A stretch of 64,000 bases of DNA from a virus. Positions 1-64,000 of the stretch are shown here, piece by piece; positions within the stretch are counted from its first letter, which is position 1, and the number at the start of each line of letters is the position of its first letter. The DNA lies in IMG/VR virus record IMGVR_UViG_3300046698_000515, positions 1 to 64,000 of that record; one strand, given 5' to 3'. Position numbers and translations under genes: made by a program. The notes beneath the pieces were generated by a model. That model was not told where the DNA came from and did no database searches. It saw only the letters and a list, made by a program, of their open reading frames with translations.

Positions 1-2
1 AA

Positions 3-413
3 AACAGCAACGAAAGGGAAAGATACCGAGCGTGTAATTGGCGCTTCTATGTCCCTCCGAACGTAGAAGCGACACCGGCAGTTGCGGGTGCAGCGATTTG
101 TTCTGCCGCATCGTTGAACATCTGGGAAATCTTCAACACACTAAAAGCTGCCGAAATGTTCATAGCAATTCACAAGCCAACCCCGTATTCGGACGGCTGC
201 GAGTGTGGAGCGTGCAGAGTGACCCGCACGCTGAAAAACGTCCGCGAAGTAATGCGGCAGAACGCAAAATCAATAACCGCCGCCGTGGACTTTATCCGCA
301 AAAGTTCACAATTCCACGCTAACTGGAGCATGGAATTTCGCTCTGAGCCTAACGCCGCGCTCTGCCAGCCCGCCGAGCGGGACGTGGAGCGCAAAACAAA
401 CACAAAATTATGA
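3..413 (+). CDS. hypothetical protein, 5' end outside window
   Basis: An open frame runs in from the left edge with no stop and ends at 413. The visible part is at least 136 residues, with Cys pairs around CECGAC and a basic C-terminus. An internal TTG or ATG near 114 could start a shorter form, but the open frame upstream argues that the true start is outside the window. The gene is about half GC, clearly richer than the rest of the window. Its stop overlaps the next start (ATGA at 410). I do not recognise the family. Confidence 0.55.
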   Translation, partial: NSNERERYRACNWRFYVPPNVEATPAVAGAAICSAASLNIWEIFNTLKAAEMFIAIHKPTPYSDGCECGACRVTRTLKNVREVMRQNAKSITAAVDFIRKSSQFHANWSMEFRSEPNAALCQPAERDVERKTNTKL

Positions 414-871
414 GCAAAGAATCGAACGTAAAGAAACCAGCGGGATTGGCAGCAGCAAGAGGTTCGGCGCAAAACGCGAGGAACATCCTCGAAATCACGC
501 CCGAAAAACGCACGCTCTATACGATGCCGCCGAAGGTCTATGACATCATCAATTCCGCGCTCGAACGTCGGGTCACTAAAAGCGTGGAACGTGCGCTCGC
601 GCTTCTACCAGGAGAATGGCGGAAAACCGTCACGAGTCGCGTGCTGCCAAAACGTGACGACAACATGAGAGGCATCCGGGCAACCTTCGTCGTCATAGAC
701 GAGGTCACGTCACTCACGGCTTCCGAAATGGCCGCACTCTTTGCGCCGATGGGCGAAAGGCTCTCGTTCACGGAATCGCTAACTTCCTCGACTGCGACTG
801 GGAATGTCTCGATTACAACACTGTGCAACGCAAGGCAGCGCACCACGCGCGAACAAAAGACCACACGGTAA
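410..871 (+). CDS. hypothetical protein, apparent frameshift near the C-terminus
   Basis: Translationally coupled to the upstream gene by an ATGA overlap. The first ~120 residues are charged and Ala-rich. After about position 765 the annotated frame becomes Ser/Thr-rich and low in complexity, while the -1 frame opens a protein-like stretch to a TAG at 955-957 (contains ANFLDCDWE and AVLGYAVTYYGHP). The native product may therefore end at 957 after a -1 shift or an assembly indel around 755-770. GC-rich like its neighbour; family not recognised. Confidence 0.5.
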   Translation: MSKESNVKKPAGLAAARGSAQNARNILEITPEKRTLYTMPPKVYDIINSALERRVTKSVERALALLPGEWRKTVTSRVLPKRDDNMRGIRATFVVIDEVTSLTASEMAALFAPMGERLSFTESLTSSTATGNVSITTLCNARQRTTREQKTTR

Positions 872-1012
872 GCGCTGTACTCGGATATGCGGTCACATAC
901 TACGGGCATCCGACAACGGTTTCGCCCAACAATATAATGTATGGGATTGTACAATAGATAAGATAAAGAAAGTATTTGGTCAAGATTGGAAGAATTACTC
1001 ATAGGAAATAAT

Positions 1013-1222
1013 ATGTTCTCAATAAAACAAAAACGTGATATAGCTGATGCAGTTCAGAAGATCCTGCGCAGTACTAACCATCCTGAACTACCTAAAGGAG
1101 AGATTAGTTTTTCTCTCCATGTAAACGGTGCAGCATTATGGTCATGGGCAAACATTCTTAACAATGGTGCGGTTATAGAACCAGATGTTAATCCTTGGAA
1201 TGAAGCACAAGATACCAAATAA
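1013..1222 (+). CDS. small hypothetical protein
   Basis: 69 residues. ATG 1013 is preferred over a TTG at 986 because an AGGAAA ribosome-binding sequence lies just upstream at about 1003-1008. The protein starts MFSIKQKRDIADAVQ, with a central hydrophobic stretch (LHVNGAALWSWANIL). It is the first gene with the lower GC typical of the phage. Function unknown. Confidence 0.65.
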   Translation: MFSIKQKRDIADAVQKILRSTNHPELPKGEISFSLHVNGAALWSWANILNNGAVIEPDVNPWNEAQDTK

Positions 1223-1279
1223 AGGAATTAAAACAAAACAAACATTCAAAAACCACCATGCAATTGTGCTGATTGGGGA

Positions 1280-1381
1280 ATGACAAGATGTTGCTCAACC
1301 TGCGATAGTAATAAAACATGGATGGATATAATCAAAGAACGAGACCAATTAAGGAGAGAGTTAAATATATTATTTGTATGA
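1280..1381 (+). CDS. very small Cys-rich ORF
   Basis: 33 residues from ATG 1280 (MTRCCSTCDSN...). The frame is open upstream to 1232 and adds CNCADWG, so a non-ATG start may include four further Cys/Trp residues and give a CxC...CCxxC zinc-binding pattern. The rest is a charged helix. The start is uncertain. Confidence 0.35.
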   Translation: MTRCCSTCDSNKTWMDIIKERDQLRRELNILFV

Positions 1382-1471
1382 AAAGATAATCCTGTTAAGC
1401 GTACGAATAACAACGTTTGAATATAATCCTCGTTGAAATCTAATCAGTGCACGAGATGAGTGATATAGTGT

Positions 1472-1687
1472 ATGAAAAACATAATAGATATTACGAGTAA
1501 GGAAGAGAGTAAACCTAATCAAGAATTAAGTGTTCTGTACAATATATTTCTTAAGCATGTAGAGGCTAAATATGGTAGTTTAACTGCTCATTTATGCAAA
1601 GAACAAATTGATGCTAATTTAAAAATAGGTCGAATAGTACCAGGTCTAAGAGTGCTTAGGTCTGTTTTAAAGTTGAAAGGATGGTAA
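1472..1687 (+). CDS. small hypothetical protein
   Basis: 71 residues, mostly predicted helix with mixed charge (contains LSVLYNIFLKHVEAKYGSL). It sits alone between non-coding spacers. A TATAAT-like box near 1421 could serve as its promoter. No family recognised. Confidence 0.5.
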   Translation: MKNIIDITSKEESKPNQELSVLYNIFLKHVEAKYGSLTAHLCKEQIDANLKIGRIVPGLRVLRSVLKLKGW

Positions 1688-2192
1688 GGATAGAGTCTCC
1701 GGTCAACTTATTAGTGGGTAGTGTCAGGCAAACAGATTTAGATGGATAGTAAATCTAACAGGATTAAAGATAGGAATAGTGAGTGAATTCTGCTGGTAAA
1801 ATTTATGTTAAGTCCTTCCTGTGACAAGTACTTCTGGATAGTTTCCAGTCGGGTTGGTTTGGCGCGAGTTCGTCCGGAAAAATTAGAATATGCCTGGAAA
1901 CTGATTATCCGTTCCCACTTCCCCTCTCACTTTTCACCCTCCCAGATCACTTATTTTTACCCGCACCAATTGCAAGCTCCTCACCTGCACCACCCGCGGG
2001 AACACACAGCATCTGTGGGAATTCCCCGTTCTGTGCTGGTTCCACTTAGTGTTCCGGAGAAATTAGTCATTAATCTCCCTCATTCACCTATAAAGCATCA
2101 TAAGCAAGAAAACTTAAGATTTTAGTTGACTGCAAACACAAAGCCTTTATATTGATTGTGTAGGCCAAATAAACATAATAAACAATGCAATA
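1688..2192 (+). other. 505-bp spacer with an inverted repeat
   Basis: No convincing gene. An inverted repeat pairs 1836-1848 (GGATA plus GTTTCCAG) with 1894-1910 (CTGGAAAC, spacer, TATCC), forming a long hairpin. The stretch 1910-2000 is pyrimidine-rich. The strong promoter at 2126 closes the spacer. A 106-residue frame at 1805-2125 has unlikely composition and was not accepted. Confidence 0.4.
2126..2153 (+). promoter_or_regulatory. sigma70-type promoter
   Basis: TTGACT at 2126-2131, 16-bp spacer, TATATT at 2148-2153. It drives the gene at 2193. Confidence 0.65.
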
Positions 2193-2567
2193 ATGAAAGT
2201 GAAACACAACATGAAAAATACAAAAGCAGTCAAAACAACCAAAACTCCTCGCACCCGCAAAACCAAACCCACCATCGTTCCTGCCCAGGAAAAGCTCATC
2301 ACCATTCCCGCACCGGTCACCCAAACCGTTCGAGGTAAGTGGAACGTCAGCAAGTTCCCGACCCATCGCTACAAACCAGCTGTGCGGGTAATCGACGAAA
2401 TCAAAACGCTCACTCACGGTGAGTTCAAGCAGCAAGTGCTCAACATCCCCGGCACCCGTTACGAGTTCAAAGGTATCAAGGCGTTCATCTTCACCGGTAG
2501 TTCGACTCGTCCGCGAATCATTACCTGGAGCCAAATCATACCTACACTATCAGCCGTACCAGTTTAA
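2193..2567 (+). CDS. basic hypothetical protein
   Basis: 124 residues from ATG 2193; ATG 2208 is a possible alternative. The first 40 residues are Lys/Thr/Pro-rich and disordered (TKAVKTTKTPRTRKTKP), followed by a compact domain with a GKWNVSKFPTHRYKPAV segment. The basic tail suggests nucleic acid binding, which is inference. It has its own promoter at 2126. Confidence 0.6.
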   Translation: MKVKHNMKNTKAVKTTKTPRTRKTKPTIVPAQEKLITIPAPVTQTVRGKWNVSKFPTHRYKPAVRVIDEIKTLTHGEFKQQVLNIPGTRYEFKGIKAFIFTGSSTRPRIITWSQIIPTLSAVPV

Positions 2568-2606
2568 TTAGCTATATTAATATAACAAAAATAGGAGCTT
2601 AATAAT

Positions 2607-3035
2607 ATGAAAAACTTAAACAAAGCCTGTAAGCTGTTACTGGAACTGGCAGATGAGTTGGATATTACCAGTTCGAGTGAATATGTTGATAATGTTACTA
2701 ACGGACAATTTGGTAGTATGATTCGTGAAATTGTCAAATTAGCACGGAAGGGAGCAAAGGCTATTCCGCAACCATCATTCAAAATCCCATCTTGTGCAGT
2801 CTTTAATACGGTTTGGTATTGTGCTCTTACTGTGAAAGGGAAAAAGTTAGTGCGAAATGCTTTAACTCACTTGTACTCAACGTATGGTGATGACAATCAA
2901 CAAGACACATACCTTGTTCCTCGTGAGGAATTGAAACACCAACTTGATGAGCTTGATGGGAAGAGTAAATTACTACTCGAAGAGCTCTTTCGTTACATGG
3001 AAGATCGCAATATCGACCTAATCATTTACACATAA
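2607..3035 (+). CDS. hypothetical early protein
   Basis: 142 residues, preceded by a good Shine-Dalgarno (AGGAG at about 2593). Helical and charged, with two Cys near the middle (SCAVFNTVWYCAL). Downstream is a strong promoter for the RadA-like gene. No recognisable domain. Confidence 0.7.
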   Translation: MKNLNKACKLLLELADELDITSSSEYVDNVTNGQFGSMIREIVKLARKGAKAIPQPSFKIPSCAVFNTVWYCALTVKGKKLVRNALTHLYSTYGDDNQQDTYLVPREELKHQLDELDGKSKLLLEELFRYMEDRNIDLIIYT

Positions 3036-3040
3036 TCTAG

Positions 3041-3069
3041 TTGACTAATCAATCGAAAGCATCTATACT
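3041..3069 (+). promoter_or_regulatory. sigma70-type promoter
   Basis: TTGACT at 3041-3046, 17-bp spacer, TATACT at 3064-3069: close to consensus. It is 44 bp upstream of the RadA-like gene. Confidence 0.75.
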
Positions 3070-3112
3070 ATAGATAGTCAATAAAAAGAAACAAAGAAAG
3101 GTAACACAACGT

Positions 3113-4171
3113 ATGAAGTTAGAACACATTAAAAAGACTAAAATGCAGAAGATAGGAGGGATTAAAATTCCTGACATCTTCAATCGCAGAATCCGTTCCG
3201 GGATTCAGAAGATGGATGAGCTATTTGGAGGACCGGTTAATTCAGGGATACTTCCCGGCTCATCATTCACCATCACCGGCGTAGGTGGCTGTGGTAAAAG
3301 CTGCTTAATGCTCCAGTGGATGGATGCACTCACCAAACAAGGTTACGCTTGTGGAGTTGCTTCTGGTGAAGAGTCAATCTATCAACTCGCTTACACTGCA
3401 AAGCGCTTAGGAGTTACCGATGTAATGGTAGCAAATGTAAATGATATTGACATAATTGCGGAGCTCACAAAGACATATGACGTAATAGTCGTTGATAGCT
3501 TTCAATCAATGCACCCTTCAGAAGCACGTGAGAAGAAAGGTATCAAAGGTGCTCGTAAAGTGGAAAAGTATTGCGTTGAGACCATATGTGCTGCAGGAAA
3601 ACAAAATGAATGTGTGGTTGGGTTTGTAATGCATCACACCAAAGCAGGAATGATAAAGTGTGGTACGCTAGTCATTCATACTACCGATGCCAACTTCGAA
3701 ATCTGGGCACCTGAACCTGATAATCCCACTCGTTGGGTTGAGACCTCATTGAAGAATCGATTCGGACCTCCAGGGAAGTTTAGTGTAGCATTCACTCCTA
3801 CGGGATATGACTTCTCCATCGATGCTGTGGAGACGGAAGACGATGAGCGTAAGAGAATGACATCGGGATTGGTAGCTGGTGGTGCAGGAGCATTCAGTGG
3901 TAAAGGTGCTCGGCGCCGGGAAGAGATTGAGAAGCTTCTCACGCATGAAACATTAACTCTTGCGGAAGGTGCTGACATCATCGGAGATTGTCAACGTGCT
4001 AGGTTTCTCCTTTCCGACTTACACCTACAAAAATTGTTTAAGAAAGAAGGGCGGGGTGAGAATGCTACATTTACCCGCACACCAGCTGGTACTGCGAAGT
4101 TTAATACACAACCTAAACAATTAACAATTGCCTCAACTACCAAAGTGGAAGAGGTGGAAACAGAGAGCTGA
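3113..4171 (+). CDS. RadA/Sms-like RecA-fold ATPase
   Basis: 352 residues. Walker A is GVGGCGKS at about residues 56-63; after it come a RadA-type GEES motif (~82-86) and a Walker B strand VIVVDS (~122-127). The order matches the RadA/KaiC branch of RecA-fold ATPases. Bacterial RadA also has an N-terminal zinc finger and a C-terminal Lon-like domain; both are missing here. Instead, residues ~235-300 carry a Gly/Arg-rich linker and a helical C-terminal domain that looks like a winged helix. The likely role is DNA-strand handling in recombination or replication, inferred from family. It has its own promoter and a terminator hairpin right after the stop. Confidence 0.85.
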   Translation: MKLEHIKKTKMQKIGGIKIPDIFNRRIRSGIQKMDELFGGPVNSGILPGSSFTITGVGGCGKSCLMLQWMDALTKQGYACGVASGEESIYQLAYTAKRLGVTDVMVANVNDIDIIAELTKTYDVIVVDSFQSMHPSEAREKKGIKGARKVEKYCVETICAAGKQNECVVGFVMHHTKAGMIKCGTLVIHTTDANFEIWAPEPDNPTRWVETSLKNRFGPPGKFSVAFTPTGYDFSIDAVETEDDERKRMTSGLVAGGAGAFSGKGARRREEIEKLLTHETLTLAEGADIIGDCQRARFLLSDLHLQKLFKKEGRGENATFTRTPAGTAKFNTQPKQLTIASTTKVEEVETES

Positions 4172-4179
4172 AAAGCTCC

Positions 4180-4225
4180 CTCCTTACCTGCCCGCTGTTG
4201 TGTCGGGTGGGTAAGGAGATTTTAG
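4180..4225 (+). terminator. terminator hairpin after RadA-like gene
   Basis: The arms 4180-4194 and 4204-4218 pair over 15 positions with one or two mismatches, followed by ATTTTAG. GC-rich stem, 9-nt loop, weak T-run. Confidence 0.65.
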
Positions 4226-4239
4226 AAAGATAAAAAATT

Positions 4240-4359
4240 ATGAGACTAATTCTAAACAAAATGAGACAACGTATACCGGAAATTGAAAAGATATCACACG
4301 ATTGTTATTCACTCGTAGTCGGTGAACGGCTTTACGTTACTTACCTTAACCGAAACTAA
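4240..4359 (+). CDS. small hypothetical protein
   Basis: 39 residues, ATG 4240 to TAA 4359, ending 4 bp before the next gene. Basic N-terminus (MRLILNKMRQR) and a hydrophobic C-terminal half. Coding status rests on tight packing with the next gene. Confidence 0.45.
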   Translation: MRLILNKMRQRIPEIEKISHDCYSLVVGERLYVTYLNRN

Positions 4360-4363
4360 CTAT

Positions 4364-4705
4364 ATGCAAACTACAAAATCAAATCCAACCAAAATCATAA
4401 TAACATTTCCTGGTGACAAAAGTGTCGGTATACCTCAATGTGAAGCAGTTGTTCAATTTAACTTTGACATTCTAGATGACTCACCTGGTGTTCGTGAGAA
4501 GGTTCGTGCGGAGATGGCAAATCTCTTTGAACCCTACAGTGAATGTGGTGAACTAGGAGTACGTTTCGTAGATGAATGCCCCGACTGTGGACAGATAATG
4601 GACTGGAGTGTACCAGTTGGTAAACCAGAACAATACAGATGCAATAATAATAACTGCATAAGTAATCACCCAGGAGATAGCGGAAACAAACCCGCACAAA
4701 GTTAA
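4364..4705 (+). CDS. hypothetical zinc-ribbon protein
   Basis: 113 residues from ATG 4364; a TTG/ATG further up at 4322 is less likely because it would overlap the small upstream ORF. The C-terminal half has CPDCG and a second C-x-n-C pair, a typical zinc ribbon. The N-terminal half is a beta-rich domain. Function unknown. Confidence 0.65.
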   Translation: MQTTKSNPTKIIITFPGDKSVGIPQCEAVVQFNFDILDDSPGVREKVRAEMANLFEPYSECGELGVRFVDECPDCGQIMDWSVPVGKPEQYRCNNNNCISNHPGDSGNKPAQS

Positions 4706-4708
4706 TCG

Positions 4709-4737
4709 TTGCACAAAACTAATAAACTTGTTACAAT
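4709..4737 (+). promoter_or_regulatory. sigma70-type promoter
   Basis: TTGCAC at 4709-4714, 17-bp spacer, TACAAT at 4732-4737, directly before the gene at 4758. Confidence 0.65.
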
Positions 4738-4757
4738 TATAATAAAGGATTATATAT

Positions 4758-5321
4758 ATGAAACGTAATACAAAACCAACTCCGGAACAGACGTTAGTGA
4801 ATGCGGCTATCAAATGGTACCAATTTGATTATTGTGAGAATGATGATGGTACTTTTCTTAAAGCTGTCAGACACTTTCGTAGCATTGAACAACAACGCGC
4901 TCGTCGGTATGGAAATGAATGGTGTAGTACAGGCATCACTAACTATGGCAAGCTCACTGGTGAGGAGGAAAATGTACTAGATTGTTGTTGTGATTGGTAC
5001 AAAGCAAATCGAAATGGTAGTATACTAACAGTCGGTAAAGTGACATCACACTTAACAAAGAGCATTGAGCGATTGATTGCGCACCAGAAGAAAGTCAAAC
5101 AAGATGCTATCGTTGGTAATTACATATTTGATAAACGTGACGGAATGGAAGATATGGTACGCTGGTTTGGTAAGATGGCTCGGAGGGGAGCAAAGTACTT
5201 TGTGAGCTGTTACAGTGGCTGTGACTGTTATGAGTTCATTCTCGCATCCCGGTCCCCTATCACCAAGCGTGATGTGCAACGGGAATGTAATCACATGTGG
5301 GATGAGGAACTGCATAAGTAG
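4758..5321 (+). CDS. hypothetical Cys-rich early protein
   Basis: 187 residues with its own promoter and an AAAGGA ribosome site. Cys are clustered (CCCDWY near residue 75; SCYSGCDCYEF near 153), which may bind metal. Basic middle region (LIAHQKKVKQD). Not recognised. Confidence 0.7.
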   Translation: MKRNTKPTPEQTLVNAAIKWYQFDYCENDDGTFLKAVRHFRSIEQQRARRYGNEWCSTGITNYGKLTGEEENVLDCCCDWYKANRNGSILTVGKVTSHLTKSIERLIAHQKKVKQDAIVGNYIFDKRDGMEDMVRWFGKMARRGAKYFVSCYSGCDCYEFILASRSPITKRDVQRECNHMWDEELHK

Positions 5322-5344
5322 AAAGCTAATTCACACCATTAACA

Positions 5345-5374
5345 TTCCTGGGAGCTTATAGTAGTTCCCAGGAA
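5345..5374 (+). terminator. hairpin after 4758 gene
   Basis: TTCCTGGGA at 5345-5353 pairs perfectly with TCCCAGGAA at 5366-5374. The T-run is poor, so it may be a terminator or an mRNA-end stabiliser. Confidence 0.5.
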
Positions 5375-5439
5375 AACTTATCATAAAAGAAACTAATAAC
5401 AGACGACATTTTATGCTACAACTCTTATTAAAATAATTG

Positions 5440-5467
5440 TTGACTAATTCTTAATAGCGATTATATT
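5440..5467 (+). promoter_or_regulatory. sigma70-type promoter
   Basis: TTGACT at 5440-5445, 16-bp spacer, TATATT at 5462-5467, upstream of the basic protein gene. Confidence 0.7.
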
Positions 5468-5519
5468 TAATTTGTTAAGAGAAGTTATACAGTAAACAAA
5501 ATAACAAAAGGTAAACAAA

Positions 5520-5885
5520 ATGAAATCGAAAACAACAAAAACCAACAAAGCGCAAAAGAGTTCCTTGCGCAACAAGAATGAACAAACCGTACTCGCCAAA
5601 TTGGGATTGGTGAAAAATGCTCTCGCGGGAAAGTTGAACGCCCAAGACCATATCGCAATTGCGAAGGCTGCTCGCGCCGCTTCCCAATTGCTCCGCAAGA
5701 GCGACCCCAGCAAGGCTTCCGACCTCTATTATGTGTTTTACAAACATACCAAGCTGGTTGGGAAGCCGTTGGAAATCGCTCGCCTCTCCCGCAAAGCGCC
5801 CGCGAAGGTAAAAGCGGTTCGCAAACATGCCGCTCCCAAGACCGCGCCCGCCGTTCCCGTTACTGCCGAAGCAGTTGCCGCGTAA
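5520..5885 (+). CDS. basic Lys/Ala-rich (histone H1-like) protein
   Basis: 121 residues. Lys/Ala/Pro-rich ends flank a short helical core (AIAKAARAASQLLRKSDPSKASDLY around residues 43-65). The C-terminal repeats of AP, AK and AV resemble H1-like or HU-tail proteins, so DNA compaction or host nucleoid targeting is a reasonable guess. It is strongly GC-rich compared with flanking DNA, which suggests recent transfer or strong codon selection. Own promoter upstream and terminator downstream. Confidence 0.7.
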   Translation: MKSKTTKTNKAQKSSLRNKNEQTVLAKLGLVKNALAGKLNAQDHIAIAKAARAASQLLRKSDPSKASDLYYVFYKHTKLVGKPLEIARLSRKAPAKVKAVRKHAAPKTAPAVPVTAEAVAA

Positions 5886-5900
5886 GGGGGAAGGGAATCT

Positions 5901-5936
5901 AATACCCGTAATGAGAAATCGTTACGGGTATTTAAT
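5901..5936 (+). terminator. terminator hairpin
   Basis: AATACCCGTAA at 5901-5911 pairs with TTACGGGTATT at 5922-5932, followed by a short T-rich run. Confidence 0.65.
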
Positions 5937-6216
5937 TGTAGGGATTGGATGATAAGGTGAGCTAATCTAGACTGTGAGAGGGATAAGGGAAGTACTTCTA
6001 ATGCTACTGGTGGGAGAGATTAGGGCGGGTAATATACACTTAAGGGTATCAAAATTGGTTGTGAGAAAAACGCGGGAAAAAAAGTGCGAAAGGTCGCATG
6101 GGCCAACTTTTTAGCTAAAAATACAAAATACCTAGATAAGAAAAAATTTTTTAGTAAAACCTCTTAAAACTTTATATTACTACCAAATTCTCATACGGTA
6201 ATGATTAAATAATTAT
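5937..6216 (+). other. spacer at the composition boundary
   Basis: 280 bp without a gene. G-rich for about 130 bp, then sharply A/T-rich from about 6100. It separates the higher-GC, single-promoter genes on the left from the AT-rich packed genes on the right. Confidence 0.4.
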
Positions 6217-6828
6217 GTGGAAATTACCTGTAGAAAATGCAAACAACTTAGAGAAACAATTCAATTTTATCCTTACCAACTTAAAACAAAATATCCTATT
6301 TGTAAAGAATGTTGTAAGAAAACAATAACTTATAAACATAAACGATCACCATACTATAAACCAATCTTAAAAGATGGAATTTGGTATAAAGTATGCCGAA
6401 ACTGTAAACAATTAAAACCTCTTTCAAAAAGGTATTACAAATGTGCACTATGTGATGATTGTTATAAAACCGCTAATTATTCTGCAAATGTTGCTTACAG
6501 AAAACGCCATATACATGTTTATATTAAAGAAAGAATACGTTCTGGTATTCTTGGTATATTAAAGAGACATAAAACTTATAAAAAAGGAAAAACACAAGAA
6601 TTATTAGGATGTGATGGTAAAATGTTGCAACAACACTTAGAATCAAAATTTCAATCAGGAATGACATGGGATAACCATGGTCAATTTGGTTGGCATGTAG
6701 ACCACATTAAACCTTGTGCTAGCTTTGATCTTACTCAATTAGAAGAACAAAAGAAGTGTTTTCATTATACAAATCTTCAACCTTTGTGGTGGCAAGATAA
6801 TTTAGCAAAAGCTGACAAAATTTTATAA
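6217..6828 (+). CDS. HNH homing endonuclease with zinc fingers
   Basis: 203 residues from a GTG start; the ATG two bases upstream is out of frame. The N-terminal half has paired Cys fingers (CRKC/CKEC, then CRNC/CALC-DDC). The C-terminal half has a canonical HNH core, WHVDHIKPCASF then HYTNLQPLWWQDNLAK (~residues 158-200). Free-standing HNH genes of this type are common phage mobile elements. It is the first gene of the AT-rich part. Confidence 0.85.
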   Translation: MEITCRKCKQLRETIQFYPYQLKTKYPICKECCKKTITYKHKRSPYYKPILKDGIWYKVCRNCKQLKPLSKRYYKCALCDDCYKTANYSANVAYRKRHIHVYIKERIRSGILGILKRHKTYKKGKTQELLGCDGKMLQQHLESKFQSGMTWDNHGQFGWHVDHIKPCASFDLTQLEEQKKCFHYTNLQPLWWQDNLAKADKIL

Positions 6829-6867
6829 TTTTTTTTGCAAAATTCTGCTGAAATCTCTATAAAGTGC

Positions 6868-6896
6868 TTGATTTTATCGTGTGTTCATAATACAAT
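6868..6896 (+). promoter_or_regulatory. sigma70-type promoter
   Basis: TTGATT at 6868-6873, 17-bp spacer, TACAAT at 6891-6896. The -10 box lies inside the first copy of the tandem repeat described next. Confidence 0.6.
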
Positions 6897-6989
6897 TCAA
6901 TCATGGATAAAGATAAAATATACTACAATTCAATCATAGATAAAGTTAAAATATACTTCAATTCAATCATGGATAAAGATAAAATATAC
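6891..6989 (+). repeat. three tandem 33-bp units spanning a start codon
   Basis: Three copies of a unit of the form TACAATTCAATCATGGATAA plus AGATAAAATA, with a few substitutions. Copies 1 and 3 keep ATG (6903, 6969); copy 2 has ATA. The repeat duplicates the -10 box, leader and first codons of the following gene in frame. Confidence 0.8.
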
Positions 6990-7154
6990 TTAGGTGATTC
7001 TGTCTATGCAGAACTAGATGATGGAATGATTAAACTCACTACTAACAATGGATTTCCTGATGATCCACGTAATATAATTTACATGGAAGAAAATATTTTT
7101 AATAATTTAGTAAATTGGGTTAAAAAATTGCAAAATTATGATCATACTATATGA
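6903..7154 (+). CDS. small conserved phage protein with duplicated N-terminus
   Basis: 83 residues from ATG 6903, or 61 from ATG 6969. The core after residue 29 (IYLGDSVYAELDDGMIKL...) resembles a small family seen in many phages, usually starting right before IYLGDSVYA. The first 22 residues are repeat-derived (DKDKIYYNSI, DKVKIYFNSI). The gene overlaps the next by ATGA. Confidence 0.75.
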   Translation: MDKDKIYYNSIIDKVKIYFNSIMDKDKIYLGDSVYAELDDGMIKLTTNNGFPDDPRNIIYMEENIFNNLVNWVKKLQNYDHTI

Positions 7155-7441
7155 AAAGAGTTGCTATTACTGGTTTTAACGGCTCTATTGGAAAAGAAAT
7201 TTGTGAAGGTGATATTTTAAGTTGGGAAGAAGACGAAAAGAAACGCCGACGTTGGCGGAGAAACGGTGATGGCCAGGGTGATTTAGCTATTGTTGAATGG
7301 TATTCTCATAAAAATACCTGGATTGGTTCTATTGCATCTCGTTACGGTGGAGGGGGATGTGAAAAACTAACAGCAGATAACTATAAAAATGATTGGATTA
7401 TTTTAGGAAACATTTTTGAAAATCCAAAGTTATTAAAATGA
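7151..7441 (+). CDS. YopX-like protein
   Basis: 96 residues. GDILSWEED near the N-terminus, IVEWYS in the middle and IILGNIFENPKLL at the C-terminus match the pattern of the YopX family of phage proteins (function unknown). Coupled by ATGA overlaps on both sides. Confidence 0.7.
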   Translation: MKRVAITGFNGSIGKEICEGDILSWEEDEKKRRRWRRNGDGQGDLAIVEWYSHKNTWIGSIASRYGGGGCEKLTADNYKNDWIILGNIFENPKLLK

Positions 7442-7776
7442 ATATTCCTTTTGGTCATCCATACTATAAATTAGAAAAAAGTCGATTTACTACAATTCGT
7501 GGTAAGAGTTGGATGAAGAAGCTTAAAATTGGTGATGAGGTTACTATTTCTACTCTTAATGGAAAATTTCTTGCACATGTAGAATTTTTACAAGTTTCTC
7601 GTATTGTTGATTTATCTCTTGAGATGCTTAAAATGGATGCTGAATATCCTGGATTAGTAATTAATACAAAAACTGATTTTGTTAATCTGATAAATTCACT
7701 TCGATCATATTATATGCCTGTAGCAACACTTGAATCACAAGTTACTGTTATTACTCTTCTTCGTGTGCCAGAATAA
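7438..7776 (+). CDS. hypothetical protein
   Basis: 112 residues, ATGA overlap with the YopX-like gene. Mixed alpha/beta composition, one KIGDEVTISTLNGK hairpin near residue 32. Not recognised. Confidence 0.7.
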   Translation: MNIPFGHPYYKLEKSRFTTIRGKSWMKKLKIGDEVTISTLNGKFLAHVEFLQVSRIVDLSLEMLKMDAEYPGLVINTKTDFVNLINSLRSYYMPVATLESQVTVITLLRVPE

Positions 7777-7804
7777 TTTTGTTATTGATTTAAATTTGTT
7801 TGGT

Positions 7805-7912
7805 CATTATATTCTGATTATGAATAATAAACCTTTACTTACTATTAAACCTTGGGCACATTATATTCTGATTATGAATAATAAACCTTTACTTACTATT
7901 AAACCTTGGGCA
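7805..7912 (+). repeat. perfect 54-bp tandem duplication spanning a start codon
   Basis: Two identical 54-bp copies (7805-7858, 7859-7912), each beginning CATTATATTCTGATTATGAA. Each carries an ATG (7820, 7874). 54 bp is 18 codons, so the reading frame is kept. Confidence 0.9.
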
Positions 7913-8200
7913 ATATATTTTCTAATAATATTAACGATATTTATGGTATTATTTGCAATAGATATTGTAGATATTGGAGCAAATAGGTTAACACAGACAG
8001 TGGAAAAGAATCCACCTTATCGGTTAATTACTGATGGTTCACAATATGAAATTCAAGAGAGAACTTTTTTTTGGTATTCTAATTTTACTCCAGCTGGTTG
8101 GAACAAAACTAATGCTTTAGCACGATTAAAAGAATTAAATGATGAAAATTATAGACGAAATCATCCTTTAGCTTGGACTGTAGTAACTAATATCCCTTAA
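7820..8200 (+). CDS. membrane protein with duplicated N-terminus
   Basis: 126 residues from ATG 7820, or 108 from ATG 7874; both give NNKPLLTIKPWA. A hydrophobic segment IYFLIILTIFMVLFAIDIV follows, so the product is a single-pass membrane protein with a soluble C-terminal domain. The duplication adds a second copy of the cytoplasmic leader. Confidence 0.65.
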   Translation: MNNKPLLTIKPWAHYILIMNNKPLLTIKPWAIYFLIILTIFMVLFAIDIVDIGANRLTQTVEKNPPYRLITDGSQYEIQERTFFWYSNFTPAGWNKTNALARLKELNDENYRRNHPLAWTVVTNIP

Positions 8201-8286
8201 TAGAACATAGTTTCTTGTGTACAATACTACTCAAATAACTGTTTTTGCTTGCATATAATGAATATATCGTTTATTGTGTGTATTAT

Positions 8287-8577
8287 ATGAAAATCCTTGA
8301 TTTTTTTAAAAGCTTGTTTCAGGCTAAATCTCATCATAATTTAGGTGATCATTTAATTGGAAAGTGTTCTTGTAGTAAGTTAAATAGTAATTGGGATAAA
8401 TTATTTGTACCTAAAGATAAATTGTTTTCTGTCGATGTATCTGTAAATGAAATAAAAAGAAAGATTTGTAGTTGTGGAGGTGAGATTATTACTACTGGAA
8501 AAGGAATTAAACGCCAAGTATGTTCTGAATGTGGTAAACTTTATCATGACTTTATATATGAAAAAGAAAATATTTAA
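8287..8577 (+). CDS. hypothetical zinc-ribbon protein
   Basis: 96 residues from ATG 8287; a TATAAT box at 8255-8260 makes the upstream ATG unlikely. An amphipathic N-terminus (MKILDFFKSLFQ) is followed by CSC near residue 30 and a CSCGG...CSECG ribbon at the C-terminus. Function unknown. Confidence 0.65.
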   Translation: MKILDFFKSLFQAKSHHNLGDHLIGKCSCSKLNSNWDKLFVPKDKLFSVDVSVNEIKRKICSCGGEIITTGKGIKRQVCSECGKLYHDFIYEKENI

Positions 8578-8725
8578 ATGGAGTATACTATTACCATTAA
8601 TACTTTTAACATTTATTATGGCATTACCATACTTAATAGTAGAAATGGTAAAAGAAATAATAAATTATTCTTTATGGGTAAAAAATAAAGCAGAACAAAT
8701 TACTGAATGGTGGTATGAATTATGA
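8558..8725 (+). CDS. small membrane protein
   Basis: 55 residues from ATG 8558, overlapping the previous stop by 20 bp and coupled to the next gene by ATGA. MKKKIFKW then a hydrophobic helix (SILLPLILLTFIMALPYLIV). Single-pass membrane protein of unknown role. Confidence 0.6.
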   Translation: MKKKIFKWSILLPLILLTFIMALPYLIVEMVKEIINYSLWVKNKAEQITEWWYEL

Positions 8726-9189
8726 AATATAAATTAAGAGAATTTTATTATAACATTAGAGATTTTTTCAATCCACGACAAAAATGGTTAACTCAAAAAA
8801 TTCCTAATCATTGGATTGATAAAGATACTCTTTGGGAAATTTGTATTTTTGAGGGAATTAAACATTACGTTGAAAAGGATGGTGGATTAGGTCACGAGGT
8901 TGGTGATTATGAATCAAGTCAAAATGATCCTACTTTTCCTGAATGGCAAAAAAAGTTTAATAGAGAAGTTAAACAGAACTATGAACTAATAACACAACGC
9001 TTACCTGCTTTGGAAAAGGATTTTGAAGAAGCATGGAAAAAGATACCTCATTTTGAAATTGGTGAAGTTGGAAAGATTGATTATGAAAAGGTGTACGGTG
9101 AAGTTAATCGATTGGAAGAGCAAATTCATAGTCTAAAAACCAGTATAATGTTTTGGGTAATATTTAACCGCAATTCAATATGGACTTAG
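8722..9189 (+). CDS. conserved phage protein of unknown function
   Basis: 155 residues. The N-terminal block (KLREFYYNIRDFFNPRQKWL) followed by IPNHWIDKD resembles a conserved family of small phage proteins. The remainder is acidic and probably coiled-coil (LEKDFEEAWKKIPHFE). In the packed early operon 6903-9694. Confidence 0.75.
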   Translation: MKYKLREFYYNIRDFFNPRQKWLTQKIPNHWIDKDTLWEICIFEGIKHYVEKDGGLGHEVGDYESSQNDPTFPEWQKKFNREVKQNYELITQRLPALEKDFEEAWKKIPHFEIGEVGKIDYEKVYGEVNRLEEQIHSLKTSIMFWVIFNRNSIWT

Positions 9190-9359
9190 AAATTTCAGAG
9201 AGATCAACAGAAAAGGATAAGCAAGGATTCTATCTTCCAAAGGATATAGATACTGTAACTGATGGATATGCTTTTTGGAGTAGTTGGTGTCCTCAATGCG
9301 GTTATAAAACTATTGAAATTGTAAGACCAGGAAAAGTTCAATGCAGTAATTGTGAATGA
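9180..9359 (+). CDS. small zinc-ribbon protein
   Basis: 59 residues, overlapping the genes on both sides (start inside the previous gene, TGA overlapping the next ATG). Two CxxC knuckles, CPQCG and CSNC, at the C-terminus. The overlaps support translation. Confidence 0.65.
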   Translation: MDLEISERSTEKDKQGFYLPKDIDTVTDGYAFWSSWCPQCGYKTIEIVRPGKVQCSNCE

Positions 9360-9694
9360 TAAAGGATATTTTTATGGATGCAGAACAGCAGTTAATTGAC
9401 TTAAGAGTTCAAAACGCACTTTTAACAGAAATTATTAAAATACAAAATTTAAAGGACAATCCTTTCCATGTTAAAATTGGAGAATTAACTAATGAAAATC
9501 GAAAGCTAAAAAATTTAAATCAACATATTCTTATAAAGGTTGACATGTTAGAAACACAATTAGAAAATGTTTCAACTATATTGAGAAATGCCCCTATAGT
9601 CATTTGGGCTGAATCTGCTTTTGAATTTAGGGAGAGATATAAAGAGTGGTTTAAGTCTGTAAATAATATTTTACTTGATTTAAAAATTATTTGA
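9356..9694 (+). CDS. coiled-coil protein
   Basis: 112 residues from the overlapping ATG 9356; ATG 9374 is also possible. Residues 20-80 have heptad-like Leu/Ile spacing (LTEIIKIQNLKDN, IGELTNENRKLKNL). Function unknown. Confidence 0.65.
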   Translation: MIKDIFMDAEQQLIDLRVQNALLTEIIKIQNLKDNPFHVKIGELTNENRKLKNLNQHILIKVDMLETQLENVSTILRNAPIVIWAESAFEFRERYKEWFKSVNNILLDLKII

Positions 9695-9711
9695 GATATC
9701 ATTTATACATT

Positions 9712-9969
9712 ATGAAAATATTCTTATTTGTTCTTGGTGTTCTCCTTATTCTAGGAGGAATCTTTGTTGGCCTCTATTTAGGGATTTGGGTTATGTTTAT
9801 AGGTGGAATCGTTGCTCTTATAACAGACATAAAGGCAGCAAATATTATTCCACTACATATTGCAATTGATATTGCTCGTATTGTTTGTGCATCTGCTGTT
9901 GGTGCGTTTAGTTGGATGATATGTTTTACACTTGGAATGGGCTCAATTGCAATTGCTGCGAAACCTTAA
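9712..9969 (+). CDS. membrane protein
   Basis: 85 residues from ATG 9712 (TTG 9691 is unlikely). Three hydrophobic segments: residues 2-22, 24-40 and 58-78. Gly-rich turns between them. Unknown function. Confidence 0.65.
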   Translation: MKIFLFVLGVLLILGGIFVGLYLGIWVMFIGGIVALITDIKAANIIPLHIAIDIARIVCASAVGAFSWMICFTLGMGSIAIAAKP

Positions 9970-9970
9970 T

Positions 9971-10708
9971 ATGAAAAACGTTTTTGTTATTCCAGTTCAT
10001 AGTTTTGTTGATTTAATTACAAATAGTTCTTCTGAATTATTTGTTTGTAATGGTAATAAATCTATTGAAGCAATTAAAGAAGTTCTCATACAACTTACTA
10101 AGAATCATAATGAGCTTTCTGAAGATAAAATAAATCTTGATATTTTGTTTACTTCAGTGTTTAAAGAGCCGGAAATTGTAGAATATTCTTTTGATTATTA
10201 TTTGTTTCCTCAAAATCTTCGAGATGAGTATGAAAAATATCATCATGTTCCAGGAGAATATAATTCGTTTTTTCCATATGAAGAAAGACAAGAGTACAAA
10301 GATTTAGAGTTTGCAGAACAGCAAATGGAACTTGAAGTAAATATTCATGAAAAGGATTTATACAAAACAAATAAAATAGAGTATGAACGAAGATGGAATA
10401 TAGTTTTTGAGAAACGTGATGAAATCTGGAAAGAGTGGAACCGAAAAAAATGTGCTTCCGTTTTTGAATTATATAAACATTTTCTTATTAGTAATAATTT
10501 ACCTGAATGGAAAGAAAAAGAATTTAATTTAAACAAATTATATGCAAATAAGAAAGAGTATAATTTCTTTCGCACCTGCTTAAGTTGGGGTATTAGTTGT
10601 AAGAAAGGAGATATCTTTCTTTACTCAGCAATCTATAATACTATTCCATATGAAATGATGGAAGCTATAACAGCATATTTAAATGCTCAAAGATTACATT
10701 TAGGATAA
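9971..10708 (+). CDS. HSFVDLITNSS-motif protein 1
   Basis: 245 residues from ATG 9971, one base after the previous stop. The N-terminus IPVHSFVDLITNSSSELFV is shared almost unchanged with the next two genes. The remainder is long, acidic and aromatic-rich, unlike the other two. This is the first of three adjacent paralogues sitting directly upstream of a radical SAM enzyme, so the motif may be a recognition or modification site. That link is inference. Confidence 0.75.
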   Translation: MKNVFVIPVHSFVDLITNSSSELFVCNGNKSIEAIKEVLIQLTKNHNELSEDKINLDILFTSVFKEPEIVEYSFDYYLFPQNLRDEYEKYHHVPGEYNSFFPYEERQEYKDLEFAEQQMELEVNIHEKDLYKTNKIEYERRWNIVFEKRDEIWKEWNRKKCASVFELYKHFLISNNLPEWKEKEFNLNKLYANKKEYNFFRTCLSWGISCKKGDIFLYSAIYNTIPYEMMEAITAYLNAQRLHLG

Positions 10709-10711
10709 TTT

Positions 10712-11035
10712 ATGACAAAAAAATACATAATAAAAATACACTCGTTCGTTGATTTAATCACGAATTCATCAACTGAAATCTATGTTGCAGCAGGTGAACA
10801 TACCGTTAAAGCTGTAAAGGAGATTATTAACAATATCCTTCTAATTGGAGGTAGTAAACTTATTGCTGACGATTTGTTTGAAATTTCTCTCAGTAATAGT
10901 GATGTTGGTGAATATTCATCAGTGGAATTAAATGTTAAAGCAAAAGATCAAAAATCTCCTGATGCCCTTACAGCAGCTAAACTATTAAGTGACTTAACTG
11001 GCTTATTTTCCATTGAAGCACAATATAATGGCTAA
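10712..11035 (+). CDS. HSFVDLITNSS-motif protein 2
   Basis: 107 residues, 3 bp after paralogue 1. IKIHSFVDLITNSSTEIYV at residues 7-25, then VKAVKEIINNILLIGGSK, which is also found in paralogue 3. The C-terminal third differs. Confidence 0.75.
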   Translation: MTKKYIIKIHSFVDLITNSSTEIYVAAGEHTVKAVKEIINNILLIGGSKLIADDLFEISLSNSDVGEYSSVELNVKAKDQKSPDALTAAKLLSDLTGLFSIEAQYNG

Positions 11036-11038
11036 TTT

Positions 11039-11407
11039 ATGAAACAATATATTATTCCAGTCCATTCGTTTGTTGACCTAATTACTAACTCATCAACAGA
11101 AATCTATGTTTCACCTACAAATAAAACTGTAACTACATTAAAAGAAATAATTAATGAGATTCTTAGAATAGGTGGAAGTAAACAAACTTGTGATGATTTA
11201 GTTAATATCTCTCTTGAACAAGTCTGTGATTGTGCTGAATATCTAGAAGGTGAAGATCTTGAAGAACACAATCCAAAAACATGTGATTGTGCGAAGACAA
11301 ATCTAGTTATAACTGCTAAAGGTGAAGATAAAAAAGAATATAAAAAGTTAATAACAGCACTAAGTAAACTTATCAGTACTATTGAGTATGGTGAAAAAAT
11401 AAATTGA
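11039..11407 (+). CDS. HSFVDLITNSS-motif protein 3, Cys-rich
   Basis: 122 residues, 3 bp after paralogue 2. IPVHSFVDLITNSSTEIYV at residues 5-23, IINEILRIGGSK as in paralogue 2, then two CDCA motifs (VCDCAEY and TCDCAKT) about 26 residues apart. The Cys pairs could bind metal or be modified by the neighbouring radical SAM enzyme (inference). Confidence 0.75.
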   Translation: MKQYIIPVHSFVDLITNSSTEIYVSPTNKTVTTLKEIINEILRIGGSKQTCDDLVNISLEQVCDCAEYLEGEDLEEHNPKTCDCAKTNLVITAKGEDKKEYKKLITALSKLISTIEYGEKIN

Positions 11408-11413
11408 TATTTT

Positions 11414-12271
11414 ATGCGCACTCGTCGAGAAGAATCTGCAAATTATTCCTCTGTATTTATCAATGGCAAAACGCTTAGGTTTTGCATTGATCAAAGTAAA
11501 CCAATTACAGAATTAAAATTTCCGGAATTTTACGATGTGTCGTGCGGCAATAAATGTGAGACTGGAAAATGCTGTTACTGTTATGCTAGTGGAAATCCAA
11601 AAGGAACACATTATAACAATGTTGTTGAAAAAATAAAAACATATTTTGGTAAAATGTCTCTCAATGAGCGACCTTATCAAGTTGCAATTGGTGGTCAACA
11701 AGAGCCTATTGAACATCCAGAATTTGAAAATGTATTAAAAGCTTTTTGTGAATTAGATATTGTTCCAAATATCACTACTAATGGAGTATTAGTTGATCAA
11801 TCTATAGTTGACATCATTAAGAAATACTGTGGTGGTGTTGCAGTCACCCTACATCCACATCTTGAAGAACACTGGCGAAGAGCAATAAACATGTTCGTTC
11901 AAAACAACATTCGAACCAATATTCATATAATCGTATCAAACAATGAAACAATTGAAGCATTGAAGCGGATATACGCAGAGCTTAATGATAAAATTGAGTA
12001 TTATGTGTTGCTTCCGTATAAACCAGTTGGCTATGCTAAAAATAAACCGATTGCGATTGACTATGATAAATTAGAAGAATTTTTAGATTTGAATTTTAAT
12101 AATGCAAATATTGCATTAGGGGCTAACTTCTATGAATTTTTGACTAATAAGAGGAAGTGGAATGTGTCATTATACCCACCTGAAATTATGTCTAAGTATT
12201 TGGTGCTTGATGATAATTTGAGTTTGTATAATAATAGTTTTGACATGAAATTAGTGACAGGAAATATATGA
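11414..12271 (+). CDS. radical SAM protein with variant cysteine motif
   Basis: 285 residues. The N-terminal region PEFYDVSCGNKCETGKCCYC (~residues 35-54) corresponds to the radical SAM cluster motif, but the spacing is C-x4-C-x2-C (or uses the extra Cys of CGNKC) instead of the canonical C-x3-C-x2-C. It is followed by AIGGQQEPIEHPEF (the GGEP-like SAM-binding motif) and a TIM-barrel pattern (NITTNGVL, VAVTLHPHLEEHW, NIRTNIHIIVS). No C-terminal SPASM domain. It follows three HSFVDLITNSS proteins and overlaps the next gene by ATGA. Substrate unknown; processing of those proteins is possible. Confidence 0.8.
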   Translation: MRTRREESANYSSVFINGKTLRFCIDQSKPITELKFPEFYDVSCGNKCETGKCCYCYASGNPKGTHYNNVVEKIKTYFGKMSLNERPYQVAIGGQQEPIEHPEFENVLKAFCELDIVPNITTNGVLVDQSIVDIIKKYCGGVAVTLHPHLEEHWRRAINMFVQNNIRTNIHIIVSNNETIEALKRIYAELNDKIEYYVLLPYKPVGYAKNKPIAIDYDKLEEFLDLNFNNANIALGANFYEFLTNKRKWNVSLYPPEIMSKYLVLDDNLSLYNNSFDMKLVTGNI

Positions 12272-12465
12272 ATTATACACTTAATGTTTGTGATAAAAAT
12301 ATTAAACCAAAACCAGGTTTTGGTAACTGTATTTTATCTCTTGAATTTCAGACTATAAGTCCATTTGAAGTTAAAAGGGTATTTGATACATTTTATCCAA
12401 AACCGAGATATAATGTTGAAATGGTAAAAGTTGATATGTCAAACAGACCATTAAATGGGTGGTAA
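12268..12465 (+). CDS. small protein coupled to radical SAM gene
   Basis: 65 residues, ATGA overlap with the radical SAM gene. Predicted beta-alpha-beta (GNCILSLEFQTISPFEVKRVFDTFY). It might be a small accessory or peptide-binding partner; the sequence alone does not show this. Confidence 0.6.
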   Translation: MNYTLNVCDKNIKPKPGFGNCILSLEFQTISPFEVKRVFDTFYPKPRYNVEMVKVDMSNRPLNGW

Positions 12466-12467
12466 TA

Positions 12468-12745
12468 ATGTGTATTTTCTGTAAGAGGGATGTTAAGACA
12501 AGAGAACATCATATAATTCCTCGTTGTAAAGGCGGAACTAAGACTGTTCCTGCTTGTGAGAATTGTGAGAATTTTATTCACGCGACATGGAGTCACTTAC
12601 AATTACGTGATACGTATAAAACGTTGAAACAATTTTAACATCTCCTGAATTTCAAAAATTCTTGAAGTGGCTCTTAAAACAAAAAGAAACAACGTATTTC
12701 AGAAGTGATAAAAGTTGCAAACGTGATAAGTACAAATATCATTAA
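12468..12745 (+). pseudogene. small HNH endonuclease, apparent -1 frameshift
   Basis: The first frame (12468-12638) encodes CIFCKRDVKTREHHIIPRCK and then CENCENFIHATWSHLQLRDTY, a compact HNH of a known phage family, and stops at 56 residues. The -1 frame from an AAAA run at 12618-12621 continues as NVETILTSPEFQKFLKWLL to a stop at 12743-12745, which is the C-terminal region expected for this family. The intact product would be about 92 residues. Either a one-base deletion, an assembly error, or recoding. Confidence 0.7.
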
Positions 12746-12748
12746 GTT

Positions 12749-13024
12749 ATGGCAAAAAAAGCTAAAAAAGGAAAAGAGGAATTGCAGACAACTAATTATT
12801 GGATAAGTCATACTGGAATTAAAGTTCATGGTGTAATAACTGATTTGAATGAAGCCGAACTTCCAACCAAGAGTTGGGTAACAGATAATCTTCCATTTGT
12901 TGTTCCTATTTCAAAAATTAATTTTCTACAAAGGTGTTCCGTTTCTATTTGTACTTACCCTATTGAAATTCTTTCAACTGATTCGTTACGAAATTTTCTG
13001 CTAAAAATTCTTAATACACCATGA
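12749..13024 (+). CDS. hypothetical protein
   Basis: 91 residues. Lys-rich start (MAKKAKKGKEEL) then a beta-rich domain. Overlaps the next gene by ATGA. Not recognised. Confidence 0.65.
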   Translation: MAKKAKKGKEELQTTNYWISHTGIKVHGVITDLNEAELPTKSWVTDNLPFVVPISKINFLQRCSVSICTYPIEILSTDSLRNFLLKILNTP

Positions 13025-13236
13025 AAACACCACAAAATGGAGACAAGTTAAGTAGGGAAGAAGTATTTAATTGGATTATAAAAAATCTAAATAAAGCAAA
13101 TACAAATAGTGAAAATGGCTACGATGAATTATGTGATTTATTTGAAGCTAGTTTTAGTTATTCCAATGACGTTAAAATTAGGTATTCTGGACCAAATAAA
13201 ATATTTGAAGTTTATGAAAATACAAATTATAATTAA
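13021..13236 (+). CDS. hypothetical protein
   Basis: 71 residues, acidic, with NWIIKNLNKANTN near the N-terminus. Coupled to the upstream gene by ATGA. Not recognised. Confidence 0.6.
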   Translation: MKTPQNGDKLSREEVFNWIIKNLNKANTNSENGYDELCDLFEASFSYSNDVKIRYSGPNKIFEVYENTNYN

Positions 13237-13242
13237 CACACT

Positions 13243-13551
13243 ATGAATATTGAAGAAATTAATGCATTACTAACTAGTGAAAAACTATATTGTGGAAGAC
13301 TAATTTCAGCACATAAAACTAGTCCTAAAGGCCACGTTTGTGTGTTCAACGCAAACATTATAACTGAGTCAGCAGGTAAGATTTGGTTTGGTGATTTAGA
13401 TTTAACAAAAGAAGGAATTCTTCTTAAACAAATTTCAGAAGTGATTGGTGAACCATTATATGTTTTGAGAGAAATGGATGCTCGGTTTGGAACTGAAGAA
13501 AAATCCAGTTTGGAACTAATCAAAAAAGCAGTTTGGTCAACAAAGGAATAA
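13243..13551 (+). CDS. hypothetical protein
   Basis: 102 residues in a tight gene run. The centre reads VCVFNANIITESAGKIWFGDLDL, with a helical C-terminus. Such short early proteins in T4-like phages often modify host functions, but nothing here identifies a role. Confidence 0.7.
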   Translation: MNIEEINALLTSEKLYCGRLISAHKTSPKGHVCVFNANIITESAGKIWFGDLDLTKEGILLKQISEVIGEPLYVLREMDARFGTEEKSSLELIKKAVWSTKE

Positions 13552-13552
13552 T

Positions 13553-13828
13553 ATGATAAACCAAAAAGGTGTGCCTGCATTTCCGAGAAGCGTTAGGAAA
13601 TACTCTGCATTTCCGAAAAAACGTTCAGTACACCATAGATTTGATGTAGATAATTTAATACATGATCCTCCTCAAGATGGAATGGATTTACGTGATTGGT
13701 TTGCTGGTTATGCAACTGAACAAGATACGTACCGCTGGCAAACAGAGGGATTAACTATAGCGGTAACAAGAGAAGCTGCCAAATACCGATATGCTGATGC
13801 TATGATTGCTGAACGAGAAAGGAAATAA
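13553..13828 (+). CDS. conserved phage protein (LRDWFAG family)
   Basis: 91 residues. The C-terminal half GMDLRDWFAGYA followed by AAKYRYADAMIAERER matches a short domain found in many phage and prophage proteins of unknown function. The N-terminus is basic (RSVRKYSAFPKKRSVHHR). Confidence 0.75.
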   Translation: MINQKGVPAFPRSVRKYSAFPKKRSVHHRFDVDNLIHDPPQDGMDLRDWFAGYATEQDTYRWQTEGLTIAVTREAAKYRYADAMIAERERK

Positions 13829-13829
13829 T

Positions 13830-14048
13830 ATGGGTTGTAATAATTATACAATTGAATGTCCAAAATGTAAGGCTGTAATAGAAGCAGACGTTGACATTTC
13901 TGAGCACATAGTTGATTGGGCTGAGGAGTGTGAAGAGTGTGGTTATAAATTCACTCAAGATGAAGTGTTAAAAATTTATGATGATGCTCTCACTGATTGT
14001 TTGTCAAGTATGATTGATCATGCTCATGAAATGTCTAAAGATCGTTAA
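13830..14048 (+). CDS. small zinc-ribbon protein
   Basis: 72 residues. ATG 13830 has an AAGGAAA ribosome site and is preferred to an upstream start. CPKC near residue 10 and CEECGY near 33 form a rubredoxin-like knuckle pair, followed by an acidic helix. Confidence 0.65.
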   Translation: MGCNNYTIECPKCKAVIEADVDISEHIVDWAEECEECGYKFTQDEVLKIYDDALTDCLSSMIDHAHEMSKDR

Positions 14049-14059
14049 GAATAAAATTT

Positions 14060-14269
14060 ATGAAAAACATTAAAAACACCACATTAGTATTATTAACTAT
14101 TATGATAGTTATTATAGGAGTAGTTGGAACGGGTTGTGAGGTAGTTGCTAATCCATATCCTCAACCATATTATTCTAATTATTATCCATACAATTACTAC
14201 CCTTATTACTACTATCCTCCTGTTTCAGTTAGGATTGATGGTGGATATCACGGCGGTTGGCGTCGCTAA
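14060..14269 (+). CDS. small Tyr/Pro-rich lipoprotein
   Basis: 69 residues. N-terminal hydrophobic helix (TTLVLLTIMIVIIGVVG) ending in a probable lipobox VGTGC at residue ~26. The mature part is almost only Tyr, Pro and Asn (PYPQPYYSNYYPYNYYPYYY). Likely a small membrane-anchored envelope protein. Confidence 0.65.
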   Translation: MKNIKNTTLVLLTIMIVIIGVVGTGCEVVANPYPQPYYSNYYPYNYYPYYYYPPVSVRIDGGYHGGWRR

Positions 14270-14274
14270 AACAA

Positions 14275-14694
14275 ATGCAAAATTCAAATGATCCATTACA
14301 AACAGTAGTTGAATCTTTTAAAAAGCTTGGTTGGATATCTCAAATTGAGCGTCTAGGTAGAGATGGTTTTGCAGTTAAAGATAGTGATAATAATGAAAAA
14401 TTTGATGTTTATTTTTATCGTGTTGGTAAACATCTTTCTCTTGAAGGTAAAGAAATAGCTGCAGCTATACAATTTAGCGTTTATGTTGTAATGCCTTGGA
14501 GCGAACAAATCAAAAATAACGAATTCAATATTCCTATTGATGATGTACCTATTGATAGTAATTTAGATGAACACGTTCAAACAATTGTTGATCAAATAAC
14601 AGCTTTTGTTCTTCCAGAACGTCCTACACCTTTAGAAGTTGAAAATTATAAATTTGACAAAAAAGCAGATCAAAAATATGATTTGTCTATATAA
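14275..14694 (+). CDS. hypothetical protein
   Basis: 139 residues from ATG 14275. Alpha/beta fold likely; SFKKLGWISQIERLGRDGFAV near residue 13 and an acidic central part. Not recognised. Confidence 0.7.
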   Translation: MQNSNDPLQTVVESFKKLGWISQIERLGRDGFAVKDSDNNEKFDVYFYRVGKHLSLEGKEIAAAIQFSVYVVMPWSEQIKNNEFNIPIDDVPIDSNLDEHVQTIVDQITAFVLPERPTPLEVENYKFDKKADQKYDLSI

Positions 14695-14703
14695 AAGATT
14701 ATC

Positions 14704-14732
14704 TTGATCTTTATACAATTTGTAGCTATAAT
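14704..14732 (+). promoter_or_regulatory. sigma70-type promoter
   Basis: TTGATC at 14704-14709, 17-bp spacer, TATAAT at 14727-14732, seven bases before the ATG at 14739. Confidence 0.7.
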
Positions 14733-14738
14733 TCTTAT

Positions 14739-15014
14739 ATGGAAATAGCATACAAAGAAAATGATACGGTATATTTTGTTATCCTTATAAAAGGTAGAGC
14801 ATCTTTACAAGGACAAGTATTCCGAAAGCCTTACTTTCTTGCTGTTGAAGGAAAAGTTGCATCAATTTATAAACCCACTAAAGTTAGTATTCCATTATTA
14901 TCAATACAGGTTCCAAAATGGCCATTAAGATATTTGATTGAACCTGAACATTGTTTTAAAACACAAGAAGATGCTAATAAGGTAGCAACCGAAAAAACGG
15001 CTAAATTAGGTTAA
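14739..15014 (+). CDS. hypothetical protein
   Basis: 91 residues, beta-rich. The promoter -10 box is so close that the transcript would be nearly leaderless. Contains EHCFKTQEDANKVATEK, a phrase common at the C-terminus of small phage proteins of unknown function. Confidence 0.65.
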   Translation: MEIAYKENDTVYFVILIKGRASLQGQVFRKPYFLAVEGKVASIYKPTKVSIPLLSIQVPKWPLRYLIEPEHCFKTQEDANKVATEKTAKLG

Positions 15015-15018
15015 TTTT

Positions 15019-15204
15019 ATGAATAAAGAAATAATGAAAAAAGCTGGATTTAGTGAACACGTTAAACTAGTTGAAGAAGCGTGTTGTCCATTTTGTGGAA
15101 CAAACATTATTCTTGAAGAATTTCGCGATGAAATTTCACGTAGTGAATTTAAGATTAGTGGTTTATGCCAAAAGTGTCAAGATAAAGCATTTGGTACTTA
15201 TTAG
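15019..15204 (+). CDS. small zinc-ribbon protein
   Basis: 61 residues. CCPFCG near residue 21 and CQKCQD near 50 form a treble-clef or ribbon. Four bases after the previous gene; convergent with the next. Confidence 0.65.
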   Translation: MNKEIMKKAGFSEHVKLVEEACCPFCGTNIILEEFRDEISRSEFKISGLCQKCQDKAFGTY

Positions 15205-15626
15205 TCGTCAGCAGTAAGGTACTTTTGAGCTCCACCTAAATTACCAAGTGCAAGACGAGGATCTTCTTCATGTAAATCATCAAACTCATTAATAGGATGG
15301 TAAGTTTTACGTTTATCATCCCATTTAAAGTTGGCAGAAACAATATAAGCATCTTCTGTAGTTGTTACATCAGGATTATCAATACTGATTTGCATAGTTA
15401 AATTAGGATCATTTTCACATGCAGCTTTTACTACATTACCCATTCTACCAATAATTCTATAGACAACATTTGTTTCGCCTGAATGAGGACCACCTTCGTA
15501 AATTTCTTTAACTTTAATAATAGTAGGAAGTACTGTAGTACCTTCTCCGTATGTTTCCGTTAATAAAATAGAGGGTTTAACATTAACATATGCTTTTGAT
15601 AAACCTTTGATATCACTATTAGTCAT
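15201..15626 (-). CDS. late protein of unknown function
   Basis: 141 residues on the minus strand, preceded by the late motif ATAAATA (15632-15638). The placement of the late promoter suggests a virion or morphogenesis role. Sequence is beta-rich and acidic; no family recognised. Confidence 0.7.
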   Translation of the reverse strand: MTNSDIKGLSKAYVNVKPSILLTETYGEGTTVLPTIIKVKEIYEGGPHSGETNVVYRIIGRMGNVVKAACENDPNLTMQISIDNPDVTTTEDAYIVSANFKWDDKRKTYHPINEFDDLHEEDPRLALGNLGGAQKYLTADD

Positions 15627-15631
15627 GTAAT

Positions 15632-15638
15632 TATTTAT
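15632..15638 (-). promoter_or_regulatory. T4-type late promoter
   Basis: ATAAATA on the minus strand, continued AATTAC to the ATG of the 15626 gene. The same ATAAATAATTA string recurs before other late genes here. Confidence 0.65.
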
Positions 15639-15683
15639 AGAAAGTAGTGGAATTTTACATGATTTAATTTATTATGTTAGTAT

Positions 15684-15923
15684 ATGACATTGAAGAAATT
15701 TATTGAGAAGTATGAATTATCCGATTTTGTTTTAATTGATAAAATTCCTATCAAACATCCTGAAACAGGAGAAAAGATTTATATTGTTTCAAATTGGATG
15801 AGTGGATTTTGGTATAGGAAATTACCAAGCCAGAAAGAAGGACAAATGTGGCCTGTTCAATATCCTGGTGATTTGAATGACTTAGAAGTGCATAAGGATG
15901 CAAAGAAGGAATTAGAATTATGA
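15684..15923 (+). CDS. hypothetical protein
   Basis: 79 residues, with WMSGFWYRKLPSQKEGQMWP in the centre. Coupled to the next small gene by ATGA. Not recognised. Confidence 0.65.
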   Translation: MTLKKFIEKYELSDFVLIDKIPIKHPETGEKIYIVSNWMSGFWYRKLPSQKEGQMWPVQYPGDLNDLEVHKDAKKELEL

Positions 15924-16027
15924 ATGAATGTAAAGATGGAATTTATCAAGTTACAACTTGTAACGAGAGTACAGATTGGGAAACTGGCGTACTAGATGAT
16001 TTAAAACTTATTCCTTTTACATTATGA
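15920..16027 (+). CDS. very small protein
   Basis: 35 residues (MNECKDGIYQVTTCNESTDW...). ATGA overlaps at both ends support translation despite the short length. Confidence 0.55.
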   Translation: MNECKDGIYQVTTCNESTDWETGVLDDLKLIPFTL

Positions 16028-16461
16028 ACTTTCACTCAGGCTATATTACAAAGAATCAAAAAAACGGAAAAACTATTTTTACTTTTGGAAGTAATTTAAG
16101 CGGAATTCATGGTAAAGGTTCTGCTTTAACAGCTAGAAAGCATTGGGGAGCTATATATGGTAGAGGTTCAGGTCATCAGGGACATTCTTATGCAATACCA
16201 ACTAAAGATCAAAAATTAAAAACATTACCTTTAAAGGATATACAGTACTATGTTGAACAGTTTATTGAACTTGCAACTACTAATCCTGATTTAAAATATC
16301 TAGTAGTAAGAATCGGTTGTATGCTTGCAGGATATAAAGATGAACAAATTGCTCCAATGTTTAAAGATGCTTCAGATAATGTTTATTTACCACCTGAATG
16401 GAAGCCTTATCTTCAACCTGAAAAAGTAGGCATAAACTTAATGTCTGATTTAATAGGTTAA
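16024..16461 (+). CDS. conserved phage protein (FGSNLSGIHGKG family)
   Basis: 145 residues. FTFGSNLSGIHGKGSAL then GAIYGRGSGHQGHSYAIPT is a signature of a widespread phage family of unknown function. The glycine-rich loops and the LKYLVVRIGCMLAGY strand recall macro-domain (ADP-ribose-binding) folds; I treat this as a structural guess. Confidence 0.75.
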   Translation: MNFHSGYITKNQKNGKTIFTFGSNLSGIHGKGSALTARKHWGAIYGRGSGHQGHSYAIPTKDQKLKTLPLKDIQYYVEQFIELATTNPDLKYLVVRIGCMLAGYKDEQIAPMFKDASDNVYLPPEWKPYLQPEKVGINLMSDLIG

Positions 16462-17150
16462 TCACCTATTCGAATTCGATTGTGGAATTGAGCAGGAAGT
16501 TCTTTACCTGTTTTAGCTGCTCTTAATTTTTGATCTGCAGATCCATGTAAACCTTTTTTAATTTCAGGACTTGTATGTTGCATTCTTAATAATTTTTGAT
16601 CTACATGAGGGTGTGCTTCATAAGGAATACCCATAAAATCCCAATATGAAAAAAGAATTTTTTGATGTTCAATAAATTCAAATTTATATTGTTGAATATT
16701 TTGACCTAATGATTTAAATAATTCATGCAATTGTTTTGAATAACTTTGAACTGTACTCTGAGTATTCCAAAATGAAATTGTTTTAGAGTCAATCCACAAT
16801 CTACCACTTACATCAAAAAAATCATCACGTAAAATTTCAGGTTCTATTTCAATTTGTTTTGAGTTAACAACAGACCACGGACAATTTCTAATTCTACTAA
16901 ATAATATTTCTTTATTTGCCTCATAATCGCCTATTATTGTTACCCTTAATTTTTTAAGATTGTTTTTGTTTAAAGAATTTTGACGTGTTGTGAGATACAA
17001 ATCATTATACATATCAACATGTCTACCAATTTTTTGCCAAAAAGACAGGCCTTTAATTATTCCTATAGTTATAGCATGAATGCTTTTATAAACTTGCCCG
17101 TTTACTGCATCAGGAGATTCTTTAAGAAAATATTGTTTAAATGATAGCAT
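16458..17150 (-). CDS. late protein with capsid-targeting-like tag
   Basis: 230 residues. The N-terminus LSFKQYFLKESPD fits the T4 internal-protein tag pattern: a short amphipathic stretch ending in LxE, the prohead protease cleavage site. A late promoter lies directly upstream (17158-17164). The rest is unknown. Predicted to be packaged in the head and trimmed after residue ~11 (inference). Confidence 0.7.
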   Translation of the reverse strand: MLSFKQYFLKESPDAVNGQVYKSIHAITIGIIKGLSFWQKIGRHVDMYNDLYLTTRQNSLNKNNLKKLRVTIIGDYEANKEILFSRIRNCPWSVVNSKQIEIEPEILRDDFFDVSGRLWIDSKTISFWNTQSTVQSYSKQLHELFKSLGQNIQQYKFEFIEHQKILFSYWDFMGIPYEAHPHVDQKLLRMQHTSPEIKKGLHGSADQKLRAAKTGKELPAQFHNRIRIGD

Positions 17151-17157
17151 TCCTAAT

Positions 17158-17164
17158 TATTTAT
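17158..17164 (-). promoter_or_regulatory. T4-type late promoter
   Basis: ATAAATA on the minus strand, continuing AATTAGG to the ATG at 17150. Confidence 0.65.
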
Positions 17165-17178
17165 GATATATTTGATAC

Positions 17179-17634
17179 ATGAAACAATACATCTCATGGG
17201 AAGACATAGACCATTATTGTTATGAACTAGCTAAACAAATCAAGGCAAAAAGTAAAGGATATGATGTTATTATAGGTGTTGCTCGAGGTGGACTAATACC
17301 AGCAGTAATATTATCTCATTTGCTTGATATATCTTCTGTTATGTGCATCGGAACATCCTCTTATAGTAAAAATAATATACAACAAAAATTATACAACTAT
17401 CAAAATATTGCACCAGAATTACTTTTTGAAAAACGTGTTTTGATTGCGGACGACTTAGTTGACTCGGGTTTAACTTTAGATACTATCAAAAATTATTACA
17501 AAATTTTTGCAGATATTACTATAGATACAGCAGTTTTATTTAAAAAGGATTGCACAAAATTTAAACCTGATTTTTTTGTAAAAGACGTTAAAAAAGAAAC
17601 GTGGATTGTATTTCCTTATGAAAGAAAGAGATAG
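17179..17634 (+). CDS. phosphoribosyltransferase
   Basis: 151 residues. The PRPP-binding motif VLIADDLVDSGLTL (~residues 93-106) and an early VARGGLIPAVILS loop (~35-47) identify a type I phosphoribosyltransferase of the xanthine/guanine (gpt-like) group. It would attach a purine or analogue base to ribose 5-phosphate. The window also has a deazaguanine cassette at 46.6-50.2 kb, but no direct link is visible. Confidence 0.85.
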   Translation: MKQYISWEDIDHYCYELAKQIKAKSKGYDVIIGVARGGLIPAVILSHLLDISSVMCIGTSSYSKNNIQQKLYNYQNIAPELLFEKRVLIADDLVDSGLTLDTIKNYYKIFADITIDTAVLFKKDCTKFKPDFFVKDVKKETWIVFPYERKR

Positions 17635-17648
17635 CTTTTGTTTAATGA

Positions 17649-17655
17649 ATAAATA
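17649..17655 (+). promoter_or_regulatory. T4-type late promoter
   Basis: ATAAATA four bases before an ATG at 17659. Confidence 0.55.
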
Positions 17656-17658
17656 GTA

Positions 17659-18064
17659 ATGAATGTAAAGTTTTGATGATTACCAAAATTTTGTTGATTA
17701 CGTTAGAAAAAGTAGACTTGTAATGAAAGGTATTCTAACTGATACTAATCCTCCTGAATTACTTTTTGGTAGATCTGGTGAATATCATATTGATCTTGCT
17801 AAACGAACTTTTTCAGTTGCAAATATCTCAGAAAAAGATTATTTTATACAACATCATATTGTTGCTGTTATAGTAGAAGGTTCTACTGTATATGTTTACA
17901 CTCCAAATAATGTAAAATTGACATCTAATCAATTTGATTTTATGATGGAATGGTGTACTGAAAGAAATAAAATTTTATTACAAGCTTATGGTACAAAAAC
18001 AAAAGAAATTTTTAAACCACATAATTATGTGGAAGAAAAATGTAAACCTGAAATTTTGGTTTAG
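17659..18064 (+). pseudogene. late hypothetical protein, apparent frameshift after five codons
   Basis: ATG 17659 follows the late motif but meets a stop after five codons (17674-17676 region). Removing one T from the TTTT run at 17671-17674 joins it to the long frame that is open from 17669 and reads FDDYQNFVDYVRKS before ATG 17723. As assembled, only 17723-18064 (113 residues) is translatable from ATG. The full product would be about 134 residues. Function unknown. Confidence 0.6.
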
Positions 18065-18431
18065 TCTTTTTATTATAGGACTATTCTTACCTCTTCATGC
18101 TGATATAATAAAAGATCAAGATGCAGTACGTGCAATTATAGGTGAAGCTGCTAATCAAGGATATACTGGTATGCTTGCAGTTGCGAGTGCTATTCATAAT
18201 CGTAAAACTTTAAAAGGAGTATACGGATTTAAATCTTCAATGCCTGATACTCAACCAACATATGTTTGGACAATGGCAAAAAAAGCTTGGAAAGAAGGAC
18301 AAATAAACGATAAGACAAATGGTGCTACCAATTGGGTGAATGAAAAAGAGATTGGTAAGCCGTGGTGGGCAAAAGATATGATACAAACAGTTACTATTAA
18401 GGATCATGTTTTTTATCGAAAGAAGCCTTGA
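18027..18431 (+). CDS. SleB-like cell-wall hydrolase (endolysin)
   Basis: 134 residues from ATG 18027, overlapping the previous gene. Signal peptide or anchor (VNLKFWFSLFIIGLFLPLHA) at residues 5-24, followed by a SleB/CwlJ-type hydrolase domain: AIIGEAANQGYTGMLAVASA with the catalytic Glu, then HNRK, and DHVFYR at the C-terminus. It would cleave peptidoglycan; the signal peptide implies export in place of holin release, or a SAR-type endolysin. Confidence 0.8.
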   Translation: MWKKNVNLKFWFSLFIIGLFLPLHADIIKDQDAVRAIIGEAANQGYTGMLAVASAIHNRKTLKGVYGFKSSMPDTQPTYVWTMAKKAWKEGQINDKTNGATNWVNEKEIGKPWWAKDMIQTVTIKDHVFYRKKP

Positions 18432-18488
18432 ATATTATACTAAATTATCATATAATATTCTCATATTCAATAACACTTATTAAAAAAT

Positions 18489-19022
18489 ATGCCTAAAATA
18501 TGTAAAAAAGGTGTAAAAATTGCGTGCATCATAACTGGAAAAACAACGTATTTCGCAGAAATGTTTTTAGAAAAGAAAAGAGCAAAATATGGTAGCGTTG
18601 ATGAATTTGCAAAATGGTTTGTTTGTAACGAAGCAAAGCGTATGCTTCGTAAGGGAATGACTGTTGATGAAATTCGTGCAGAGTTAAAATGTGATCCAAA
18701 TTTACCAAAAGTTGATATTGAAATACTATACCGTAAAAAATTACTCAAGAAAAAGAAAGACAGAGGAGGTAGCGGAAAAATTTTCTCAGAAGAAGAAAAG
18801 CAAAAACTTACAGAAGAACAAGCTAAAAAAATACTTGATTATCAAAGTGATGTTAAAGCATATGGTGCTCAAGGAGCATGGATTCGTGAACACACATATA
18901 CTTCTAATGGTATTGGTGTTTGCTTAAGGCCTGATATTTATCTTAATAATGATGAAACTTGTGGACTATGTGAGTATTATGAATTTTGTTTATGTCGTAT
19001 TTGGAACCGAAGGAAAAAATAA
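18489..19022 (+). CDS. CIITGKT-family protein (larger paralogue)
   Basis: 177 residues. Shares CIITGKT, KKRAKYGS, VCNEAKRML and GMTVDEIR with the protein at 19325. A C-terminal Cys cluster (CGLCEYYEFCLCR) could bind a metal. The GKT is not a Walker A. Function unknown. Confidence 0.75.
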   Translation: MPKICKKGVKIACIITGKTTYFAEMFLEKKRAKYGSVDEFAKWFVCNEAKRMLRKGMTVDEIRAELKCDPNLPKVDIEILYRKKLLKKKKDRGGSGKIFSEEEKQKLTEEQAKKILDYQSDVKAYGAQGAWIREHTYTSNGIGVCLRPDIYLNNDETCGLCEYYEFCLCRIWNRRKK

Positions 19023-19315
19023 TGAAATTACCAATGGATTTAACAGATAAAAAGTTAGATCTCACTCAGTGTGATCCACCAGATAAGGTATTAGACATCT
19101 TAAACGAAGTGATGGTAGGCCAAAAAACCTGCAGAAAAGCGTGGCATGACATTGATGCAGTATATGCTTTTTACAAAGCAAATGATCTCGAAGCAATTTT
19201 TTGTGTTGCCTTATTAAACGCGTTAGATACACGTCAAGTACAAAAAGTGTTAGAATGCTATATTAAATTGAGAGATGATGCACACAACACACTTGTTTCA
19301 ATAGGAAGAAGATAA
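19022..19315 (+). CDS. hypothetical protein
   Basis: 97 residues from ATG 19022, overlapping the upstream stop by one base. Helical (DIDAVYAFYKANDLEAIF). It sits between two CIITGKT paralogues and may belong to their operon. Confidence 0.65.
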   Translation: MKLPMDLTDKKLDLTQCDPPDKVLDILNEVMVGQKTCRKAWHDIDAVYAFYKANDLEAIFCVALLNALDTRQVQKVLECYIKLRDDAHNTLVSIGRR

Positions 19316-19324
19316 TTTAATTAC

Positions 19325-19669
19325 ATGGAAAAAGAAAAGAAGACAACACGGCTTTCCTGTATAATCACCGGAAAGACTCTTCTTGCTGCTGCAGAGTATT
19401 ATCAAAAAAAAGTCGCTCGCGCTGGTAGTGAAGAAATGCTTCATAAAACGTACGTTTGTAAAGAAGCAAAAGATTTATTGTTTCGTGGGCATACTGTTGA
19501 TGAAATTCGTAAGTTGTTAGGTAGTCAAATAACTATCTCAATTTCTGATGAAGTTATTAATCTTATTATCAATCAAAAAATGAAAAATCGAATTTTGTCA
19601 AAACCTCAGATTCCTGTTCATTATGAAACGGATAAAGATGTTGTCAAATTTCTCAATACTTTGAAATAA
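19325..19669 (+). CDS. CIITGKT-family protein (smaller paralogue)
   Basis: 114 residues, clearly related to 18489-19022 over the first 65 residues (SCIITGKTLLAAAEYYQKK, VCKEAKDLL, GHTVDEIR) but without the Cys-rich tail. Likely a duplication with the 97-residue gene between. Confidence 0.75.
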   Translation: MEKEKKTTRLSCIITGKTLLAAAEYYQKKVARAGSEEMLHKTYVCKEAKDLLFRGHTVDEIRKLLGSQITISISDEVINLIINQKMKNRILSKPQIPVHYETDKDVVKFLNTLK

Positions 19670-19686
19670 TACCCCCCCCCAATACA

Positions 19687-19693
19687 ATAAATA
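19687..19693 (+). promoter_or_regulatory. T4-type late promoter
   Basis: ATAAATA just after a run of nine C (19672-19680) and 11 bases before ATG 19704. Confidence 0.6.
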
Positions 19694-19703
19694 CTTGTAT
19701 AGT

Positions 19704-20165
19704 ATGGAAAATCAGGGAAGTTGTACAACTCACAATAATTATGATAAATGTAAAGAAATTTTTTCTTCACATATAGATATGCTTAGTAACTCTGTTGATT
19801 TAAAACTTCAAGCATCTGATGTAGCAAACACTTTAAAACTGACAGCACTTGAAACTTTAATAAACATTAAAACTAAAAATTATGAAGATAATGCTGTACA
19901 GGCAGGAATAGCACTCGAAAAACGTTTAGAAATAATGAACAAATTTAGAGAAGCAATGAAAGATCAGTCAGTTACTTATATTCCTCGTAATGAATTTGTT
20001 CTTTTACATGATCGAGTTTTAGAAGATATACGAATACTTCGTGAATCTAAAGCTACATTAGAAGGTAAAGCATCCACTAATTCTGTTGTTGGTGTTTATA
20101 TTATTAGTATAATAGGCTTATTAGTTGCTGCACTTGATATTCTTTTACGTATATACGGGAAATAA
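19704..20165 (+). CDS. late tail-anchored membrane protein
   Basis: 153 residues from ATG 19704. Hydrophilic helical domain, then a single C-terminal membrane helix (VYIISIIGLLVAALDILL). It ends at the base before the next gene, a multi-span membrane protein. The pair under a late promoter, close to the endolysin, suggests lysis functions (inference). Confidence 0.65.
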   Translation: MENQGSCTTHNNYDKCKEIFSSHIDMLSNSVDLKLQASDVANTLKLTALETLINIKTKNYEDNAVQAGIALEKRLEIMNKFREAMKDQSVTYIPRNEFVLLHDRVLEDIRILRESKATLEGKASTNSVVGVYIISIIGLLVAALDILLRIYGK

Positions 20166-20537
20166 ATGATTACACTTGATGCTATTACAACCTATTTATT
20201 AAATCCCTATACAGGAACAATTCTGTTTGTTATTGCGTTAGGCTACTTAGTTCGTGCAATGCCATTTATTACTAACAAATGGATTCCGTTTTTGGGTATT
20301 AGTTTCGGAAGTTTGTTCTTTTTAATTATTGCACCTATAACAATAAAACCAGACCCAGAACATTCTTGGAATTGGTATGTAATGATCTGGGGTATTGGTT
20401 TAATTCTATCTGCTTTCGCATGGTTGATTCATCTAATTGTAATTTCACGATTAGAAGATTATGTTCGTACAAAAATTCCTGCTGTAGATGTATGGTTTAG
20501 AAAGACTAGTGATTCATCATCTAAATCATCTTCTTAA
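20166..20537 (+). CDS. probable holin-like membrane protein
   Basis: 123 residues, starting directly after the previous stop. Three hydrophobic helices (about residues 15-34, 40-60, 70-92) and a Ser/Lys-rich tail (TSDSSSKSSS). Size and topology fit class I holins, but no family signature is visible. Confidence 0.55.
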   Translation: MITLDAITTYLLNPYTGTILFVIALGYLVRAMPFITNKWIPFLGISFGSLFFLIIAPITIKPDPEHSWNWYVMIWGIGLILSAFAWLIHLIVISRLEDYVRTKIPAVDVWFRKTSDSSSKSSS

Positions 20538-20559
20538 TTATTTGTCAAAAGTAACACAC

Positions 20560-20587
20560 TTGATACCTAAAAATTCTATGTTATTAT
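20560..20587 (+). promoter_or_regulatory. sigma70-type promoter
   Basis: TTGATA at 20560-20565, 16-bp spacer, TATTAT at 20582-20587, before the gene at 20594. Confidence 0.65.
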
Positions 20588-20593
20588 GATCAC

Positions 20594-21118
20594 ATGGAAA
20601 TGGTAAAAATAGAACTATGTGAAGTGCCTGTTGCAATTGATAATTATCAGGCATATGATGAAAGACAGCTGCCAAAAATTCTCCTTGGATTTCAAATAAA
20701 AAATAAATTTGATGAAAATCGGCTTCAAATTAAACCTGAATATAATCCTAAACGTATAGTTCATTTTCGTAAATTTATTGAACTTGAACCAGTTTTCTTC
20801 TATGGTATAGAAATTGATGTTAAACAATATTATAAAGGATTTTTTAATTCACTAATAGGAATTAATTCTATTGAACTGTATCAGCATCAATTAAAACAAG
20901 TTGAACTTAGTTGTGATGATTGTTACCATTATTGTTGTGATGGAATATATCCAATAGATTTAAAACATCTTTCGAAAATAATAAACAACATTAGAAATTT
21001 TCCTATAAATGATCTCCCAAGCATGTTAGAAATAACAAAAGAGCAATGGTATCTCAATATTGGTGCTTTTGGTATTTATGTTCTTAGAACTTGCAAAACA
21101 TATAATAACAAAATTTAG
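20594..21118 (+). CDS. hypothetical protein
   Basis: 174 residues. The -10 box is only 7 bases upstream of the ATG; a second ATG (20600) may be used. Contains CDDCYHYCC near residue 115, a possible metal site. Not recognised. Confidence 0.7.
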   Translation: MEMVKIELCEVPVAIDNYQAYDERQLPKILLGFQIKNKFDENRLQIKPEYNPKRIVHFRKFIELEPVFFYGIEIDVKQYYKGFFNSLIGINSIELYQHQLKQVELSCDDCYHYCCDGIYPIDLKHLSKIINNIRNFPINDLPSMLEITKEQWYLNIGAFGIYVLRTCKTYNNKI

Positions 21119-21168
21119 TTGTAAAATAGTTTTTGTTTTGAAAATTTGTATTAAATATTTTTCTTAAT

Positions 21169-23028
21169 ATGATAAAAACAGAAACAATCCCTGTTGATTT
21201 TTCGCAAGAAATTTCAGATTTTGTATTCCATAGTAAATATGCTCGGTACAATGAAACTTACAATAGAAGAGAAACTTGGGATGAATGTGTAAATCGAGTA
21301 ACTCGAATGCATCTCGTAAAATATAAATTTTTACCTCAGGAAGATTTAGATAAAGTAAAATGGGCATTTCAATTAGTAAAAGAGAAAAAGGTTGTCCCAT
21401 CGATGAGGAGCATGCAGTTTGGTGGTAAAGCTGTCGATGTTAAAAATGAAAGGCTTTATAATTGTTCTGTTCGAAATGTTGATAGTATTCGTTCGTTTGC
21501 TGAAATCTTTTTTATGCTTCTTTGTGGAAATGGTGTGGGGATGAATGTTACAGAACAATTTATTAATCGGCTCCCTCTTTTGGTTGATGCATCTGATAAG
21601 ACCGGAACAGTTACAACATATAGTGTGCAAGATAATATTGAAGGTTGGGCTGATAGTGTTGAAGCATTACTTTTATGTTATTTTCGAAATACAGCTTATA
21701 CAGGTAGAAAGATAATTTTTGACTACAGTAAGGTGAGACCAGAAGGTGCACCTGTTAAAACAGGTGGCGGAAAAGCTCCAGGATATAAAGGATTAAAACG
21801 TTCACATAAGAAAATAAAAGAACTTTTAGATCATATAATTGAGGAAGAAGGACAAACACGACTTAAACCTATTAACGCATATGATATCATAATGCATATG
21901 GCAGATGCCACACTTTCCGGAGGTATTAGGCGAAGTGCTTGTAGTATTGTTTTTAATAAACAGGATCAGGAAATGATGACTGCTAAAACATTTTCTGAAG
22001 TTGTAAAACACACTAAGTTTGTTTTTGATGATGATACTAAAAAATGGAACGGTAAAATTACATTAAAAAATAAAAAACGATATGAAGTTGAATTAACTGA
22101 TTTTGAATATAATGATAAAACTAACAAAAATAACTTATTAGATTATAACAGAATTTGCTGGATACATGTCAATCCACAAAGGGCTCGAAGTAATAATAGT
22201 GTTCTTCTTTTACGTAGTGAAGCTAAAAAAGAAGATATTGAAGAGATTGTAAATAATGCAAGAATTTATGGTGAACCTGGGGTAGCTTTTTGTAATGATT
22301 TGCGACAAAATTTTAACCCTTGTTTCGAAATAAATTTTTTGCCGATAACTTCTGATGGTGTATGTGGAGCTCAGTTTTGCAATTTATCAAGTATAAATGG
22401 AGCAAAAATAACATCACAAAAAGATTTTTTACAAGCAACTGAAGCAGCAACTATTATAGGAACTTTGCAAGCTGGTTATACAGATTTTAAATATTTAAGT
22501 CAAGCGGCAAAACAATTAACTGAAGAAGAAGCATTGCTTGGTGTTTCATTAACAGGATGGATGGATAGTCCGGATATTTTATTAAAGCCAGAAAATCAAA
22601 AAGAATCTGCTCAGCATGCCATTAAAACAAATGTTAAATGGGCTAAAAAAATTGGAATTAACCCTGCTGCACGTATTACATGTGTAAAACCAGAGGGTTG
22701 CCTTGTTCCTGAGACAAAAATTAAAACATCATGCGGAAATTTAACTTTAAAAGAAATTTTTGAGATTAATGATTATGATTTTGAACAAGTATTAAAGTAT
22801 AAAGATACCTTTTTACCTGTGAATGAGAAGATATTTATTTATAATAAAAATAATGACTTAGAATTAATAACTCAATTATATATTAATGGAAATTCTGAAA
22901 CAATTAACATTGAACTTGAAGACGGTTCTAATATCTGCTGTACAAAGGATCATCAATTTTTAACACAAAGAGGGTGGGTTAAAGCAAGTGATTTAACAAA
23001 TCAAGATGATATAAAACAAGGTAATTAG
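21169..23028 (+). CDS. nrdJ: class II ribonucleotide reductase N-extein fused to N-intein
   Basis: 619 residues. Residues 1-510 are the main part of an adenosylcobalamin-dependent ribonucleotide reductase: LYNCSVRNV (first redox Cys), NPCFEI (radical-site Cys), FCNLSSIN (second redox Cys) and substrate loops such as GGGKAPGYKG. Length and order match the monomeric NrdJ type, so it makes dNTPs for phage DNA using B12. At Cys 511 (nt 22699) the extein sequence VKPEG is interrupted by an intein N-half of 109 residues: CLVPETKI opens block A and TKDHQFLTQRGWVKASDL is block B with its TxxH motif. The frame stops there. The rest of the protein is in a separate gene at 24241. Confidence 0.92.
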   Translation: MIKTETIPVDFSQEISDFVFHSKYARYNETYNRRETWDECVNRVTRMHLVKYKFLPQEDLDKVKWAFQLVKEKKVVPSMRSMQFGGKAVDVKNERLYNCSVRNVDSIRSFAEIFFMLLCGNGVGMNVTEQFINRLPLLVDASDKTGTVTTYSVQDNIEGWADSVEALLLCYFRNTAYTGRKIIFDYSKVRPEGAPVKTGGGKAPGYKGLKRSHKKIKELLDHIIEEEGQTRLKPINAYDIIMHMADATLSGGIRRSACSIVFNKQDQEMMTAKTFSEVVKHTKFVFDDDTKKWNGKITLKNKKRYEVELTDFEYNDKTNKNNLLDYNRICWIHVNPQRARSNNSVLLLRSEAKKEDIEEIVNNARIYGEPGVAFCNDLRQNFNPCFEINFLPITSDGVCGAQFCNLSSINGAKITSQKDFLQATEAATIIGTLQAGYTDFKYLSQAAKQLTEEEALLGVSLTGWMDSPDILLKPENQKESAQHAIKTNVKWAKKIGINPAARITCVKPEGCLVPETKIKTSCGNLTLKEIFEINDYDFEQVLKYKDTFLPVNEKIFIYNKNNDLELITQLYINGNSETINIELEDGSNICCTKDHQFLTQRGWVKASDLTNQDDIKQGN

Positions 23029-23078
23029 TTGTTACATGCTGGAAACCTACAATAAATAATATAAGTAATTGCGGGCTT

Positions 23079-24272
23079 ATGAAATATTATAATTACTTCC
23101 AATGGATACGAACACGTAAATATCATTTATTAAAATTAATCCTTAAAATTTGTCATGGTAATAAAGCATTAACACAATTAAGAAAATTAACACATACTAA
23201 GAAATATTATATTTTTAGATATGGTGAAAAGTTAGGAACAGAACGGTATGATGAAACGTTAAGAATAACAAAATTAAAAGGAACAAAACAGTTTTATATT
23301 GAAAAATATGGTGAAGATATTGGAATAAAAAAATATCTAGAGAAAAATAAAAAATTAAGTGTTAGTTATAAAGCTTTAAAAAATAATGGTCATACAGATG
23401 AAGAAATAAAACAAATACGTAAAAAACATGCTGATGGATCCAAACACACAAGAGAAACATATATTAAAAAATATGGTGAGAAGGAAGGGCAAGAAAAATA
23501 TAAAATATGGATGACACAACAGCGGGTAAGCGTTCGCTCTGTAAAAGAATTAATTGAGAGAAAGGGGTTAACAAAAGAGCAAGCAGAAATATATGTTAGT
23601 AAGTTACAAACGAGAGATTTAAATTTCTTTATTAAGAAATATGGTATAGAAATAGGTACATTAAAATTTCAACATTGCTGTAATGAGCGTAGATATAAAA
23701 ATTCGTTACAGTTTTATAAAGAAAAATATGGGACAGAGGAAGGTACACGAAAATATAAAGATAGGATAAAAAGACAAACCTCACACCATTCCTTTGAAAG
23801 TTTTATTAAAAGATTTGGTGAAAAAGAAGGTATTATTAAATTTAAAGATTTACAAAAAAGAAAAGCAGAAACACGAATGAGACAATTATCATGTGGATCA
23901 AAAAAACAATTAAATTTCTCAAGGTTACTATATGATAAATTACCACTAGATTTAAAAACACAATATATTGGAACCCCTGTTACAAAAAGCAGAGCTATAT
24001 TCTTTGAAAAGAATGAATGTAGATTAAAATTTTGTGTACCTGATATATTAATTGGTAAATTAATAATAGAATTTGACGGTACATATTGGCATAATAATAG
24101 CTTAGAGGTAATGGAGCGTGATACATTTAAAACAATTTTACTTGTACAAAAAGGATATACCTTAATTAGAGTAAAGGAAAAAGATTATGATAATAATCAA
24201 GAGCAATGTATTATAAATACTCTTAATCAAATTTTATATTATGAAAATCAAAAAAGTAACAAAGGAGAATAA
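23079..24272 (+). CDS. free-standing homing endonuclease inside the split intein
   Basis: 397 residues, lying between the intein halves. Six repeats of the type FYIEKYGEDIGIKKY span residues ~45-255 and probably bind DNA. The C-terminal domain has a Vsr-like nuclease core: LIIEFDGTYWHN (~residues 327-338) followed by ERDTFKTILLVQKGYTLIRVKEKDYD. Such endonucleases are known from fractured phage genes with split inteins. It overlaps the C-intein gene by 32 bp. It would cut intein-less nrdJ alleles and drive spread of the intein. Confidence 0.85.
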   Translation: MKYYNYFQWIRTRKYHLLKLILKICHGNKALTQLRKLTHTKKYYIFRYGEKLGTERYDETLRITKLKGTKQFYIEKYGEDIGIKKYLEKNKKLSVSYKALKNNGHTDEEIKQIRKKHADGSKHTRETYIKKYGEKEGQEKYKIWMTQQRVSVRSVKELIERKGLTKEQAEIYVSKLQTRDLNFFIKKYGIEIGTLKFQHCCNERRYKNSLQFYKEKYGTEEGTRKYKDRIKRQTSHHSFESFIKRFGEKEGIIKFKDLQKRKAETRMRQLSCGSKKQLNFSRLLYDKLPLDLKTQYIGTPVTKSRAIFFEKNECRLKFCVPDILIGKLIIEFDGTYWHNNSLEVMERDTFKTILLVQKGYTLIRVKEKDYDNNQEQCIINTLNQILYYENQKSNKGE

Positions 24273-24954
24273 CAAATTTACGGTAGATATTGAAATTGCA
24301 GATTCACATACATATCAATTAGCAAATGGTTGTATTAGTCATAATACCTCCAGCCTTATTTTAGGCTCTGCTTCAGGCATCCATCCTCACCATGCACGAA
24401 AATATTTTAGACGGATTCAATGTAATAAACACGAGGCAGTATATCAACACTTTAAAGAAAATAATCCTCATACATGTGAACCAAGTATATGGAGTGCTAA
24501 CAAGACAGATGACGTTGTAACTTTTCCAATTACTGTTTCTGATAAAGCAATTATTAAGAGCGATTTATCTGCAATTAAACATCTTGAAATAATTAAATCA
24601 ACACAACAAAATTGGGTAATACCAGGAACTAATACTGAAGTAAATAAAAAACCATTATATCATAATATTAGTGCGACTGTTTTAATAAAAGATGATGAAT
24701 GGAATGATGTAATAAATTATCTTTATGAAAATAGAGAATTTTTTACCGCTGTTTCTCTTTTGCCAGCAATAGGTGATAAGCTTTATAAGCAAGCTCCCTT
24801 AGAAGCTGTTAGTACACCTGAAGACGAAGAAAAGTGGAAGCAAATAGTCACTAATTATAAATCTGTTAATTATAAAGAATTAAAAGAAGATGAAGATGAA
24901 ACTGAATTAATGGCTGCTGCTGCCTGTGCTGGTGGAGCCTGCGAAGTAATTTAG
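24241..24954 (+). CDS. nrdJ: C-intein fused to class II ribonucleotide reductase C-extein
   Basis: 237 residues. Residues 1-35 are the intein C-half, ending in block F/G (DIEIADSHTYQLANGCISHN). Splicing would join the following Thr 36 to the upstream VKPEG. Residues 36-237 complete NrdJ: TSSLILGSASGIHPHHARKY (nucleotide-binding part) and a C-terminal CAGGAC Cys pair that re-reduces the active site. Trans-splicing of this product with 21169-23028 is needed for an active enzyme. Confidence 0.9.
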   Translation: MKIKKVTKENNKFTVDIEIADSHTYQLANGCISHNTSSLILGSASGIHPHHARKYFRRIQCNKHEAVYQHFKENNPHTCEPSIWSANKTDDVVTFPITVSDKAIIKSDLSAIKHLEIIKSTQQNWVIPGTNTEVNKKPLYHNISATVLIKDDEWNDVINYLYENREFFTAVSLLPAIGDKLYKQAPLEAVSTPEDEEKWKQIVTNYKSVNYKELKEDEDETELMAAAACAGGACEVI

Positions 24955-24956
24955 TA

Positions 24957-24985
24957 TTGATTTATAATAACAAAGTTGTTATTAT
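24957..24985 (+). promoter_or_regulatory. sigma70-type promoter
   Basis: TTGATT at 24957-24962, 17-bp spacer, TATTAT at 24980-24985, just upstream of ATG 24992. Confidence 0.65.
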
Positions 24986-24991
24986 ATATTC

Positions 24992-25294
24992 ATGTTTGAT
25001 AGTAATAAACCAAATTGTTTTGAATGTAAATGGTATCGTCCTTTACCTTATGATGCACATATAGAATGTGTTCATCCAAAAATTGATGTTTCTGATAAGT
25101 TTCTCACTCCTTTAATGATGATGAGTGGATTAGTTTCTCCAGCTGAAAAACGTCTTAATGTTTATGGTGATTCACATGGAATAAAAATGGGTTGGTTTAT
25201 GTGGCCTCTAAATTTTAATCCTACTTGGTTATTAACTTGTGATGGATTTGAAAGAAAGGAGGTTAAACAAACAAATGAAGAAACAAAAGTATAA
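24992..25294 (+). CDS. hypothetical protein with Cys motif
   Basis: 100 residues. CFECKWYRPLP, a Cys-His pair (CVHP) and a final CDGFE form a four-Cys site typical of small phage metal-binding proteins. Trp/Phe-rich core (GWFMWPLNFNPTWLL). Confidence 0.65.
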   Translation: MFDSNKPNCFECKWYRPLPYDAHIECVHPKIDVSDKFLTPLMMMSGLVSPAEKRLNVYGDSHGIKMGWFMWPLNFNPTWLLTCDGFERKEVKQTNEETKV

Positions 25295-25397
25295 TCGAAA
25301 CAGTTCGAATACTATTAATGGAAATGCAATCAGTCTCGCTGTTAGTCCTACAAACGCAACGAACACAACGAACGACTCCACACGTGCAACAAAGTAA
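25275..25397 (+). CDS. small Asn/Thr-rich ORF
   Basis: 40 residues overlapping the previous gene end (ATG 25275). Very rich in Asn, Ser and Thr (NRNSSNTINGNAISLAV). The DNA contains repeats of ACGAAC. Coding status doubtful. Confidence 0.3.
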   Translation: MKKQKYNRNSSNTINGNAISLAVSPTNATNTTNDSTRATK

Positions 25398-25510
25398 GCT
25401 ATAAGCCGAAAAGTAATCGCAACGAGTCAACGAACGTAACGAACGCAAAACAGATGGCAGTTAGCCGAGCAGTAAGTCAAAAGAAGTTAATAGAATTAGA
25501 AATAACCTGA

Positions 25511-25530
25511 ACACGGCAGGAATTCCGTGT
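25511..25530 (+). promoter_or_regulatory. leader hairpin
   Basis: ACACGG at 25511-25516 pairs with CCGTGT at 25525-25530; the loop CAGGAATT includes an AGGA that could be the ribosome site for ATG 25541. Confidence 0.45.
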
Positions 25531-25540
25531 AAACAATTTT

Positions 25541-25903
25541 ATGGATGAAATTAAAAAACTTTTAGAAGAAATAAAACAAAATATTTTAATTGCAGAATTT
25601 TGTGAGGGTAAATTCACAAAGGGAGAAGATGTTGGTGAATATGATAGATGGATTTTTGATAATGAAATTTTATATCGGTTATGTTATGGTCCTAATCCTC
25701 CAGATTTTTTGAATGATAAAAATGCAATAAATGAAGCTAAAAAATTCTTATCTGAAGAACAATTGTTAGATTTTATTCGATATTTATTAAGTGATGTTCT
25801 TAGAGTAGATCATCTTTCAATGTTTTCAAAAATGATTGCTGTTTCTCTTGCTACTGCAAATGAAGAAGCTGAAGCTTTTTTAAGAACGATTGAGAAGTAT
25901 TAA
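25541..25903 (+). CDS. hypothetical protein
   Basis: 120 residues, acidic and helical. A hairpin precedes the start. Ends six bases before the probable start of the next gene. Not recognised. Confidence 0.7.
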   Translation: MDEIKKLLEEIKQNILIAEFCEGKFTKGEDVGEYDRWIFDNEILYRLCYGPNPPDFLNDKNAINEAKKFLSEEQLLDFIRYLLSDVLRVDHLSMFSKMIAVSLATANEEAEAFLRTIEKY

Positions 25904-25908
25904 ATACG

Positions 25909-26430
25909 ATAACTAAAATAGTATCCGGAGCACAAACGGGTGCAGACAGAGCAGCTCTTGATTTTGCTATTCAAAATAATATTCTGCATGGGGGTTGGTG
26001 TCCTAGAGGACGAATAGCAGAAGATGGTCCTATTCTTTTAAAATATAATTTAGTTGAAACAAAATCAGACAAGTATCCTCCTCGAACAGAATTAAATATT
26101 ACAGGGTCAGATGCCACAATAATTTTTAATCATAAAGGACCTTTAGAGCGCGGATGTATATTGACGTATAATTTATGTTTGAAGCACGAGAAGCCGTGCT
26201 TAGTACTTGAGAAAAATGTATTAAAAACAGAGCTTAATGCACGAGCAATTGAAAGTTTTATATCAATTGAAAGTGCTATTCATCGTAAGGATATTGAGAT
26301 ATTAAACATAGCAGGCAACCGTGAAAGCAAGTCTCCTGGAATGTACGCTTATGTTTTACAAGTTTTAGAATTAGTTTCAAAAAAATATTTTCAATCTCTA
26401 GAAAATATAGTAACAACTCTCAATAAATAA
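25909..26430 (+). CDS. Rossmann-like 'putative molybdenum carrier' protein without an ATG start
   Basis: About 173 residues. The frame opens at 25894 and the N-terminus TKIVSGAQTGADRAALDFAI, then HGGWCPRGRIAEDGPI, matches the family named putative molybdenum carrier (a DprA/YpsA-related Rossmann fold). No ATG, GTG or TTG exists before this conserved region. ATA 25909 (ATA ACT AAA ATA) is where the family's usual Met would fall. It may use ATA, or the start codon is mutated. The C-terminal half continues with a helical part (ELNARAIESFISIESA). Biochemical role uncertain. Confidence 0.7.
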   Translation: MTKIVSGAQTGADRAALDFAIQNNILHGGWCPRGRIAEDGPILLKYNLVETKSDKYPPRTELNITGSDATIIFNHKGPLERGCILTYNLCLKHEKPCLVLEKNVLKTELNARAIESFISIESAIHRKDIEILNIAGNRESKSPGMYAYVLQVLELVSKKYFQSLENIVTTLNK

Positions 26431-26502
26431 AAATTGAAGAGAGGTGACCGTATTTATACCGCGGTTAAATGCTTCAGGTACAGAAACCAGCCAAACTCTT
26501 CA

Positions 26503-26772
26503 TTAATATTCTTTCCGATATCCTTGCTTCCATATAACATTAGTAAGTTCACCTGCTATTCCATTAATTCGAGATTCAGTCCAACCAGGACATATTTTAT
26601 GGAACATTTCATGAATAAGAGTATTTAGAAAGGATTTTTGATTTTGTTTTGGACTAATAATAATTGTATTTGCTTGAATATCTTTAATTTTTGCTGGGTA
26701 AAAAAGTCCAAGATTATTATCTTTATCAATTTTCTTAACTATAACTTTAACTGGTATAACTCTTTTAGTCAT
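26503..26772 (-). CDS. small HExxH protein (zinc peptidase-like)
   Basis: 89 residues on the minus strand. LIHEMFHKICPGWTESRING (~residues 51-70) has an HExxH zinc motif followed by a Glu about 10 residues later, as in minimal metallopeptidase or SprT-like domains. Small for an active peptidase. Confidence 0.65.
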   Translation of the reverse strand: MTKRVIPVKVIVKKIDKDNNLGLFYPAKIKDIQANTIIISPKQNQKSFLNTLIHEMFHKICPGWTESRINGIAGELTNVIWKQGYRKEY

Positions 26773-26822
26773 AGAACTACTTACTGCTTGATAAATAATA
26801 TTGCAAGGTATATAATATATAA

Positions 26823-26999
26823 ATGAGTTACGAAAGATTCAGTGAATTGTGGGATGCTTTGATTACAAATCGACCTGGAGTTGGTCCAGTTACGATGGTA
26901 ATGACAAAGGAAACAAAGGATGCATTAGTTGATTATGCTAACGGAAACACAGCAAAAATTGATGCTGTTAGAAATTTCCTCTCAAAACAACCAAGTTGA
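26823..26999 (+). CDS. small conserved phage protein
   Basis: 58 residues (MSYERFSELWDALITNRP...). The start pattern is typical of small T4-like phage proteins. Function unknown. Confidence 0.6.
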   Translation: MSYERFSELWDALITNRPGVGPVTMVMTKETKDALVDYANGNTAKIDAVRNFLSKQPS

Positions 27000-27019
27000 G
27001 AATAAATATAAGAAAATAG

Positions 27020-27048
27020 TTGCAATTTACATTAGTCTATGATAAATT
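27020..27048 (+). promoter_or_regulatory. sigma70-type promoter
   Basis: TTGCAA at 27020-27025, 17-bp spacer, TAAATT at 27043-27048. Together with the terminator at 27217 it defines a ~170-nt transcription unit. Confidence 0.65.
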
Positions 27049-27069
27049 GTTCGTGTTAAAAGAAATTAA

Positions 27070-27198
27070 ATGAAAACGTCGGTTATATTAGGTAGAACAG
27101 AGCTCGATAAGGGGATATGCCCCAAATCAGCCGCTTCTCCCTCTATTGAACGTTTGCATCAAGATTTTAGTTATAATCAGTGGAGGTATGCAGGGTAA
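27070..27198 (+). CDS. small ORF in a short transcription unit
   Basis: 42 residues (MKTSVILGRTELDKGIC...) between a promoter and a strong terminator. It may be a peptide gene, or the unit may be a small RNA that happens to carry an ORF. Confidence 0.45.
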   Translation: MKTSVILGRTELDKGICPKSAASPSIERLHQDFSYNQWRYAG

Positions 27199-27216
27199 GT
27201 AATTTTTAGACTTTTT

Positions 27217-27252
27217 AAAACCCTGCTGAAGAAAAAGTCAGCAGGGTTTTTT
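27217..27252 (+). terminator. strong intrinsic terminator
   Basis: A 12-13 bp perfect stem (AACCCTGCTGA pairing with TCAGCAGGGTT) at 27219-27249 with a loop AGAAAAAG and a TTTTTT tail. Confidence 0.9.
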
Positions 27253-27255
27253 GTT

Positions 27256-27729
27256 ATGTGTCTAAGCGAAGAAGAAATAAAGAAGGTTTTGTCAAAACCA
27301 GCAAAACCAATAGAAAATTTTGGTAAAGAACGTATAAAGAGAACTAAAAAAGAAAGATATGAGAAAAAGAAGAGAATACAGAAAAGAAGATGGAATGAAC
27401 AATATGATAGTTTTATCCTCTTAAGAGAATGGCAAAAACATGGATATAATGTAGGTAGTAACGCTCCGCCACAAATAAATGACAAGAGGAGATATTACAG
27501 AGAAGAATATTTAAAATCAGATCATTGGAAAGAATTAAGAAAAAGAAAATTAAAGCAGAGCCCAATTTGTGAAAAATGTGGTTCAAATGGATATGTAGAA
27601 CCACATCATCTACAATATAAAAATTTGTATGATGTAAAATTAAAGGATTTAATGACGCTTTGTAGAAAGTGTCATGTTGAGGAACATAAAAATTTAAAGT
27701 TAATAGTTTTAGTTAGTGTAGAAAGGTAG
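27256..27729 (+). CDS. HNH endonuclease
   Basis: 157 residues. N-terminal Lys/Arg-rich helix, then an HNH domain: YLKSDHWKELRKRKL, CEKCGSNGYVEPHHLQY and LCRKCHVEEHKNL (~residues 92-150). Directly follows a terminator and precedes a structured RNA and the tRNA region. Probably a mobile homing endonuclease. Confidence 0.8.
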   Translation: MCLSEEEIKKVLSKPAKPIENFGKERIKRTKKERYEKKKRIQKRRWNEQYDSFILLREWQKHGYNVGSNAPPQINDKRRYYREEYLKSDHWKELRKRKLKQSPICEKCGSNGYVEPHHLQYKNLYDVKLKDLMTLCRKCHVEEHKNLKLIVLVSVER

Positions 27730-27759
27730 ATGAAATTCTACAATTACAATCAGCTATTT

Positions 27760-27935
27760 ATATGGTGACATATAGAAATGCGACGATTGGGATGCAGGTG
27801 TGTCTTGGTAGAGGCATAGTAGATACGAGCGTCGATGCTCAGGAAGGATTCTACAGAGCCGATGGCTAAATAATCTCAAGTGAGATGCGTGTTTAGACAT
27901 CACCAACCTAGGTCGTCGGGATGTGGGACCGTAAT
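27760..27935 (+). ncRNA. structured RNA of unknown class
   Basis: Several pairings nest within this stretch: CGACGA (27782) with TCGTCG (27913), GGTG-TGTCT (27795-27803) with AGACA-TCACC (27894-27904), GTAGA with TCTAC, a GAGC/GCTC hairpin, an AGCC/GGCT hairpin and a perfect ATCTCA/TGAGAT hairpin. Together they form a closed multibranch structure. Not recognised as a known class; group I intron core motifs were looked for and not seen. It lies 30 bp after an HNH gene. Confidence 0.5.
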
Positions 27936-27960
27936 GCTCACGAGATTAATATGATTTTTT

Positions 27961-28034
27961 GCAGCATTAATTTAGTGGTAAAATTTCTAACTACCAATTA
28001 GAGTTCATCAGTCCAATTCTGATATGCTGCTCCA
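27961..28034 (+). tRNA. tRNA-Gly(ACC)
   Basis: Acceptor GCAGCAT/ATGCTGC, D arm with GG (ATTTAGTGGTAAAAT), anticodon stem TCTAA/TTAGA with loop CTACCAA, T loop TCCAATT, discriminator T, CCA encoded. A genomic ACC anticodon for Gly is uncommon. Confidence 0.8.
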
Positions 28035-28802
28035 ATTTTAAATAGAGCTTGATTTTTAATATAAAGCCTATATAATGTATTTGTAATTAAGATTTACTTA
28101 CGTTTAGTTTTGTCAAAGATGAAATGTAAGTGAAACAGAACCGCGCAATGCGGTTGAGGGGTGGGAAACAGAGAGGCGCAGAAGGAAAGCGGAGAGGTAG
28201 GAGAGGAAAGTAAGTGGTTTGCGGCTTAGGTCGTTTGTTGTTTACCAGACTCGAGGAAAAGTCCTCGCCAAGAAAAAGCCGCGTTAATTTATTCCAGTAT
28301 TAGACCATTAAGGAGATAGGACAGCCTGTAGAGCTGCCGTGCTTTGTGCACCAGGGGGGGGTTCGATATTCCCTCATGCGGGACCATTTTGTGTTATTGA
28401 TTGAGTGTTCATCAAATCAGTTACCTTGACAGGTGTTAACGGTTCAATTCCCTAGCTGCTGGTGCAGGTTAATGTCTGTCAGAAATTTTTAGAGTTGCTT
28501 TTAATCTTAAAAGAAGCTATATTATATTTGTTCTTTGAATTTCTCAGCAGCATTAGTGCTGGTGAGGTTGAGCCTGGAGACGAAAGCATCGTTGATGTAA
28601 CTCTAAGTTTGCTGGTTGGTAAGTTTTCAAAGGTACATCAGGTTGTAACATTAGATAAAAGATGAAAATACCAGCTAAGTACTTGACGTAACGTCAAGCT
28701 TGACGTTTAGGTCGCGTTCAATGCGACCTGTTCGGTTAAGGGTAGGACAAAGGTGCACATAAAACCTACCAATACCTGCAATTTTGAGTTTGTTCTTTGA
28801 AT
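28035..28802 (+). ncRNA. long non-coding structured region, possible giant ncRNA
   Basis: About 770 nt without a convincing gene, more GC-rich than its surroundings. It has a purine-rich block (28150-28210), a tRNA-like 3' part near 28310-28375 (T-arm with TTCGATA, CATGCGGGACCA end, run of eight G), alternating palindromes TTGACGTAACGTCAA/AACGTCAAGCTTGACGTT (28683-28707), a perfect AGGTCGC/GCGACCT hairpin (28709-28729) and a GGTAGG/CCTACC stem. GOLLD-type giant RNAs occur next to phage tRNAs, so that is one candidate; I cannot confirm it. Confidence 0.4.
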
Positions 28803-29209
28803 GGGCCTGAAATGATTCGATTGTTTGTGTTAAGTTAATAATTATATGTCGAAGATGATCCTTGGCTTCGTAAAAAATGGGTCAAAACTAAATGCTAACA
28901 AAATTAGCCAAGCACGTGCATTAGCAACTCTCGCAGTTGATCGCGCATTTGCTCGAGTTCCAGCAATGGCTTAAGGCTGTTGTCTTGAACATTGTTAACC
29001 AGTGTTGCTGTCTGTCATATTGGATTAACATCGTTTACAGACTGGTTACTGTTAGTTGTGCCGAAACAGTAATAAGATTAAGCACAAGATTGTGAGCAGA
29101 GACGTGCTGGTACGGATGTTCATAACGACGTAGTGAAATAACCAGATAAACATATACAAGTTGTTAAAGTGATCAAACAAAACTCGGCTCGATGCCGACA
29201 GGTCCACCA
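28803..29209 (+). ncRNA. ssrA: transfer-messenger RNA (tmRNA)
   Basis: 407 nt, one-piece. The 5' end GGGCCTGAAATGATTCGATT and the 3' end CAGGTCCACCA pair as an acceptor stem (GGGCCTG/CAGGTCC) with CCA encoded; TGATTCGA matches the tmRNA D-loop region and TCGGCTCGATGCCGA is the T arm. CTTCGTAAAAAATGG precedes the tag frame, as in bacterial tmRNAs. The tag probably resumes at GCT 28894, about 92 nt from the 5' end as in E. coli. It runs 26 codons (starts ANKIS, ends RVPAMA) to TAA 28972. This is longer than usual tags (about 10-16 residues), and the AMA end is unlike the common LAA. It would rescue stalled ribosomes. Confidence 0.85.
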
Positions 29210-29216
29210 ATTTTAT

Positions 29217-29393
29217 GCCCGGTTACCTCAGCGGTTGGTAAATTAAGTATCCGAACACTTTGCAAATGTGATACTAGTTAGAGAGTAGCAGAGTTAGTAA
29301 GAGAAAGATTTACTCGAGGCGAAAGTAATTAAATGCGCGCGAGAGGGCCTAGCAATAGCTAGAAAGTTGATAATTCGAGTCCATCACTGGGTA
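29217..29393 (+). tRNA. tRNA-like gene with ~90-nt insertion (degenerate)
   Basis: Ends pair as an acceptor stem (GCCCGGT 29217 with ACTGGGT 29386) and a D arm with GGTTGG is present. The anticodon region contains TTTGCAAA (Cys GCA or Ala TGC) in a poor stem, and the T arm has the loop TTCGAGT but only three of five stem pairs. About 90 nt separate anticodon and T arms. Possibly a disrupted tRNA or an intron-bearing one. Confidence 0.35.
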
Positions 29394-29404
29394 TCCTAAT
29401 TTAT

Positions 29405-29490
29405 ACGTTGGTGGCTCGACAAGTAAGGCAACGGTCTCCAAAACCGTACACGATAATTCGTATATGTAGGTGCAATACCTATCCAACGTG
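29405..29490 (+). tRNA. tRNA-Trp(CCA) with long variable arm
   Basis: Acceptor ACGTTGG/CCAACGT, anticodon stem ACGGT/ACCGT with loop CTCCAAA, T arm GTAGG-TGCAATA-CCTAT. The variable region is 18 nt and can pair (ACGA/TCGT), unlike normal Trp tRNAs. Elbow positions are A18 and G55. Discriminator G as usual for Trp. Confidence 0.75.
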
Positions 29491-29584
29491 CAGAATTTCT
29501 TTTTTGCTTGCTTTTTCTGAAATGTATAATACAATATACAAGTTATCTTTTCAGGCGCTGTGGTTGTTACTATCCAAGAAATGT

Positions 29585-29665
29585 AACTGGTGGAGACGGT
29601 GAACGAAGAACTCGTTCCCTCCCGCAAATGAGTTACAGTTTTCCAAGCTGTGGCTCATTTGTGTT
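29585..29665 (+). ncRNA. two-hairpin small RNA candidate
   Basis: GAACGA/TCGTTC within a GGAG/CTCC stem, followed by a stem CAAATGAG/CTCATTTG (29623-29662) enclosing ACAG/CTGT. No gene here; sits between two tRNAs. Confidence 0.4.
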
Positions 29666-29747
29666 TAAATAATTTGGTCACTACCAGTGGTAGATGGCTC
29701 TAAAAAGGTTCCTCGGTACCAGCCTGGCGAAACCGAGTTAATTTATC

Positions 29748-29824
29748 GGGTTATGTGGCAACAAAGGTGTTGCACTTGCTTTGCACGCAAGTTAAAAGCT
29801 AGGGTGCGTTACCCTCATGATCCA
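29748..29824 (+). tRNA. tRNA-Ala(TGC)
   Basis: Acceptor GGGTTAT/ATGATCC (two wobble pairs), D stem GCAAC/GTTGC, anticodon stem CTTGC/GCAAG with loop TTTGCAC, T loop TGCGTTA. CCA not encoded. Confidence 0.7.
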
Positions 29825-29832
29825 CATTTTAT

Positions 29833-29907
29833 CGCTCAATCGTCTAAAATCTAGGACGCAGTCCCTTGGGACTGAAATGCCAAGGTGAAGTCTGGCGCGA
29901 GCGACCA
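29833..29907 (+). tRNA. tRNA, probable Pro(TGG) or Gln(TTG), degenerate
   Basis: CGCTCAA and GCGAGCG pair in five positions, D stem GTC/GAC, anticodon helix CAGTC/GACTG with a six-base loop CCTTGG, and a weak T arm GCCA/TGGC. ACCA at the 3' end. The loop length leaves the anticodon uncertain. Confidence 0.4.
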
Positions 29908-29942
29908 ATTTATAAAACCATATTGTGATTAAATAATTACAT

Positions 29943-30137
29943 ATGCCTATAATTCCTATTGTTGTTACTCTTATTGTTATCGGAGTTTTGCTCTGGCTTG
30001 CTAACACTTATATCCCTATGGACGAAAAGATTAAGAAAATCTTAAATGCTGTTGTAGTGATATTAGTTGTCGTTTGGTTGCTCGATGTGTTTGGAGCGTT
30101 TAGTTATGTTAATAACATTCAATGGCATCACCGATAA
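29943..30137 (+). CDS. small membrane protein
   Basis: 64 residues with two membrane helices (IIPIVVTLIVIGVLLWLA; ILNAVVVILVVVWLLDVFG) separated by YIPMDEKIKK. This pattern is widespread in small bacterial and phage inner membrane proteins. Lies among tRNA genes. Confidence 0.7.
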   Translation: MPIIPIVVTLIVIGVLLWLANTYIPMDEKIKKILNAVVVILVVVWLLDVFGAFSYVNNIQWHHR

Positions 30138-30145
30138 TTTTTGAG

Positions 30146-30174
30146 TTGCATTTTTTCGTATAAGTATTTAAAAT
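30146..30174 (+). promoter_or_regulatory. sigma70-type promoter
   Basis: TTGCAT at 30146-30151, 17-bp spacer, TAAAAT at 30169-30174, right before the Hsp20 gene. Confidence 0.6.
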
Positions 30175-30180
30175 ATTTGT

Positions 30181-30573
30181 ATGAAAAATATAGCACTTAT
30201 AAAAGCTGATGAGGTGATTGAACCAGAATTAGTTGACGATAATTTTCCTCGTTCTACTCTTTTTGATGATATTGATAAATTTACTCAACGTATATTTCAT
30301 GGATTTAATAGTGGAAGCTGCTTAGAAGAAAAACAAGGTAATTTTATTCTGCAGTTTGAGATTCCTGGTTTTGATGAGAGTGAAATTGACATTACCATAG
30401 AAGGAACAACAATATTTGTTAGAGGTATTTCAAAAAATAAACAAACAGAATTTTCATATCAATTACCTCAACCAGTTGTAATAAGCAAAGCTACTTCAAT
30501 ATTTAAAAATGGTATTTTAACTGTTGTTCTTCCGAAGAGTAAAATTAAGAAGCAGAGAATTTTAATTTCATAA
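30181..30573 (+). CDS. small heat-shock protein (Hsp20/alpha-crystallin)
   Basis: 130 residues. The alpha-crystallin domain is clear: FEIPGFDESEIDITIEGTTI (~residues 58-77), FVRGISKNKQ, and the closing motif ATSIFKNGILTVVLPK (~105-120). Phages of the T4-like group, especially cyanophages, often carry Hsp20. It would hold unfolded proteins during infection or assembly. Own sigma70 promoter, so expressed early. Confidence 0.9.
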   Translation: MKNIALIKADEVIEPELVDDNFPRSTLFDDIDKFTQRIFHGFNSGSCLEEKQGNFILQFEIPGFDESEIDITIEGTTIFVRGISKNKQTEFSYQLPQPVVISKATSIFKNGILTVVLPKSKIKKQRILIS

Positions 30574-30579
30574 TTTATA

Positions 30580-30653
30580 GCTGGCGGGGGGTTAGATCCT
30601 GGACGGGCCCATAACCCGTTTTAATCAGATGCGATTTCTGAGCGTAGCGACCA
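30580..30653 (+). tRNA. tRNA-Met(CAT), C33
   Basis: Anticodon stem ACGGG/CCCGT with loop CCCATAA, so position 33 is C, not U. T arm TCAGA-TGCGATT-TCTGA; CCA encoded. The acceptor stem pairs poorly (about four pairs), so the exact ends are unsure. Elbow is A18/G55. Confidence 0.65.
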
Positions 30654-30657
30654 TTTA

Positions 30658-30732
30658 TCAGGTACGTAGTGTAATTAGTAGCATTTTACCTTGTGACGGT
30701 AACGGTTCTGATGCGAATTCAGACTACCTGAA
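30658..30732 (+). tRNA. tRNA-His(GTG)
   Basis: Acceptor TCAGGTA/TACCTGA, anticodon stem TTACC/GGTAA with loop TTGTGAC, T arm TCTGA-TGCGAAT-TCAGA. D loop TTAG (A18) with T loop G55. CCA not encoded. Confidence 0.8.
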
Positions 30733-30905
30733 GATTCTTCTTGCAAATTACATTATCATTTAATAGAATTTTACTCACAGCGGGCCTAGGAAATTATCCA
30801 TGGAATAATTATACCACACGCTGATCTGTTCAGGAATGACCGGTGAGAGAATAGGTGCATGGTTGACAATTGATGTCAATAATTCCAGCTTAAACTCTGA
30901 GTACA

Positions 30906-31013
30906 TCAGTAGCACATGAGCAAATTGTTTCGGTAGAAGTCCGACTATCCTTGAAACGTGAAGGAATGCAAGAATAAAAAGCCTTGACCTCGAATGTGCT
31001 ACTGAGAATTTTT
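30906..31013 (+). ncRNA. small RNA closed by a 12-bp stem
   Basis: TCAGTAGCACAT (30906-30917) is perfectly complementary to ATGTGCTACTGA (30994-31005), followed by GAATTTTT. The 76 nt between carry a CCTT/AAGG hairpin. Candidate ncRNA with its own terminator; class unknown. Confidence 0.45.
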
Positions 31014-31016
31014 AAT

Positions 31017-31102
31017 GGTAGTGTGGCCGAAAAGGAAACTGGAAGAACTAACTAGCTTAGAACTAGATGGCCTTGGAAGTTCGACTCTTCTCACTGCTAC
31101 CA
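31017..31102 (+). tRNA. tRNA-Leu(TAG)
   Basis: Acceptor GGTAGTG/CACTGCT, anticodon helix CTAG/CTAG with loop CTTAGAA, T arm GGAAG-TTCGACT-CTTCT, discriminator A, CCA encoded. GG in the D loop and T55: the standard elbow. Confidence 0.75.
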
Positions 31103-31258
31103 TTTTACTACATTAGTAAATGTAGACCGCGGCAGGTGGTAGATACTTATCTAGAGGATACCTAACTTAGTGCACATAATTATAGCTTGATCGAGTTGCG
31201 CGAGCAATGCTAAACAGCTGGTACTTCCGAATATGTCGAAATGCTATCTGTAATTTAT

Positions 31259-31340
31259 GCTACAGTGTACGAAACCAGAATAGAAGATGGATAAATTTCA
31301 AAAATTTATGTACTTGAAGGTGCAAGTCCTTTCTGTAGTA
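31259..31340 (+). tRNA. tRNA-Leu(CAA), overlapped by homing endonuclease
   Basis: Acceptor GCTACAG/CTGTAGT, anticodon stem TAAAT/ATTTA with loop TTCAAAA, T arm GAAGG-TGCAAGT-CCTTT. The last 35 nt are antisense to the end of the endonuclease gene 31306-32013. A18/G55 elbow; no encoded CCA. Confidence 0.7.
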
Positions 31341-32013
31341 GTAATTTTTGATCAATGATAGAAATGATAATATCTAAATATTTTTGACCGGTTGTTGGTT
31401 TAAAATATAGTTGGTGGGAAGTATCAATAATTACCAATTCAATTTCTCTTTCTAAACATGCTTGAAATTTCCTATTGTCATTATTTTGAATTTTTGAGAG
31501 TAATTCTTTTCCATGAATAGGTTCATAATGGTAAATACCATTTAATTCTACTGCTAATTTTAGAGATGGAATATAAATATCAAGTTCTGAATTTATTGCT
31601 TCCTTTTTATTGAACAGATTTTCTAATTTTGGATATTTTTGAATTAATTGTTGTTCTATCCATTTTTCTAATTTAGATCGTCTTGTACCATGCTTTTTAT
31701 GGGTATTATTATATGTTGCAGCACATGATTGTGTACAAAACATATTAGTTGTCTTTTTATGTTTATTACGGGTTGCTGAAGCAACCACTTTAAAGAGTAC
31801 ATTACAATTTTTACATATACAAGATACTTGTGTTATTCTTGATTTATGCGCACATTTTCCACTACAATATATAACATTTCTATTATTTCTTTTTGCTAAA
31901 TAAATAGCATGTTTTGTTGTTTGAAAGGTTTTATTGCAGTGTGGGCAAATAGTATCTATAATTTTTTCATGATGTTTTGCAGATTTATATTGCGTTTTAT
32001 TATATTTAACCAT
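31306..32013 (-). CDS. zinc-finger homing endonuclease overlapping a tRNA
   Basis: 235 residues. Three Cys fingers (CPHC, CSGKC, CKNC/CTQSC) cover residues ~20-100. The C-terminal nuclease has the pattern LEKWIEQQL...SELDIYIPSLKLAVELNGIYHY, a Vsr/EDxHD-like core. The last ~11 codons are antisense to the 3' half of tRNA-Leu(CAA). It has a late-type TTAAATAATT box just upstream of the start. Probably targets tRNA-gene DNA, as T4 SegB does in its tRNA cluster (inference). Confidence 0.8.
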   Translation of the reverse strand: MVKYNKTQYKSAKHHEKIIDTICPHCNKTFQTTKHAIYLAKRNNRNVIYCSGKCAHKSRITQVSCICKNCNVLFKVVASATRNKHKKTTNMFCTQSCAATYNNTHKKHGTRRSKLEKWIEQQLIQKYPKLENLFNKKEAINSELDIYIPSLKLAVELNGIYHYEPIHGKELLSKIQNNDNRKFQACLEREIELVIIDTSHQLYFKPTTGQKYLDIIISIIDQKLLLQKGLAPSST

Positions 32014-32066
32014 ACAATTATTTAATCGAAAATAGGATTTCGAATCCGGTTTAGATAACCTATTTC

Positions 32067-32142
32067 GGGCTTGTAGACCAATAGAAGAGTCAACGGTCCT
32101 AAAAACCGTACAGTGCGGGGGCAGGACCCGCCAGGCCTACCA
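32067..32142 (+). tRNA. tRNA-Leu(TAA), C33, short variable loop
   Basis: Acceptor GGGCTTG/CAGGCCT, D stem GAC/GTC, anticodon stem ACGGT/ACCGT with loop CCTAAAA (C33), T arm GCGGG-GGCAGGA-CCCGC, CCA encoded. The variable loop is only about five bases, unlike a normal Leu tRNA. A18/G55 elbow. Confidence 0.75.
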
Positions 32143-32152
32143 TTTTAAAATT

Positions 32153-32329
32153 ATGAGCATAAGAACTAAAAATGATACACATCACGGATGTAAACCCGAT
32201 GACTGTCATTGTGAAGAACACTGCAATGATAAGCCTTTAAGATCTCTTTTAGAACTGTTTCTCATTGTAGGAAATATGACCCTTTGGTTCTATAATATTT
32301 TAGCTCTTGTAAATGTAATGAAACATTAA
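32153..32329 (+). CDS. small membrane protein with Cys/His cluster
   Basis: 58 residues. HHGCKPDDCHCEEHCND (residues 10-26) followed by a membrane helix (LFLIVGNMTLWFYNILALV). Ends at the base before the next gene. Unknown. Confidence 0.55.
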   Translation: MSIRTKNDTHHGCKPDDCHCEEHCNDKPLRSLLELFLIVGNMTLWFYNILALVNVMKH

Positions 32330-32473
32330 ATGAAAAAGAAAACTAAATGGCCAACTTTAAAAGGTAGATTATCTCAACCATTAACTACTCGAAAAGAGGC
32401 AGTAGAGCAATTGCAAAAGTTTGGTATGCCTTTAACAGAGCTAGCAAAGAAATATTTAAAAAATGAAAAATAG
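32330..32473 (+). CDS. small hypothetical protein
   Basis: 47 residues (MKKKTKWPTLKGRLSQPL...). Directly abuts the upstream stop and overlaps the next gene by 11 bp, which supports coding. Confidence 0.55.
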   Translation: MKKKTKWPTLKGRLSQPLTTRKEAVEQLQKFGMPLTELAKKYLKNEK

Positions 32474-32627
32474 TCTCCGTAAAGACGCAATAACTAAAGG
32501 TGGTTGGGGTCGAGGAATGAATAATAAATTATCACGTACTTCTAAACATAATCTTGATCGTAAAGTAGATAAGCGCAGACGGAGAGAAGGAAAAGAATTT
32601 AATGACCCTATCGACTACGTTAGCTAG
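32463..32627 (+). CDS. small basic protein running into tRNA-Glu
   Basis: 54 residues (MKNSLRKDAITKGGWGRGMN...). Basic C-terminus KVDKRRRREGKEF. Its last eight codons lie within the 5' part of tRNA-Glu(TTC). The opening resembles a small conserved phage family. Confidence 0.6.
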   Translation: MKNSLRKDAITKGGWGRGMNNKLSRTSKHNLDRKVDKRRRREGKEFNDPIDYVS

Positions 32628-32680
32628 GTCGGAAGACCTTCAATCTTCAGGAGCGAGGGCAGCACTCGCTAGGGTCACCA
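32604..32680 (+). tRNA. tRNA-Glu(TTC), C33
   Basis: Acceptor GACCCTA/TAGGGTC, anticodon stem GAAGA/TCTTC with loop CCTTCAA (C33), T arm GCGAG-GGCAGCA-CTCGC, CCA encoded. D loop TTAG: A18 with G55. Confidence 0.85.
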
Positions 32681-32688
32681 ATTTATAA

Positions 32689-32764
32689 CCTCGTGAAGAT
32701 GAAGAGTGGAATCACAGGCTTGTCACGCCTGAATAAGCAGGCGCACCTCCTGTCGCGAGGACCA
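32689..32764 (+). tRNA. tRNA-Asp(GTC)
   Basis: Acceptor CCTCGTG/CGCGAGG, D stem GAT/ATC, anticodon stem CAGGC/GCCTG with loop TTGTCAC, T arm GCAGG-CGCACCT-CCTGT, CCA encoded. Confidence 0.85.
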
Positions 32765-32781
32765 ATTTCTGACAATGTATA

Positions 32782-32852
32782 GGTAACAATCGTCTAATGG
32801 CAGGATGCCGGCGCGAAGGTCGGAGATATTGGTTCAAGTCCAGATGCTACCA
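32782..32852 (+). tRNA. tRNA, anticodon uncertain (GAA, CGA or GCG)
   Basis: Acceptor GGTAACA/TGCTACC, anticodon helix CCGGC/GTCGG around a six-base loop GCGAAG, T loop TTCAAGT. The short loop prevents a sure assignment. Confidence 0.5.
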
Positions 32853-32943
32853 ACGTGATGTATATTGTTGTGAAAATGAGTCTGTATAGTTTAGTGCATT
32901 TCACAGTGTGCTCCGCCATTGGGCTCATATTGAAGTAGTTAGT

Positions 32944-33017
32944 AAGGATTATGGTGCAATGGTCAGACACAGCGGCTCCCAAGTCGCTTGTCCAAGTTCG
33001 AGTCTTGGTAATTTTTG
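32944..33017 (+). tRNA. tRNA-Gly(CCC)
   Basis: Acceptor AAGGATT/AATTTTT (two G-U pairs), D arm with GG, anticodon helix AGCGGC/GTCGCT around TCCCAA, T arm CCAAG-TTCGAGT-CTTGG. The loop is one base short, otherwise Gly-like. Confidence 0.6.
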
Positions 33018-33038
33018 CTAACTACGGATTTTATTTTT

Positions 33039-33113
33039 GCGGTATAGGTGTTTATAGATACATACGAGACTTCCAATCTTGGGTAGAGGGTGTGATACCC
33101 TCACACCGCTCCA
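33039..33113 (+). tRNA. tRNA-Gly(TCC)
   Basis: Acceptor GCGGTAT/ACACCGC, anticodon stem CGAGA/TCTTG with loop CTTCCAA, T arm GAGGG-TGTGATA-CCCTC, discriminator T, CCA encoded. Elbow A18/G55. Confidence 0.8.
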
Positions 33114-33121
33114 ATTTTAGA

Positions 33122-33128
33122 ATAAATA
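33122..33128 (+). promoter_or_regulatory. T4-type late promoter
   Basis: ATAAATA, eight bases before ATG 33137. Confidence 0.5.
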
Positions 33129-33136
33129 ATAGTGTG

Positions 33137-33424
33137 ATGCCATTTAAAATTTTTTACGAAAAAATTGAATCTTGTGCTATTAAATTAGAAGATGGAAGAA
33201 TCTTTACAGGATCAGATCATGAAAGTGCAGCTGCGGAAGCTCATACAGCAGGAGTTCAATGGACTGATATTGAAAAATGTATTTGTGGTTTTATGATAGA
33301 TGGAGAATTTTTTAATAGAGAACAAGCTTTTAATATTGCAATTTCAAATGGTATTCTTTGTTTGAAACAACCATGTACTCCAGGTAGATTAGATTCTTAC
33401 GATTTACCACACTTACATCCGTAA
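33137..33424 (+). CDS. hypothetical protein
   Basis: 95 residues. ATG 33137 was chosen because the upstream open frame is tRNA sequence. Starts MPFKIFYEKIESCAIKLEDG, with a GRIFTGSDHESAAAEAH segment. Not recognised. Confidence 0.65.
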   Translation: MPFKIFYEKIESCAIKLEDGRIFTGSDHESAAAEAHTAGVQWTDIEKCICGFMIDGEFFNREQAFNIAISNGILCLKQPCTPGRLDSYDLPHLHP

Positions 33425-33432
33425 GCATAATA

Positions 33433-33460
33433 TTGATTTTCATATTTTGTTTGTTATTAT
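33433..33460 (+). promoter_or_regulatory. sigma70-type promoter
   Basis: TTGATT at 33433-33438, 16-bp spacer, TATTAT at 33455-33460. The string TAAGCATAATATTGATTT here recurs at 33624-33641. Confidence 0.65.
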
Positions 33461-33469
33461 TTCTTTACT

Positions 33470-33625
33470 ATGAAAGTAAATGCTAAAGCTGATTTAACTG
33501 GTAATCTTGTTGTAATTAATGATAATTGGTATTATCTTTGTAAGATTGATGAACCTAAACATTTATCTACTAAACCATTAGTTAATTTTACTATACAGGG
33601 TACTTTTACAAAAGCTAAAAGATAA
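33470..33625 (+). CDS. small hypothetical protein
   Basis: 51 residues, beta-rich (NLVVINDNWYYLCKIDEPK). Own promoter; a second promoter of the same sequence follows for the next gene. Confidence 0.6.
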   Translation: MKVNAKADLTGNLVVINDNWYYLCKIDEPKHLSTKPLVNFTIQGTFTKAKR

Positions 33626-33670
33626 GCATAATATTGATTTCAATAAACTAGTTATTATCATGTCTAAGTT

Positions 33671-33880
33671 ATGGAAAATATAAACTTAAATATAGTTAAA
33701 GGTACACTTAACAAATTAAGTGTACTTCTTGATACACAAATTGAAAAGTATACTGCAGCAAAAAAGCCTACAAATGTAGATTTTGAAAGAATTCATAAAA
33801 CACTTTCTATATATGAATCAGTTGTAGATATATATGGGAATCTTATTGGTATTGATAAAATGGGTAAGGAAGAATTGTAA
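33671..33880 (+). CDS. small helical protein
   Basis: 69 residues, amphipathic helices (LNIVKGTLNKLSVLLDTQIEK). Ends 8 bp before tRNA-Thr. Unknown. Confidence 0.6.
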   Translation: MENINLNIVKGTLNKLSVLLDTQIEKYTAAKKPTNVDFERIHKTLSIYESVVDIYGNLIGIDKMGKEEL

Positions 33881-33887
33881 TTTATTT

Positions 33888-33978
33888 GCCTGTTTGGCTC
33901 AGCGGCGACAGCACCATCTTTGTAAGTTGGCAGCTTTTTAATAAGCTCACGGGAGTTCAAATCTCTCAACAGGCTCCA
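33888..33978 (+). tRNA. tRNA-Thr(TGT) with long variable arm
   Basis: Acceptor GCCTGTT/AACAGGC, anticodon helix CCATC/GTTGG (one mismatch) with loop TTTGTAA, T arm GGGAG-TTCAAAT-CTCTC, discriminator T, CCA. The variable arm is 20 nt with an AGCTT/AAGCT stem, normally seen only in Leu, Ser and Tyr tRNAs. Confidence 0.8.
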
Positions 33979-33986
33979 AATTTATT

Positions 33987-34074
33987 GCCAGTATGCCTCA
34001 GTAGCGACAGGACCTGTTTCGTAAACAGATAACATTTAAAAGTGTTCACGGAAGTGTAAATCTTTCTACTGGCT
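33987..34074 (+). tRNA. tRNA-Thr(CGT) with long variable arm
   Basis: Acceptor GCCAGTA/TACTGGC, anticodon stem pairing CTGT/ACAG with loop TTCGTAA, T arm GGAAG-TGTAAAT-CTTTC. Variable arm of 20 nt with AACA/TGTT. Its 3' end is antisense to the endonuclease gene 34046-35020. Confidence 0.75.
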
Positions 34075-35020
34075 CCGCTTCTATAAGTTGTTTAATACTT
34101 TCCCATGATAACTCATTTTTATTAAGAATTAAAAGTTTTTGAGAAATTAGTTTTTTAACTTTTTGTATTTTTTCTGCATCTGTTTGTTGGCAAAAATTAT
34201 TTTTAGGATCAAGATATGTATTATAATCTGTTAAATAAAAATCAGGATAATATTTCTTATCAATTCCGAGATTGTTTACCCATGGTATTGGTGAGGGTCT
34301 TATCCATTTAATTTTGTTTTCGTCAAGTGATTGTGCAACTTTAAATTCCCAACTTGACTCCAACCATACCTTACCAGCAAATGGTGAAGTATAGTAACCT
34401 GTTTTATGGTAATGGTTTTTATTTATACATAAGTAAGTTTTACCAATATTTACACGAACTAAATGCAGACATTTACCGCAATACTTTCTTTTATGTCTAT
34501 GTATGAATTTAATAATTGTACCACATCCACCTTTACATAATTTTGGTTGTTTATTATATTCATTTAGTATAGTTTGTTTTCTAATCGCAGCATATTTTTG
34601 TAATTTAAGAAGTTTTTGTTTCTCCTTCTCTGGTGATAATTTTCCTGAGTATCCATTTTTATTTCGTTCTTTATTACTAAATGTTGCTGAGCATGTATGT
34701 GAACAAAAATTATGCTGTCGGATCGCATTAAGACACTTTCTAACTGATTTTTTACAAGTTGTACAAAAAATTGTTCTTGTAGTAGATGGATAAGTATATA
34801 ATTTTCCACATTTACTAGAACAAAAAATAGCAGTTGTATTTTTACTTTCTTTATTTCGTTGCTTCTTTCGTCTTACTGAGCCAAGAATATTATATTTCTT
34901 TCTAGTTTGTATTTTATTACATTGTTTACATTTAAAAGGAATATTATCATTCCATTTTGAGTTAACAAATGTTTCTTTATCAATTAATAAACAATCTAGT
35001 AGTTCTTTAGGTAAATCCAT
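34046..35020 (-). CDS. zinc-finger homing endonuclease overlapping a tRNA
   Basis: 324 residues. Multiple Cys fingers over residues 1-190 (CKQC, CSSKC, CTTC, CKGGC, CGKC). The C-terminal nuclease (residues ~215-300) has WLESSWEFKVAQSL, KKYYPDFYLTDY and TYLDPKN, a PD-(D/E)xK or Vsr-like arrangement. Last ~10 codons are antisense to the 3' end of tRNA-Thr(CGT). An AAATAATT late-type box precedes the start. Same architecture as 31306-32013. Confidence 0.8.
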   Translation of the reverse strand: MDLPKELLDCLLIDKETFVNSKWNDNIPFKCKQCNKIQTRKKYNILGSVRRKKQRNKESKNTTAIFCSSKCGKLYTYPSTTRTIFCTTCKKSVRKCLNAIRQHNFCSHTCSATFSNKERNKNGYSGKLSPEKEKQKLLKLQKYAAIRKQTILNEYNKQPKLCKGGCGTIIKFIHRHKRKYCGKCLHLVRVNIGKTYLCINKNHYHKTGYYTSPFAGKVWLESSWEFKVAQSLDENKIKWIRPSPIPWVNNLGIDKKYYPDFYLTDYNTYLDPKNNFCQQTDAEKIQKVKKLISQKLLILNKNELSWESIKQLIEAEPVERFTLP

Positions 35021-35062
35021 ATATTAATTATTTAATGAAACATAGTCGCAATAACAAGGTGC

Positions 35063-35143
35063 GGCTCCTATAATAAAATTTGATACGGCTTCCTTAATCA
35101 AGAAGGTGGAAATAAAGCCGGAATGAGCGTACACTCCTGAGCC
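35063..35143 (+). tRNA. degenerate tRNA-like sequence
   Basis: GGCTC/GAGCC ends pair in five positions and an anticodon-like helix CTTC/GAAG encloses TTAATC. D and T arms are poor. May be a tRNA remnant. Confidence 0.25.
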
Positions 35144-35157
35144 CTCAAATAAATTTT

Positions 35158-35230
35158 GCCTCTGTAATTCAAAGATAGAATATTGCTTTGGTAAAGCAAA
35201 AACGTTTGGGATTGTTACCCACCTGAGGCT
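35158..35230 (+). tRNA. tRNA-Thr(GGT)
   Basis: Acceptor GCCTCTG/CTGAGGC (one mismatch), D stem ATTC/GAAT, anticodon stem TTGCT/AGCAA with loop TTGGTAA, T stem TGGG/CCCA. Short variable loop, unlike the other two Thr tRNAs. Confidence 0.7.
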
Positions 35231-35239
35231 CACTTTAAT

Positions 35240-35330
35240 GGCTAGTAAACTTAACAAGGTTAAGGGTTGTCTGCTAAACAACGCGCTCACCTAAGACGTG
35301 GGTCAGAGGCAGGATCTGTGCTAGCCGCCA
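35240..35330 (+). tRNA. tRNA-Ser(GCT)
   Basis: Acceptor GGCTAGT/GCTAGCC, anticodon stem GTTGT/ACAAC with loop CTGCTAA, long variable arm as expected for Ser, T loop GGCAGGA, discriminator G, CCA encoded. Confidence 0.85.
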
Positions 35331-35337
35331 TTTTTTA

Positions 35338-35365
35338 TTGAAATAAAAACATATTCTAATATAAT
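35338..35365 (+). promoter_or_regulatory. sigma70-type promoter
   Basis: TTGAAA at 35338-35343, 16-bp spacer, TATAAT at 35360-35365, seven bases before ATG 35372. Confidence 0.65.
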
Positions 35366-35371
35366 GTATCC

Positions 35372-35914
35372 ATGTTAGCATTTCATGGAACATCAATTCA
35401 AAATGCAGAATCTATTTGGAAAAATGGATTTGATATTAATGCTCCAAAAAATTGGCAATTGTCACCTAGTAATAAAATATTTTGCCTTTTAGATACAGGT
35501 GGTTCAGAATCTTTCCAATATACTTTAACACAAGCTACTCTTTCAGCTTTTCGTGAGATTGATATTGTAAAACGTGCTGTTATTGTTATTGATATTACTG
35601 GAATAAAATATGCTCCTGATTCAACAAATACTATGCCAAAACATATGACCTCGATTGAAATGAAGCATATTCCACATAATAGGGTAAAAGCAGTTTTTGC
35701 TGATGTAAATAATTTAGTCCAATATAAGTTATTATTTTACTTTCAAGTTGTTAGTAAAAATTTAAAAACAACGCTTAATATTAGTTTAACGGAAGATGAA
35801 ATTAAAGAGACATCATGTAAAATGGAAACAGGCCAATGTATTTTTACAGATATTGAAAAGATTTATAGTAGAAATATTTTTTATAAATTACCGCAAGCCA
35901 AATATTATTTATAA
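35372..35914 (+). CDS. ADP-ribosyltransferase-like protein
   Basis: 180 residues. It opens with LAFHGTSIQNAESIWKNGFD, the HGT-x-n-I-x-x-GF pattern of PARP/ART and RNA 2'-phosphotransferase folds, followed by SNKIFCLLD and an AVIVIDI strand. A catalytic Glu cannot be fixed by eye. T4-like phages carry ARTs (Alt, ModA) that alter host proteins early; the sigma70 promoter here fits early expression. Assignment is moderate. Confidence 0.55.
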   Translation: MLAFHGTSIQNAESIWKNGFDINAPKNWQLSPSNKIFCLLDTGGSESFQYTLTQATLSAFREIDIVKRAVIVIDITGIKYAPDSTNTMPKHMTSIEMKHIPHNRVKAVFADVNNLVQYKLLFYFQVVSKNLKTTLNISLTEDEIKETSCKMETGQCIFTDIEKIYSRNIFYKLPQAKYYL

Positions 35915-35923
35915 ACAAATTTT

Positions 35924-36011
35924 GGAGGTAGTCCGGCATGGACGAGGACGCGATCCTGAAAATCGTCGCTGGTAAAAACAGTCGGGAGTTCGATTCTCTC
36001 TGCCTCCGCCA
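35924..36011 (+). tRNA. tRNA-Ser(TGA), C33
   Basis: Acceptor GGAGGTA/TGCCTCC, anticodon stem GCGAT/ATCGT with loop CCTGAAA (C33), variable arm CGCTG/CAGTC region, T arm GGGAG-TTCGATT-CTCTC, discriminator G, CCA encoded. Confidence 0.85.
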
Positions 36012-36057
36012 ATTTTACTTGATTATAATGAAATGTATTATATCATATTTTCTGAAC

Positions 36058-36146
36058 TGCAGGGACAAGCCGTGTGATGCTAACTGCGCTCATAACGCAG
36101 GAGATTAATTTCTCTATGAATAGTTAGACTCTATTCTCTGCAACCA
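36058..36146 (+). tRNA. tRNA-Met(CAT) with long variable arm
   Basis: Acceptor TGCAGGG/CTCTGCA, anticodon stem CTGCG/CGCAG with loop CTCATAA, variable arm GAGA/TCTC, T arm AATAG-TTAGACT-CTATT, discriminator A, CCA encoded. CAT could also be Ile(ATA) if modified. Confidence 0.8.
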
Positions 36147-36152
36147 ATTTCT

Positions 36153-36244
36153 GGACCTATGATGTAATGTAGCATTGCTAGTTTTATAAACTAGGCGCAG
36201 TAGATTTCTGCCAAGTTTTGGTTCAAGTCCAAATGGGTCTACCA
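36153..36244 (+). tRNA. tRNA-Ile(TAT) with long variable arm
   Basis: Acceptor GGACCTA/TGGGTCT, anticodon stem CTAGT/ACTAG with loop TTTATAA, variable arm GCAG/CTGC, T arm TTTGG-TTCAAGT-CCAAA, discriminator A, CCA. TAT anticodon reads ATA directly. Confidence 0.8.
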
Positions 36245-36252
36245 ATTTTCAT

Positions 36253-36330
36253 CCCACAGTAATTCATTATTAGTAGAATATCGTCCTGATAAGGCGAAAG
36301 TGATTGGGGCAGAGCCAATCTGTGGGACCA
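36253..36330 (+). tRNA. tRNA-Ile(GAT)
   Basis: Acceptor CCCACAG/CTGTGGG, D stem ATTC/GAAT, anticodon stem TCGTC/GGCGA with loop CTGATAA, T arm ATTGG-GGCAGAG-CCAAT, CCA encoded. A18/G55 elbow; short variable loop. Confidence 0.85.
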
Positions 36331-36340
36331 ATTTTTGTTC

Positions 36341-36369
36341 TTGCAATTAATCTTGTTTGTGCTTATTAT
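36341..36369 (+). promoter_or_regulatory. sigma70-type promoter
   Basis: TTGCAA at 36341-36346, 17-bp spacer, TATTAT at 36364-36369, before ATG 36376. Confidence 0.65.
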
Positions 36370-36375
36370 ATTGAC

Positions 36376-36612
36376 ATGAAAAATTTCTTTATCTGTGGCC
36401 GTAAAAATTTTAAAGGTTATGAAGTAGCCTTAAGTGGCAACAACGTAATCATTTGGATTACTGGTGAAGAATCTCCTGAACGAGTCAAAGAAATAACCAC
36501 CGCAGTTTTACTCTATCTCGAAAATGAAGGATTTGGAGATTTAAGCCGAATGAAAGTTCGGGTAGAGCTGAAAGAGTTTGGCGAGAGTGGGGGTATTTTA
36601 GTTCCTGCATAA
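36376..36612 (+). CDS. small hypothetical protein
   Basis: 78 residues from ATG 36376; the longer frame would be tRNA. Alpha/beta with NNVIIWITGEESPERVKE near residue 22. Unknown. Confidence 0.65.
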   Translation: MKNFFICGRKNFKGYEVALSGNNVIIWITGEESPERVKEITTAVLLYLENEGFGDLSRMKVRVELKEFGESGGILVPA

Positions 36613-36623
36613 TAATTTCAAAT

Positions 36624-36697
36624 GGGCTGCAAGCTTTAAATTGAAGCAAAAAGCTTTTAACTTTTTGAACTTGGGGAAGTACCAAGGCGGCTCACCA
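36624..36697 (+). tRNA. tRNA-Lys(TTT)
   Basis: Acceptor GGGCTGC/GCGGCTC, D stem GCTT/AAGC, anticodon stem AAAAG/CTTTT with loop CTTTTAA, T arm CTTGG-GGAAGTA-CCAAG, CCA encoded. Confidence 0.85.
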
Positions 36698-36709
36698 TTC
36701 CATTTTTAT

Positions 36710-36783
36710 TCCAGAGTAGCTCAACTGGTAGTAGCAGATCATTGTTAATGATCAGATTGCTGGATCGTACCCAGCCTCTGGAG
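36710..36783 (+). tRNA. tRNA-Asn(GTT)
   Basis: Acceptor TCCAGAG/CTCTGGA, anticodon stem GATCA/TGATC with loop TTGTTAA, T arm GCTGG-ATCGTAC-CCAGC. D loop has GG with T55; CCA not encoded. Confidence 0.85.
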
Positions 36784-36784
36784 C

Positions 36785-36858
36785 GGACCACAAGTATTAA
36801 AGTGATACAGCAGACTCTTAACCTGCAAAACACGGGGTAGTACCGTGGTGGTTCACCA
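36785..36858 (+). tRNA. tRNA-Lys(CTT)
   Basis: Acceptor GGACCAC/GTGGTTC, D stem GTAT/ATAC, anticodon stem GCAG/CTGC with loop CTCTTAA, T arm CACGG-GGTAGTA-CCGTG, CCA encoded. Starts one base after the previous tRNA. Confidence 0.85.
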
Positions 36859-36864
36859 AATTTA

Positions 36865-36933
36865 CCTGCATAGTATAAAAGTATTACCAACGGTTTTGGC
36901 CCGTAAGAAGTAGGGGCAGTACCTACTGCAGGC
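36865..36933 (+). tRNA. tRNA-Gln(TTG)
   Basis: CCTGCA/TGCAGG acceptor (six pairs), anticodon helix ACGG/CCGT with loop TTTTGGC, T arm GTAGG-GGCAGTA-CCTAC. Pro(TGG) is a less likely reading. Confidence 0.65.
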
Positions 36934-36945
36934 GCGTTTTCTTAA

Positions 36946-37018
36946 TGCCAGTATCAAGAAGTCTTGAGCATGATTTCATATGTCATTGCGCGATTTGGAG
37001 CATTACCATCTGCTGGCA
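36946..37018 (+). tRNA. tRNA with CAT anticodon (Met or Ile2)
   Basis: Acceptor TGCCAGT/GCTGGCA, D stem CAAG/CTTG, anticodon stem ATGAT/GTCAT with loop TTCATAT, T loop AGCATTA in a weak stem. Confidence 0.65.
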
Positions 37019-37073
37019 CTAATTTTATCAGAAATCATTTGCATTTTATATTAGGTAATAAGAAAATGAAAAT

Positions 37074-37352
37074 ATGAACGATGAAAACGAGTCTCCTAAA
37101 AGTGCATTAAGAATTTTTCTTGATGAAATAATTGATTCAAACAATGAGTTCATACACACAGAACTTGAAACATTACAAAAAACAATTTTAAACTTTTTAT
37201 GTACTAGTAAAGGAGTGATTAGAGAACACGATCGTCGGAAGATGATCTTAACAGTTAATCAAATAACAAAACTTGAAAAGCTTCAGCAATACATTTACAA
37301 TTCACTTCTGATTTATGAAGGTCAAGGAGTTGTGGGAATGTTAGAAAGATAA
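37074..37352 (+). CDS. hypothetical helical protein
   Basis: 92 residues. Acidic N-terminus, then long helices (ALRIFLDEIIDSNNEFIHTE). Two bases before the next gene. Unknown. Confidence 0.7.
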   Translation: MNDENESPKSALRIFLDEIIDSNNEFIHTELETLQKTILNFLCTSKGVIREHDRRKMILTVNQITKLEKLQQYIYNSLLIYEGQGVVGMLER

Positions 37353-37354
37353 AT

Positions 37355-37573
37355 ATGGATAATCCTAAAATTACAGTTCATAAAGGTGAAAAGAATCATT
37401 TTTTAAGGGTTCATCTTGATGCAGAACCTAGCGGGATGTTACGATTTGAATCTGAACATGCATATACTAAACCTGAAGCTGATTTTAGAGCAGTTATGCT
37501 TTCATCTCGATATGGTTTTGATAGGGATGAGTTACCAACACATCTGATAATCGAAGTATATCCAAAAGTATAA
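37355..37573 (+). CDS. small hypothetical protein
   Basis: 72 residues, beta-rich (HFLRVHLDAEPSGMLRFESE). Same operon as 37074. Unknown. Confidence 0.65.
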   Translation: MDNPKITVHKGEKNHFLRVHLDAEPSGMLRFESEHAYTKPEADFRAVMLSSRYGFDRDELPTHLIIEVYPKV

Positions 37574-37579
37574 TTTAAT

Positions 37580-37653
37580 GGGAGAGTAGTTTAAAGGTAG
37601 AACATGAATCCTACAAATTCGAGACGATGGATCGTTACCATTCTTTCCCACCA
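37580..37653 (+). tRNA. tRNA-Val(TAC), C33
   Basis: Acceptor GGGAGAG/CTTTCCC, anticodon stem TGAAT/ATTCG with loop CCTACAA (C33), T arm GATGG-ATCGTTA-CCATT, CCA encoded; GG in D loop. Confidence 0.85.
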
Positions 37654-37659
37654 TTTTAA

Positions 37660-37735
37660 CCCAATCAAACTAACCTAGTGGAAGTGCATACCCGAAGAGT
37701 ATGAAGGTCTGGAGCATAACCAGAGATTGGGACCA
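37660..37735 (+). tRNA. tRNA-Phe(GAA), C33
   Basis: Acceptor CCCAATC/GATTGGG, D stem ACT/AGT, anticodon stem CATAC/GTATG with loop CCGAAGA (C33), T arm TCTGG-AGCATAA-CCAGA, CCA encoded. Confidence 0.85.
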
Positions 37736-37739
37736 TTTT

Positions 37740-37813
37740 GTTCTATTCGTCTAAAAGTAGGATATTAACCTCTCAAGTTAAAAACACCAGTGCGATACTG
37801 GTATAGAACACCA
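37740..37813 (+). tRNA. tRNA-Glu(CTC)
   Basis: Perfect acceptor GTTCTAT/ATAGAAC, anticodon stem TTAAC/GTTAA with loop CTCTCAA, T arm ACCAG-TGCGATA-CTGGT, CCA encoded. A18/G55 elbow. Confidence 0.85.
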
Positions 37814-37823
37814 TATTTTAATA

Positions 37824-37851
37824 TTGATTTTAACTTAAAATATATTATACT
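37824..37851 (+). promoter_or_regulatory. sigma70-type promoter
   Basis: TTGATT at 37824-37829, 16-bp spacer, TATACT at 37846-37851, before ATG 37861. Confidence 0.65.
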
Positions 37852-37860
37852 TTATCTATA

Positions 37861-38241
37861 ATGGATTTATTCAAAAGTTCAGGTAAGTTAGAATATCGTA
37901 ATGAAGGATGGGTAACTCTCATACCTTCTTCATCTATTGGTAGATACTATAGATGGTGGGTTGAAAAAACAATTCATCAAAAAACCAACGTTCCAATGAA
38001 AGGCTGGCATATTACTGTTGTTGCTGGAAAGTATGAAGATTGCAGTTTACATCCAGCATGGAAAAAACATGAAAATGAAATAATTGAATTTGAATATGAT
38101 CATAATGTAGTTGATGATTTTACTTCTTATTGGCTTACTATTTACTCAAGACGACTTGAAGAGATCAGATTAGAGTTAGGATTGTATCCTTTTCCAAAAT
38201 TTCCGTTTCATTTAACGGTTGCAAATCTGAAGAATCTATAA
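37861..38241 (+). CDS. 2H phosphoesterase-like protein
   Basis: 126 residues. Two H-x-T motifs, WHITVVAGKYED (~residues 56-67) and FHLTVANLK (~116-124), with the spacing of the 2H phosphoesterase (LigT) superfamily. Phage members are sometimes annotated as RNA-repair proteins, and the anti-CBASS protein Acb1 is also a 2H enzyme. The substrate here could be a cyclic nucleotide or an RNA 2',3'-cyclic end. Early sigma70 promoter. Confidence 0.65.
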   Translation: MDLFKSSGKLEYRNEGWVTLIPSSSIGRYYRWWVEKTIHQKTNVPMKGWHITVVAGKYEDCSLHPAWKKHENEIIEFEYDHNVVDDFTSYWLTIYSRRLEEIRLELGLYPFPKFPFHLTVANLKNL

Positions 38242-38250
38242 ATAATATTA

Positions 38251-38322
38251 CGGAATGTAGCCTAACAGTGAGGCCCTAGTTTTGGGAACTAGTACAAGTG
38301 GGGGCAGCACCCACCATTCCGA
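38251..38322 (+). tRNA. tRNA-Pro(TGG)
   Basis: Acceptor CGGAATG/CATTCCG, D stem GCCT/AGGC, anticodon stem CTAGT/ACTAG with loop TTTGGGA, T arm GTGGG-GGCAGCA-CCCAC. A18/G55 elbow. Confidence 0.85.
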
Positions 38323-38336
38323 CACAATTTCGAATT

Positions 38337-38411
38337 GCTCTCAAAGTGTAATGGATTATGCACAACTGTCTACGGAACAGGAGGTTCTAGATTCGAATTC
38401 TGGTGGGAGCA
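38337..38411 (+). tRNA. tRNA-Arg(ACG)
   Basis: Acceptor GCTCTCA/TGGGAGC, D stem GTG/CAC with GG, anticodon helix CTGT/ACAG with loop CTACGGA, T arm CTAGA-TTCGAAT-TCTGG. Confidence 0.85.
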
Positions 38412-38419
38412 CACTTTAA

Positions 38420-38497
38420 GCTAGTGGATCGAGTAAGTAAACGAACCCGTCTGCAAAACGGTAAAAATAGTGGGAGCATTACCCACCTCTAGCTCCA
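38420..38497 (+). tRNA. tRNA-Cys(GCA)
   Basis: Acceptor GCTAGTG/CTCTAGC, anticodon helix CCGT/ACGG with loop CTGCAAA, T arm GTGGG-AGCATTA-CCCAC, discriminator T (the Cys identity base), CCA encoded. Confidence 0.85.
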
Positions 38498-38507
38498 ATT
38501 TTTCTTC

Positions 38508-38536
38508 TTGCAATCAATCAAAAATTAGTTTATATT
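38508..38536 (+). promoter_or_regulatory. sigma70-type promoter
   Basis: TTGCAA at 38508-38513, 17-bp spacer, TATATT at 38531-38536, before ATG 38546. Confidence 0.65.
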
Positions 38537-38545
38537 TAAAATAAT

Positions 38546-38673
38546 ATGAAAGCAGTAATTCAACAAAAAATTGAAGAATTAGTAACAATAGTTAGAGATC
38601 AATCACCTATGAAGTAGAAATGGGATTACCAAATGCATGTGATTGCAAGGATTATTTATGTACACAGAAATAA
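38546..38673 (+). pseudogene. small protein, apparent frameshift
   Basis: ATG 38546 gives MKAVIQQKIEELVTIVRDQS then a stop at 38615. A -1 shift near 38603-38608 continues as YEVEMGLPNACDCKDYLCTQK to a stop at 38671-38673. The two parts read as one ~42-residue protein ending in a CDCKDYLC cluster. A one-base indel is the simplest reading. Confidence 0.5.
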
Positions 38674-38879
38674 ATTTTAAAACTAAAAAACAACTTAAAG
38701 AAGCAGTTATACAAGGAGAAGAAATTCGTGTATATCAACCTAATGATGTATTTGATAGTCCTCAAGCAAAATCAAATTATTCTGGCCGTGCAGCTGTTGA
38801 AGGTCCTCATTATCCTGAAGCACATCGTTGGTATGCTTCAGTTGAAATTAAAAATGGATTAGTTGTCAAAGTAAAGTAG
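38658..38879 (+). CDS. small hypothetical protein
   Basis: 73 residues from ATG 38658 (MYTEINFKTKKQLKEAV...). Overlaps the end of the shifted upstream frame. Unknown. Confidence 0.6.
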   Translation: MYTEINFKTKKQLKEAVIQGEEIRVYQPNDVFDSPQAKSNYSGRAAVEGPHYPEAHRWYASVEIKNGLVVKVK

Positions 38880-38937
38880 AAAATTTCTCAAGACAACCGA
38901 TTGATTTTCTTTCAGAAGACTCAATAATATCATTACT

Positions 38938-39501
38938 ATGAAATTCAAAATCTTAGGTATATTATCGGCTGCAGTGCTTATCATAGCACTTGCAGGTCTC
39001 ACTACAAGTACTACAGGTTGCAAAACAATTACAAACCTTATAGGTACAAACACAACTCAGATTCAATCTGATGTAATGTCGGCAGCTACACAAGCTACAA
39101 CTTATGCTCTTAACCAAGATGCAAAATCACGTATTTATTTTGTTGCAGCGACTGATGTATTGGGTTCGTTTGTAAATTCAACAAATTCAAACCCAGCAAG
39201 TATTGCGGCTGCTCTAGCTGCATTACCTATTAGTCAATTGCAATCACCTGAAGCTCAATTAGCAATTACTGCAATTTTAGGAGTATATGATATAACATAT
39301 GCATCTTATGTACAGAATGCAGTTGATCAAAATGGTATGGCTAATGCTGTACTAAATGGATTAGTCCAAGGTATAAATGCTGGTTTAGCAGCAGTTCCAG
39401 CTCCTGTTGCATCTGCAAGCACAATTGCAAGTTTAACCAATTTAAAATCACCATACATGATTATTAAACCTGGTTTAGTTCCTCAACAAAAGAAGAAGTA
39501 A
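38938..39501 (+). CDS. lipoprotein, Ala-rich
   Basis: 187 residues. Signal peptide (ILGILSAAVLIIALAGL) and lipobox STTGC at residue ~28. The mature part is Ala/Leu/Ser-rich and helical. Surface-anchored phage lipoproteins often act in superinfection exclusion; there is no direct proof here. Followed by a strong terminator. Confidence 0.75.
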   Translation: MKFKILGILSAAVLIIALAGLTTSTTGCKTITNLIGTNTTQIQSDVMSAATQATTYALNQDAKSRIYFVAATDVLGSFVNSTNSNPASIAAALAALPISQLQSPEAQLAITAILGVYDITYASYVQNAVDQNGMANAVLNGLVQGINAGLAAVPAPVASASTIASLTNLKSPYMIIKPGLVPQQKKK

Positions 39502-39519
39502 ATTATTTTAAAAATCAAT

Positions 39520-39549
39520 AGCCTATGGTGAAAGCCATAGGCTTTTTTT
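39520..39549 (+). terminator. strong intrinsic terminator
   Basis: AGCCTATGG (39520-39528) pairs with CCATAGGCT (39535-39543), then T7. Confidence 0.85.
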
Positions 39550-39624
39550 GTGCTAGTATTAGTGCCCTCTCCTAAAGGGTAAACGTATAAATTGGATAAT
39601 GTAGGTTCGAGCCCTAGCACACCA
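39550..39624 (+). tRNA. tRNA-like, possible Arg(CCT), degenerate
   Basis: GTGCTAG/CTAGCAC ends and encoded CCA. A helix GCCCT/AGGGT holds loop CTCCTAA (CCT, Arg), but it follows the acceptor without room for a D arm. T-like loop TTCGAGC overlaps the acceptor pairing. Possibly a deleted or rearranged tRNA. Confidence 0.4.
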
Positions 39625-39632
39625 TTCTAAAT

Positions 39633-39706
39633 AGCCTAATGGCGCAAAACGGTAACGCAACTCGCTCTGAACGAGAAGATTAAAGGTTCGAATCCTTTTT
39701 AGGCTG
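39633..39706 (+). tRNA. tRNA-Gln(CTG)
   Basis: Acceptor AGCCTAA/TTAGGCT, D arm with GG, anticodon helix CTCG/CGAG with loop CTCTGAA, T arm AAAGG-TTCGAAT-CCTTT. Confidence 0.85.
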
Positions 39707-39844
39707 CACATTTTCATATCCATGTAATGGTACTTCTCGTCCCTTCATATAATCTCTTCTAGAAAGCTTCAACCATTCTTCATACCATTTCTCTTCCCAA
39801 AATTTCTTAGCACTAAAATCAAATTCTAACTGTTGGCTGTGCAT
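39680..39844 (-). CDS. small late protein, antisense into tRNA-Gln
   Basis: 54 residues on the minus strand (MHSQQLEFDFSAKKFWEEK...). ATAAATA (39850-39856) is six bases upstream. The last nine codons are antisense to the T arm of tRNA-Gln(CTG). Trp/Lys/Glu-rich; unknown function. Confidence 0.55.
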   Translation of the reverse strand: MHSQQLEFDFSAKKFWEEKWYEEWLKLSRRDYMKGREVPLHGYENVQPKKDSNL

Positions 39845-39849
39845 GTAGA

Positions 39850-39856
39850 TATTTAT
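39850..39856 (-). promoter_or_regulatory. T4-type late promoter
   Basis: ATAAATA on the minus strand before the 39844 gene. Confidence 0.5.
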
Positions 39857-39891
39857 TGATTTTTATCTATTCACCTATTATATTTAATATA

Positions 39892-40125
39892 ATGAGTAAA
39901 ACAAATGCTGGAAAAGGTGATAAACCAAGAAATTGTTTTTCAAAAGAATGGTATAAGAACTATGATTTAATTTTTCCAAAAACTAGTGGAAGAATAATAG
40001 CAGAAAAAATAAGAAAAGAATGTAACAGTTTATCTAACAAGGAAAGAAAAGAATTACTTAAAGAAGGATTAAAATTAATTAATAGAGGTTTTAAAGGAGT
40101 TAGAAAACAAGTTCAAAAAATTTAA
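39892..40125 (+). CDS. small conserved phage protein (GKGDKPRN family)
   Basis: 77 residues from ATG 39892; the upstream ATG is in a hydrophobic out-of-family extension. NAGKGDKPRNCFSKEWYKNY matches a common small phage family of unknown function. Confidence 0.7.
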   Translation: MSKTNAGKGDKPRNCFSKEWYKNYDLIFPKTSGRIIAEKIRKECNSLSNKERKELLKEGLKLINRGFKGVRKQVQKI

Positions 40126-40349
40126 AACAACTATTTTACCTTTCTGATGATGTTTATACCTATGCCGAGTATAATTATGATATCGTAACAAAGGGCGATA
40201 ATGGAAGCCGATGGTCTTTTGGCTTCGGTTTTGAGTTCTAAACAAGCAATAAACATATAGTTTCTTAAGAACTACTCTATGCGCTCTGCGTTTAGAGTAG
40301 TTCTTGTTTAAGAAGATATTAATACAAAAACAAGCGGTTATAGAATGAT
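40126..40349 (+). other. spacer with hairpins
   Basis: A GAAGCC/GGCTTC hairpin with a T-run near 40204-40230 may terminate transcription. A longer hairpin at 40262-40314 pairs AAGAACTACTCTA with TAGAGTAGTTCTT and is flanked by TTCTTAA/TTAAGAA. Confidence 0.5.
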
Positions 40350-40628
40350 ATGAAGAAAAATGTTGACTATAATTTATTAGTACAAGCTGAACGTATTAGA
40401 TATCAGTCAGATTTTTCTTCTGCTCATTGGTTACATCAAGTCATATCAGATTATGAGCGAGGTATTGAAGTTAAAATACGACGCGAAGCATTTGAAAGTG
40501 TTCTTCGAACAGCAATTAATTTAGGTTGTAAAGCAGCGATAAAACTTGCAAATACATTTCCAGTATATGCAGGATTTCCACAATATTTAAAACTATCAAA
40601 TCAAGGCTGGAAAAAACTGCTCAAATGA
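40350..40628 (+). CDS. hypothetical protein
   Basis: 92 residues, helical and basic (LLVQAERIRYQSDFSSAHWL). Unknown. Confidence 0.65.
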   Translation: MKKNVDYNLLVQAERIRYQSDFSSAHWLHQVISDYERGIEVKIRREAFESVLRTAINLGCKAAIKLANTFPVYAGFPQYLKLSNQGWKKLLK

Positions 40629-40693
40629 TCTTGAATGATTTTGACAAACACACACTGAATCGTTTTCGATATGCACGAGAAGGTGATTAATTT

Positions 40694-40949
40694 AACAAAT
40701 AAAATAAGTGATTCTTCGCTGTAGAAATATAGAGGAAGCTATGACTGCACAGCAGATGTTTGGGAGACGTAAGTCGTTAATACCACAAATTAGCAGCAAT
40801 CCTAAGAAGTCTGAGTGTAGTGTTGCACGTTTGAGGACAAAGTTGGAGCAGCAATTCATAAAGAGTTGCCTATCGTGAGATAGAGATAAATGAAGAATAC
40901 TTGAAGAAATTCAAGAACAGAATCATAGCTATAGCTTATTTTATTTGTT
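40694..40949 (+). ncRNA. rnpB: RNase P RNA, diverged, phage-encoded
   Basis: About 256 nt. The ends pair perfectly as P1: AACAAATAAAATAAG (40694-40708) with CTTATTTTATTTGTT (40935-40949). GAGGAAGCTATGACTGCACA (40732-) matches conserved region I, and AACAGAATCATAGCTATAGC then TTAT (40916-40938) matches conserved region V. The two pair as P4 (AGCTATGA/TCATAGCT). Between them, TGCACGTTTGAGGACAAAG and TTGGAGCAGCAATTCATAAA resemble the GGAGCAAGGCCAAA part, and GATAAATGAAGAATACTTG the TAGATGAATGACTG part of bacterial RNase P RNA. It is shorter than typical bacterial RNAs (350-400 nt). It would process tRNA 5' ends with a host or phage protein. Confidence 0.8.
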
Positions 40950-40983
40950 GTTAGACAAAAAATAAAAATACCTTGTTCTTTTA

Positions 40984-41011
40984 TTGAGTTTTTTAAAATT
41001 TAATATATAAT
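40984..41011 (+). promoter_or_regulatory. sigma70-type promoter
   Basis: TTGAGT at 40984-40989, 16-bp spacer, TATAAT at 41006-41011. If used, transcription starts beyond ATG 41010, so the ATG at 41025 or 41160 region may be the real start of the next gene. Confidence 0.5.
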
Positions 41012-41258
41012 GATCTTTAATAATATGATAAATCGAAATGATAAATTAGCTAATCAACCTTATAATATAAACATCTTAAAAGCAACAATTCACTGGTTGT
41101 ATGAACAAGTTAAACATACTGAAAAAGCGTTGAAAATAACACAAAGACAAAATAATACTAGAGGAACTAATTTTAATTTAAAACGGATGAATGAGCTTGC
41201 TAATCGGATACTTCATACTGATCATGAAATGGTAGAGCACGGACTCATTTGTGCATAA
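41010..41258 (+). CDS. small hypothetical protein
   Basis: 82 residues. ATG 41010 overlaps a -10 box, so ATG 41025 (MINRNDKLANQPYNINI...) is the more likely start. Helical. Unknown. Confidence 0.6.
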   Translation: MIFNNMINRNDKLANQPYNINILKATIHWLYEQVKHTEKALKITQRQNNTRGTNFNLKRMNELANRILHTDHEMVEHGLICA

Positions 41259-41263
41259 TTAAA

Positions 41264-41977
41264 ATGCAACATGTAACCAATATTTTACGGCAGAGAATTA
41301 CTCTAAATGTTAATTCTAATTGGCGTCCTCTTGGTTATATGATGGTACGAAGTGCATTTACTGCACTTAATGGTGGTGCTGATACATTTGGTGTAACAGG
41401 ACAACCACCTGCTAGAGCATTCATTATTGATTATGGTAAAGATGAAGAAGGGTTTTATGATTTCGATCAATTAATTGAATGTCGTCCTATTGATTGGAGC
41501 GAATGGATAAAACAACCTATTCGGGGACATGATTCTGTAGTACATACTTCAAAACTTGAAATTAGGGTACCTACAGTTATTATGTCAGTAAACATGAATG
41601 AAGATCCAGTTATTAAAAAAGGTCGGCCTACAAATCGAGATATTTTAATACGTGATGGATATGTATGTCAATATACTAATAAAAAATATCCTCCATCTCA
41701 ATTAACTGTTGATCATGTTATTTCAAAAGATGAATGGAGACGTAGAGGACTTCCAGGAAGTCCTGATACATGGGAAAATATGGTTGCTTGTTATAAGCCT
41801 TTAAATCATGAAAAAAGTAATAAAACTTTAGCAGAGATGGGATTAAAATTAATTCGTAAACCAAAAGCTCCTCCGGCTGTTAGATTGTCTGAACTTATCC
41901 GTGAGATAAGACACCAGGATTGGAAACATTTCTTTGAAAAATATCAAGATATGAAAGTTAATATTGGTAATGAATAA
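41264..41977 (+). CDS. HNH endonuclease family protein
   Basis: 237 residues from ATG 41264. C-terminal McrA-type HNH: RDGYVCQYTNKKYPPSQLTV then DHVISKDEWRRRG and NMVACYKPLNHEKSNKT (~residues 130-190). The N-terminal 120 residues (NSNWRPLGYMMVRSAFTAL) are typical of a phage HNH family, not homing elements alone. May be structural-gene associated or a mobile element. Confidence 0.8.
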   Translation: MQHVTNILRQRITLNVNSNWRPLGYMMVRSAFTALNGGADTFGVTGQPPARAFIIDYGKDEEGFYDFDQLIECRPIDWSEWIKQPIRGHDSVVHTSKLEIRVPTVIMSVNMNEDPVIKKGRPTNRDILIRDGYVCQYTNKKYPPSQLTVDHVISKDEWRRRGLPGSPDTWENMVACYKPLNHEKSNKTLAEMGLKLIRKPKAPPAVRLSELIREIRHQDWKHFFEKYQDMKVNIGNE

Positions 41978-41996
41978 ATGTTGACTACTTAAAATT

Positions 41997-42281
41997 ATGA
42001 AAACAATAAAATACAAAGTTGGAAAGAAAGAAGATATCGGTGGTATTCCCTGTGGATCTATTATATTGAATGCTGTGATGGTATTTGGAGATGAATATGA
42101 AGCTTTGATATATTTACCAAAAAAAGTAAAATATGAATTTGATGGAGAACAGAATTTTGAGGTAGGATGTAGTTCTTTAAGTTTCGCTCTTTTCGATCCT
42201 TTTAGTAAAGCTTGGATAAGACTCAAAGAAGATTATTTAAACATAACTTTAAAAAAGTATGAACCACGAAAAGGAAAATAA
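41997..42281 (+). CDS. hypothetical protein
   Basis: 94 residues, beta-rich (KKEDIGGIPCGSIILNAVMV). Unknown. Confidence 0.65.
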   Translation: MKTIKYKVGKKEDIGGIPCGSIILNAVMVFGDEYEALIYLPKKVKYEFDGEQNFEVGCSSLSFALFDPFSKAWIRLKEDYLNITLKKYEPRKGK

Positions 42282-42290
42282 CTTGTTAAT

Positions 42291-42581
42291 ATGATTGCAT
42301 ATATAATACCTTCTTACTGTCTTTTAATTATAACAATTGTTTTAATTTTATTGTTACATTATTTTAGACAGCCTGGTAAAGGTGGAATAATAGGCCATAA
42401 AATTAGATGCTCTGATTATCATGCATGGGATGATGCAGTTGCTTATAGGAAAAGAGAACTTCAAGAATTATTAAATGCAAAACCAAATACTAGAGGGATA
42501 AAATTTCAAGAATGGTTACATAATTATAATACTTTAAAACGTGAACTTGTAGAAATAATAGCATTAGAGCCAAAAATATGA
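42291..42581 (+). CDS. membrane-anchored hypothetical protein
   Basis: 96 residues. One N-terminal membrane helix (YIIPSYCLLIITIVLILLLH) and a charged cytoplasmic helical domain. Coupled to the next gene by ATGA. Confidence 0.65.
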   Translation: MIAYIIPSYCLLIITIVLILLLHYFRQPGKGGIIGHKIRCSDYHAWDDAVAYRKRELQELLNAKPNTRGIKFQEWLHNYNTLKRELVEIIALEPKI

Positions 42582-43465
42582 GCTTACATAAGTCTTCTAA
42601 AAAAATAAAATATTTTTGTAATATTTGTAAAAAACCTTTCTTTTTAAAGAAAAAAATTAGTCATATTCCAAAATGTCAAAAATGTCTAAAAAAATATGCA
42701 ATTGAACGGTATAAAAAAGCGCAATATCATAGATTACCCAGATATAAAGAAAAATTTTTTGGTTATAGATTAAAGCATTCTTATAATATAACAAAAACAG
42801 ATTATGATCAAAAATTGCAACAGCAAAACGGCGTTTGTTGTATTTGTAAAAAACCTGATCCACGTACTCGCTTATCTGTAGATCATGATCATCAAACAAA
42901 TGAAATTAGAGGATTATTATGTCATAGTTGTAATCGTGTATTAGGTGTATTAAAGGATGATGTAAATCTATTTCGGTCTTGCTGGTCATATTTAATGCAA
43001 TTTACTCCAAGAAGAAGTTGGGATGATTATTTTTTAGATATTGCTGAATTAGTTGCATTACGTTCAAAAGATCCATCTACAAAAGTAGGTGCTGTAATTG
43101 TAAGAGATAAAATTATATGTTCTACTGGATATAATGGATTTCCTCGTAAAGTAAATGATAATATTCAAACTCGGTATAATAAACCAGAAAAATATTTATG
43201 GACAATTCATGCAGAAGAAAACGCAATTTTTAATGCTGCAAGAGCAGGTAATAAGATAGAAGATGCAGTATTATATGTTACTCCTTTATCACCTTGTTCA
43301 TCTTGTGCACTTTCTATATCTCAAGCAGGTATTAAAGAAGTAGTATATAGAAAAAATAAAGTTACACCACAATTTGAAGAAAGTTGTCAAAAAGCTTTTG
43401 AAATTTTTAATGCTTGTAAAGTACTTGTTAGACCATCAGAATTAGATGACATTAGGGATCAATAG
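42578..43465 (+). CDS. endonuclease VII-dCMP deaminase fusion
   Basis: 295 residues with two domains in one frame. Residues ~1-145: zinc-ribbon part (CNICKKPF, CQKC) and a recombination endonuclease VII HNH core (CCICKKPDPRTRLSVDHDHQ, GLLCHSCNRVLGVLKDD). Residues ~147-290: deoxycytidylate deaminase, with the zinc motifs HAEENAIFNAARAG and PCSSCALSISQAG. Deaminase makes dUMP for dTTP synthesis. EndoVII-type proteins cut branched DNA in T4 (gp49) or act as mobile endonucleases. Fusion of the two suggests in-frame invasion of the deaminase gene by a mobile EndoVII gene. Confidence 0.9.
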   Translation: MSLHKSSKKIKYFCNICKKPFFLKKKISHIPKCQKCLKKYAIERYKKAQYHRLPRYKEKFFGYRLKHSYNITKTDYDQKLQQQNGVCCICKKPDPRTRLSVDHDHQTNEIRGLLCHSCNRVLGVLKDDVNLFRSCWSYLMQFTPRRSWDDYFLDIAELVALRSKDPSTKVGAVIVRDKIICSTGYNGFPRKVNDNIQTRYNKPEKYLWTIHAEENAIFNAARAGNKIEDAVLYVTPLSPCSSCALSISQAGIKEVVYRKNKVTPQFEESCQKAFEIFNACKVLVRPSELDDIRDQ

Positions 43466-45797
43466 CAACCTTCTTAGAATTAACAACTGGAAAAGCAGGC
43501 ATGCGTGTTAATTTACTTGTATTTTGTCCAACTTTTCGAGTACCATCTGCAGTTTTAGTTAATGTCAAAGGAAGATTAACAAATTCATGTGAGTGAGGTA
43601 TAAACTCAACTTTAACAGGAGCAATAGCAATAACTCTATGATCATCTACTGTTCTAAGTTTTATATGTATCTCTTCAGGGGTAACCCAACCTCGCAATTT
43701 TGTTGTTTCAGTTTCTTGAACTTCTACTGGTGCAGTAATATGTTGAATAGTTAATTCTCCTTCAACATGTAAAGAACCTCCAATAACAACATTTTGAGTA
43801 ACACCAAAATTCCCGTCAACTAGTACTTGTCCATAATTTTTATGACGTAAAACTATTGATTCACTAGTAAGAGTCAAACGTTTATCTCCTACAATATTAA
43901 CTTCATTTTCACTCGCTATATTTACTTGCTCTCCTGCAATATTGATAATTGTCCCACCAAGTTCTACTACACCATAAGATTTAATACTTACACCACCAGC
44001 ACCCACCAAAACATTAAAACGATTACAAACATTTAAATTATAACTTCCACCTGGTAAATCATCAACATGTACCAATTCAATTAATGGTGATGCTTTTTGA
44101 TTAGTTATTACTCCTTTAGGAAGTACTACCACTTCTGATTTATTAATTTTTCCAATTTCATCAATCCTAATACTTGGAAAATCATTCATTAGTAGACCAA
44201 TATTTTCAATTTTATGTTTTGTTATTTGTATTATTTCACTACCACCTAAACCTAATTGTTTTTCAATTTCAGCTAATTGTGAAATTTTATCTGTTAGAGC
44301 ACCAGAAATTAATGTATCTTTATCCTGATTATCAAATGTACCACCTTGGCTTGAGGGACTTATACCACTACCTCCGCAACAGGGACAATTTCCTCCATTT
44401 AAAAAATTTGAAGGGCTTGCCGCCGGTTGGATTAATTGAGGTGTATTACCTCTAAATCGAGGAACTACACCTAGAAAAAGACTGGGTGTATTTATACCTG
44501 TAAAAATACTGCTTAATAATCCAGAAGGAAGTTCTGATAAAACACTATTAGTGTTCCAAATATTTTCTCGATTTGGATTTGAACAAACAGGACAAGAATT
44601 ATGTCCACCAATACCAGCTGGTTTCTTTTGTTGTCCTTGTGAAACCTTTTTAATATAAATTGAATCTTGAAAATATGCTGCTCTTTTTATTTCGAATAGT
44701 TGCTTTAATTCAGCTATTTGATCTACAATAGTTTTCCATTGAGTAAATGCATCACGATTTAAATTTCCTATCTTTTTATAAAAATCTCCTCGTATAATTT
44801 GTTCAAAATCTCTTCCAACGAATTCACTTCTAAATCCCTTTGTTGTTAAAAATTGATCTGCTAAAACTAACTTTTGATCATTAGCTGTTGCAAGTTGTAT
44901 AGTTGTTTGATTATTAAACTCTAAAAATGAACCACTATAGTGTGTTAATTTTAATAATTCTCTATTGTCAGTATTAACAATTTCAAATATACCACCTTTT
45001 TGACTAAAAACAAATTTATTTCGATATGTTTCACTATTATGATTATAGCTACTCATATCAGTTACTGTTTTATTTTCAGATGCACCAGGATAATCGATAC
45101 CTTCATCAGCTGTTATATCAAAAATACTTTTCCAATCTGTATCACCGAAAGATACTGCAAAATATACAGGAAACATAGGATCTCCTTCTCGAAAGAAAAT
45201 CCATACATGACTCCCTACATTGGGAATACTAAATGTACCTTTCGCACAATTACTGTAACTAGAAGGTAAATAACTATTACTATATTTGTTAATTCGATTG
45301 CTTGAAGCTGAAAGACTTGAACAAAAGGCATCAGCAATTTGTAGTGGTTGTATTTCATATTTACGTGCAGGTTTTTCTCCAATACCATCCTTGTTTAAAT
45401 TATATTTTGATAATACTGAAGTAGGTTGTGTTGTTGTAAATTTATTACTATCTGATATAGATGCAGTATCACTAAAGGCATTATATCGTCCGCTTCCTGA
45501 TGCACCTACTAAAGGTGCTGCACAATCTGCCCAAGGAAGTATTTCTCTTAATTGATTTATAATGTTTGAAAGACTGGAATTTATATTTTTACCAAGAAAT
45601 TTAAATGAAATATCAGTCGTAGAATCAATCCAATTTTTATAAACACTAGGTGATATGTGTGGTACAAAAACTTTAATTCTGCCTTGTTTATCAGGATCAT
45701 TATTTTGTACTACAATACCTAAAAAATTTCCTAGGTATTTTTTCTTATAAGAACGAGCATTTGAACTAGGATCAGCATTACTATAACGATTATTCAT
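43452..45797 (-). CDS. baseplate hub/central spike protein, gp5-like
   Basis: 781 residues. YLGNFLGIVVQNNDPDKQGR then IKVFVPHISP, with LPWADCAAPLVGASG (~residues 23-105), is the OB-fold start of T4 gp5 homologues in large myoviruses. A second block (GSHVWIFFREGDPMFPVYFA, ~191-210) continues the fold. The C-terminal third is repetitive beta (GVISIK, NIVGDKRLTLTSESIVLRHK) as in the gp5 beta-helix spike. No lysozyme domain is evident. Two Cys pairs (CPVC and CPCCG) in the middle may bind metal. Confidence 0.85.
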   Translation of the reverse strand: MNNRYSNADPSSNARSYKKKYLGNFLGIVVQNNDPDKQGRIKVFVPHISPSVYKNWIDSTTDISFKFLGKNINSSLSNIINQLREILPWADCAAPLVGASGSGRYNAFSDTASISDSNKFTTTQPTSVLSKYNLNKDGIGEKPARKYEIQPLQIADAFCSSLSASSNRINKYSNSYLPSSYSNCAKGTFSIPNVGSHVWIFFREGDPMFPVYFAVSFGDTDWKSIFDITADEGIDYPGASENKTVTDMSSYNHNSETYRNKFVFSQKGGIFEIVNTDNRELLKLTHYSGSFLEFNNQTTIQLATANDQKLVLADQFLTTKGFRSEFVGRDFEQIIRGDFYKKIGNLNRDAFTQWKTIVDQIAELKQLFEIKRAAYFQDSIYIKKVSQGQQKKPAGIGGHNSCPVCSNPNRENIWNTNSVLSELPSGLLSSIFTGINTPSLFLGVVPRFRGNTPQLIQPAASPSNFLNGGNCPCCGGSGISPSSQGGTFDNQDKDTLISGALTDKISQLAEIEKQLGLGGSEIIQITKHKIENIGLLMNDFPSIRIDEIGKINKSEVVVLPKGVITNQKASPLIELVHVDDLPGGSYNLNVCNRFNVLVGAGGVSIKSYGVVELGGTIINIAGEQVNIASENEVNIVGDKRLTLTSESIVLRHKNYGQVLVDGNFGVTQNVVIGGSLHVEGELTIQHITAPVEVQETETTKLRGWVTPEEIHIKLRTVDDHRVIAIAPVKVEFIPHSHEFVNLPLTLTKTADGTRKVGQNTSKLTRMPAFPVVNSKKVAIDP

Positions 45798-45800
45798 ATT

Positions 45801-46535
45801 TTAAACTAAGCTTGACCATTTTAATGATTTAGGAGCTGGAGTAGCAATTATACTATTGCTTATATTGTCACTTACTTTACTTGCAGCACTTGTTGCAGCT
45901 TGAGTAATATAGTTAGGATTACTATTATAATTTCTAAGTGATGTAGGATTAGTATTGTTACAAACTTTTTGAATTTGTAATAATATTTCTTGCTTTAATA
46001 ATACAAATTGTTCTATTTGTATTTTTTGATAAAGAAAATTATTGACTTGATTTGTAATAGAATTAGCTGCATTTTCGAGAGTGTTTCCAACTAATGCTGA
46101 ACGGTTAAAAAAGTAATTGAAAAGAGCATTAGCAATAGGATTTTTTTGAGTAAGTGTTAACAATTTTTGATTTATACAATCTTGTGCTGCGTCAGAAACT
46201 TGGCCAACTAAAGTTGCAACAGCAGTTGATGCATATTTTGCTACTGTTGCAGGACCAGTAGGTGAGAATGTTTCTCCAAGATTAATTCCAGTCAAATTAC
46301 CGATAGTTGCATTTAATCCGCTTTTTGCTGGAGGAACAAATATTCCTTCAACATTTCCAATAGATAAACCACCAAAAATAGGTAAATTAGGCAAATTTTT
46401 TGCTGTTGTAATAGCAATAGATAATACAATGTTAGGTTGTTGTCCAATAGTGCGTATTTGACCTAAAGCACTGTTACTTTCTCTGTTAATAGAGGTATTA
46501 ATTGTTGAGAAAAATGATTGGTTGTCAAAAATCAC
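45801..46535 (-). CDS. late structural protein, probable baseplate component
   Basis: 244 residues from a GTG start (an out-of-frame ATG overlaps it). Ala/Asn/Ser-rich, low charge, typical of tail proteins. It precedes the gp5-like gene by 3 bp and has a late-type box (CTAAATA, 46541-46547) upstream. Function not recognised. Confidence 0.7.
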   Translation of the reverse strand: MIFDNQSFFSTINTSINRESNSALGQIRTIGQQPNIVLSIAITTAKNLPNLPIFGGLSIGNVEGIFVPPAKSGLNATIGNLTGINLGETFSPTGPATVAKYASTAVATLVGQVSDAAQDCINQKLLTLTQKNPIANALFNYFFNRSALVGNTLENAANSITNQVNNFLYQKIQIEQFVLLKQEILLQIQKVCNNTNPTSLRNYNSNPNYITQAATSAASKVSDNISNSIIATPAPKSLKWSSLV

Positions 46536-46540
46536 ATAAT

Positions 46541-46547
46541 TATTTAG
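46541..46547 (-). promoter_or_regulatory. late-type promoter
   Basis: CTAAATA followed by ATTAT on the minus strand, before the 46535 start; same ATAAATAATTA pattern with one change. Confidence 0.45.
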
Positions 46548-46572
46548 TATATAAAATTAAAGTGGCAATGTA

Positions 46573-46600
46573 TTGATTCTGTTATTTTTACTAATATTAT
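46573..46600 (+). promoter_or_regulatory. sigma70-type promoter
   Basis: TTGATT at 46573-46578, 16-bp spacer, TATTAT at 46595-46600. Drives the base-modification cassette. Confidence 0.65.
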
Positions 46601-46610
46601 ATTCAAAATT

Positions 46611-47426
46611 ATGAAAATCTTAGTTAGCCATGAATGTCCTATTAGTTTATTAGAAGAATCGAAAAAATGGAATGATTATCAATATGCATTGGTTCATTTA
46701 TTTGAGACTCATCCCAAATATTATGAACATTTTTACAACTGTACCCATCATTGGAATATTGAAACCTTACTGGACAACTCAATTTTTGAGCTGAAAAAGG
46801 CATTTGATCCTGATAAGTTCAAATATTGGATTGAAGAATTAAAACCAAATTGTTATATTATTCCAGATTTTCTTGAAGATGCTGAATTAACAGTTGAACA
46901 ATGTGCTGAATGGCTAGGTACTCAAGGATCAGCAGGACATGCATCAACATGTAGAAAGATTGGAGTAGTGCAAGGTAAAACTTTTCAAGAATTAGTTGAT
47001 TGTTATAAATTCATGGATGAAAATGTAGATCAAATTGCAATTAGTTTTGACTATAGTTATTATAAGACAACTGGAATAGGTAGAACTCCTTTGGAACTAA
47101 ATGCTACCGGTCGTCAAAGATTTATTACTGATTTGATTAGAGAAGGAGTTTGGAATTGGAGAAAACCGGTTCATCTTCTCGGCTGCAGCAGGGCCGATGA
47201 ATTTAAGTTCTACATAGACAATAATATTTATAATATAAAATCATGCGATACCTCAAATCCAATTATAGCAGGAATTGAAGGAATTGCATATGATGGAGAT
47301 TTTGGATTGAAAACAAAATCAAAAGCTATACTTGCAGATTCAGTTGATATTCAATTAACTGAAGATCAAATACAATTAATTAGACAAAATGTAAATTCGT
47401 TCAAACACATTCTCCAGAGGTATTAA
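46611..47426 (+). CDS. dpdA: TGT-like transglycosylase (DpdA family)
   Basis: 271 residues. Signatures of the tRNA-guanine transglycosylase fold in its phage DNA-modifying branch: ILDNS-like LLDNSIFELKKAFD (~residues 52-65), CYIIPDFLED with a catalytic-type Asp (~83-92), GVVQGKTFQEL (~121-131), AISFDYSYY (~144-152), and PVHLLGCSRADEF (~184-196) followed by SCDTSNPI. DpdA proteins swap guanine for a 7-deazaguanine base in DNA. A formyltransferase and QueF follow, which supports this role. Confidence 0.8.
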   Translation: MKILVSHECPISLLEESKKWNDYQYALVHLFETHPKYYEHFYNCTHHWNIETLLDNSIFELKKAFDPDKFKYWIEELKPNCYIIPDFLEDAELTVEQCAEWLGTQGSAGHASTCRKIGVVQGKTFQELVDCYKFMDENVDQIAISFDYSYYKTTGIGRTPLELNATGRQRFITDLIREGVWNWRKPVHLLGCSRADEFKFYIDNNIYNIKSCDTSNPIIAGIEGIAYDGDFGLKTKSKAILADSVDIQLTEDQIQLIRQNVNSFKHILQRY

Positions 47427-47437
47427 GTAGAAATTGC

Positions 47438-47465
47438 TTGCAAAATATAAAAAATAAATTAACAT
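47438..47465 (+). promoter_or_regulatory. sigma70-type promoter
   Basis: TTGCAA at 47438-47443, 16-bp spacer, TAACAT at 47460-47465, before ATG 47472. Confidence 0.5.
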
Positions 47466-47471
47466 TTAAAT

Positions 47472-48173
47472 ATGAATAAATTACAAAATTTAGATCGGGT
47501 TTGGCTGGGAATGTTCTCGCAGACTGGAAATGAACTATTTGAAGTTTCAAAAAATCTGGGACGTTTTCCAGACGTTATTATTACTGATCGAATTGACTTT
47601 GATGGTGTGAATCGTGATCTGCTTGAAGCGATTCAAAAAAATAATATTCGGTTAATTCAGATGACTCGACCGACTGTTGATGATTATCGAATGGCTATTC
47701 CGTTTGGTGCATTAGTTACTTTACATGGTTATTTGAAAATTCTTCCGCCTGAAATTTGTGACGAGTATGAAATTTTCAATGGTCATCCTGGCGATATTGT
47801 TCTTTATCCTGAACTAAAAGGAAAGGATCCGCAAGCAAAAGCGATTAGATTACATCTTCCATCTACTGGATGTGTTATACATTCCTGTTCCAAAGATTTG
47901 GATGGAGGACAAGTTATAGCTAGAGAATGTCAACGGATTGACTATCTTACACCATTAGAAGAAACCGTAAATCAATACTATCTACATTCATATTATATGA
48001 GTATGGAGGAAGAAAATATTAAAATTTTAACATACGTTCTTCACGATATTTCTATTCGTATGTGGACTAACTTTCTTGAAGAAAAACTCATTGTAAATCC
48101 TATTGATTTTGATAATCATCCTTCAACTGATATTAATACTTTAGTACTTTTAAGCTTTACAGGTTATTTCTAA
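47472..48173 (+). CDS. formyltransferase (GART-like), probable base-modifying enzyme
   Basis: 233 residues. LVTLHGYLKILPPEIC (~residues 79-94), IFNGHPGDIVLYPELKGKDP (~100-119) with the catalytic N-x-H-P-G pattern, and GCVIHSCSKDLDGGQVI with the DGG loop match formyl transferase domains (phosphoribosylglycinamide or methionyl-tRNA type). Between a DpdA-like gene and queF the likely substrate is the aminomethyl group of preQ1, giving a formylaminomethyl-deazaguanine. Such a base has been reported in at least one phage; substrate here is inference. Confidence 0.8.
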   Translation: MNKLQNLDRVWLGMFSQTGNELFEVSKNLGRFPDVIITDRIDFDGVNRDLLEAIQKNNIRLIQMTRPTVDDYRMAIPFGALVTLHGYLKILPPEICDEYEIFNGHPGDIVLYPELKGKDPQAKAIRLHLPSTGCVIHSCSKDLDGGQVIARECQRIDYLTPLEETVNQYYLHSYYMSMEEENIKILTYVLHDISIRMWTNFLEEKLIVNPIDFDNHPSTDINTLVLLSFTGYF

Positions 48174-48174
48174 A

Positions 48175-48465
48175 ATGACTACTCCATCAGAACAAAATTC
48201 TCCAGCACGAGAAGGTAGTGATCTTCCTAGATTTAATGGATATAAACATATCATTGATGATGGTGATTGCACTGATCATGGATATTTTATACCTAAACAA
48301 CCTATACCAAAAAAGCAAAAAGTATATACAGAAGCTGAAGTAAGAAAGATGAGGGATACAGTCTACGGTCAAATTTCTTCTGATAAGAATTGGAAAAAAT
48401 GTAAAAAGAAATGGATGAAACAGGAGAATATTCTTTGGCTTGAACGAGGGTTAAAGCTGTGTTAA
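48175..48465 (+). CDS. hypothetical protein
   Basis: 96 residues, two bases after the formyltransferase gene. Polar N-terminus, basic C-terminus with KKCKKKWMKQENILWLERG. May belong to the modification operon. Unknown. Confidence 0.65.
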   Translation: MTTPSEQNSPAREGSDLPRFNGYKHIIDDGDCTDHGYFIPKQPIPKKQKVYTEAEVRKMRDTVYGQISSDKNWKKCKKKWMKQENILWLERGLKLC

Positions 48466-49025
48466 TTTCCTTATCAGGAGCTCAAAGTTGCGGCAAAACC
48501 ACTCTCCTTCAAGAGTGTAAGAAGCTTAAATTTCTTGAAGGGGCAACTTTTGTAGATGAGGTTACCCGTAAAATAGCAAAACAAGGTATTTCTATTAATA
48601 CAGATGGAAATAATTTAACACAGCTTTTAATTATAAATGAGCACATACAAAATTCTTTATTAACAAATGCTTTTTTAGATCGGTGTATTGTAGATGGATT
48701 TATTTACACTGAATATTTATATAAACATGAAAAGGTAGATGGTTGGGTTTATCGTTATGTAAATCATATATATGACATGTTACTTCCAAAATATGATATT
48801 ATTTTCTATTGTGCACCAGAAGGTGTTCCTTTAGAAGATGATGGAACCCGAGTAGTAGGAAAAGAAGGAGAAGAATTTAGAAATGAAATCATTCAAAGAT
48901 TCAATTACAATTTTATTGTAGATAGAAGATTAGGTAAAAAAACACGAGTCTTAACTGGTAGTGTAGTTGAAAGAATGAATAAAATTCATAGAGTGTTAGA
49001 AGAAGAATTTGAAAGAAAAGATTAA
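48459..49025 (+). CDS. P-loop kinase/ATPase (NadR-like AAA family)
   Basis: 188 residues from a GTG start overlapping the previous stop. LISLSGAQSCGKTTLL (Walker A, residues 2-17), FVDEVTRKIA and DRCIVDGFIYTEYL (~70-83, Walker B-like) follow the pattern of NadR-type ribosylnicotinamide kinases and dNMP kinases. Possible nucleotide or deazanucleotide kinase. Lies between formyltransferase and queF. Confidence 0.75.
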   Translation: MLISLSGAQSCGKTTLLQECKKLKFLEGATFVDEVTRKIAKQGISINTDGNNLTQLLIINEHIQNSLLTNAFLDRCIVDGFIYTEYLYKHEKVDGWVYRYVNHIYDMLLPKYDIIFYCAPEGVPLEDDGTRVVGKEGEEFRNEIIQRFNYNFIVDRRLGKKTRVLTGSVVERMNKIHRVLEEEFERKD

Positions 49026-49026
49026 T

Positions 49027-49278
49027 ATGCATTATAGAAAACTTCTTAATTCAGATAGAGTGCTAGAATCTCCTCAAGAAGTTAGTATGACTATTTCTTC
49101 TAAATGTCCTAGAAAATGGGCATTTGTAGATATGGAAACTGGTGATATTTGGATGCATAAAACAAGATTAAAAAAACATAAAGACTACCCTTATAATTTT
49201 TACCAAGCAGATCAAGATGTAATTGATAACATAGCTATAATTATAGACGATTGGAATAAAGTATTTACAAAAATATGA
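49027..49278 (+). CDS. small hypothetical protein
   Basis: 83 residues from ATG 49027. Contains KWAFVDMETGDIWMHK, a motif common in small phage and bacterial proteins of unknown role. ATGA overlap with queF. Confidence 0.65.
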   Translation: MHYRKLLNSDRVLESPQEVSMTISSKCPRKWAFVDMETGDIWMHKTRLKKHKDYPYNFYQADQDVIDNIAIIIDDWNKVFTKI

Positions 49279-50171
49279 TCAATAAAGTATTAGGACAAAA
49301 AATAGCAGCTCCTTCACAATATGATAAGTCAATTCTTGTTCGTGAAGAAAGGCAAAAGAATAGAAGCCAAATCGGATTAGATAGTAACAATCTTCCTTTT
49401 ATAGGTTATGATATTTGGAATTGTTGGGAAGTTTCTTGTTTAACTGATTATGGATTACCTGTAACTGCAATTGCAAAAATTGTATATCCTGCAAGTAGTA
49501 AATACATTGTTGAGTCGAAATCTCTAAAGTTGTATTTCAACTCATTCAACATGACTAAGTGTGGCGATTATGCTGATAAGGCTTTAGTTAAACTAAAAGT
49601 TTTAGCTGAAAAAGATTTATCTGAATTACTAGAAACAAAAGTAGTAATTGGAATATTTCAAGCTACTAATATAGGATTTATAGTTCCTCCTATTACTAAT
49701 TGGTTAACAGAATATGAAGATTGGGAAAATATTGATTATGCTAATGATGGATTTGAATATAATGAATATAAAGAAAATCCTGAATTATTACAAATAGAAG
49801 AAAATCCAAAGGGTATAATTGTTGCACAAGCGTTTGTTACAACTGTATTACGAAGTAATTGTCCAGTAACCGGAGCACCAGATGCTGGAGATGCGTATAT
49901 CTACATTAAAGGTGTAAACCCGATTGATAAAGAAAGTTTACTTAGATATATTGTTTCATTTCGCGAACATAAAGAATTTCATGAAAATTGTGTTGAGCGT
50001 ATTTATACTCGTTTATGGAATAAATTTACTCCAGATGAATTATTTGTATATTGTGCATACGTCCGCAGGGGTTCGCTAGATATAAATCCGCTTCGTGTTT
50101 CACATGTAGATTTAATTCCAGAACAATTAATTTCTATTACATCACCTTTTGTAAAAACATTAAGACAATAA
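49275..50171 (+). CDS. queF: NADPH-dependent 7-cyano-7-deazaguanine reductase
   Basis: 298 residues, the size of the long QueF type. ESKSLKLYFNSFN (~residues 79-91) is the QueF NADPH-binding motif, LRSNCPVTGAPDAGDAYI (~193-210) holds the catalytic Cys, FHENCVERIY contains the HE pair, and YVRRGSLDINP closes the domain. It reduces preQ0 to preQ1. PreQ0 must come from the host or from genes outside the window. In this cassette preQ1 probably feeds DNA modification. Confidence 0.92.
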   Translation: MINKVLGQKIAAPSQYDKSILVREERQKNRSQIGLDSNNLPFIGYDIWNCWEVSCLTDYGLPVTAIAKIVYPASSKYIVESKSLKLYFNSFNMTKCGDYADKALVKLKVLAEKDLSELLETKVVIGIFQATNIGFIVPPITNWLTEYEDWENIDYANDGFEYNEYKENPELLQIEENPKGIIVAQAFVTTVLRSNCPVTGAPDAGDAYIYIKGVNPIDKESLLRYIVSFREHKEFHENCVERIYTRLWNKFTPDELFVYCAYVRRGSLDINPLRVSHVDLIPEQLISITSPFVKTLRQ

Positions 50172-50172
50172 T

Positions 50173-50427
50173 ATGGATACTGATACACAAAATTTAAGTG
50201 GTAATATTACAATTATTCCGCCTTTTATTACAACATTAGAAAAACCTTTCAAACTTTATTCTACTGGTATTTTCTTTAGAGAAGAAAACGGATTTGGGAT
50301 AGTTTTTACAAGAAAATGTACTGATATAAATACATCTTTAGCAATTGAAAGTGTATGTAATGATGCATTTAAATTAGGATTTGAAGAAGGATCAAAAACA
50401 TTTAAAGAAAAATATGGATATATTTAA
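50173..50427 (+). CDS. small hypothetical protein
   Basis: 84 residues, one base after queF and overlapping the clamp loader gene. KPFKLYSTGIFFREENGFGI in the centre. Unknown. Confidence 0.6.
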   Translation: MDTDTQNLSGNITIIPPFITTLEKPFKLYSTGIFFREENGFGIVFTRKCTDINTSLAIESVCNDAFKLGFEEGSKTFKEKYGYI

Positions 50428-51343
50428 CTCACTTTGGATTGAAAAATACCGTCCCGCTATTTTAGGTGATTTAGTTTTAAGTAAAGAAAACTTAGATACA
50501 TTTAATGTTTACCGTAAAGAGCAGAATATACCTAATCTACTTTTTGTAGGCAACCCAGGTACAGGAAAGTCGACCCTTGCTAAGGTGACTGTAAAGGATA
50601 TTCTTGATTGTCAATACATGTACATTAATGCATCAGATGAATCAGGTATTGATACTATTCGGAACAAGGTAATAGGATTTGCACAAACAAAGAGTATTGA
50701 TGGTAAAATTAAGGTAATTATTTTAGATGAAGCGGATGGAATTTCAGGCGATGGCCAGCGTGCTTTGCGTAATGTAATGGAAGAATATTCACAAATTTCA
50801 AGATTTATTTTAACTGCAAATTTTCGCTCTCGTATCATATTACCATTGCAAAGTAGGTGCCAAATATTTGATTTAGTTCCACCTATTGAAAATATTATTA
50901 CAAGACTAAAATTTATTCTTGATACTGAAAAAATAAAATACAATATAAATGATATTGAGCAAATTTCACGTGAAAATTATCCAGATTTACGTAAATGTAT
51001 TAGCCAAATACAACGATATAGTAAAAATGCTAATCTATTATTACCAATAAAGGCTGAAGTAAACGACTTTATTGAATCTTTGTTTAAACTATTACAAAAT
51101 GGACATGTGTTAAAAATAAGAAAATGGGTTATTGAAAGTGAGATCAAATTTGGAAATGATTATCCCTTCCTCTTAAAACAATTATTTGATTATGTATATA
51201 TTCAAAAACTTGACAGTGATTGTAAAAAACAATTATTAATAATAATTGCTGAATATCTTTGGAGAAATTCACAGGTATTAGATCAAGAAATTAATGCATA
51301 TGCATGTTTTTTACAAATAAATGAAGTATTAATTAAAAAGTAA
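50414..51343 (+). CDS. clamp-loader large subunit, gp44-like
   Basis: 309 residues from ATG 50414 (the family starts with LWIEKYRP). Walker A GNPGTGKST (~residues 44-52), Walker B VIILDEAD (~104-111), sensor/SRC region LPLQSRCQIFD with the SRC motif (~147-157). Matches T4 gp44 and RFC small subunits. It loads the sliding clamp for the phage replisome. Gp62 and the clamp are not in the window. Confidence 0.92.
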   Translation: MDIFNSLWIEKYRPAILGDLVLSKENLDTFNVYRKEQNIPNLLFVGNPGTGKSTLAKVTVKDILDCQYMYINASDESGIDTIRNKVIGFAQTKSIDGKIKVIILDEADGISGDGQRALRNVMEEYSQISRFILTANFRSRIILPLQSRCQIFDLVPPIENIITRLKFILDTEKIKYNINDIEQISRENYPDLRKCISQIQRYSKNANLLLPIKAEVNDFIESLFKLLQNGHVLKIRKWVIESEIKFGNDYPFLLKQLFDYVYIQKLDSDCKKQLLIIIAEYLWRNSQVLDQEINAYACFLQINEVLIKK

Positions 51344-51442
51344 ATGGCAAAAACACACACAAGTACAATTCCTATTAAATATCCAGTAGATTTACAAGGT
51401 CAAAGATTTAATAAATTAACAGTTATTAAATTTACTCGCTAA
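51344..51442 (+). pseudogene. N-terminal remnant of an AP2/HNH-type mobile protein
   Basis: 32 residues starting directly after the clamp loader stop. YPVDLQGQRFNKLTVIKFTR resembles the N-terminus (DLTGQRFGKLTV) of AP2-domain HNH endonucleases, then stops. Probably a truncated homing endonuclease. Confidence 0.55.
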
Positions 51443-51449
51443 ATATTTA

Positions 51450-51812
51450 TTATTCATCATGAATTCTTTTTAATGTTTCGGGATTAGGAATATAATCTGA
51501 ATAAAAGCTAACTGAAAGTAATTCTTTAATTGCAAGTTCTATTGGTAAATATATTAATACAGAAGGCTTATTTTTTGTAGCTGTATTAAATAATTCAATA
51601 ATTACCAAATTTTTTGTTCTTTCTACTACAATACCTTTACCTTTTGTAGGTGGATGTATATCATTTCCAAATATTGATGATAATAATGTCGATGTTTCTG
51701 AATCAAGAGGTAATGATTTTTCATGTGTTTTATACTCACAAATGGTGCCAACAGGAAATAAATTTTTATTTCTCTGATATGCTTCAAAAATTAATTGTGA
51801 GTCTTTATTCAT
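51450..51812 (-). CDS. LIFEAY-tag protein (probable internal head protein)
   Basis: 120 residues. N-terminal tag MNKDSQLIFEAY. The pattern L-I-F-E|A fits the (L/I)xE cleavage rule of T4-type prohead protease, and the tag resembles T4 capsid-targeting sequences in length and position. The body is a beta-rich domain. Adjacent to two further tagged genes with ATG/stop overlaps. Confidence 0.75.
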   Translation of the reverse strand: MNKDSQLIFEAYQRNKNLFPVGTICEYKTHEKSLPLDSETSTLLSSIFGNDIHPPTKGKGIVVERTKNLVIIELFNTATKNKPSVLIYLPIELAIKELLSVSFYSDYIPNPETLKRIHDE

Positions 51813-52087
51813 TATTTTAAATATTCTGCAGAAAATATTAATTTATTATTGTCTGAAAATTCACCAACACCTTCTTCTTCCCAATTACTTTTTATTAATC
51901 CTTTTTGTGCTAAATCATATAAAATATCATCCATACCTGGACAATTTCCACCATAAACAGGTTTTGCTAATTTACATAATTTTTCATGTGTTATTCCTTC
52001 ATTTTGTTTAATCAAATTCAACACATCATTTTCATATGTTCTGTGCTTTTTATAAGCTTCAAAAATTAATTGCGAATCTTTATTCAT
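51812..52087 (-). CDS. LIFEAY-tag protein
   Basis: 91 residues. Same first 12 residues (MNKDSQLIFEAY) as the downstream gene, then a winged-helix-like domain (VLNLIKQNEGITHEKLCKLA). Overlaps neighbours by one base. Predicted to be packaged with DNA; a DNA-binding role is a guess. Confidence 0.75.
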   Translation of the reverse strand: MNKDSQLIFEAYKKHRTYENDVLNLIKQNEGITHEKLCKLAKPVYGGNCPGMDDILYDLAQKGLIKSNWEEEGVGEFSDNNKLIFSAEYLK

Positions 52088-52440
52088 TATAGAACACTAC
52101 CACGTTTATAGAGTGCTTTGGTCCCAGTACCGGGTTTTACAACAGGACCATCAGAAGAATGCATATCTACAAGTTCTTGTGCTAATTCCTTAATAACTTC
52201 AAATTTTGCATCTTGTTCTTGAGGATTACCAGGATTATGCTCAAGTTGAACAATAGTTTGTAAAATTTCATTACCTATTGTAACTTCTCGTTTTTCAGCA
52301 GGATTTGACATATCTGTCTCATCATGTTGAGGAGTTTCAGGAGCTGGTTGTTCACCTTCTTCTTTTATAACTTTTGTTCTTGATTGTTTAAAGGCTTCGA
52401 ATATTAAGCGATCGTCTCGTTTCATAAGTGGTATTGTCAT
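52087..52440 (-). CDS. LIFEAF-tag protein, first gene of the minus operon
   Basis: 117 residues. The tag RDDRLIFEAFKQSR is at residues 7-20, after a short extension (MTIPLMK). The body is acidic and Pro/Glu-rich, then helical. Starts at the bidirectional late promoter 52439-52450. Confidence 0.7.
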   Translation of the reverse strand: MTIPLMKRDDRLIFEAFKQSRTKVIKEEGEQPAPETPQHDETDMSNPAEKREVTIGNEILQTIVQLEHNPGNPQEQDAKFEVIKELAQELVDMHSSDGPVVKPGTGTKALYKRGSVL

Positions 52441-52450
52441 AAATATTTAT
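52439..52450. promoter_or_regulatory. bidirectional late promoter
   Basis: The palindrome ATAAATATTTAT carries ATAAATA on both strands, between divergent tagged genes (minus 52440, plus 52458). Confidence 0.6.
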
Positions 52451-52457
52451 TAGTAAT

Positions 52458-54203
52458 ATGATTGATTTTGAAGAATATTGTAAGAATTCACTTTTATTAG
52501 AATACAACCAGGCAATAATTGTAATGCTAATAGAAAAATTTAAGAAAGAGCGAAAAAATCTGACAGATCAACAAATATACTATTATATTAATAGATTTGA
52601 TCAGGTAAGAAATTCTCCTAGATTTGTTGAAATTGTAAGTGCTACTTATCCAGCTATTACTAATCCAAAAGATATTTTGCAATTTACATTCAGACAAATA
52701 GAATCTATTGTTGACCAATTTCCACAACGCGAAAAACAAACTCCTACACCGCAAAATAATTTATCACAAGAAGATCCTTATAAAGATTTACAATTAGTTT
52801 CTAGTGCAAATGGATTAAAAATATATCACGCAACAAGTCAACAAGGATGTATCGCTATTAATAAGGGTATATTTGATAGAACATATAATTTTTGTGTTTC
52901 TACTAGTAGTGCAGGCAATCTTTATAATAATTATAGATTTAGTGGTAAAGGATATTCATTTTATTTTGTTTATGATCCTTCATTAAATAAGGCAAATATT
53001 CTACATTTATTAGTTTTACAAATCAGTCCTTCTGGAAAAATAATATTTACTACCGCTGCTAATACAGGAAACAGCCAAATTTCTTGGAAAGAATTACTTA
53101 AAATGCAGCCAAAATTAAAGGGGCTTGAAAGTGTTTTTTCGTTTCATCCTTATACACGAGAAGAGAAAATAATAAAAGCAATTGAAAGTAGATCACCTAC
53201 ACAATTTGGTAGACTTAGCTATGATGATAAGAAAATGTATATACAATTAGGTGGTGAAATAAATGTAATCAATTATAGAGCTTTACCAGGAGAATTAAAA
53301 TTAGTGTATATTAATCATTTACCTTTCACTAAACGGTTAAAAGAAAATATAGTTAACTGGATTAAACAGCATGAACCAAATAATTGGGCACGTTTACAAG
53401 AATTATTACATTTAGAAGAGTTTAAAAATTTATCACAAATTGGAATACTACGTAAATTGAAATTTTTTAATAATCCATGTTTTGCTAAATTAGCTTATAG
53501 AAACTTAGGCATTAATCCAATAACAATAAAATTAGGAAGGAGTACCGTTATTAATGACCAATGTTGTTTAATTTTTCCGTATAAAGATGCTGAACAGTTA
53601 TTATCAACAGTAACACAAAACAACTTAAATAAAATACAAGAAAGATTTAAAATAACATGGGATACTATTTATACATATCCATTATTAGTATTTAATTATC
53701 ACTATGCTGCCGCAGCATATGTACTAAAGTGGAGTTATTTTATATTCGGTAAAACAAGAAAAGGTAAACAAGTGATTTATGCAAGAAAAGAAACGTGGTC
53801 ACCGGAAGCGGGGCAAACTTATTTATACACTGAAGAAGGAAAAGGTATGGCAACAGATTATGTAAAACCAACAGAATATTATAGAGGTAATGTAAATCCA
53901 GTAAAATATCCTAAAGGACGTAAACTAAATTTAGAAAATTTTGAAGATTTTAGTAAGAAAACTCTTTTATTAGAATTTAATGAGGCAACTATAAATGAAA
54001 TTGCAGATGCAGCACCAGTTGTAGAACCAGCAGAACCAACTACAATTCCTCGTCCAGTTAAACCCGCTACACCACAACCAAGGCCTCAACATCCTATGCA
54101 ACCAACACGACCTAATATTAAACCGCGTCCTAAAGCAGAAGATGATAATCCTGATGTTGAATTATTTTACCGATTGAGAGGAATTACATATGGGAACAAT
54201 TAA
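52458..54203 (+). CDS. tagged internal head polyprotein
   Basis: 581 residues. The N-terminal tag FEEYCKNSLLLEYN (residues 4-17) is followed by a ~470-residue domain containing LKIYHATSQQGCIAINKG and NFCVSTSSAGNLYNNYRF with FYFVYD, a module repeated in the next protein. A second tag NFEDFSKKTLLLEFNEAT sits at residues ~493-510, then a Pro-rich tail. Both tags end in LLE|. This suggests cleavage into at least two products during head maturation. The function of the body is unknown; it is large enough for an injected enzyme. Confidence 0.75.
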   Translation: MIDFEEYCKNSLLLEYNQAIIVMLIEKFKKERKNLTDQQIYYYINRFDQVRNSPRFVEIVSATYPAITNPKDILQFTFRQIESIVDQFPQREKQTPTPQNNLSQEDPYKDLQLVSSANGLKIYHATSQQGCIAINKGIFDRTYNFCVSTSSAGNLYNNYRFSGKGYSFYFVYDPSLNKANILHLLVLQISPSGKIIFTTAANTGNSQISWKELLKMQPKLKGLESVFSFHPYTREEKIIKAIESRSPTQFGRLSYDDKKMYIQLGGEINVINYRALPGELKLVYINHLPFTKRLKENIVNWIKQHEPNNWARLQELLHLEEFKNLSQIGILRKLKFFNNPCFAKLAYRNLGINPITIKLGRSTVINDQCCLIFPYKDAEQLLSTVTQNNLNKIQERFKITWDTIYTYPLLVFNYHYAAAAYVLKWSYFIFGKTRKGKQVIYARKETWSPEAGQTYLYTEEGKGMATDYVKPTEYYRGNVNPVKYPKGRKLNLENFEDFSKKTLLLEFNEATINEIADAAPVVEPAEPTTIPRPVKPATPQPRPQHPMQPTRPNIKPRPKAEDDNPDVELFYRLRGITYGNN

Positions 54204-57200
54204 TTTTGAAACATTTTATCTTCTCGAATCTGTTTTTGATGATGCTTACACCCATTGGAAGATTGAAGCGGGTGTTGATCCTAGTGGAATAACAGGTGAC
54301 ACTATAGAAGAATACATCGACACATTCAAGATATTAAAACAACGTAACTTTCTAAAAGGATCAGAAGCAGATATTTCTCCATGGATTAAGAAACCTTTCA
54401 GTGATTTTAAAGCCTTTGTTGATGCTAAAAGTAAACAGCACGAGCAGAAAAGCGCCATCAAACGAACAGAAGGAGATATTGAACGCGTATTTGAGAATGA
54501 ATTTTGCACGATAGTCTGTCCTAATACATTTGAAGCTTCGAAGAAATACGGAGCGGGAACTAAATGGTGTATAAGCGGAAATGTTATTCAACACTGGAAG
54601 AGCTATACAGAGAAGGGTACAAAATTCTACTTCATATTACCGAAGAATAATACACATAAATTAGCTGTGGCCGTTTATCAGAATAATTCTTCTAAAGAAG
54701 TGTATAATGAGCTCGATCAGACTATATCTATACAAAAATTTACTGCGCTATTAAAGCAGTATGCTATTCCAAAGACAGTATTATTTACGAACGAAATGGA
54801 TTGGGATAAATGGCTATTACAGCACAAGCACACTATTAATCCTGATGGAAGTGTAGATATAGATGGAGATATGAATCTATCTGAAATGAAGCTGAAGGAG
54901 CTTCCATTTAAGTTTGGAAAAGTAACAGGAAATTTTTACTGTTACAGCAATCAGCTCACGTCACTTCAAGGAGCACCCTCGAAGGTAAGAGGTGATTTTT
55001 ACTGTTCTTACAATCAGCTCACGTCACTTCAAGGAGCACCTTCGGAGGTAAGAGGTGATTTTTACTGTCATTGCAATCAGCTCACGTCGCTTCAAGGAGC
55101 ACCCTCGGAGGTAAGAGGTGATTTTTACTGTTCTGACAATCAGCTCACATCACTTCAAGGAGCACCTTCGGAGGTAGGAGGAGTTTTTTACTGTAATTAC
55201 AATCAGCTCACGTCACTTCAAGGAGCACCCTCGGAGGTAAGAGGTGATTTTTACTGTTCTGACAATCAGCTCACGTCACTTCAAGGAGCACCCTCGAAGG
55301 TAAGAGGTGATTTTTACTGTCATAGCAATCAGCTCACGTCGCTTCAAGGAGCACCTTCGGAGGTAAGAGGGGATTTTTACTGTTTTAGCAATCCAAAATT
55401 AAAACAAGCAGATATTGATAAATTAAAACAATTTTATAAAAATCAAAAAATGAAGAAGAAAAATATAACTGAAGCATTTGAATTAGGAGATAAACCGGAC
55501 ATGTTCCATTCTTCTCGACAGAAGCTTTACAAGAAACCATTACCTGTCGAAGAAACTTTTCCTGATTTAGGAGATACAACAAAAATGAAAAATTTTTCAG
55601 ATTTTTATAACGAAAGACTCTTATTAGAGTTTAATGATGTAACTGTTAAGAAACTTATAGAAAAGTTTAAAACGGAGCAAAATAGTTTATCTAATGAAAA
55701 TATTCTTTATTATTTACAACGTTTTGAACAATTAAAAAATAGTACTAAATTTGTTGAATTAATCAAAGATAAATTTCCAGAAATAACTATTCAAAATGAT
55801 ATATTTCAGTATACCTTTAAACAATTAGAATATGGAGTAGATCAATTTCCTAAAAATAATACGCTACAACAAGCGCTACAACAAGTAAGCCCACAACAGA
55901 ATCTAATCTTATTAGGAGAAAATGAAGGATTAAAAGTATATTATGCTAAAAATGAGCAGGGCTGTATTGAAGTTAATAGTGGTGTGTTTGGTAATACAAA
56001 ACCTTATTCATTTTGTGTTACACGGAAACATAATGGAATGTATGGAAGCTATCGATATGGAAAACATGAATCTTCTTTTTATTTTTTATATGATTCAACA
56101 TTACGTGTAACAGATATTAAACATCTGTTAGTAATACAAGTTACTAAATGTAAAACATTTATTCTAACTTATGCAAATAATACCTATAATGAAGAAATAA
56201 CATTAGAAGAATTATTAAAAATACAACCTAAATTAGCCCCTATTATTAATTTATTAACACATCAGAAATATAATGCTGAAGAAGCAATAGCTAAATGGGT
56301 TGCTAATCATGAATATTATAGTAGTATGCGTACTTATGAAGAGAAAAAAATGTGGTTAGAAATGCGCCCTCGCGGCTTAATACTTCAAGATTTTAAAACA
56401 TTGCCAGATGACTTAAAGAATTTATGGTGTAATGTATATGATGATGGTACGTTTTCCTATATAAATATAAATGAAATATTTAAATATATTTTTTTACACG
56501 AGCCAGCTTTAACAAAAAGATTTTTGCAAAGATTTTATAGACATGAATTTCATAAATTATGTTTTGAAGAGTTAGAGAAAATTTTACCTGCTAATTTAAA
56601 GCAAGAAGTAAAGGAAAATTATTTTGGTAAAGAAAATCTTGAAAAAATAAACACGTTAACAGATCCAATTGAACTTTTTGAACTATTAGCTAAACTTAAT
56701 TATGCTACACTCAATTATGACACAGTTAATAGTAAATTCCCAAAAATTAGTATAATTAGAAATAATAAAAAACTAGTAAATAAGAGGGCGGCAATTGAAA
56801 CAGATTATAATAAGATAGAAAAATATTTACCATCTATAATACAGAGAAATATAAATAACATTAAAGGTAAGTTTAATATAAAATTTAATAAAATTTATCT
56901 TATACCTAACAAACCGTCACGATATGATATCTCACCTGCCTGGCTTTATTATATTTTAGGAACTACAAAAAAAGGAAAAGATGTATTATATTATAGGCGC
57001 CAGGGAATAAACCCTCAATCAACATTTTCAAAATTTTTTATTAATGACAAAATGTATAAACTTGTGAATTTATTCAATAAAGATAATTTTGAACAAATGA
57101 AAAAAATAACAGAAGCATTTGAATTAGGAGATAAACCGGACATGTTCCATTCTTCTCGACAGAAGCTTTACAAGAAACCATTACCTGTCGAAGAAACTTT

Positions 57201-58248
57201 TCCTGATTTAGGAAATACTGCACAGAGATATATTGAATTTATCACAAGCGAAAGCTATAAAAAAGCTGTTGAAAGAATGGAAAGATACTTAGGAATGCAA
57301 GCAACAGGTGAGAATTTACCGCAAGCAATCCAACTAATTTTTAGCTCATACATGCAAGTAATACAATTTCAACAAGGGCATGAGAAACAATTAGCAAAAT
57401 TAGCATTGCAAACAGTTTTAGAATTAGAAGAGTTTAAATTATTTAAAGATCTATGTGATAAAGGATACATTATAGTCGATGCTCAAATTGACACTCCTAA
57501 CTTAGATAATGCATTATTACAAAGTGAAAAGCCAAAAGATAAGAAACAGTTGACTAAAACTGAATTAGCAAATGTTAAAGCAGCACAACTCTTTACTTCT
57601 ACGGATGAAAATGTATTGAAGAGGAAGTTTGCTAATATGATTTCACAAGGTAATGCAGTAAATAAACTTTATTTGTTTCAATTAGCATCTGATAAGTTAA
57701 ACGCAATGCATCCTAGATTAGTTAATTTATATGGCATTACTGCATTAGGAGCACAAATAGCGTATTATGCACAACCTAATATTAAACTAAGTCGTGAAAT
57801 GTTAGAAATGGCTCAAGTAGGATCTGAAGAAGTTACTCCTGAAAAGAATGGACCTGAAAAGAATGGAGTTTATAAGATTACTGCTCGTGCATCACTCTTT
57901 CCTTACTTAATTCATGAAATAGTTAAAGGATTTTATGATTATCTGTCAATGGATTTAGTACCTCAAGAAGAACTAGATAAGGAGACTATTGAGGATGAGA
58001 TGGTAGATATAATGTCAGGTCCTGAATTATACAGCAAAATAACACAATTTATCCCTCAAGATAAGAACTACCTCACTCCGCTCGTGTATAAACTACTAAT
58101 CAACAAACCTATAGCAACTATTAAACAAGTACTATATGGAGGAGGACAGGCCCAGAATATCTATAAGGCTTTAATAGGTGAAGCAGAAGCAGCAATGAAG
58201 AAGTTTAACGAACCAGAAGAACCTACGGATTATAATCCTAAATATTGA
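54190..58248 (+). CDS. giant tagged polyprotein with LRR-like repeats
   Basis: 1352 residues, overlapping the previous gene by 14 bp. Tag NFETFYLLESVF at residues 5-16. Module A (~17-245): KYGAGTKWCISG with KGTKFYFILP. Module B (~247-401): eight 20-residue repeats (NQLTSLQGAPSEVRGDFYC). Linker KNITEAFELGDKPDMFHSS at ~424. Second tag NFSDFYNERLLLEFND at ~466, then a module paralogous to the body of 52458-54203 (~480-965). A second linker copy at ~970. Final module (~1000-1352) with LIHEIVKGFYDYLS, found as a conserved protein in other T4-like phages. The internal tags and linkers suggest protease processing. Confidence 0.8.
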   Translation: MGTINFETFYLLESVFDDAYTHWKIEAGVDPSGITGDTIEEYIDTFKILKQRNFLKGSEADISPWIKKPFSDFKAFVDAKSKQHEQKSAIKRTEGDIERVFENEFCTIVCPNTFEASKKYGAGTKWCISGNVIQHWKSYTEKGTKFYFILPKNNTHKLAVAVYQNNSSKEVYNELDQTISIQKFTALLKQYAIPKTVLFTNEMDWDKWLLQHKHTINPDGSVDIDGDMNLSEMKLKELPFKFGKVTGNFYCYSNQLTSLQGAPSKVRGDFYCSYNQLTSLQGAPSEVRGDFYCHCNQLTSLQGAPSEVRGDFYCSDNQLTSLQGAPSEVGGVFYCNYNQLTSLQGAPSEVRGDFYCSDNQLTSLQGAPSKVRGDFYCHSNQLTSLQGAPSEVRGDFYCFSNPKLKQADIDKLKQFYKNQKMKKKNITEAFELGDKPDMFHSSRQKLYKKPLPVEETFPDLGDTTKMKNFSDFYNERLLLEFNDVTVKKLIEKFKTEQNSLSNENILYYLQRFEQLKNSTKFVELIKDKFPEITIQNDIFQYTFKQLEYGVDQFPKNNTLQQALQQVSPQQNLILLGENEGLKVYYAKNEQGCIEVNSGVFGNTKPYSFCVTRKHNGMYGSYRYGKHESSFYFLYDSTLRVTDIKHLLVIQVTKCKTFILTYANNTYNEEITLEELLKIQPKLAPIINLLTHQKYNAEEAIAKWVANHEYYSSMRTYEEKKMWLEMRPRGLILQDFKTLPDDLKNLWCNVYDDGTFSYININEIFKYIFLHEPALTKRFLQRFYRHEFHKLCFEELEKILPANLKQEVKENYFGKENLEKINTLTDPIELFELLAKLNYATLNYDTVNSKFPKISIIRNNKKLVNKRAAIETDYNKIEKYLPSIIQRNINNIKGKFNIKFNKIYLIPNKPSRYDISPAWLYYILGTTKKGKDVLYYRRQGINPQSTFSKFFINDKMYKLVNLFNKDNFEQMKKITEAFELGDKPDMFHSSRQKLYKKPLPVEETFPDLGNTAQRYIEFITSESYKKAVERMERYLGMQATGENLPQAIQLIFSSYMQVIQFQQGHEKQLAKLALQTVLELEEFKLFKDLCDKGYIIVDAQIDTPNLDNALLQSEKPKDKKQLTKTELANVKAAQLFTSTDENVLKRKFANMISQGNAVNKLYLFQLASDKLNAMHPRLVNLYGITALGAQIAYYAQPNIKLSREMLEMAQVGSEEVTPEKNGPEKNGVYKITARASLFPYLIHEIVKGFYDYLSMDLVPQEELDKETIEDEMVDIMSGPELYSKITQFIPQDKNYLTPLVYKLLINKPIATIKQVLYGGGQAQNIYKALIGEAEAAMKKFNEPEEPTDYNPKY
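54940..55392 (+). repeat. eight 60-bp repeats coding LRR-like units
   Basis: Near-identical 60-bp units (AATCAGCTCACGTCACTTCA plus AGGAGCACC...), with most differences in the codons for two or three exposed residues (SY, HC, SD, NY, HS). In frame within the polyprotein gene. Confidence 0.9.
55471..55577 (+). repeat. 107-bp direct repeat, copy 1
   Basis: Nearly identical to 57112-57218 (one or two changes near the 3' end). Encodes the linker EAFELGDKPDMFHSSRQKLY and onward in the polyprotein. Confidence 0.9.
57112..57218 (+). repeat. 107-bp direct repeat, copy 2
   Basis: Second copy of the linker-coding repeat. High nucleotide identity over 107 bp implies recent duplication or gene conversion. 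Confidence 0.9.
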
Positions 58249-58880
58249 CCAGGGTGATCGTATTTTTCTAAATCATGTTTAAATAACTGATTTAATGGAC
58301 CATCAGGATCATATGTTGTTTGTAATGTCCAAGTTCCTTTTCTACCAGTATAAATTTTTGTTGCAATAGTATCTTCACCACTTCCCCAGGCATAATTTGC
58401 ATTTTGTGCAGCTTGTGCTCCAAATTTTTTCTTAATTATCGTTTCTTGTGCCTTACATACTCTATTTTGTAATTCCATATCATGTTCATCTGGTTCATCT
58501 TCTGGAACAGAAGTTGGAATTTTTTCTTTGAGAGGTTTTTTGCTTCGATAATAAGCTTCAAATATTTTAACAGATTCACCTAACGCTCCATAAGAAGGGC
58601 CATTATGTTCATTTTCAATTCCTGGTGATTGAGGCGGAACTTTCTTACTTAAAGGAGTTTTAATAATACTTTGTTGTGCTTCAGGGCTACCGGATGCTTT
58701 TGTGACAAAATCCAATATCATTTTAAATATTTTTTCAAGTTCAGTAGAACCACCCTCTCCTTCTTCTTGAGGATTATTCATGTCACTAGGAAAGCTTCCT
58801 GGATTTGCTTCTGTAAAAAGTTTATCAGGTATATTAGCTTTTTTGTAAGCTTCAAATATTAAATGTGATTCATTATTCAT
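58230..58880 (-). CDS. LIFEAY-tag protein with internal tag
   Basis: 216 residues. Tag MNNESHLIFEAYKK at residues 1-14 and a second, ESVKIFEAYYRSKKP, at ~103-117, so two modules may be released by cleavage. First module acidic, second with many Lys and Trp. Ends in the 3' end of the giant polyprotein gene (convergent, 19-bp overlap). Confidence 0.75.
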   Translation of the reverse strand: MNNESHLIFEAYKKANIPDKLFTEANPGSFPSDMNNPQEEGEGGSTELEKIFKMILDFVTKASGSPEAQQSIIKTPLSKKVPPQSPGIENEHNGPSYGALGESVKIFEAYYRSKKPLKEKIPTSVPEDEPDEHDMELQNRVCKAQETIIKKKFGAQAAQNANYAWGSGEDTIATKIYTGRKGTWTLQTTYDPDGPLNQLFKHDLEKYDHPGQYLGL

Positions 58881-59455
58881 TTAATTGTATAACCAAGTTC
58901 TTTACAAGCATATTTAGCAGTTCTGATAGCATCTTGTCCTTCCAACCCTAACCTATGTGCTTTATCAATAGCTAAAGTCCAACAATTTTCAGATTCACTG
59001 CCACCTTCAGCTGATGCATCTGCTAAAAACCTTTCAACATGTCGAATGATTTTATTAACATGAAAAACATTGATACAACGAGACATACCTGGATCACGAA
59101 TTACAATTGTACGCCTAGACCCTGGAAATTTTATCCGGTCACCAACTCGAGAAACTCGATAATTTATTGGTTTTGCTGAACGTAAACTAGCTCGTCCACT
59201 TTTTATTATTTGTAAAAGACCGGAAAGACTTATTTCTTTGTTTATGTCTGTTTCTAATTCTCTAATTGTAACAACTCCATTTTGATTAGCATCAATAGTA
59301 TAATCATGACCTAACATTAAAAGCTGATAACCTGGTCTAATATTTGATTCAGTTTGTTTATCTACCATTTTTGGTTGTTTATCCCAAGATCTCGGCACAT
59401 CTATTGCTTCTTTAATATAAGCTTCAAATATAAGATGTGTGTCATTATTCATCAT
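58877..59455 (-). CDS. LIFEAY-tag protein
   Basis: 192 residues. Tag MMNNDTHLIFEAYIKEA. The central region (RVSRVGDRIKFPGSRRTIVI) is basic and beta-rich; the C-terminus has NCWTLAIDKAHRLGLEGQDA. Overlaps genes on both sides by 4 bp. Unknown activity. Confidence 0.75.
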   Translation of the reverse strand: MMNNDTHLIFEAYIKEAIDVPRSWDKQPKMVDKQTESNIRPGYQLLMLGHDYTIDANQNGVVTIRELETDINKEISLSGLLQIIKSGRASLRSAKPINYRVSRVGDRIKFPGSRRTIVIRDPGMSRCINVFHVNKIIRHVERFLADASAEGGSESENCWTLAIDKAHRLGLEGQDAIRTAKYACKELGYTIK

Positions 59456-59706
59456 GATGGCTTGTAATTTATTTGTGCGTTATTTGTAAAAGCTGTTATT
59501 ACATTTCCTTCTTGTTTAACAAGTGAAAGAATAACTAATGCTTTAATGAATGGTGTAACATCTTTTCCAGAAAAGTTTTTTAAAAGATTAGCAACATCAG
59601 TTGATTTGTGCCGCTGAATGAAATTAAAAATAGTTTGTAAAGTGAAGAGTACATCGTTTGCTCCACCATTATATGCTTCAAATATTAAACGAGAATCATT
59701 ATTCAT
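59452..59706 (-). CDS. LIFEAY-tag protein
   Basis: 84 residues. Tag MNNDSRLIFEAYNGG, then a small helical domain (FIQRHKSTDVANLLKNFSG) that may be winged-helix. Part of the tagged operon. Confidence 0.75.
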   Translation of the reverse strand: MNNDSRLIFEAYNGGANDVLFTLQTIFNFIQRHKSTDVANLLKNFSGKDVTPFIKALVILSLVKQEGNVITAFTNNAQINYKPS

Positions 59707-59709
59707 AAA

Positions 59710-60060
59710 TTATTGTTGACGTGTTCCATTTCCAGGTTGTAAAGTTGTATTAGTATTTGCTATTGGAGGTTGAGAAGCTGCAGCACCAGGAGCTCTATCA
59801 TCACGCTGATTAGTTATTTGAGTTGTATCTAAACCATATTTTGAAACTAATCTATCAACTTCTGCATCAGGCATAGTTGAAACATTTCCAAGAAAAGGAG
59901 CAAGTCCAAGTTCAACACATTTTTTACCAAACACTTCTAAGCGACGTCGAGCATCAAACATTCCATTTTCATTTGGTGAATATTGAATACTAAAGAGTTT
60001 AGCATCATGAAACCTACTATCTTGATATGCTTCAAATATTAGATATGAATCTTTATTCAT
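59710..60060 (-). CDS. LIFEAY-tag protein
   Basis: 116 residues. Tag MNKDSYLIFEAYQDSR. C-terminus disordered (Pro, Ala, Asn, Thr). The middle ARRRLEVFGKKCVELGLAPF may be a short helical domain. Confidence 0.75.
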   Translation of the reverse strand: MNKDSYLIFEAYQDSRFHDAKLFSIQYSPNENGMFDARRRLEVFGKKCVELGLAPFLGNVSTMPDAEVDRLVSKYGLDTTQITNQRDDRAPGAAASQPPIANTNTTLQPGNGTRQQ

Positions 60061-60063
60061 GAA

Positions 60064-61224
60064 TTATTGCGGGCCTTCCAAAGGAGGAATGTTAGTTTTA
60101 GAAACTGGACCTTCCACTTCAACTGCTTGAGCTTCAGGTTCATTTTTAACTGGTGTTAATTGATAACCTGAAATTGCATACATTGTTCTACCATCTTCAA
60201 AAGTTATATCATAATATTCATAATCTTTATCTGGTTCATCACCTTCAGCAGCACATTGACATGCACAACAATCAATAGTAGCTATTTTTCCTTCATATTG
60301 TTCTAGTACTTCTTGCCAATTTTTAATATCACTTTCTTTTCCAGGATGATCATTAGAAGAAGGTTCGTCAAAAGGACTATCATCACCAAATTCAGAAGAT
60401 GAAATATCATTCATGTTAAAAGTTACCTTTGTTCCATCAGGAATTGCTTGTCTTGATCCTTCATTTCCTTCACCCGGATCACCTTCCGCAGCACTAGAAA
60501 CAAGAGAATGTAATTGTTTTTCTTCCTTTGGGGTATACGGTGTTTGCCCAGGTATCATTTTATAATCTTCTTTGTACATATGTTTATATGCTTCGAATAT
60601 ACATGATTCATCGTTTTTATTCAACGAAACATTTTCTCTGAATTTGTGAAGTTTTGTTTTAGGAATGTTACCTGCCCCGGTTTTTTTGTCATTCCATTTC
60701 TTTCCATGGGGAAGAACTACATTCTTATTATGAAGGTGTCTATCATCATTTTCACCAATACCAGTTTGACGTTCTTGAGTATAATTAATTTCACCCCCTT
60801 TAGCCTTTTTAGCATCTATTTCAGTAGGCTTAATCTGTGTTGAATCTTTACGACGTTTATTTTCTGGAACTTTTGTAAGATTAATTCCTGTATAAACACG
60901 TGTGAGAAGTTTTGTAGGCACGGTCATGAAGTCAATATATAACCCAGGAGCAGTCTCACGAGTTATATCAGCCAAATTTGCTAATTCGTTCTCATAATTA
61001 CCATAACTACCTTGAACAGAAGTTGGCCATGCTTTGGTTGCACTTATACGTAGAGTGTCACCTGATGTAATAAATTCTTGAATCTTATTAGCATAGTCAG
61101 GATTTTCTTGTACCCATGAATTTTTTTCCCAACCTTTTTTAAAATTAACGGGATCACCAGTTAAAAATGCACTTCGTTGAAAACGAACCATTGTTGATTC
61201 TAATAGTTTAGTAAATTTTGACAT
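60064..61224 (-). CDS. tagged internal head protein, two-module
   Basis: 386 residues. The N-terminus SKFTKLLESTMVRF fits a tag ending LLE|S. An internal tag NKNDESCIFEAYKHMYK lies at ~201-217, separating an N-terminal alpha/beta module from an acidic, Cys-containing C-terminal module (IDCCACQCAAEGDEPD). The late promoter ATAAATA (61241-61247) lies upstream, making this the first gene of the five-gene operon. Confidence 0.75.
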   Translation of the reverse strand: MSKFTKLLESTMVRFQRSAFLTGDPVNFKKGWEKNSWVQENPDYANKIQEFITSGDTLRISATKAWPTSVQGSYGNYENELANLADITRETAPGLYIDFMTVPTKLLTRVYTGINLTKVPENKRRKDSTQIKPTEIDAKKAKGGEINYTQERQTGIGENDDRHLHNKNVVLPHGKKWNDKKTGAGNIPKTKLHKFRENVSLNKNDESCIFEAYKHMYKEDYKMIPGQTPYTPKEEKQLHSLVSSAAEGDPGEGNEGSRQAIPDGTKVTFNMNDISSSEFGDDSPFDEPSSNDHPGKESDIKNWQEVLEQYEGKIATIDCCACQCAAEGDEPDKDYEYYDITFEDGRTMYAISGYQLTPVKNEPEAQAVEVEGPVSKTNIPPLEGPQ

Positions 61225-61240
61225 ACAGTTTTGTTGTAAT

Positions 61241-61247
61241 TATTTAT
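61241..61247 (-). promoter_or_regulatory. T4-type late promoter
   Basis: ATAAATA followed by ATTAC on the minus strand, upstream of the 61224 start. Confidence 0.65.
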
Positions 61248-61312
61248 GGAAAATACTAGTTAAAAACTTAAACATTCATCTTAATTTAGAGTTGTTATTA
61301 ATACTTTTACCA

Positions 61313-61319
61313 ATAAATA
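61313..61319 (+). promoter_or_regulatory. T4-type late promoter
   Basis: ATAAATA ten bases before the gp25 ATG at 61329. Confidence 0.65.
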
Positions 61320-61328
61320 CTTATTGCC

Positions 61329-61850
61329 ATGGGTGCTATTAAGCTTGACACATTAAAACAGATTAACTCAGTATCTAATCAGAACTCTGTTGATCAAAAT
61401 GTAATACCAGCTGTCCAATACAGTTATCAAGATGTATCACTTGATTTAACAGTGGGTAATATATTTGGTAATATAGTAGTAAATCCAGGAATAGATTTAA
61501 CTGATATCAAAGTAAGCTATGATTATGCTGCAATTATTAATTCAATTGAAAATATTTTTAATAGTATGCCTGGACAATGGCTCTTAAATCCAGCATTAGG
61601 AATTGGTTTACCACAATTTTTATTCCAACCTATTGATCAACATGTTGGTGAACAAATAGCACAAGCGATTATTCAAAATTTAACAACTTATGAACCTCGT
61701 TGCACTATTAGAAAAATACAAGTACAGGGTGATCCTGACAATAATCTTTATACAATTACCCTTGCACTTCAGTTAATTTCTGTAAGTAATTCTAATATGA
61801 CTTTAAAAGGTGTTCTAAATAGTAACTCATTTAAATTTACCTCAATATAA
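61329..61850 (+). CDS. baseplate wedge protein, gp25-like
   Basis: 173 residues. GPW/gp25 family: the helix INSIENIFNSMPGQWLLNP (~residues 77-95) followed by GIGLPQFLFQP corresponds to the conserved PGER-type core. Gp25 nucleates sheath polymerisation in contractile tails. Late promoter upstream; gp6 follows after an HNH insertion, the T4 gene order being 25-6 or nearby. Confidence 0.9.
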   Translation: MGAIKLDTLKQINSVSNQNSVDQNVIPAVQYSYQDVSLDLTVGNIFGNIVVNPGIDLTDIKVSYDYAAIINSIENIFNSMPGQWLLNPALGIGLPQFLFQPIDQHVGEQIAQAIIQNLTTYEPRCTIRKIQVQGDPDNNLYTITLALQLISVSNSNMTLKGVLNSNSFKFTSI

Positions 61851-61854
61851 CAAT

Positions 61855-62418
61855 ATGGCAAGAAAAACAAAACAATGTTCACAGTGCAAAAAAATAAAGA
61901 AGATTTCTTCTTTTAATTGGTGTGTGTATAAAAATGGACAACAATATCCTCAAGCTAGATGTAAAATATGTAATTCTGCAAGCTCAACAAAATGGATAAA
62001 AGAACATTTGTTAAATGAAAATCCAGATATCGCTTTAAAAGCTACTATAAATCAATTGTTTTACTATTCAAAAACAAACGCCTATAATAAAAAACTTGAT
62101 TTTAATCTAACAACAGAATTTCTATTAGAATTATACAAAAAACAAAATGGAAAATGTTTTTATACAGGAGCTCAAATGAAATTAAATGGCATAGGGCTTA
62201 ATAAAGATCCTCTTTATATATCATTAGACAAAGTAACCCCAGAACTTGGATATATTCAAGGTAACGTTGTATTTTGTTGTCTCGGTATAAATTATTTAAA
62301 AGGTGTTCATAGTGTAGATGTATTATATAATACATTATTTACATTTTTTGATGGATGTATAATCACAAATAAATTACCAGAAATCATAAAGGAAAAATTA
62401 GAATGTCACAACAATTAA
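61855..62418 (+). CDS. HNH-type homing endonuclease between gp25 and gp6
   Basis: 187 residues. N-terminal zinc part (CSQCKKIKK, CKICN), C-terminal nuclease KQNGKCFYTGAQMKL, then ISLDKVTPELGYIQGNVVFC and CLGINYLKG, an HNH variant seen in phage mobile genes. Inserted between structural genes, overlapping the gp6 start by 16 bp. Confidence 0.8.
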   Translation: MARKTKQCSQCKKIKKISSFNWCVYKNGQQYPQARCKICNSASSTKWIKEHLLNENPDIALKATINQLFYYSKTNAYNKKLDFNLTTEFLLELYKKQNGKCFYTGAQMKLNGIGLNKDPLYISLDKVTPELGYIQGNVVFCCLGINYLKGVHSVDVLYNTLFTFFDGCIITNKLPEIIKEKLECHNN

Positions 62419-64000
62419 CAGACTTTACATTACCAACCGATGTATATGCAACGTTTGATGCAGTATCATTAAAGCGATTAATAATTGATCGTTTAAATCA
62501 AACTAGTTTCTTCACAGATCAAAACTATGCAGGAAGTAATATTACTTCACTGATTGATATATTTTCTTTTAGTTATCATATATTACTCTATTTTTTAAAT
62601 CAGACCAGTAGTGAAGCAATTTTTACTGAAGCACAACTTTATGAAAACATAAATCGAATTGTTAAAGCAATCGATTACAATCCAGTTGGTACCCAAACGA
62701 GTAATTTGACATTTACTGTATCGACTATAAATCCTAATACTACTGTTAGCACTTATACCATTCCAAGATATTCATTTATTAATACAAATGGCATGATATA
62801 TTCGTTAAATGCTGATACTACTTTCACATATACTACATCTGGCATTCAACCTATTTTAGATTTAGGTAATTCAAATCTTCTATATCAAGGATTTTTTACT
62901 GAGTATCCTATTATAAATGCAACTGGTGAATCATTTGAGACTATTGTTTTACTTCCAGGTAGTGATGTAATAGTTGATCATTTTAGTATCGATGTTTATA
63001 TTAATCCAGTAGCAACTAGTACATGGGAACAATGGACAAGAACTTCTTCTCTATATCTTGAAGATGCAGGTGCAAAAAAATATGAAGTACGCTTAAATGA
63101 AAATAAACATTACGAAATAAAATTTGGAAATGGTATAATTGGTGCACAATTAAATCCAGGAGATCAAATTGCTGTTTATTATTTAAAAAGTGAAGGTGCA
63201 GCAGGTCAAGTAGGTATTAATGCTATTAATAGTTCTTCAATGGTCCTTTATTCAACACCTCAATTTTTACAAATTTTTGATGATATATGTGATCAAAACA
63301 CATTATACGTAACTGATACTCAAGTTAATTCATTAGTATTTGCAAATACAAATACATCAAGTCAATTCTTTTCTGGCGAAACAGTTGAAGATATTCGTCA
63401 ACGAGCACCAAAAGTTTTCACATCACAATATCGTTTAGTAACTACAAGTGATTATGAAAACTTTATTATTCAAAATTATGGAAATATTATAGCAGATGTT
63501 CAAGTAGTTAACAATTGGAAATATATAGACGGACATATGAAATATTTGCTTGATACGTTACAATTATCAACACCAAATGGTAATCCGAATATTTTGCTTA
63601 ATAATATTCTCTTTGCTGATACTTGCAATTTTAATAACGTTTACATATATGCAGCACCAATTCAAGGTGCTGCCAATAGTGCAACTATTCGTACCAATTA
63701 TTTAACATCAGCACAGAAAAAGAGTATTATTATTGCTATAAAAGACATTAAAACAATTACTACTGAAACGTTAATAATGGATCCAGTTTATATTGCAGTT
63801 GATCTTGGTACTTTAGATACTAATGAAGAATTAAATACATCAGTTGCAGATAACACTCAATTAGTTATTAATCGTGGAAGTGATTCAACAAGTAATGTAA
63901 CTTCTATTCAAAATGCAGCTTATAATATTTTGTTAAATTATTTTCAAGCAAGTTCTTTAGGACAAACACTTGATATTACAAGTATTATAAACAGCATTCT
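62403..64000 (+). CDS. baseplate wedge protein, gp6-like (3' end outside window)
   Basis: At least 532 residues, no stop before the window end. The start SQQLTDFTLPTDVY and LKRLIIDRLNQTSFFTDQNY, then AGSNITSLIDIFSF and LYENINRIVKAIDYNPVG (~residues 20-95), are typical of T4 gp6 homologues. Gp6 forms the inner ring of the baseplate with gp7 and gp53. Confidence 0.92.
   Translation, partial: MSQQLTDFTLPTDVYATFDAVSLKRLIIDRLNQTSFFTDQNYAGSNITSLIDIFSFSYHILLYFLNQTSSEAIFTEAQLYENINRIVKAIDYNPVGTQTSNLTFTVSTINPNTTVSTYTIPRYSFINTNGMIYSLNADTTFTYTTSGIQPILDLGNSNLLYQGFFTEYPIINATGESFETIVLLPGSDVIVDHFSIDVYINPVATSTWEQWTRTSSLYLEDAGAKKYEVRLNENKHYEIKFGNGIIGAQLNPGDQIAVYYLKSEGAAGQVGINAINSSSMVLYSTPQFLQIFDDICDQNTLYVTDTQVNSLVFANTNTSSQFFSGETVEDIRQRAPKVFTSQYRLVTTSDYENFIIQNYGNIIADVQVVNNWKYIDGHMKYLLDTLQLSTPNGNPNILLNNILFADTCNFNNVYIYAAPIQGAANSATIRTNYLTSAQKKSIIIAIKDIKTITTETLIMDPVYIAVDLGTLDTNEELNTSVADNTQLVINRGSDSTSNVTSIQNAAYNILLNYFQASSLGQTLDITSIINSI

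What the first reader, a model, noticed from the sequence alone, without database searches (positions are those of the whole stretch)
9971..12465. Three HSFVDLITNSS proteins followed by a radical SAM enzyme
Three adjacent genes share an N-terminal block with 11 identical residues and then diverge. A radical SAM protein with a variant Cys motif (C-x4-C-x2-C) follows, with a small coupled protein. A shared N-terminal signature plus variable rest next to a radical SAM enzyme looks like precursor proteins and their modifying enzyme, although the proteins are larger than typical RiPP precursors.
Basis: inference. Interest (0 to 1): 0.75.

Follow-up and report, generated by a model that had tools for sequence, protein, structure and literature searches.

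The report
Phage proteins tagged for radical enzyme
Three small phage proteins that begin with the same short tail sit next to a radical SAM enzyme; the same tail-plus-enzyme pairing recurs across large phages, bacteria and archaea, so the enzyme very probably modifies that tail, in what looks like an undescribed protein-maturation system.

Summary
Three adjacent ORFs (9971-10708, 10712-11035, 11039-11407) share HSFVDLITNSS, and a radical SAM (rSAM) gene follows at 11414-12271. In 57 related phage loci only two gene families are conserved: the rSAM (57/57) and the motif proteins (56/57); the next family occurs in 5. Of 32 rSAM loci found without using the motif, all carry it. All 25 distant bacterial, archaeal and prophage relatives have a protein with an N-terminal variant, mostly MKIKxDFVSNSSSTSF, beside the rSAM. 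Thirty-six of 50 large-phage contigs with MKIRxGFVSNSS proteins carry this rSAM family, against 1 of 50 controls, and that one has the motif fused to its rSAM. The two motif types and two rSAM subtypes match without exception. AlphaFold places the motif in a low-confidence N-terminal stretch, in front of a ferredoxin-like domain in the better (class B) model. The best explanation is one rSAM modifying the [ST]NSS tail of several small proteins in trans. The chemistry and the proteins' role are unknown, and no modification has been shown. No description was found in the libraries searched. Phages RB16, RB43 and Lw1 make it testable on laboratory E. coli.

The parts
9971..10708 (+). motif protein 1, class B, 245 aa, C-terminus ..NTIPY..QRLHLG
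   Evidence: ORF; aligned with 31 class B proteins of other phages (A6); no Pfam or PHROG match of note
9998..10030 (+). HSFVDLITNSS motif, copy 1
10712..11035 (+). motif protein 2, class A, 107 aa, C-terminus ..EAQYNG
   Evidence: ORF; class A alignment A5; AlphaFold model
10739..10771 (+). HSFVDLITNSS motif, copy 2
11039..11407 (+). motif protein 3, class A, 122 aa
   Evidence: ORF; class A alignment A5
11063..11095 (+). HSFVDLITNSS motif, copy 3
11414..12271 (+). radical SAM enzyme, 285 aa, no SPASM domain
   Evidence: Pfam PF04055 above cut-off; the only PF04055 match in the 73.6 kb record; alignments A4 and A8
11555..11581 (+). codons of C48-x4-C53-x2-C56, the cluster loop with a one-residue insertion
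   Evidence: alignment with 30 relatives
11690..11707 (+). codons of GGQQEP, variant of the GGGEP motif, insertion shared by the same subclade
   Evidence: alignment

Best explanation
An rSAM maturase and its protein substrates. Each motif protein is a small domain (a ferredoxin-like fold in the better model) preceded by a conserved N-terminal stretch with the core [ST]-N-S-S-[ST]. The rSAM encoded just downstream recognises that stretch on all paralogues and modifies it, most probably within the T-N-S-S-S/T core, one enzyme serving several substrates. Shown: the genes, the conservation, the two-way association, the matched subtypes, the fusion, and low model confidence in the tail. Inferred: that the link is enzyme to substrate, that the tail is the modified part, and that the products are phage effectors acting on the host. 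Not known: which residue changes and how.
For: Only the rSAM (57/57) and motif (56/57 loci, 135 copies, all on the same strand as the rSAM) families are conserved around 57 loci; the next is in 5. Of the 61 phage loci found by rSAM sequence, 32 lie on contigs absent from the motif scan; by my count of those lists all 32 have motif proteins by profile search, and one of the other 29 (L109) has them only elsewhere on its contig. A strict N-terminal regex hits 59/61 phage rSAM loci and 25/25 distant ones, against 2/150 control loci. The rSAM family A9 is in 36/50 MKIR-motif contigs and 1/50 recA controls, within 5 kb of a motif gene in 27/36 against 4.5 expected. HS motifs go only with A4-type and MKIR motifs only with A9-type rSAMs (63 and 35 ORFs, no crossing). 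The motif is fused to the rSAM itself in Methylobacterium plasmid L168 and jumbo phage L480. Of 13 loci of rSAMs met in control contigs, only L480 has the motif, by fusion. I/T/N/S/S are kept in 93-98% of 123 rSAM-anchored proteins. The tail is low-confidence in both AlphaFold models, and in class B the fold starts right after it. Closest solved rSAMs: Tes, SuiB, CteB; the last two act on peptides (function of SuiB and CteB from general knowledge).
Against: No mass shift or other direct evidence of a modification exists. The low confidence of the tail could partly reflect lack of covariation in near-invariant columns, and the class A model is mediocre (mean pLDDT 73, pTM 0.63). Two large contigs carry HS-motif proteins without a detected rSAM: G032 (52 kb, five copies) and G016 (140 kb, one copy), plus one 5 kb fragment. 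Fourteen of 50 MKIR contigs lack it, though most contigs may be fragments. Genomic association cannot by itself separate 'substrate' from 'partner subunit'.
Confidence: 0.72

Rival explanations
1. The motif proteins are not substrates but partner or adaptor subunits that dock on the rSAM through the tail and bring it to varied targets, nucleic acid or protein.
For: Bodies are diverse and in class B ferredoxin-like, a common scaffold for binding proteins; the tail is conserved as a docking motif would be; fusions would also fit.
Against: One rSAM accompanies 1-7 paralogues; in RB16 and RB43 motif genes lie 19-24 kb from it; the strictest part is a small polar T-N-S-S-S/T core, an unusual docking motif.
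Confidence: 0.15
2. rSAM and motif proteins act together as enzymes of a small-molecule or nucleotide pathway, the TNSS loop being part of an active site.
For: Conserved DN.IP and R.HLG near the C-terminus of class B could form a site with the tail; weak sequence likeness of the rSAM to prokaryotic viperins, 28-48 bits.
Against: The class B tail is extended and outside the fold; the same tail heads proteins whose remainder is quite unlike; viperin scores are far below the NCBIfam cut-off.
Confidence: 0.08
3. A shared N-terminal targeting or processing signal, as in T4 internal head proteins, with the rSAM a mere neighbour.
For: Shared N-terminus on otherwise diverse proteins resembles capsid-targeting sequences (general knowledge).
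Against: Association with one rSAM family and matched subtypes; the motif also occurs in bacterial chromosomes, plasmids and Asgard MAGs beside the rSAM.
Confidence: 0.03

Closest known systems
rSAM-RiPP systems (e.g. SuiB, CteB and other NCBIfam peptide maturases)
   Same: Dedicated rSAM next to several paralogous small genes sharing a conserved segment; sequence-nearest solved structures include SuiB and CteB
   Different: Products are mostly 80-300 aa proteins, in the class B model a folded domain behind the conserved tail, which is N-terminal and itself the most conserved part; phage enzymes lack the SPASM domain; no NCBIfam family reached its cut-off
Anaerobic sulfatase-maturating enzymes (anSME)
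   Same: An rSAM/SPASM enzyme that modifies Ser or Cys in a larger protein (general knowledge); bacterial relatives here also have SPASM
   Different: anSME targets C/S-x-P/A-x-R inside sulfatases (general knowledge); here the target would be N-terminal T-N-S-S, with no sulfatase nearby
PHROG phrog_7293 (rSAM) and phrog_7397 (MKIR..NSS proteins), both 'unknown function'
   Same: phrog_7293 is the A9-type rSAM (2e-271 with RB16, 9e-83 with L448) and phrog_7397 matches the NSS tail
   Different: The two are not linked there and have no function; the window's motif proteins match neither, and its rSAM matches phrog_7293 only weakly (5e-10)
SMEK-STAND NTPase cassettes of bacteria and plasmids
   Same: Carry an NSS-tail protein and an A9-type rSAM as the last two genes
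   Different: Have a SMEK NTPase and a further small protein that the phage loci lack; defence role is inferred only from PADLOC likeness

Membership tests
radical SAM superfamily | Pfam PF04055 match above cut-off | tested here: met
   34.1 bits, cut-off 29.5
radical SAM superfamily | three-Cys cluster motif | tested here: met
   Variant C-x4-C-x2-C in the window, CxxxCxxC in most relatives; the three Cys are invariant in 22 sequences
radical SAM superfamily | cluster assembly and SAM cleavage | not testable with these tools
   needs purified enzyme
SPASM-domain rSAM | C-terminal Cys set for auxiliary clusters | tested here: not met
   Window enzyme ends at YNNSF, where bacterial relatives read HPCSF plus CxxC..C..GCP and match PF13186
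rSAM-RiPP | rSAM gene beside precursor genes sharing a conserved segment | tested here: met
rSAM-RiPP | short precursor with leader and variable core | tested here: not met
   245, 107 and 122 aa; class B model is a folded domain behind the conserved N-terminus
rSAM-RiPP | peptide-recognition (RRE) domain | tested here: inconclusive
   none reported by Pfam or NCBIfam for the window rSAM; RRE domains are often missed by such scans
rSAM-RiPP | post-translational modification of the encoded product | not testable with these tools
   needs mass spectrometry
viperin (pVip) | NCBIfam viperin score above cut-off | tested here: not met
   20.4 bits, cut-off 180; PADLOC pVip 28.3 bits
anSME | substrate motif C/S-x-P/A-x-R | tested here: not met
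   conserved core is T-N-S-S-S/T-E with no P or R

The most novel reading that the evidence does not exclude
A cross-domain protein-maturation system in which a dedicated rSAM family installs a modification on an N-terminal [ST]NSS tail carried by many unrelated small proteins, expanded to as many as eight copies side by side in large phages and also present in bacterial SMEK-STAND cassettes that may be defence systems, so that both sides of the phage-host conflict would use the same modified tail.
Probability: 0.4. Interest if true: 0.92.

Novelty: new variant of a known kind. Interest (0 to 1): 0.8.

Why it matters
Proteins beginning MKIRxGFVSNSSSSSF or xHSFVDxITNSS are frequent unknowns in large phages. 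Tying them to one rSAM family gives a very large set of hypothetical proteins a common biochemical hypothesis and would add a new protein modification to phage biology. The system is testable at once, because RB16, RB43 and Lw1, grown on laboratory E. coli, carry it.

Tried and rejected
Pattern hits L016-L018 are not matched by the motif profile and have no rSAM on their contigs: treated as chance. The 65-aa ORF and the HNH gene after the rSAM are not conserved neighbours. Generic PF04055 is a poor proxy: 32/50 against 13/50 contigs, because weakly scoring NSS-type rSAMs are missed (RB16's own is found only by A9) and unrelated rSAMs counted; the family-specific A9 profile was used instead. 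A first placement test gave an inflated expectation because it drew separate positions for each motif-rSAM pair, and was redone. The random 15-mer control gave mostly short contigs, so a recA-pattern control was added; its contigs are still somewhat shorter and differ in taxonomy. Foldseek against PDB gave nothing below E 0.001 for either model; VIA-align best Z 6.9, only a common ferredoxin-like arrangement; no family excluded. tblastn of the window class A protein, an L128 class B protein and two L217 proteins found no annotated phage. The strings FVSNSSS, FVTNSSS and ITNSSSE gave no relevant paper, and other literature searches found no description; figures and closed journals are not covered. 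Capsid-targeting tag rejected for lack of fit.

Full report
Observation. The window is part of a 73,565 bp virus record. Three ORFs, 9971-10708, 10712-11035 and 11039-11407, are followed by an rSAM gene at 11414-12271, with gaps of 3, 3 and 6 nt. HSFVDLITNSS is identical in the three proteins and found nowhere else in the record. The DNA of the three blocks differs at 7-11 of 33 positions without any amino-acid change, serine codons switching between AGT and TCN, so the block is held at protein level. The rSAM has C-x4-C-x2-C. Comparison with 30 relatives shows this as a one-residue insertion that, in a subclade, goes with a second insertion turning GGGEP into GGQQEP or GGEQEP.

Anatomy of the motif proteins. 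They fall mainly into two classes. Class A, to which window genes 2 and 3 belong, often ends in YNG or YDG. Class B, which includes gene 1, carries DN.IPY or ENP.W and ends in R.HLG, with N, H and G invariant in 32 proteins. A third minor class ends ERGGLHP..HYD. In 123 unique proteins taken from loci that were found by rSAM alone, the core is I 95%, T 93%, N 97%, S 98%, S 98%, then S or T 97%. AlphaFold gives a class B protein (pLDDT 89.8) as a ferredoxin-like domain starting at residue 22, with the motif before it as an extended tail of lower confidence. In the class A protein of the window residues 1-23 are mostly below pLDDT 50 while the helix-strand-strand-helix body is good. That model is mediocre overall, and low confidence in near-invariant columns may partly be an artefact. 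The folds match PDB entries only at the level of a common ferredoxin-like arrangement.

Association, direction 1 (motif to rSAM). A DNA pattern for the motif hit 36 viral contigs. Three hits are not recognised by the motif profile and are treated as chance; of the other 33, 30 encode the rSAM. The three exceptions are a 5 kb fragment, G016 (140 kb) and G032 (52 kb).

Association, direction 2 (rSAM to motif). An rSAM profile found 61 phage loci, L076-L136. By my comparison of the two contig lists, 32 of them lie on contigs not in the motif scan; all 32 have motif proteins within 5 kb by profile search, two of them (L130, L132) with divergent motifs. Only L109 lacks one nearby, and its contig has three elsewhere (L007, L009). 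Some loci are near-duplicates of one virus. Clustering every neighbouring gene in 57 loci leaves just two conserved families, the rSAM (57) and the motif proteins (56 loci, 135 copies); the next occurs in 5 loci.

Wider family. Twenty-one loci of bacterial and archaeal genomes with 27-35% identity and four prophage or phage loci (L137-L140) all have a protein with an N-terminal variant, mostly MKI[KR]xDFVSNSSSTSF or DGFVTNSSSSS, usually directly upstream of the rSAM. With a strict regex the count is 25/25, against 59/61 phage loci and 2/150 control loci, both of the latter in unconvincing frames. A family profile of the accompanying rSAM (A9) was found in 36 of 50 such contigs and in 1 of 50 recA-pattern control contigs (Fisher p about 3e-14, or 8e-12 after leaving out nine contigs that I counted as contributing to the profile). 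The rSAM lies within 5 kb of a motif gene in 27 of 36, against 4.5 expected from random placement. The control set differs somewhat in contig length and taxonomy.

Specificity. Loci with an HS-type motif carry only A4-type rSAMs and loci with the MKIR type only A9-type rSAMs (63 and 35 ORFs, no crossing). Among 13 loci of rSAMs picked from control contigs only one, L480, has the motif, and there it is the N-terminus of the rSAM itself. The same fusion is seen in a Methylobacterium plasmid, L168. These two score 91-112 bits with a profile of the NSS rSAMs, while other rSAMs score below 35.

The enzyme. Bacterial and archaeal members have a SPASM domain (PF13186). The HS-type phage enzymes stop where it would begin: HPCSF of the bacterial enzyme corresponds to Y.SSF or YNNSF, so the auxiliary-cluster Cys has become Ser or Asn. 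No NCBIfam family reached its curated cut-off for the window enzyme and no equivalog-level one among the wider members tested. The nearest solved structures by sequence are Tes, SuiB and CteB.

Interpretation. One enzyme with 1-7 paralogues whose most conserved feature is a tail ahead of the fold, matched subtypes of tail and enzyme, and fusion of tail to enzyme fit an enzyme that modifies the tail. The alternative of a docking subunit is less likely but not excluded. The chemistry is open. Loss of the SPASM region in the HS-type enzymes makes a redox-neutral change such as epimerisation conceivable there, while the SPASM members could oxidise or cross-link; this is speculation. That the phage proteins are effectors against the host is inferred from their being small, multicopy and variable.

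Novelty and testability. No paper in the open library contained the tested motif strings in a relevant context, and other searches found no description. The PHROG families 7293 and 7397 are of unknown function. In the annotated phage collection a RB43/RB16 motif protein and the RB16 rSAM each occur in 174 records, of nearly the same genera. They include RB16, RB43 and Lw1 of E. coli, which makes a direct test simple.

Noticed in passing
L075:799-2215 (IMGVR_UViG_3300031999_000135, 15298-16714): The rSAM is interrupted at its third cluster Cys by what looks like a split intein: one ORF ends ..CPY|CFTENTAI.., the next begins MKIKK..ILVHN|CYQDS.
   Followed up: partly
L166 (Agrobacterium plasmid pAt15955) 2586-7038; also L145 4591-9032: Four-gene cassette: SMEK-domain STAND-like NTPase, 121-aa protein, NSS-tail protein, SPASM rSAM; PADLOC likeness to Avs2 and Argonaute-associated proteins suggests a defence role.
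   Followed up: partly
L168:3584-4909 and L480:4374-5789: rSAM proteins whose own N-terminus carries the NSS motif (ATNSSSSHSIV, ACNSSSVHSVV), one on a plasmid and one in a 398 kb phage contig.
   Followed up: partly
window 42578-43465: One ORF joins an endonuclease VII part (residues 6-143) and a dCMP deaminase part (138-286).
   Followed up: no
window 32944-33018: tRNA-like gene with a four-base anticodon, ccca, among ten predicted tRNAs.
   Followed up: no
L230:373-837 (phage RB43): The body of the RB43 NSS-tail protein matches phrog_132, annotated head-tail adaptor (3e-10), which would tie at least one such protein to the virion if the annotation holds.
   Followed up: no
L041:5346-7508 (IMGVR_UViG_3300037184_000106): Five tandem motif genes with no rSAM found on the 52 kb contig; a second contig of the same metagenome (L086) starts with the rSAM and a class B gene.
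   Followed up: no

What the first reader, a model, noticed from the sequence alone, without database searches (positions are those of the whole stretch)
21169..24954. Fractured nrdJ: split intein with a free-standing endonuclease between the halves
NrdJ is interrupted after VKPEG by an N-intein (109 residues with blocks A and B). The C-intein (35 residues ending in HN) and C-extein are a separate gene. A Vsr-like endonuclease with six YG-x-n-G repeats lies between. This is the fractured-gene arrangement known from metagenomic phage sequences. The active reductase depends on protein trans-splicing with +1 Thr.
Basis: partly seen in the sequence, partly recalled or inferred. Interest (0 to 1): 0.75.

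Follow-up and report, generated by a model that had tools for sequence, protein, structure and literature searches.

The report
Split-intein phage nrdJ around an endonuclease
A phage gene for an enzyme that makes DNA building blocks is broken into two genes that each carry half of a self-splicing protein tag, with the gene for a target-seeking DNA-cutting enzyme lodged between them; this is a new and well-preserved example of a known arrangement, and relatives show that the tag and the cutter go together as a unit.

Summary
NrdJ (class II ribonucleotide reductase) stops after VKPEG. A 109-aa N-intein follows, then a stop (23026-23028), a 50-nt gap, a 397-aa endonuclease gene (six YG repeats plus a Vsr/EDxHD-like domain), and a gene starting with a 35-aa C-intein (..ISHN, +1 Thr) that overlaps the endonuclease by 32 nt. 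The joined exteins align without a gap to intact NrdJs. Sequencing error is unlikely: two more IMG/VR phages have the same split at the same residue, a third has the same C-half and endonuclease but is cut off 5', and other phage RNRs are split at the corresponding Gly|Thr. Close relatives have the site empty; one has a contiguous LAGLIDADG-like intein there. In 80 IMG/VR loci found with PolB-type relatives of the endonuclease, 74 sit between two split-intein halves and none shares one reading frame with both. This is the 'fractured gene' of Dassa et al. 2009: a new member of a known kind. It differs from the characterised NrdJ-1 split intein (site NPC|SEI, +1 Ser). Trans-splicing and cleavage are inferred, not shown.

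The parts
21169..22698 (+). NrdJ N-extein (class II RNR residues 1-510, ends VKPEG); holds the YNCS, NPCFE and FCNL active-site cysteines
   Evidence: (phrog_367 1.5e-79)
22699..23025 (+). N-terminal split-intein half, 109 aa (Cys1; block B CTKDH)
   Evidence: (Intein_splicing, E 1.6e-5, below curated cut-off)
23026..23028 (+). TAG stop ending the N-half gene; if read through, the same frame stops again at 23056
23029..23078 (+). 50-nt gap before the endonuclease start; no significant RNA fold
23079..24272 (+). Free-standing homing-endonuclease-like gene, 397 aa, in a different frame from both nrdJ halves
23217..23843 (+). Six [KR][YF]GxxxGxxx[YFW] repeats (endonuclease residues 47-255), predicted helical-hairpin array, presumed DNA-binding
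   Evidence: model confidence low overall
23994..24227 (+). Vsr/EDxHD-like nuclease domain (VPD, IIEFDG, YWH, ERD, KE)
24241..24345 (+). C-terminal split-intein half, 35 aa ending ISHN; first 32 nt overlap the endonuclease gene
24346..24954 (+). NrdJ C-extein with +1 Thr, C-terminal CAGGAC cysteine pair and stop codon
   Evidence: (phrog_367 2e-25)

Best explanation
A fractured nrdJ. Two separately translated polypeptides, NrdJ(1-510)-IntN and IntC-NrdJ(511-712), find each other through the split intein. The intein folds and splices in trans: Cys1 attack, transfer to +1 Thr511, Asn cyclisation. This leaves intact NrdJ and joins the KP-x-G|T-x-S loop. The gene between the halves encodes a homing endonuclease with a repeat array (presumed to bind DNA) and a Vsr/EDxHD-type nuclease. 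It most likely cuts intein-free nrdJ near the Gly|Thr codons, so that repair copies the whole IntN-endonuclease-IntC unit into the cut allele. Shown here: the anatomy, the site, intact catalytic residues, conservation of layout and site in independent phages, and joint descent of intein and endonuclease by host-gene type. Inferred: splicing, cleavage, target and homing.
For: Gapless joined exteins; close relatives with the site empty (L015, L016, L017; 162 uninterrupted NrdJ loci, not deduplicated). Same split at KPEG|T in L151 and L299, and the same C-half and endonuclease in L277, which is truncated 5'. Corresponding Gly|Thr (or Gly|Ser) split in other RNRs: L272, L278, L282, L287, L008. Of the 16 endonuclease loci first examined (window included), 14 are flanked by both intein halves in RNR, PolB or helicase genes, one (Lak-B5, L187) has an IntN-like upstream end but no IntC seen in the stretch read, and one (Cr30, L184) has none; in the PolB-type IMG/VR scan 74 of 80 have both halves and none share an ORF. 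Trees: the window endonuclease pairs with L299 (100/98); RNR and PolB inteins separate (100/100). Between window and L272 the intein and endonuclease are more alike (IntC 67%, IntN 41%, HEN 37%) than the exteins (26-30%), which fits transfer as a unit. IntN net -7 and the IntC N-terminus net +4 fit the electrostatic capture described for split inteins (PMC11923092). Trans-splicing has been measured for the split PolB intein of Aeromonas phage Aes123 (PMC11923092), whose phage carries a relative of this endonuclease (H109).
Against: No experiment. The structure match of the nuclease domain is weak by E-value and the model has low confidence. The window protein has GTYWH and RVKE where most relatives have GD-x-(W/F)H and (V/I)WE, so cleavage activity could be reduced. 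DNA around the insertion point is not unusually conserved among intact nrdJ genes (50-62nd percentile). No cut site was identified.
Confidence: 0.9

Rival explanations
1. Sequence error: one continuous intein with the endonuclease in frame, broken in the assembly by two single-base indels (near 23025-23028 and near 24249-24270).
For: The endonuclease frame is open from 23025 (one search gives 415 open codons against 397; frames) and the C-half frame is open from about 24217 (245 against 237), so two indels would suffice.
Against: L151 and L299 show the same three-gene layout with different gaps (90 and 19 nt) and overlaps (26 and 4 nt), and the L151 gap holds several in-frame stops. None of 74 related loci has both halves in one ORF. 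The split falls at the usual split-intein position.
Confidence: 0.03
2. An intron in the RNA rather than a split protein: a group I intron inside the intein removes the endonuclease region and gives one mRNA for a contiguous intein.
For: Group I introns with endonuclease ORFs are common in phage RNR genes (PMC3653736); the gap holds a short stretch, AATTGCGGG, that resembles a group I P element by eye (recalled, not tested).
Against: No Rfam family of this kind matches 20500-25500 even at E 10 with permissive filters, although no positive control was run; the gap fold is no better than shuffles; the endonuclease ORF runs into the C-intein coding region, leaving no room for a 3' core; related loci have gaps of only 13-36 nt or overlaps.
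Confidence: 0.03
3. Genes in pieces without splicing: the intein is dead and the two NrdJ pieces assemble non-covalently, with intein remnants attached.
For: Split RNR subunits without inteins are reported, e.g. Thermus phage phiYS40 nrdJ-a/b (PMC3653736).
Against: All class 1 intein catalytic residues are kept here and in diverged relatives; a decaying intein would not be expected to keep Cys1, TxxH, His-Asn and a +1 nucleophile at 37-54% identity.
Confidence: 0.05
4. The endonuclease is an unrelated selfish gene that landed in a pre-existing split intein and has no homing role for it.
For: Freestanding endonucleases are common in phages; one relative (Caulobacter phage Cr30, L184) lies next to a terminase gene and no intein.
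Against: The family is found almost only between intein halves and its tree follows the host-gene type of the inteins.
Confidence: 0.1

Closest known systems
'Fractured genes' (Dassa et al. 2009, cited in PMC3653736 and PMC6892783; text not held here)
   Same: A conserved enzyme gene broken by a split intein with a free-standing endonuclease gene between; Vsr-related endonuclease (recalled from the paper's abstract); RNR among the targets, with 7 nrdA and 2 nrdJ cases reported (PMC3653736)
   Different: Could not compare sequences directly with their loci; this one overlaps the C-half gene by 32 nt and has a six-repeat array
Aeromonas phage Aes508 / Aes123 PolB split intein with VSR endonuclease (JN377894, JN377899)
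   Same: Same three-gene layout, same endonuclease family, overlapping C-half gene; trans-splicing measured for Aes123 PolB1 (PMC11923092)
   Different: DNA polymerase rather than RNR; cysteine-less intein; separate intein clade (100/100)
NrdJ-1 split intein
   Same: Split intein in NrdJ from a marine metagenome; weak sequence match (8ubs, E 9e-5)
   Different: Inserted at NPC|SEI with obligate +1 Ser (PMC13123727); here the NPC|FEI site is uninterrupted and the intein is at KPEG|T with +1 Thr
I-Bth0305I (EDxHD homing endonuclease, 3r3p)
   Same: Nuclease domain, by profile and by fold
   Different: Described as an intron endonuclease; this one has a YG-repeat array and sits in a split intein
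Contiguous intein in NrdJ of L096
   Same: Inserted at exactly the same KPEG|T site in a close NrdJ relative (C-extein 68% identical)
   Different: One 370-aa intein in a single ORF with a LAGLIDADG-like endonuclease (by eye); IntN only 26% identical

Membership tests
Fractured gene (Dassa type) | Enzyme gene broken in two by a split intein, halves in separate ORFs | tested here: met
   independent loci
Fractured gene (Dassa type) | Free-standing endonuclease gene between the halves | tested here: met
Fractured gene (Dassa type) | Found mainly in phages | tested here: met
   record is an IMG/VR virus contig of 73,565 b with portal-like, tRNA and tmRNA genes
Fractured gene (Dassa type) | Halves restore the enzyme by protein trans-splicing | not testable with these tools
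   needs expression
Class 1 intein | Cys/Ser1, TxxH in block B, terminal His-Asn, +1 Cys/Ser/Thr | tested here: met
   C1, TKDH, HN, T+1
EDxHD / Vsr-like homing endonuclease | Catalytic Glu, Asp, His, Asp of the Vsr-like fold | tested here: met
   E331, H338, D348 invariant in 14 relatives, D322 in most; profile and fold hits to Vsr and 3r3p, weak E-values
EDxHD / Vsr-like homing endonuclease | Site-specific cleavage of the empty target allele | not testable with these tools
   needs purified protein
NrdJ-1 intein allele | Insertion at NPC|SEI with +1 Ser | tested here: not met
   NPC|FEI intact here, insertion at KPEG|T with +1 Thr
Group I intron | Conserved catalytic core around the endonuclease ORF | tested here: not met
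LAGLIDADG intein | Endonuclease domain in frame with the splicing domain | tested here: not met
   separate ORFs in different frames

The most novel reading that the evidence does not exclude
The YG-repeat Vsr-like endonucleases are a specialised family that lives almost only inside split inteins and travels with both intein halves as one three-gene unit, each clade following one conserved active-site loop (Gly|Thr in RNRs, the DTDS/GDS region in DNA polymerase B), with the overlap between endonuclease and C-half keeping the gene broken. In RNRs the unit has moved between reductases whose exteins are only about a quarter identical.
Probability: 0.45. Interest if true: 0.55.

Novelty: new member of a known kind. 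Interest (0 to 1): 0.42.

Why it matters
It adds a well-preserved split intein with +1 Thr at an RNR site other than that of NrdJ-1, which is a candidate for protein-engineering tests. The same residue is seen empty, with a contiguous LAGLIDADG-like intein, and with the split intein and Vsr-like endonuclease in close relatives, so how contiguous and split inteins arise and replace each other can be studied at one site. The tight link between one endonuclease family and split inteins makes homing of split inteins directly testable.

Tried and rejected
Group I intron inside the intein: no Rfam match, no special fold in the gap; the KLEP7 nrdJ break I checked gave no intron hit either, so it could not serve as a positive control. 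Contiguous intein broken by errors: rejected on independent loci. Unusual DNA conservation at the insertion point as a sign of a homing target: not found. Lack of a Shine-Dalgarno site before the C-half gene as evidence against separate translation: rejected, because ORFs throughout the window lack them (7 of 50, background 12%). Close relatives of the window endonuclease by exact peptides in IMG/VR: none found; an alignment of all 14 was too diverse to search with, so subsets were used. Pfam PF02867 does not detect even this NrdJ, so it cannot tell whether the phage has another RNR. Foldseek on the low-confidence model gave no match better than E 0.4, although the EDxHD domain was rank 2. The Dassa 2009 paper is not in the library, so their loci could not be compared directly.

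Full report
What is there. The window is part of a 73,565-base IMG/VR virus record. Three plus-strand ORFs lie in a row: 21169-23028 (619 aa), 23079-24272 (397 aa) and 24241-24954 (237 aa). The first is NrdJ residues 1-510 ending VKPEG plus 109 residues starting CLVPETKIKT. The third starts with 35 residues ending CISHN, then continues NrdJ at Thr511. PHROGs places both outer ORFs in one ribonucleotide reductase family, the first over profile positions 33-520 and the third over 520-696. Joined at Gly510|Thr511 the exteins align through the junction, without a gap, to phage NrdJs of Microcystis, Vibrio, Rhizobium and Oceanospirillum phages and to an IMG/VR relative.

The intein. IntN plus IntC match solved inteins over both halves (gp41-1, E 6e-6; a DnaE intein, E 1e-5; NrdJ-1, E 9e-5). 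Cys1, TKDH in block B, His-Asn at the end and +1 Thr are all kept. The split is where most split inteins are split, giving about 100 and 40 residues (PMC11923092). The N-half is acidic (-7) and the start of the C-half basic (+4), the complementary charge expected for fragments that meet by electrostatic capture (PMC11923092).

The endonuclease. Six copies of YGx3Gx3[YFW] occur in 397 residues; shuffled sequences never gave more than two. AlphaFold2, at low overall confidence, draws the repeats as helical hairpins. The C-terminal domain has weak Pfam matches to MTES_1575 and DUF559. A profile of 14 relatives found four PDB sequences only, three Vsr and I-Bth0305I, at E 0.04-0.23, and the model's second-ranked fold match is I-Bth0305I (probability 0.96, E 0.45). 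Weak singly, these agree. Conserved positions are E331, G334, H338 and D348 in all 14, and D322 in most.

Is the split real? For this contig alone two single-base changes would fuse the three ORFs, because the endonuclease frame is open from 23025 and the C-half frame from about 24217. Relatives settle it. L151 has the same three genes split at the same KPEG|T, with a 90-nt gap holding several stops and a 26-nt overlap. L299, on a 353,772-base contig, has the same with a 19-nt gap and a 4-nt overlap. L277 shows the same C-half and endonuclease but is cut off 5'. More distant RNRs (L272, L278, L282, L287, and L008 from a 462-kb uncultured phage) have the split at the corresponding G|T or G|S.

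States of the site. In close relatives L015, L016 (64-65% identical) and L017 (56%) the site is empty; 162 loci fetched with NrdJ queries, not deduplicated, have it uninterrupted. L018 also has it empty but carries a contiguous intein elsewhere in NrdJ. L096 has a contiguous 370-aa intein with a LAGLIDADG-like domain at exactly KPEG|T, only distantly related to the split one (IntN 26%).

The family. Searching phage records with the L151 endonuclease gave 46 records. Of 16 distinct loci examined in all, window included, 14 have both intein halves around the endonuclease (RNR, PolB, or, in L188 with an atypically short N-half, a gp41-like helicase), Lak-B5 has only the upstream one in the stretch read, and Caulobacter phage Cr30 has none. 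An IMG/VR scan with PolB-type members returned 80 loci: 74 with both halves, none in one ORF, 5 with one half, of which 4 lie near a contig end, and 1 with neither; near-identical contigs are included, and the queries were themselves fractured PolB loci, so this is not an unbiased sample. A broader scan of 57 loci gave 21 with both halves, 21 with only a C-half found, 2 with only an N-half and 13 with neither, using profiles trained mainly on PolB and RNR inteins. Trees of endonucleases and of inteins both tend to separate by host gene (strongly for inteins, with weak deep support for endonucleases), and both pair the window with L299 (100/98 and 83/89). Between window and L272 the intein and endonuclease are more similar than the exteins (41-67% and 37% against 26-30%), as expected if the unit moved between reductases; unequal rates could also contribute.

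How it most likely works. Two proteins are made, the split intein joins them and leaves, and NrdJ becomes whole. Since the YNCS, NPC and FCNL cysteines lie in the first piece and the C-terminal CAGGAC pair in the second, neither half should be an active enzyme alone (inference from class II RNR chemistry). The endonuclease most likely cuts intein-free nrdJ near the junction and so spreads the unit (inference from the family). No unusual DNA conservation marks the site.

Comparison with the known. This is the arrangement named fractured genes by Dassa et al. 2009, for which two nrdJ cases are on record (PMC3653736); that paper is not held, so I could not test whether either uses this site. The layout is already annotated in cultured Aeromonas phage Aes508, and trans-splicing has been measured for the Aes123 PolB split intein (PMC11923092). 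NrdJ-1, the characterised NrdJ split intein, is at NPC|SEI with obligate +1 Ser (PMC13123727), so this is another site. Verdict: real, correctly read, a new member of a known kind.

Noticed in passing
G000:70138-70725 (outside the window; L014:4998-7496): The portal-like gene of the same phage holds a contiguous intein (Intein_splicing 44.7 bits, above cut-off; PGG|CLAMDT ... FTKN|SNLGQ), so this phage has one split and one unsplit intein.
   Followed up: partly
window 42578-43465: One ORF joins a recombination endonuclease VII domain (residues 64-139, E 4e-20) to a dCMP deaminase domain (147-257, E 6e-24); possibly an endonuclease lodged in a metabolic gene.
   Followed up: no
window 28803-29209 and tRNAs 27961-39707: tmRNA plus about ten tRNA genes in the phage.
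   Followed up: no
whole window: Genes lack Shine-Dalgarno sites (7 of 50 against 12% background), suggesting a host with SD-poor translation such as Bacteroidota.
   Followed up: partly
L018:4953-8033: A NrdJ relative carries a contiguous intein at a different site (RIFN|C), with the KPEG|T site empty.
   Followed up: partly
L006:1162-1339 (phage KLEP7): nrdJ broken at the NPC codon by about 180 nt with no Rfam intron match.
   Followed up: no
L186:1174-4964 (Campylobacter phage CP21): nrdA fractured by a split intein and a relative of the endonuclease whose ORF (272 aa) ends before the nuclease domain, perhaps a decaying copy.
   Followed up: no
window 49275-50171: QueF-like 7-cyano-7-deazaguanine reductase gene in the phage, perhaps for DNA modification.
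   Followed up: no
L014:8499-9563: Protein with tandem NQLTSLQGAPSKVRGDFYC repeats near the end of the record.
   Followed up: no
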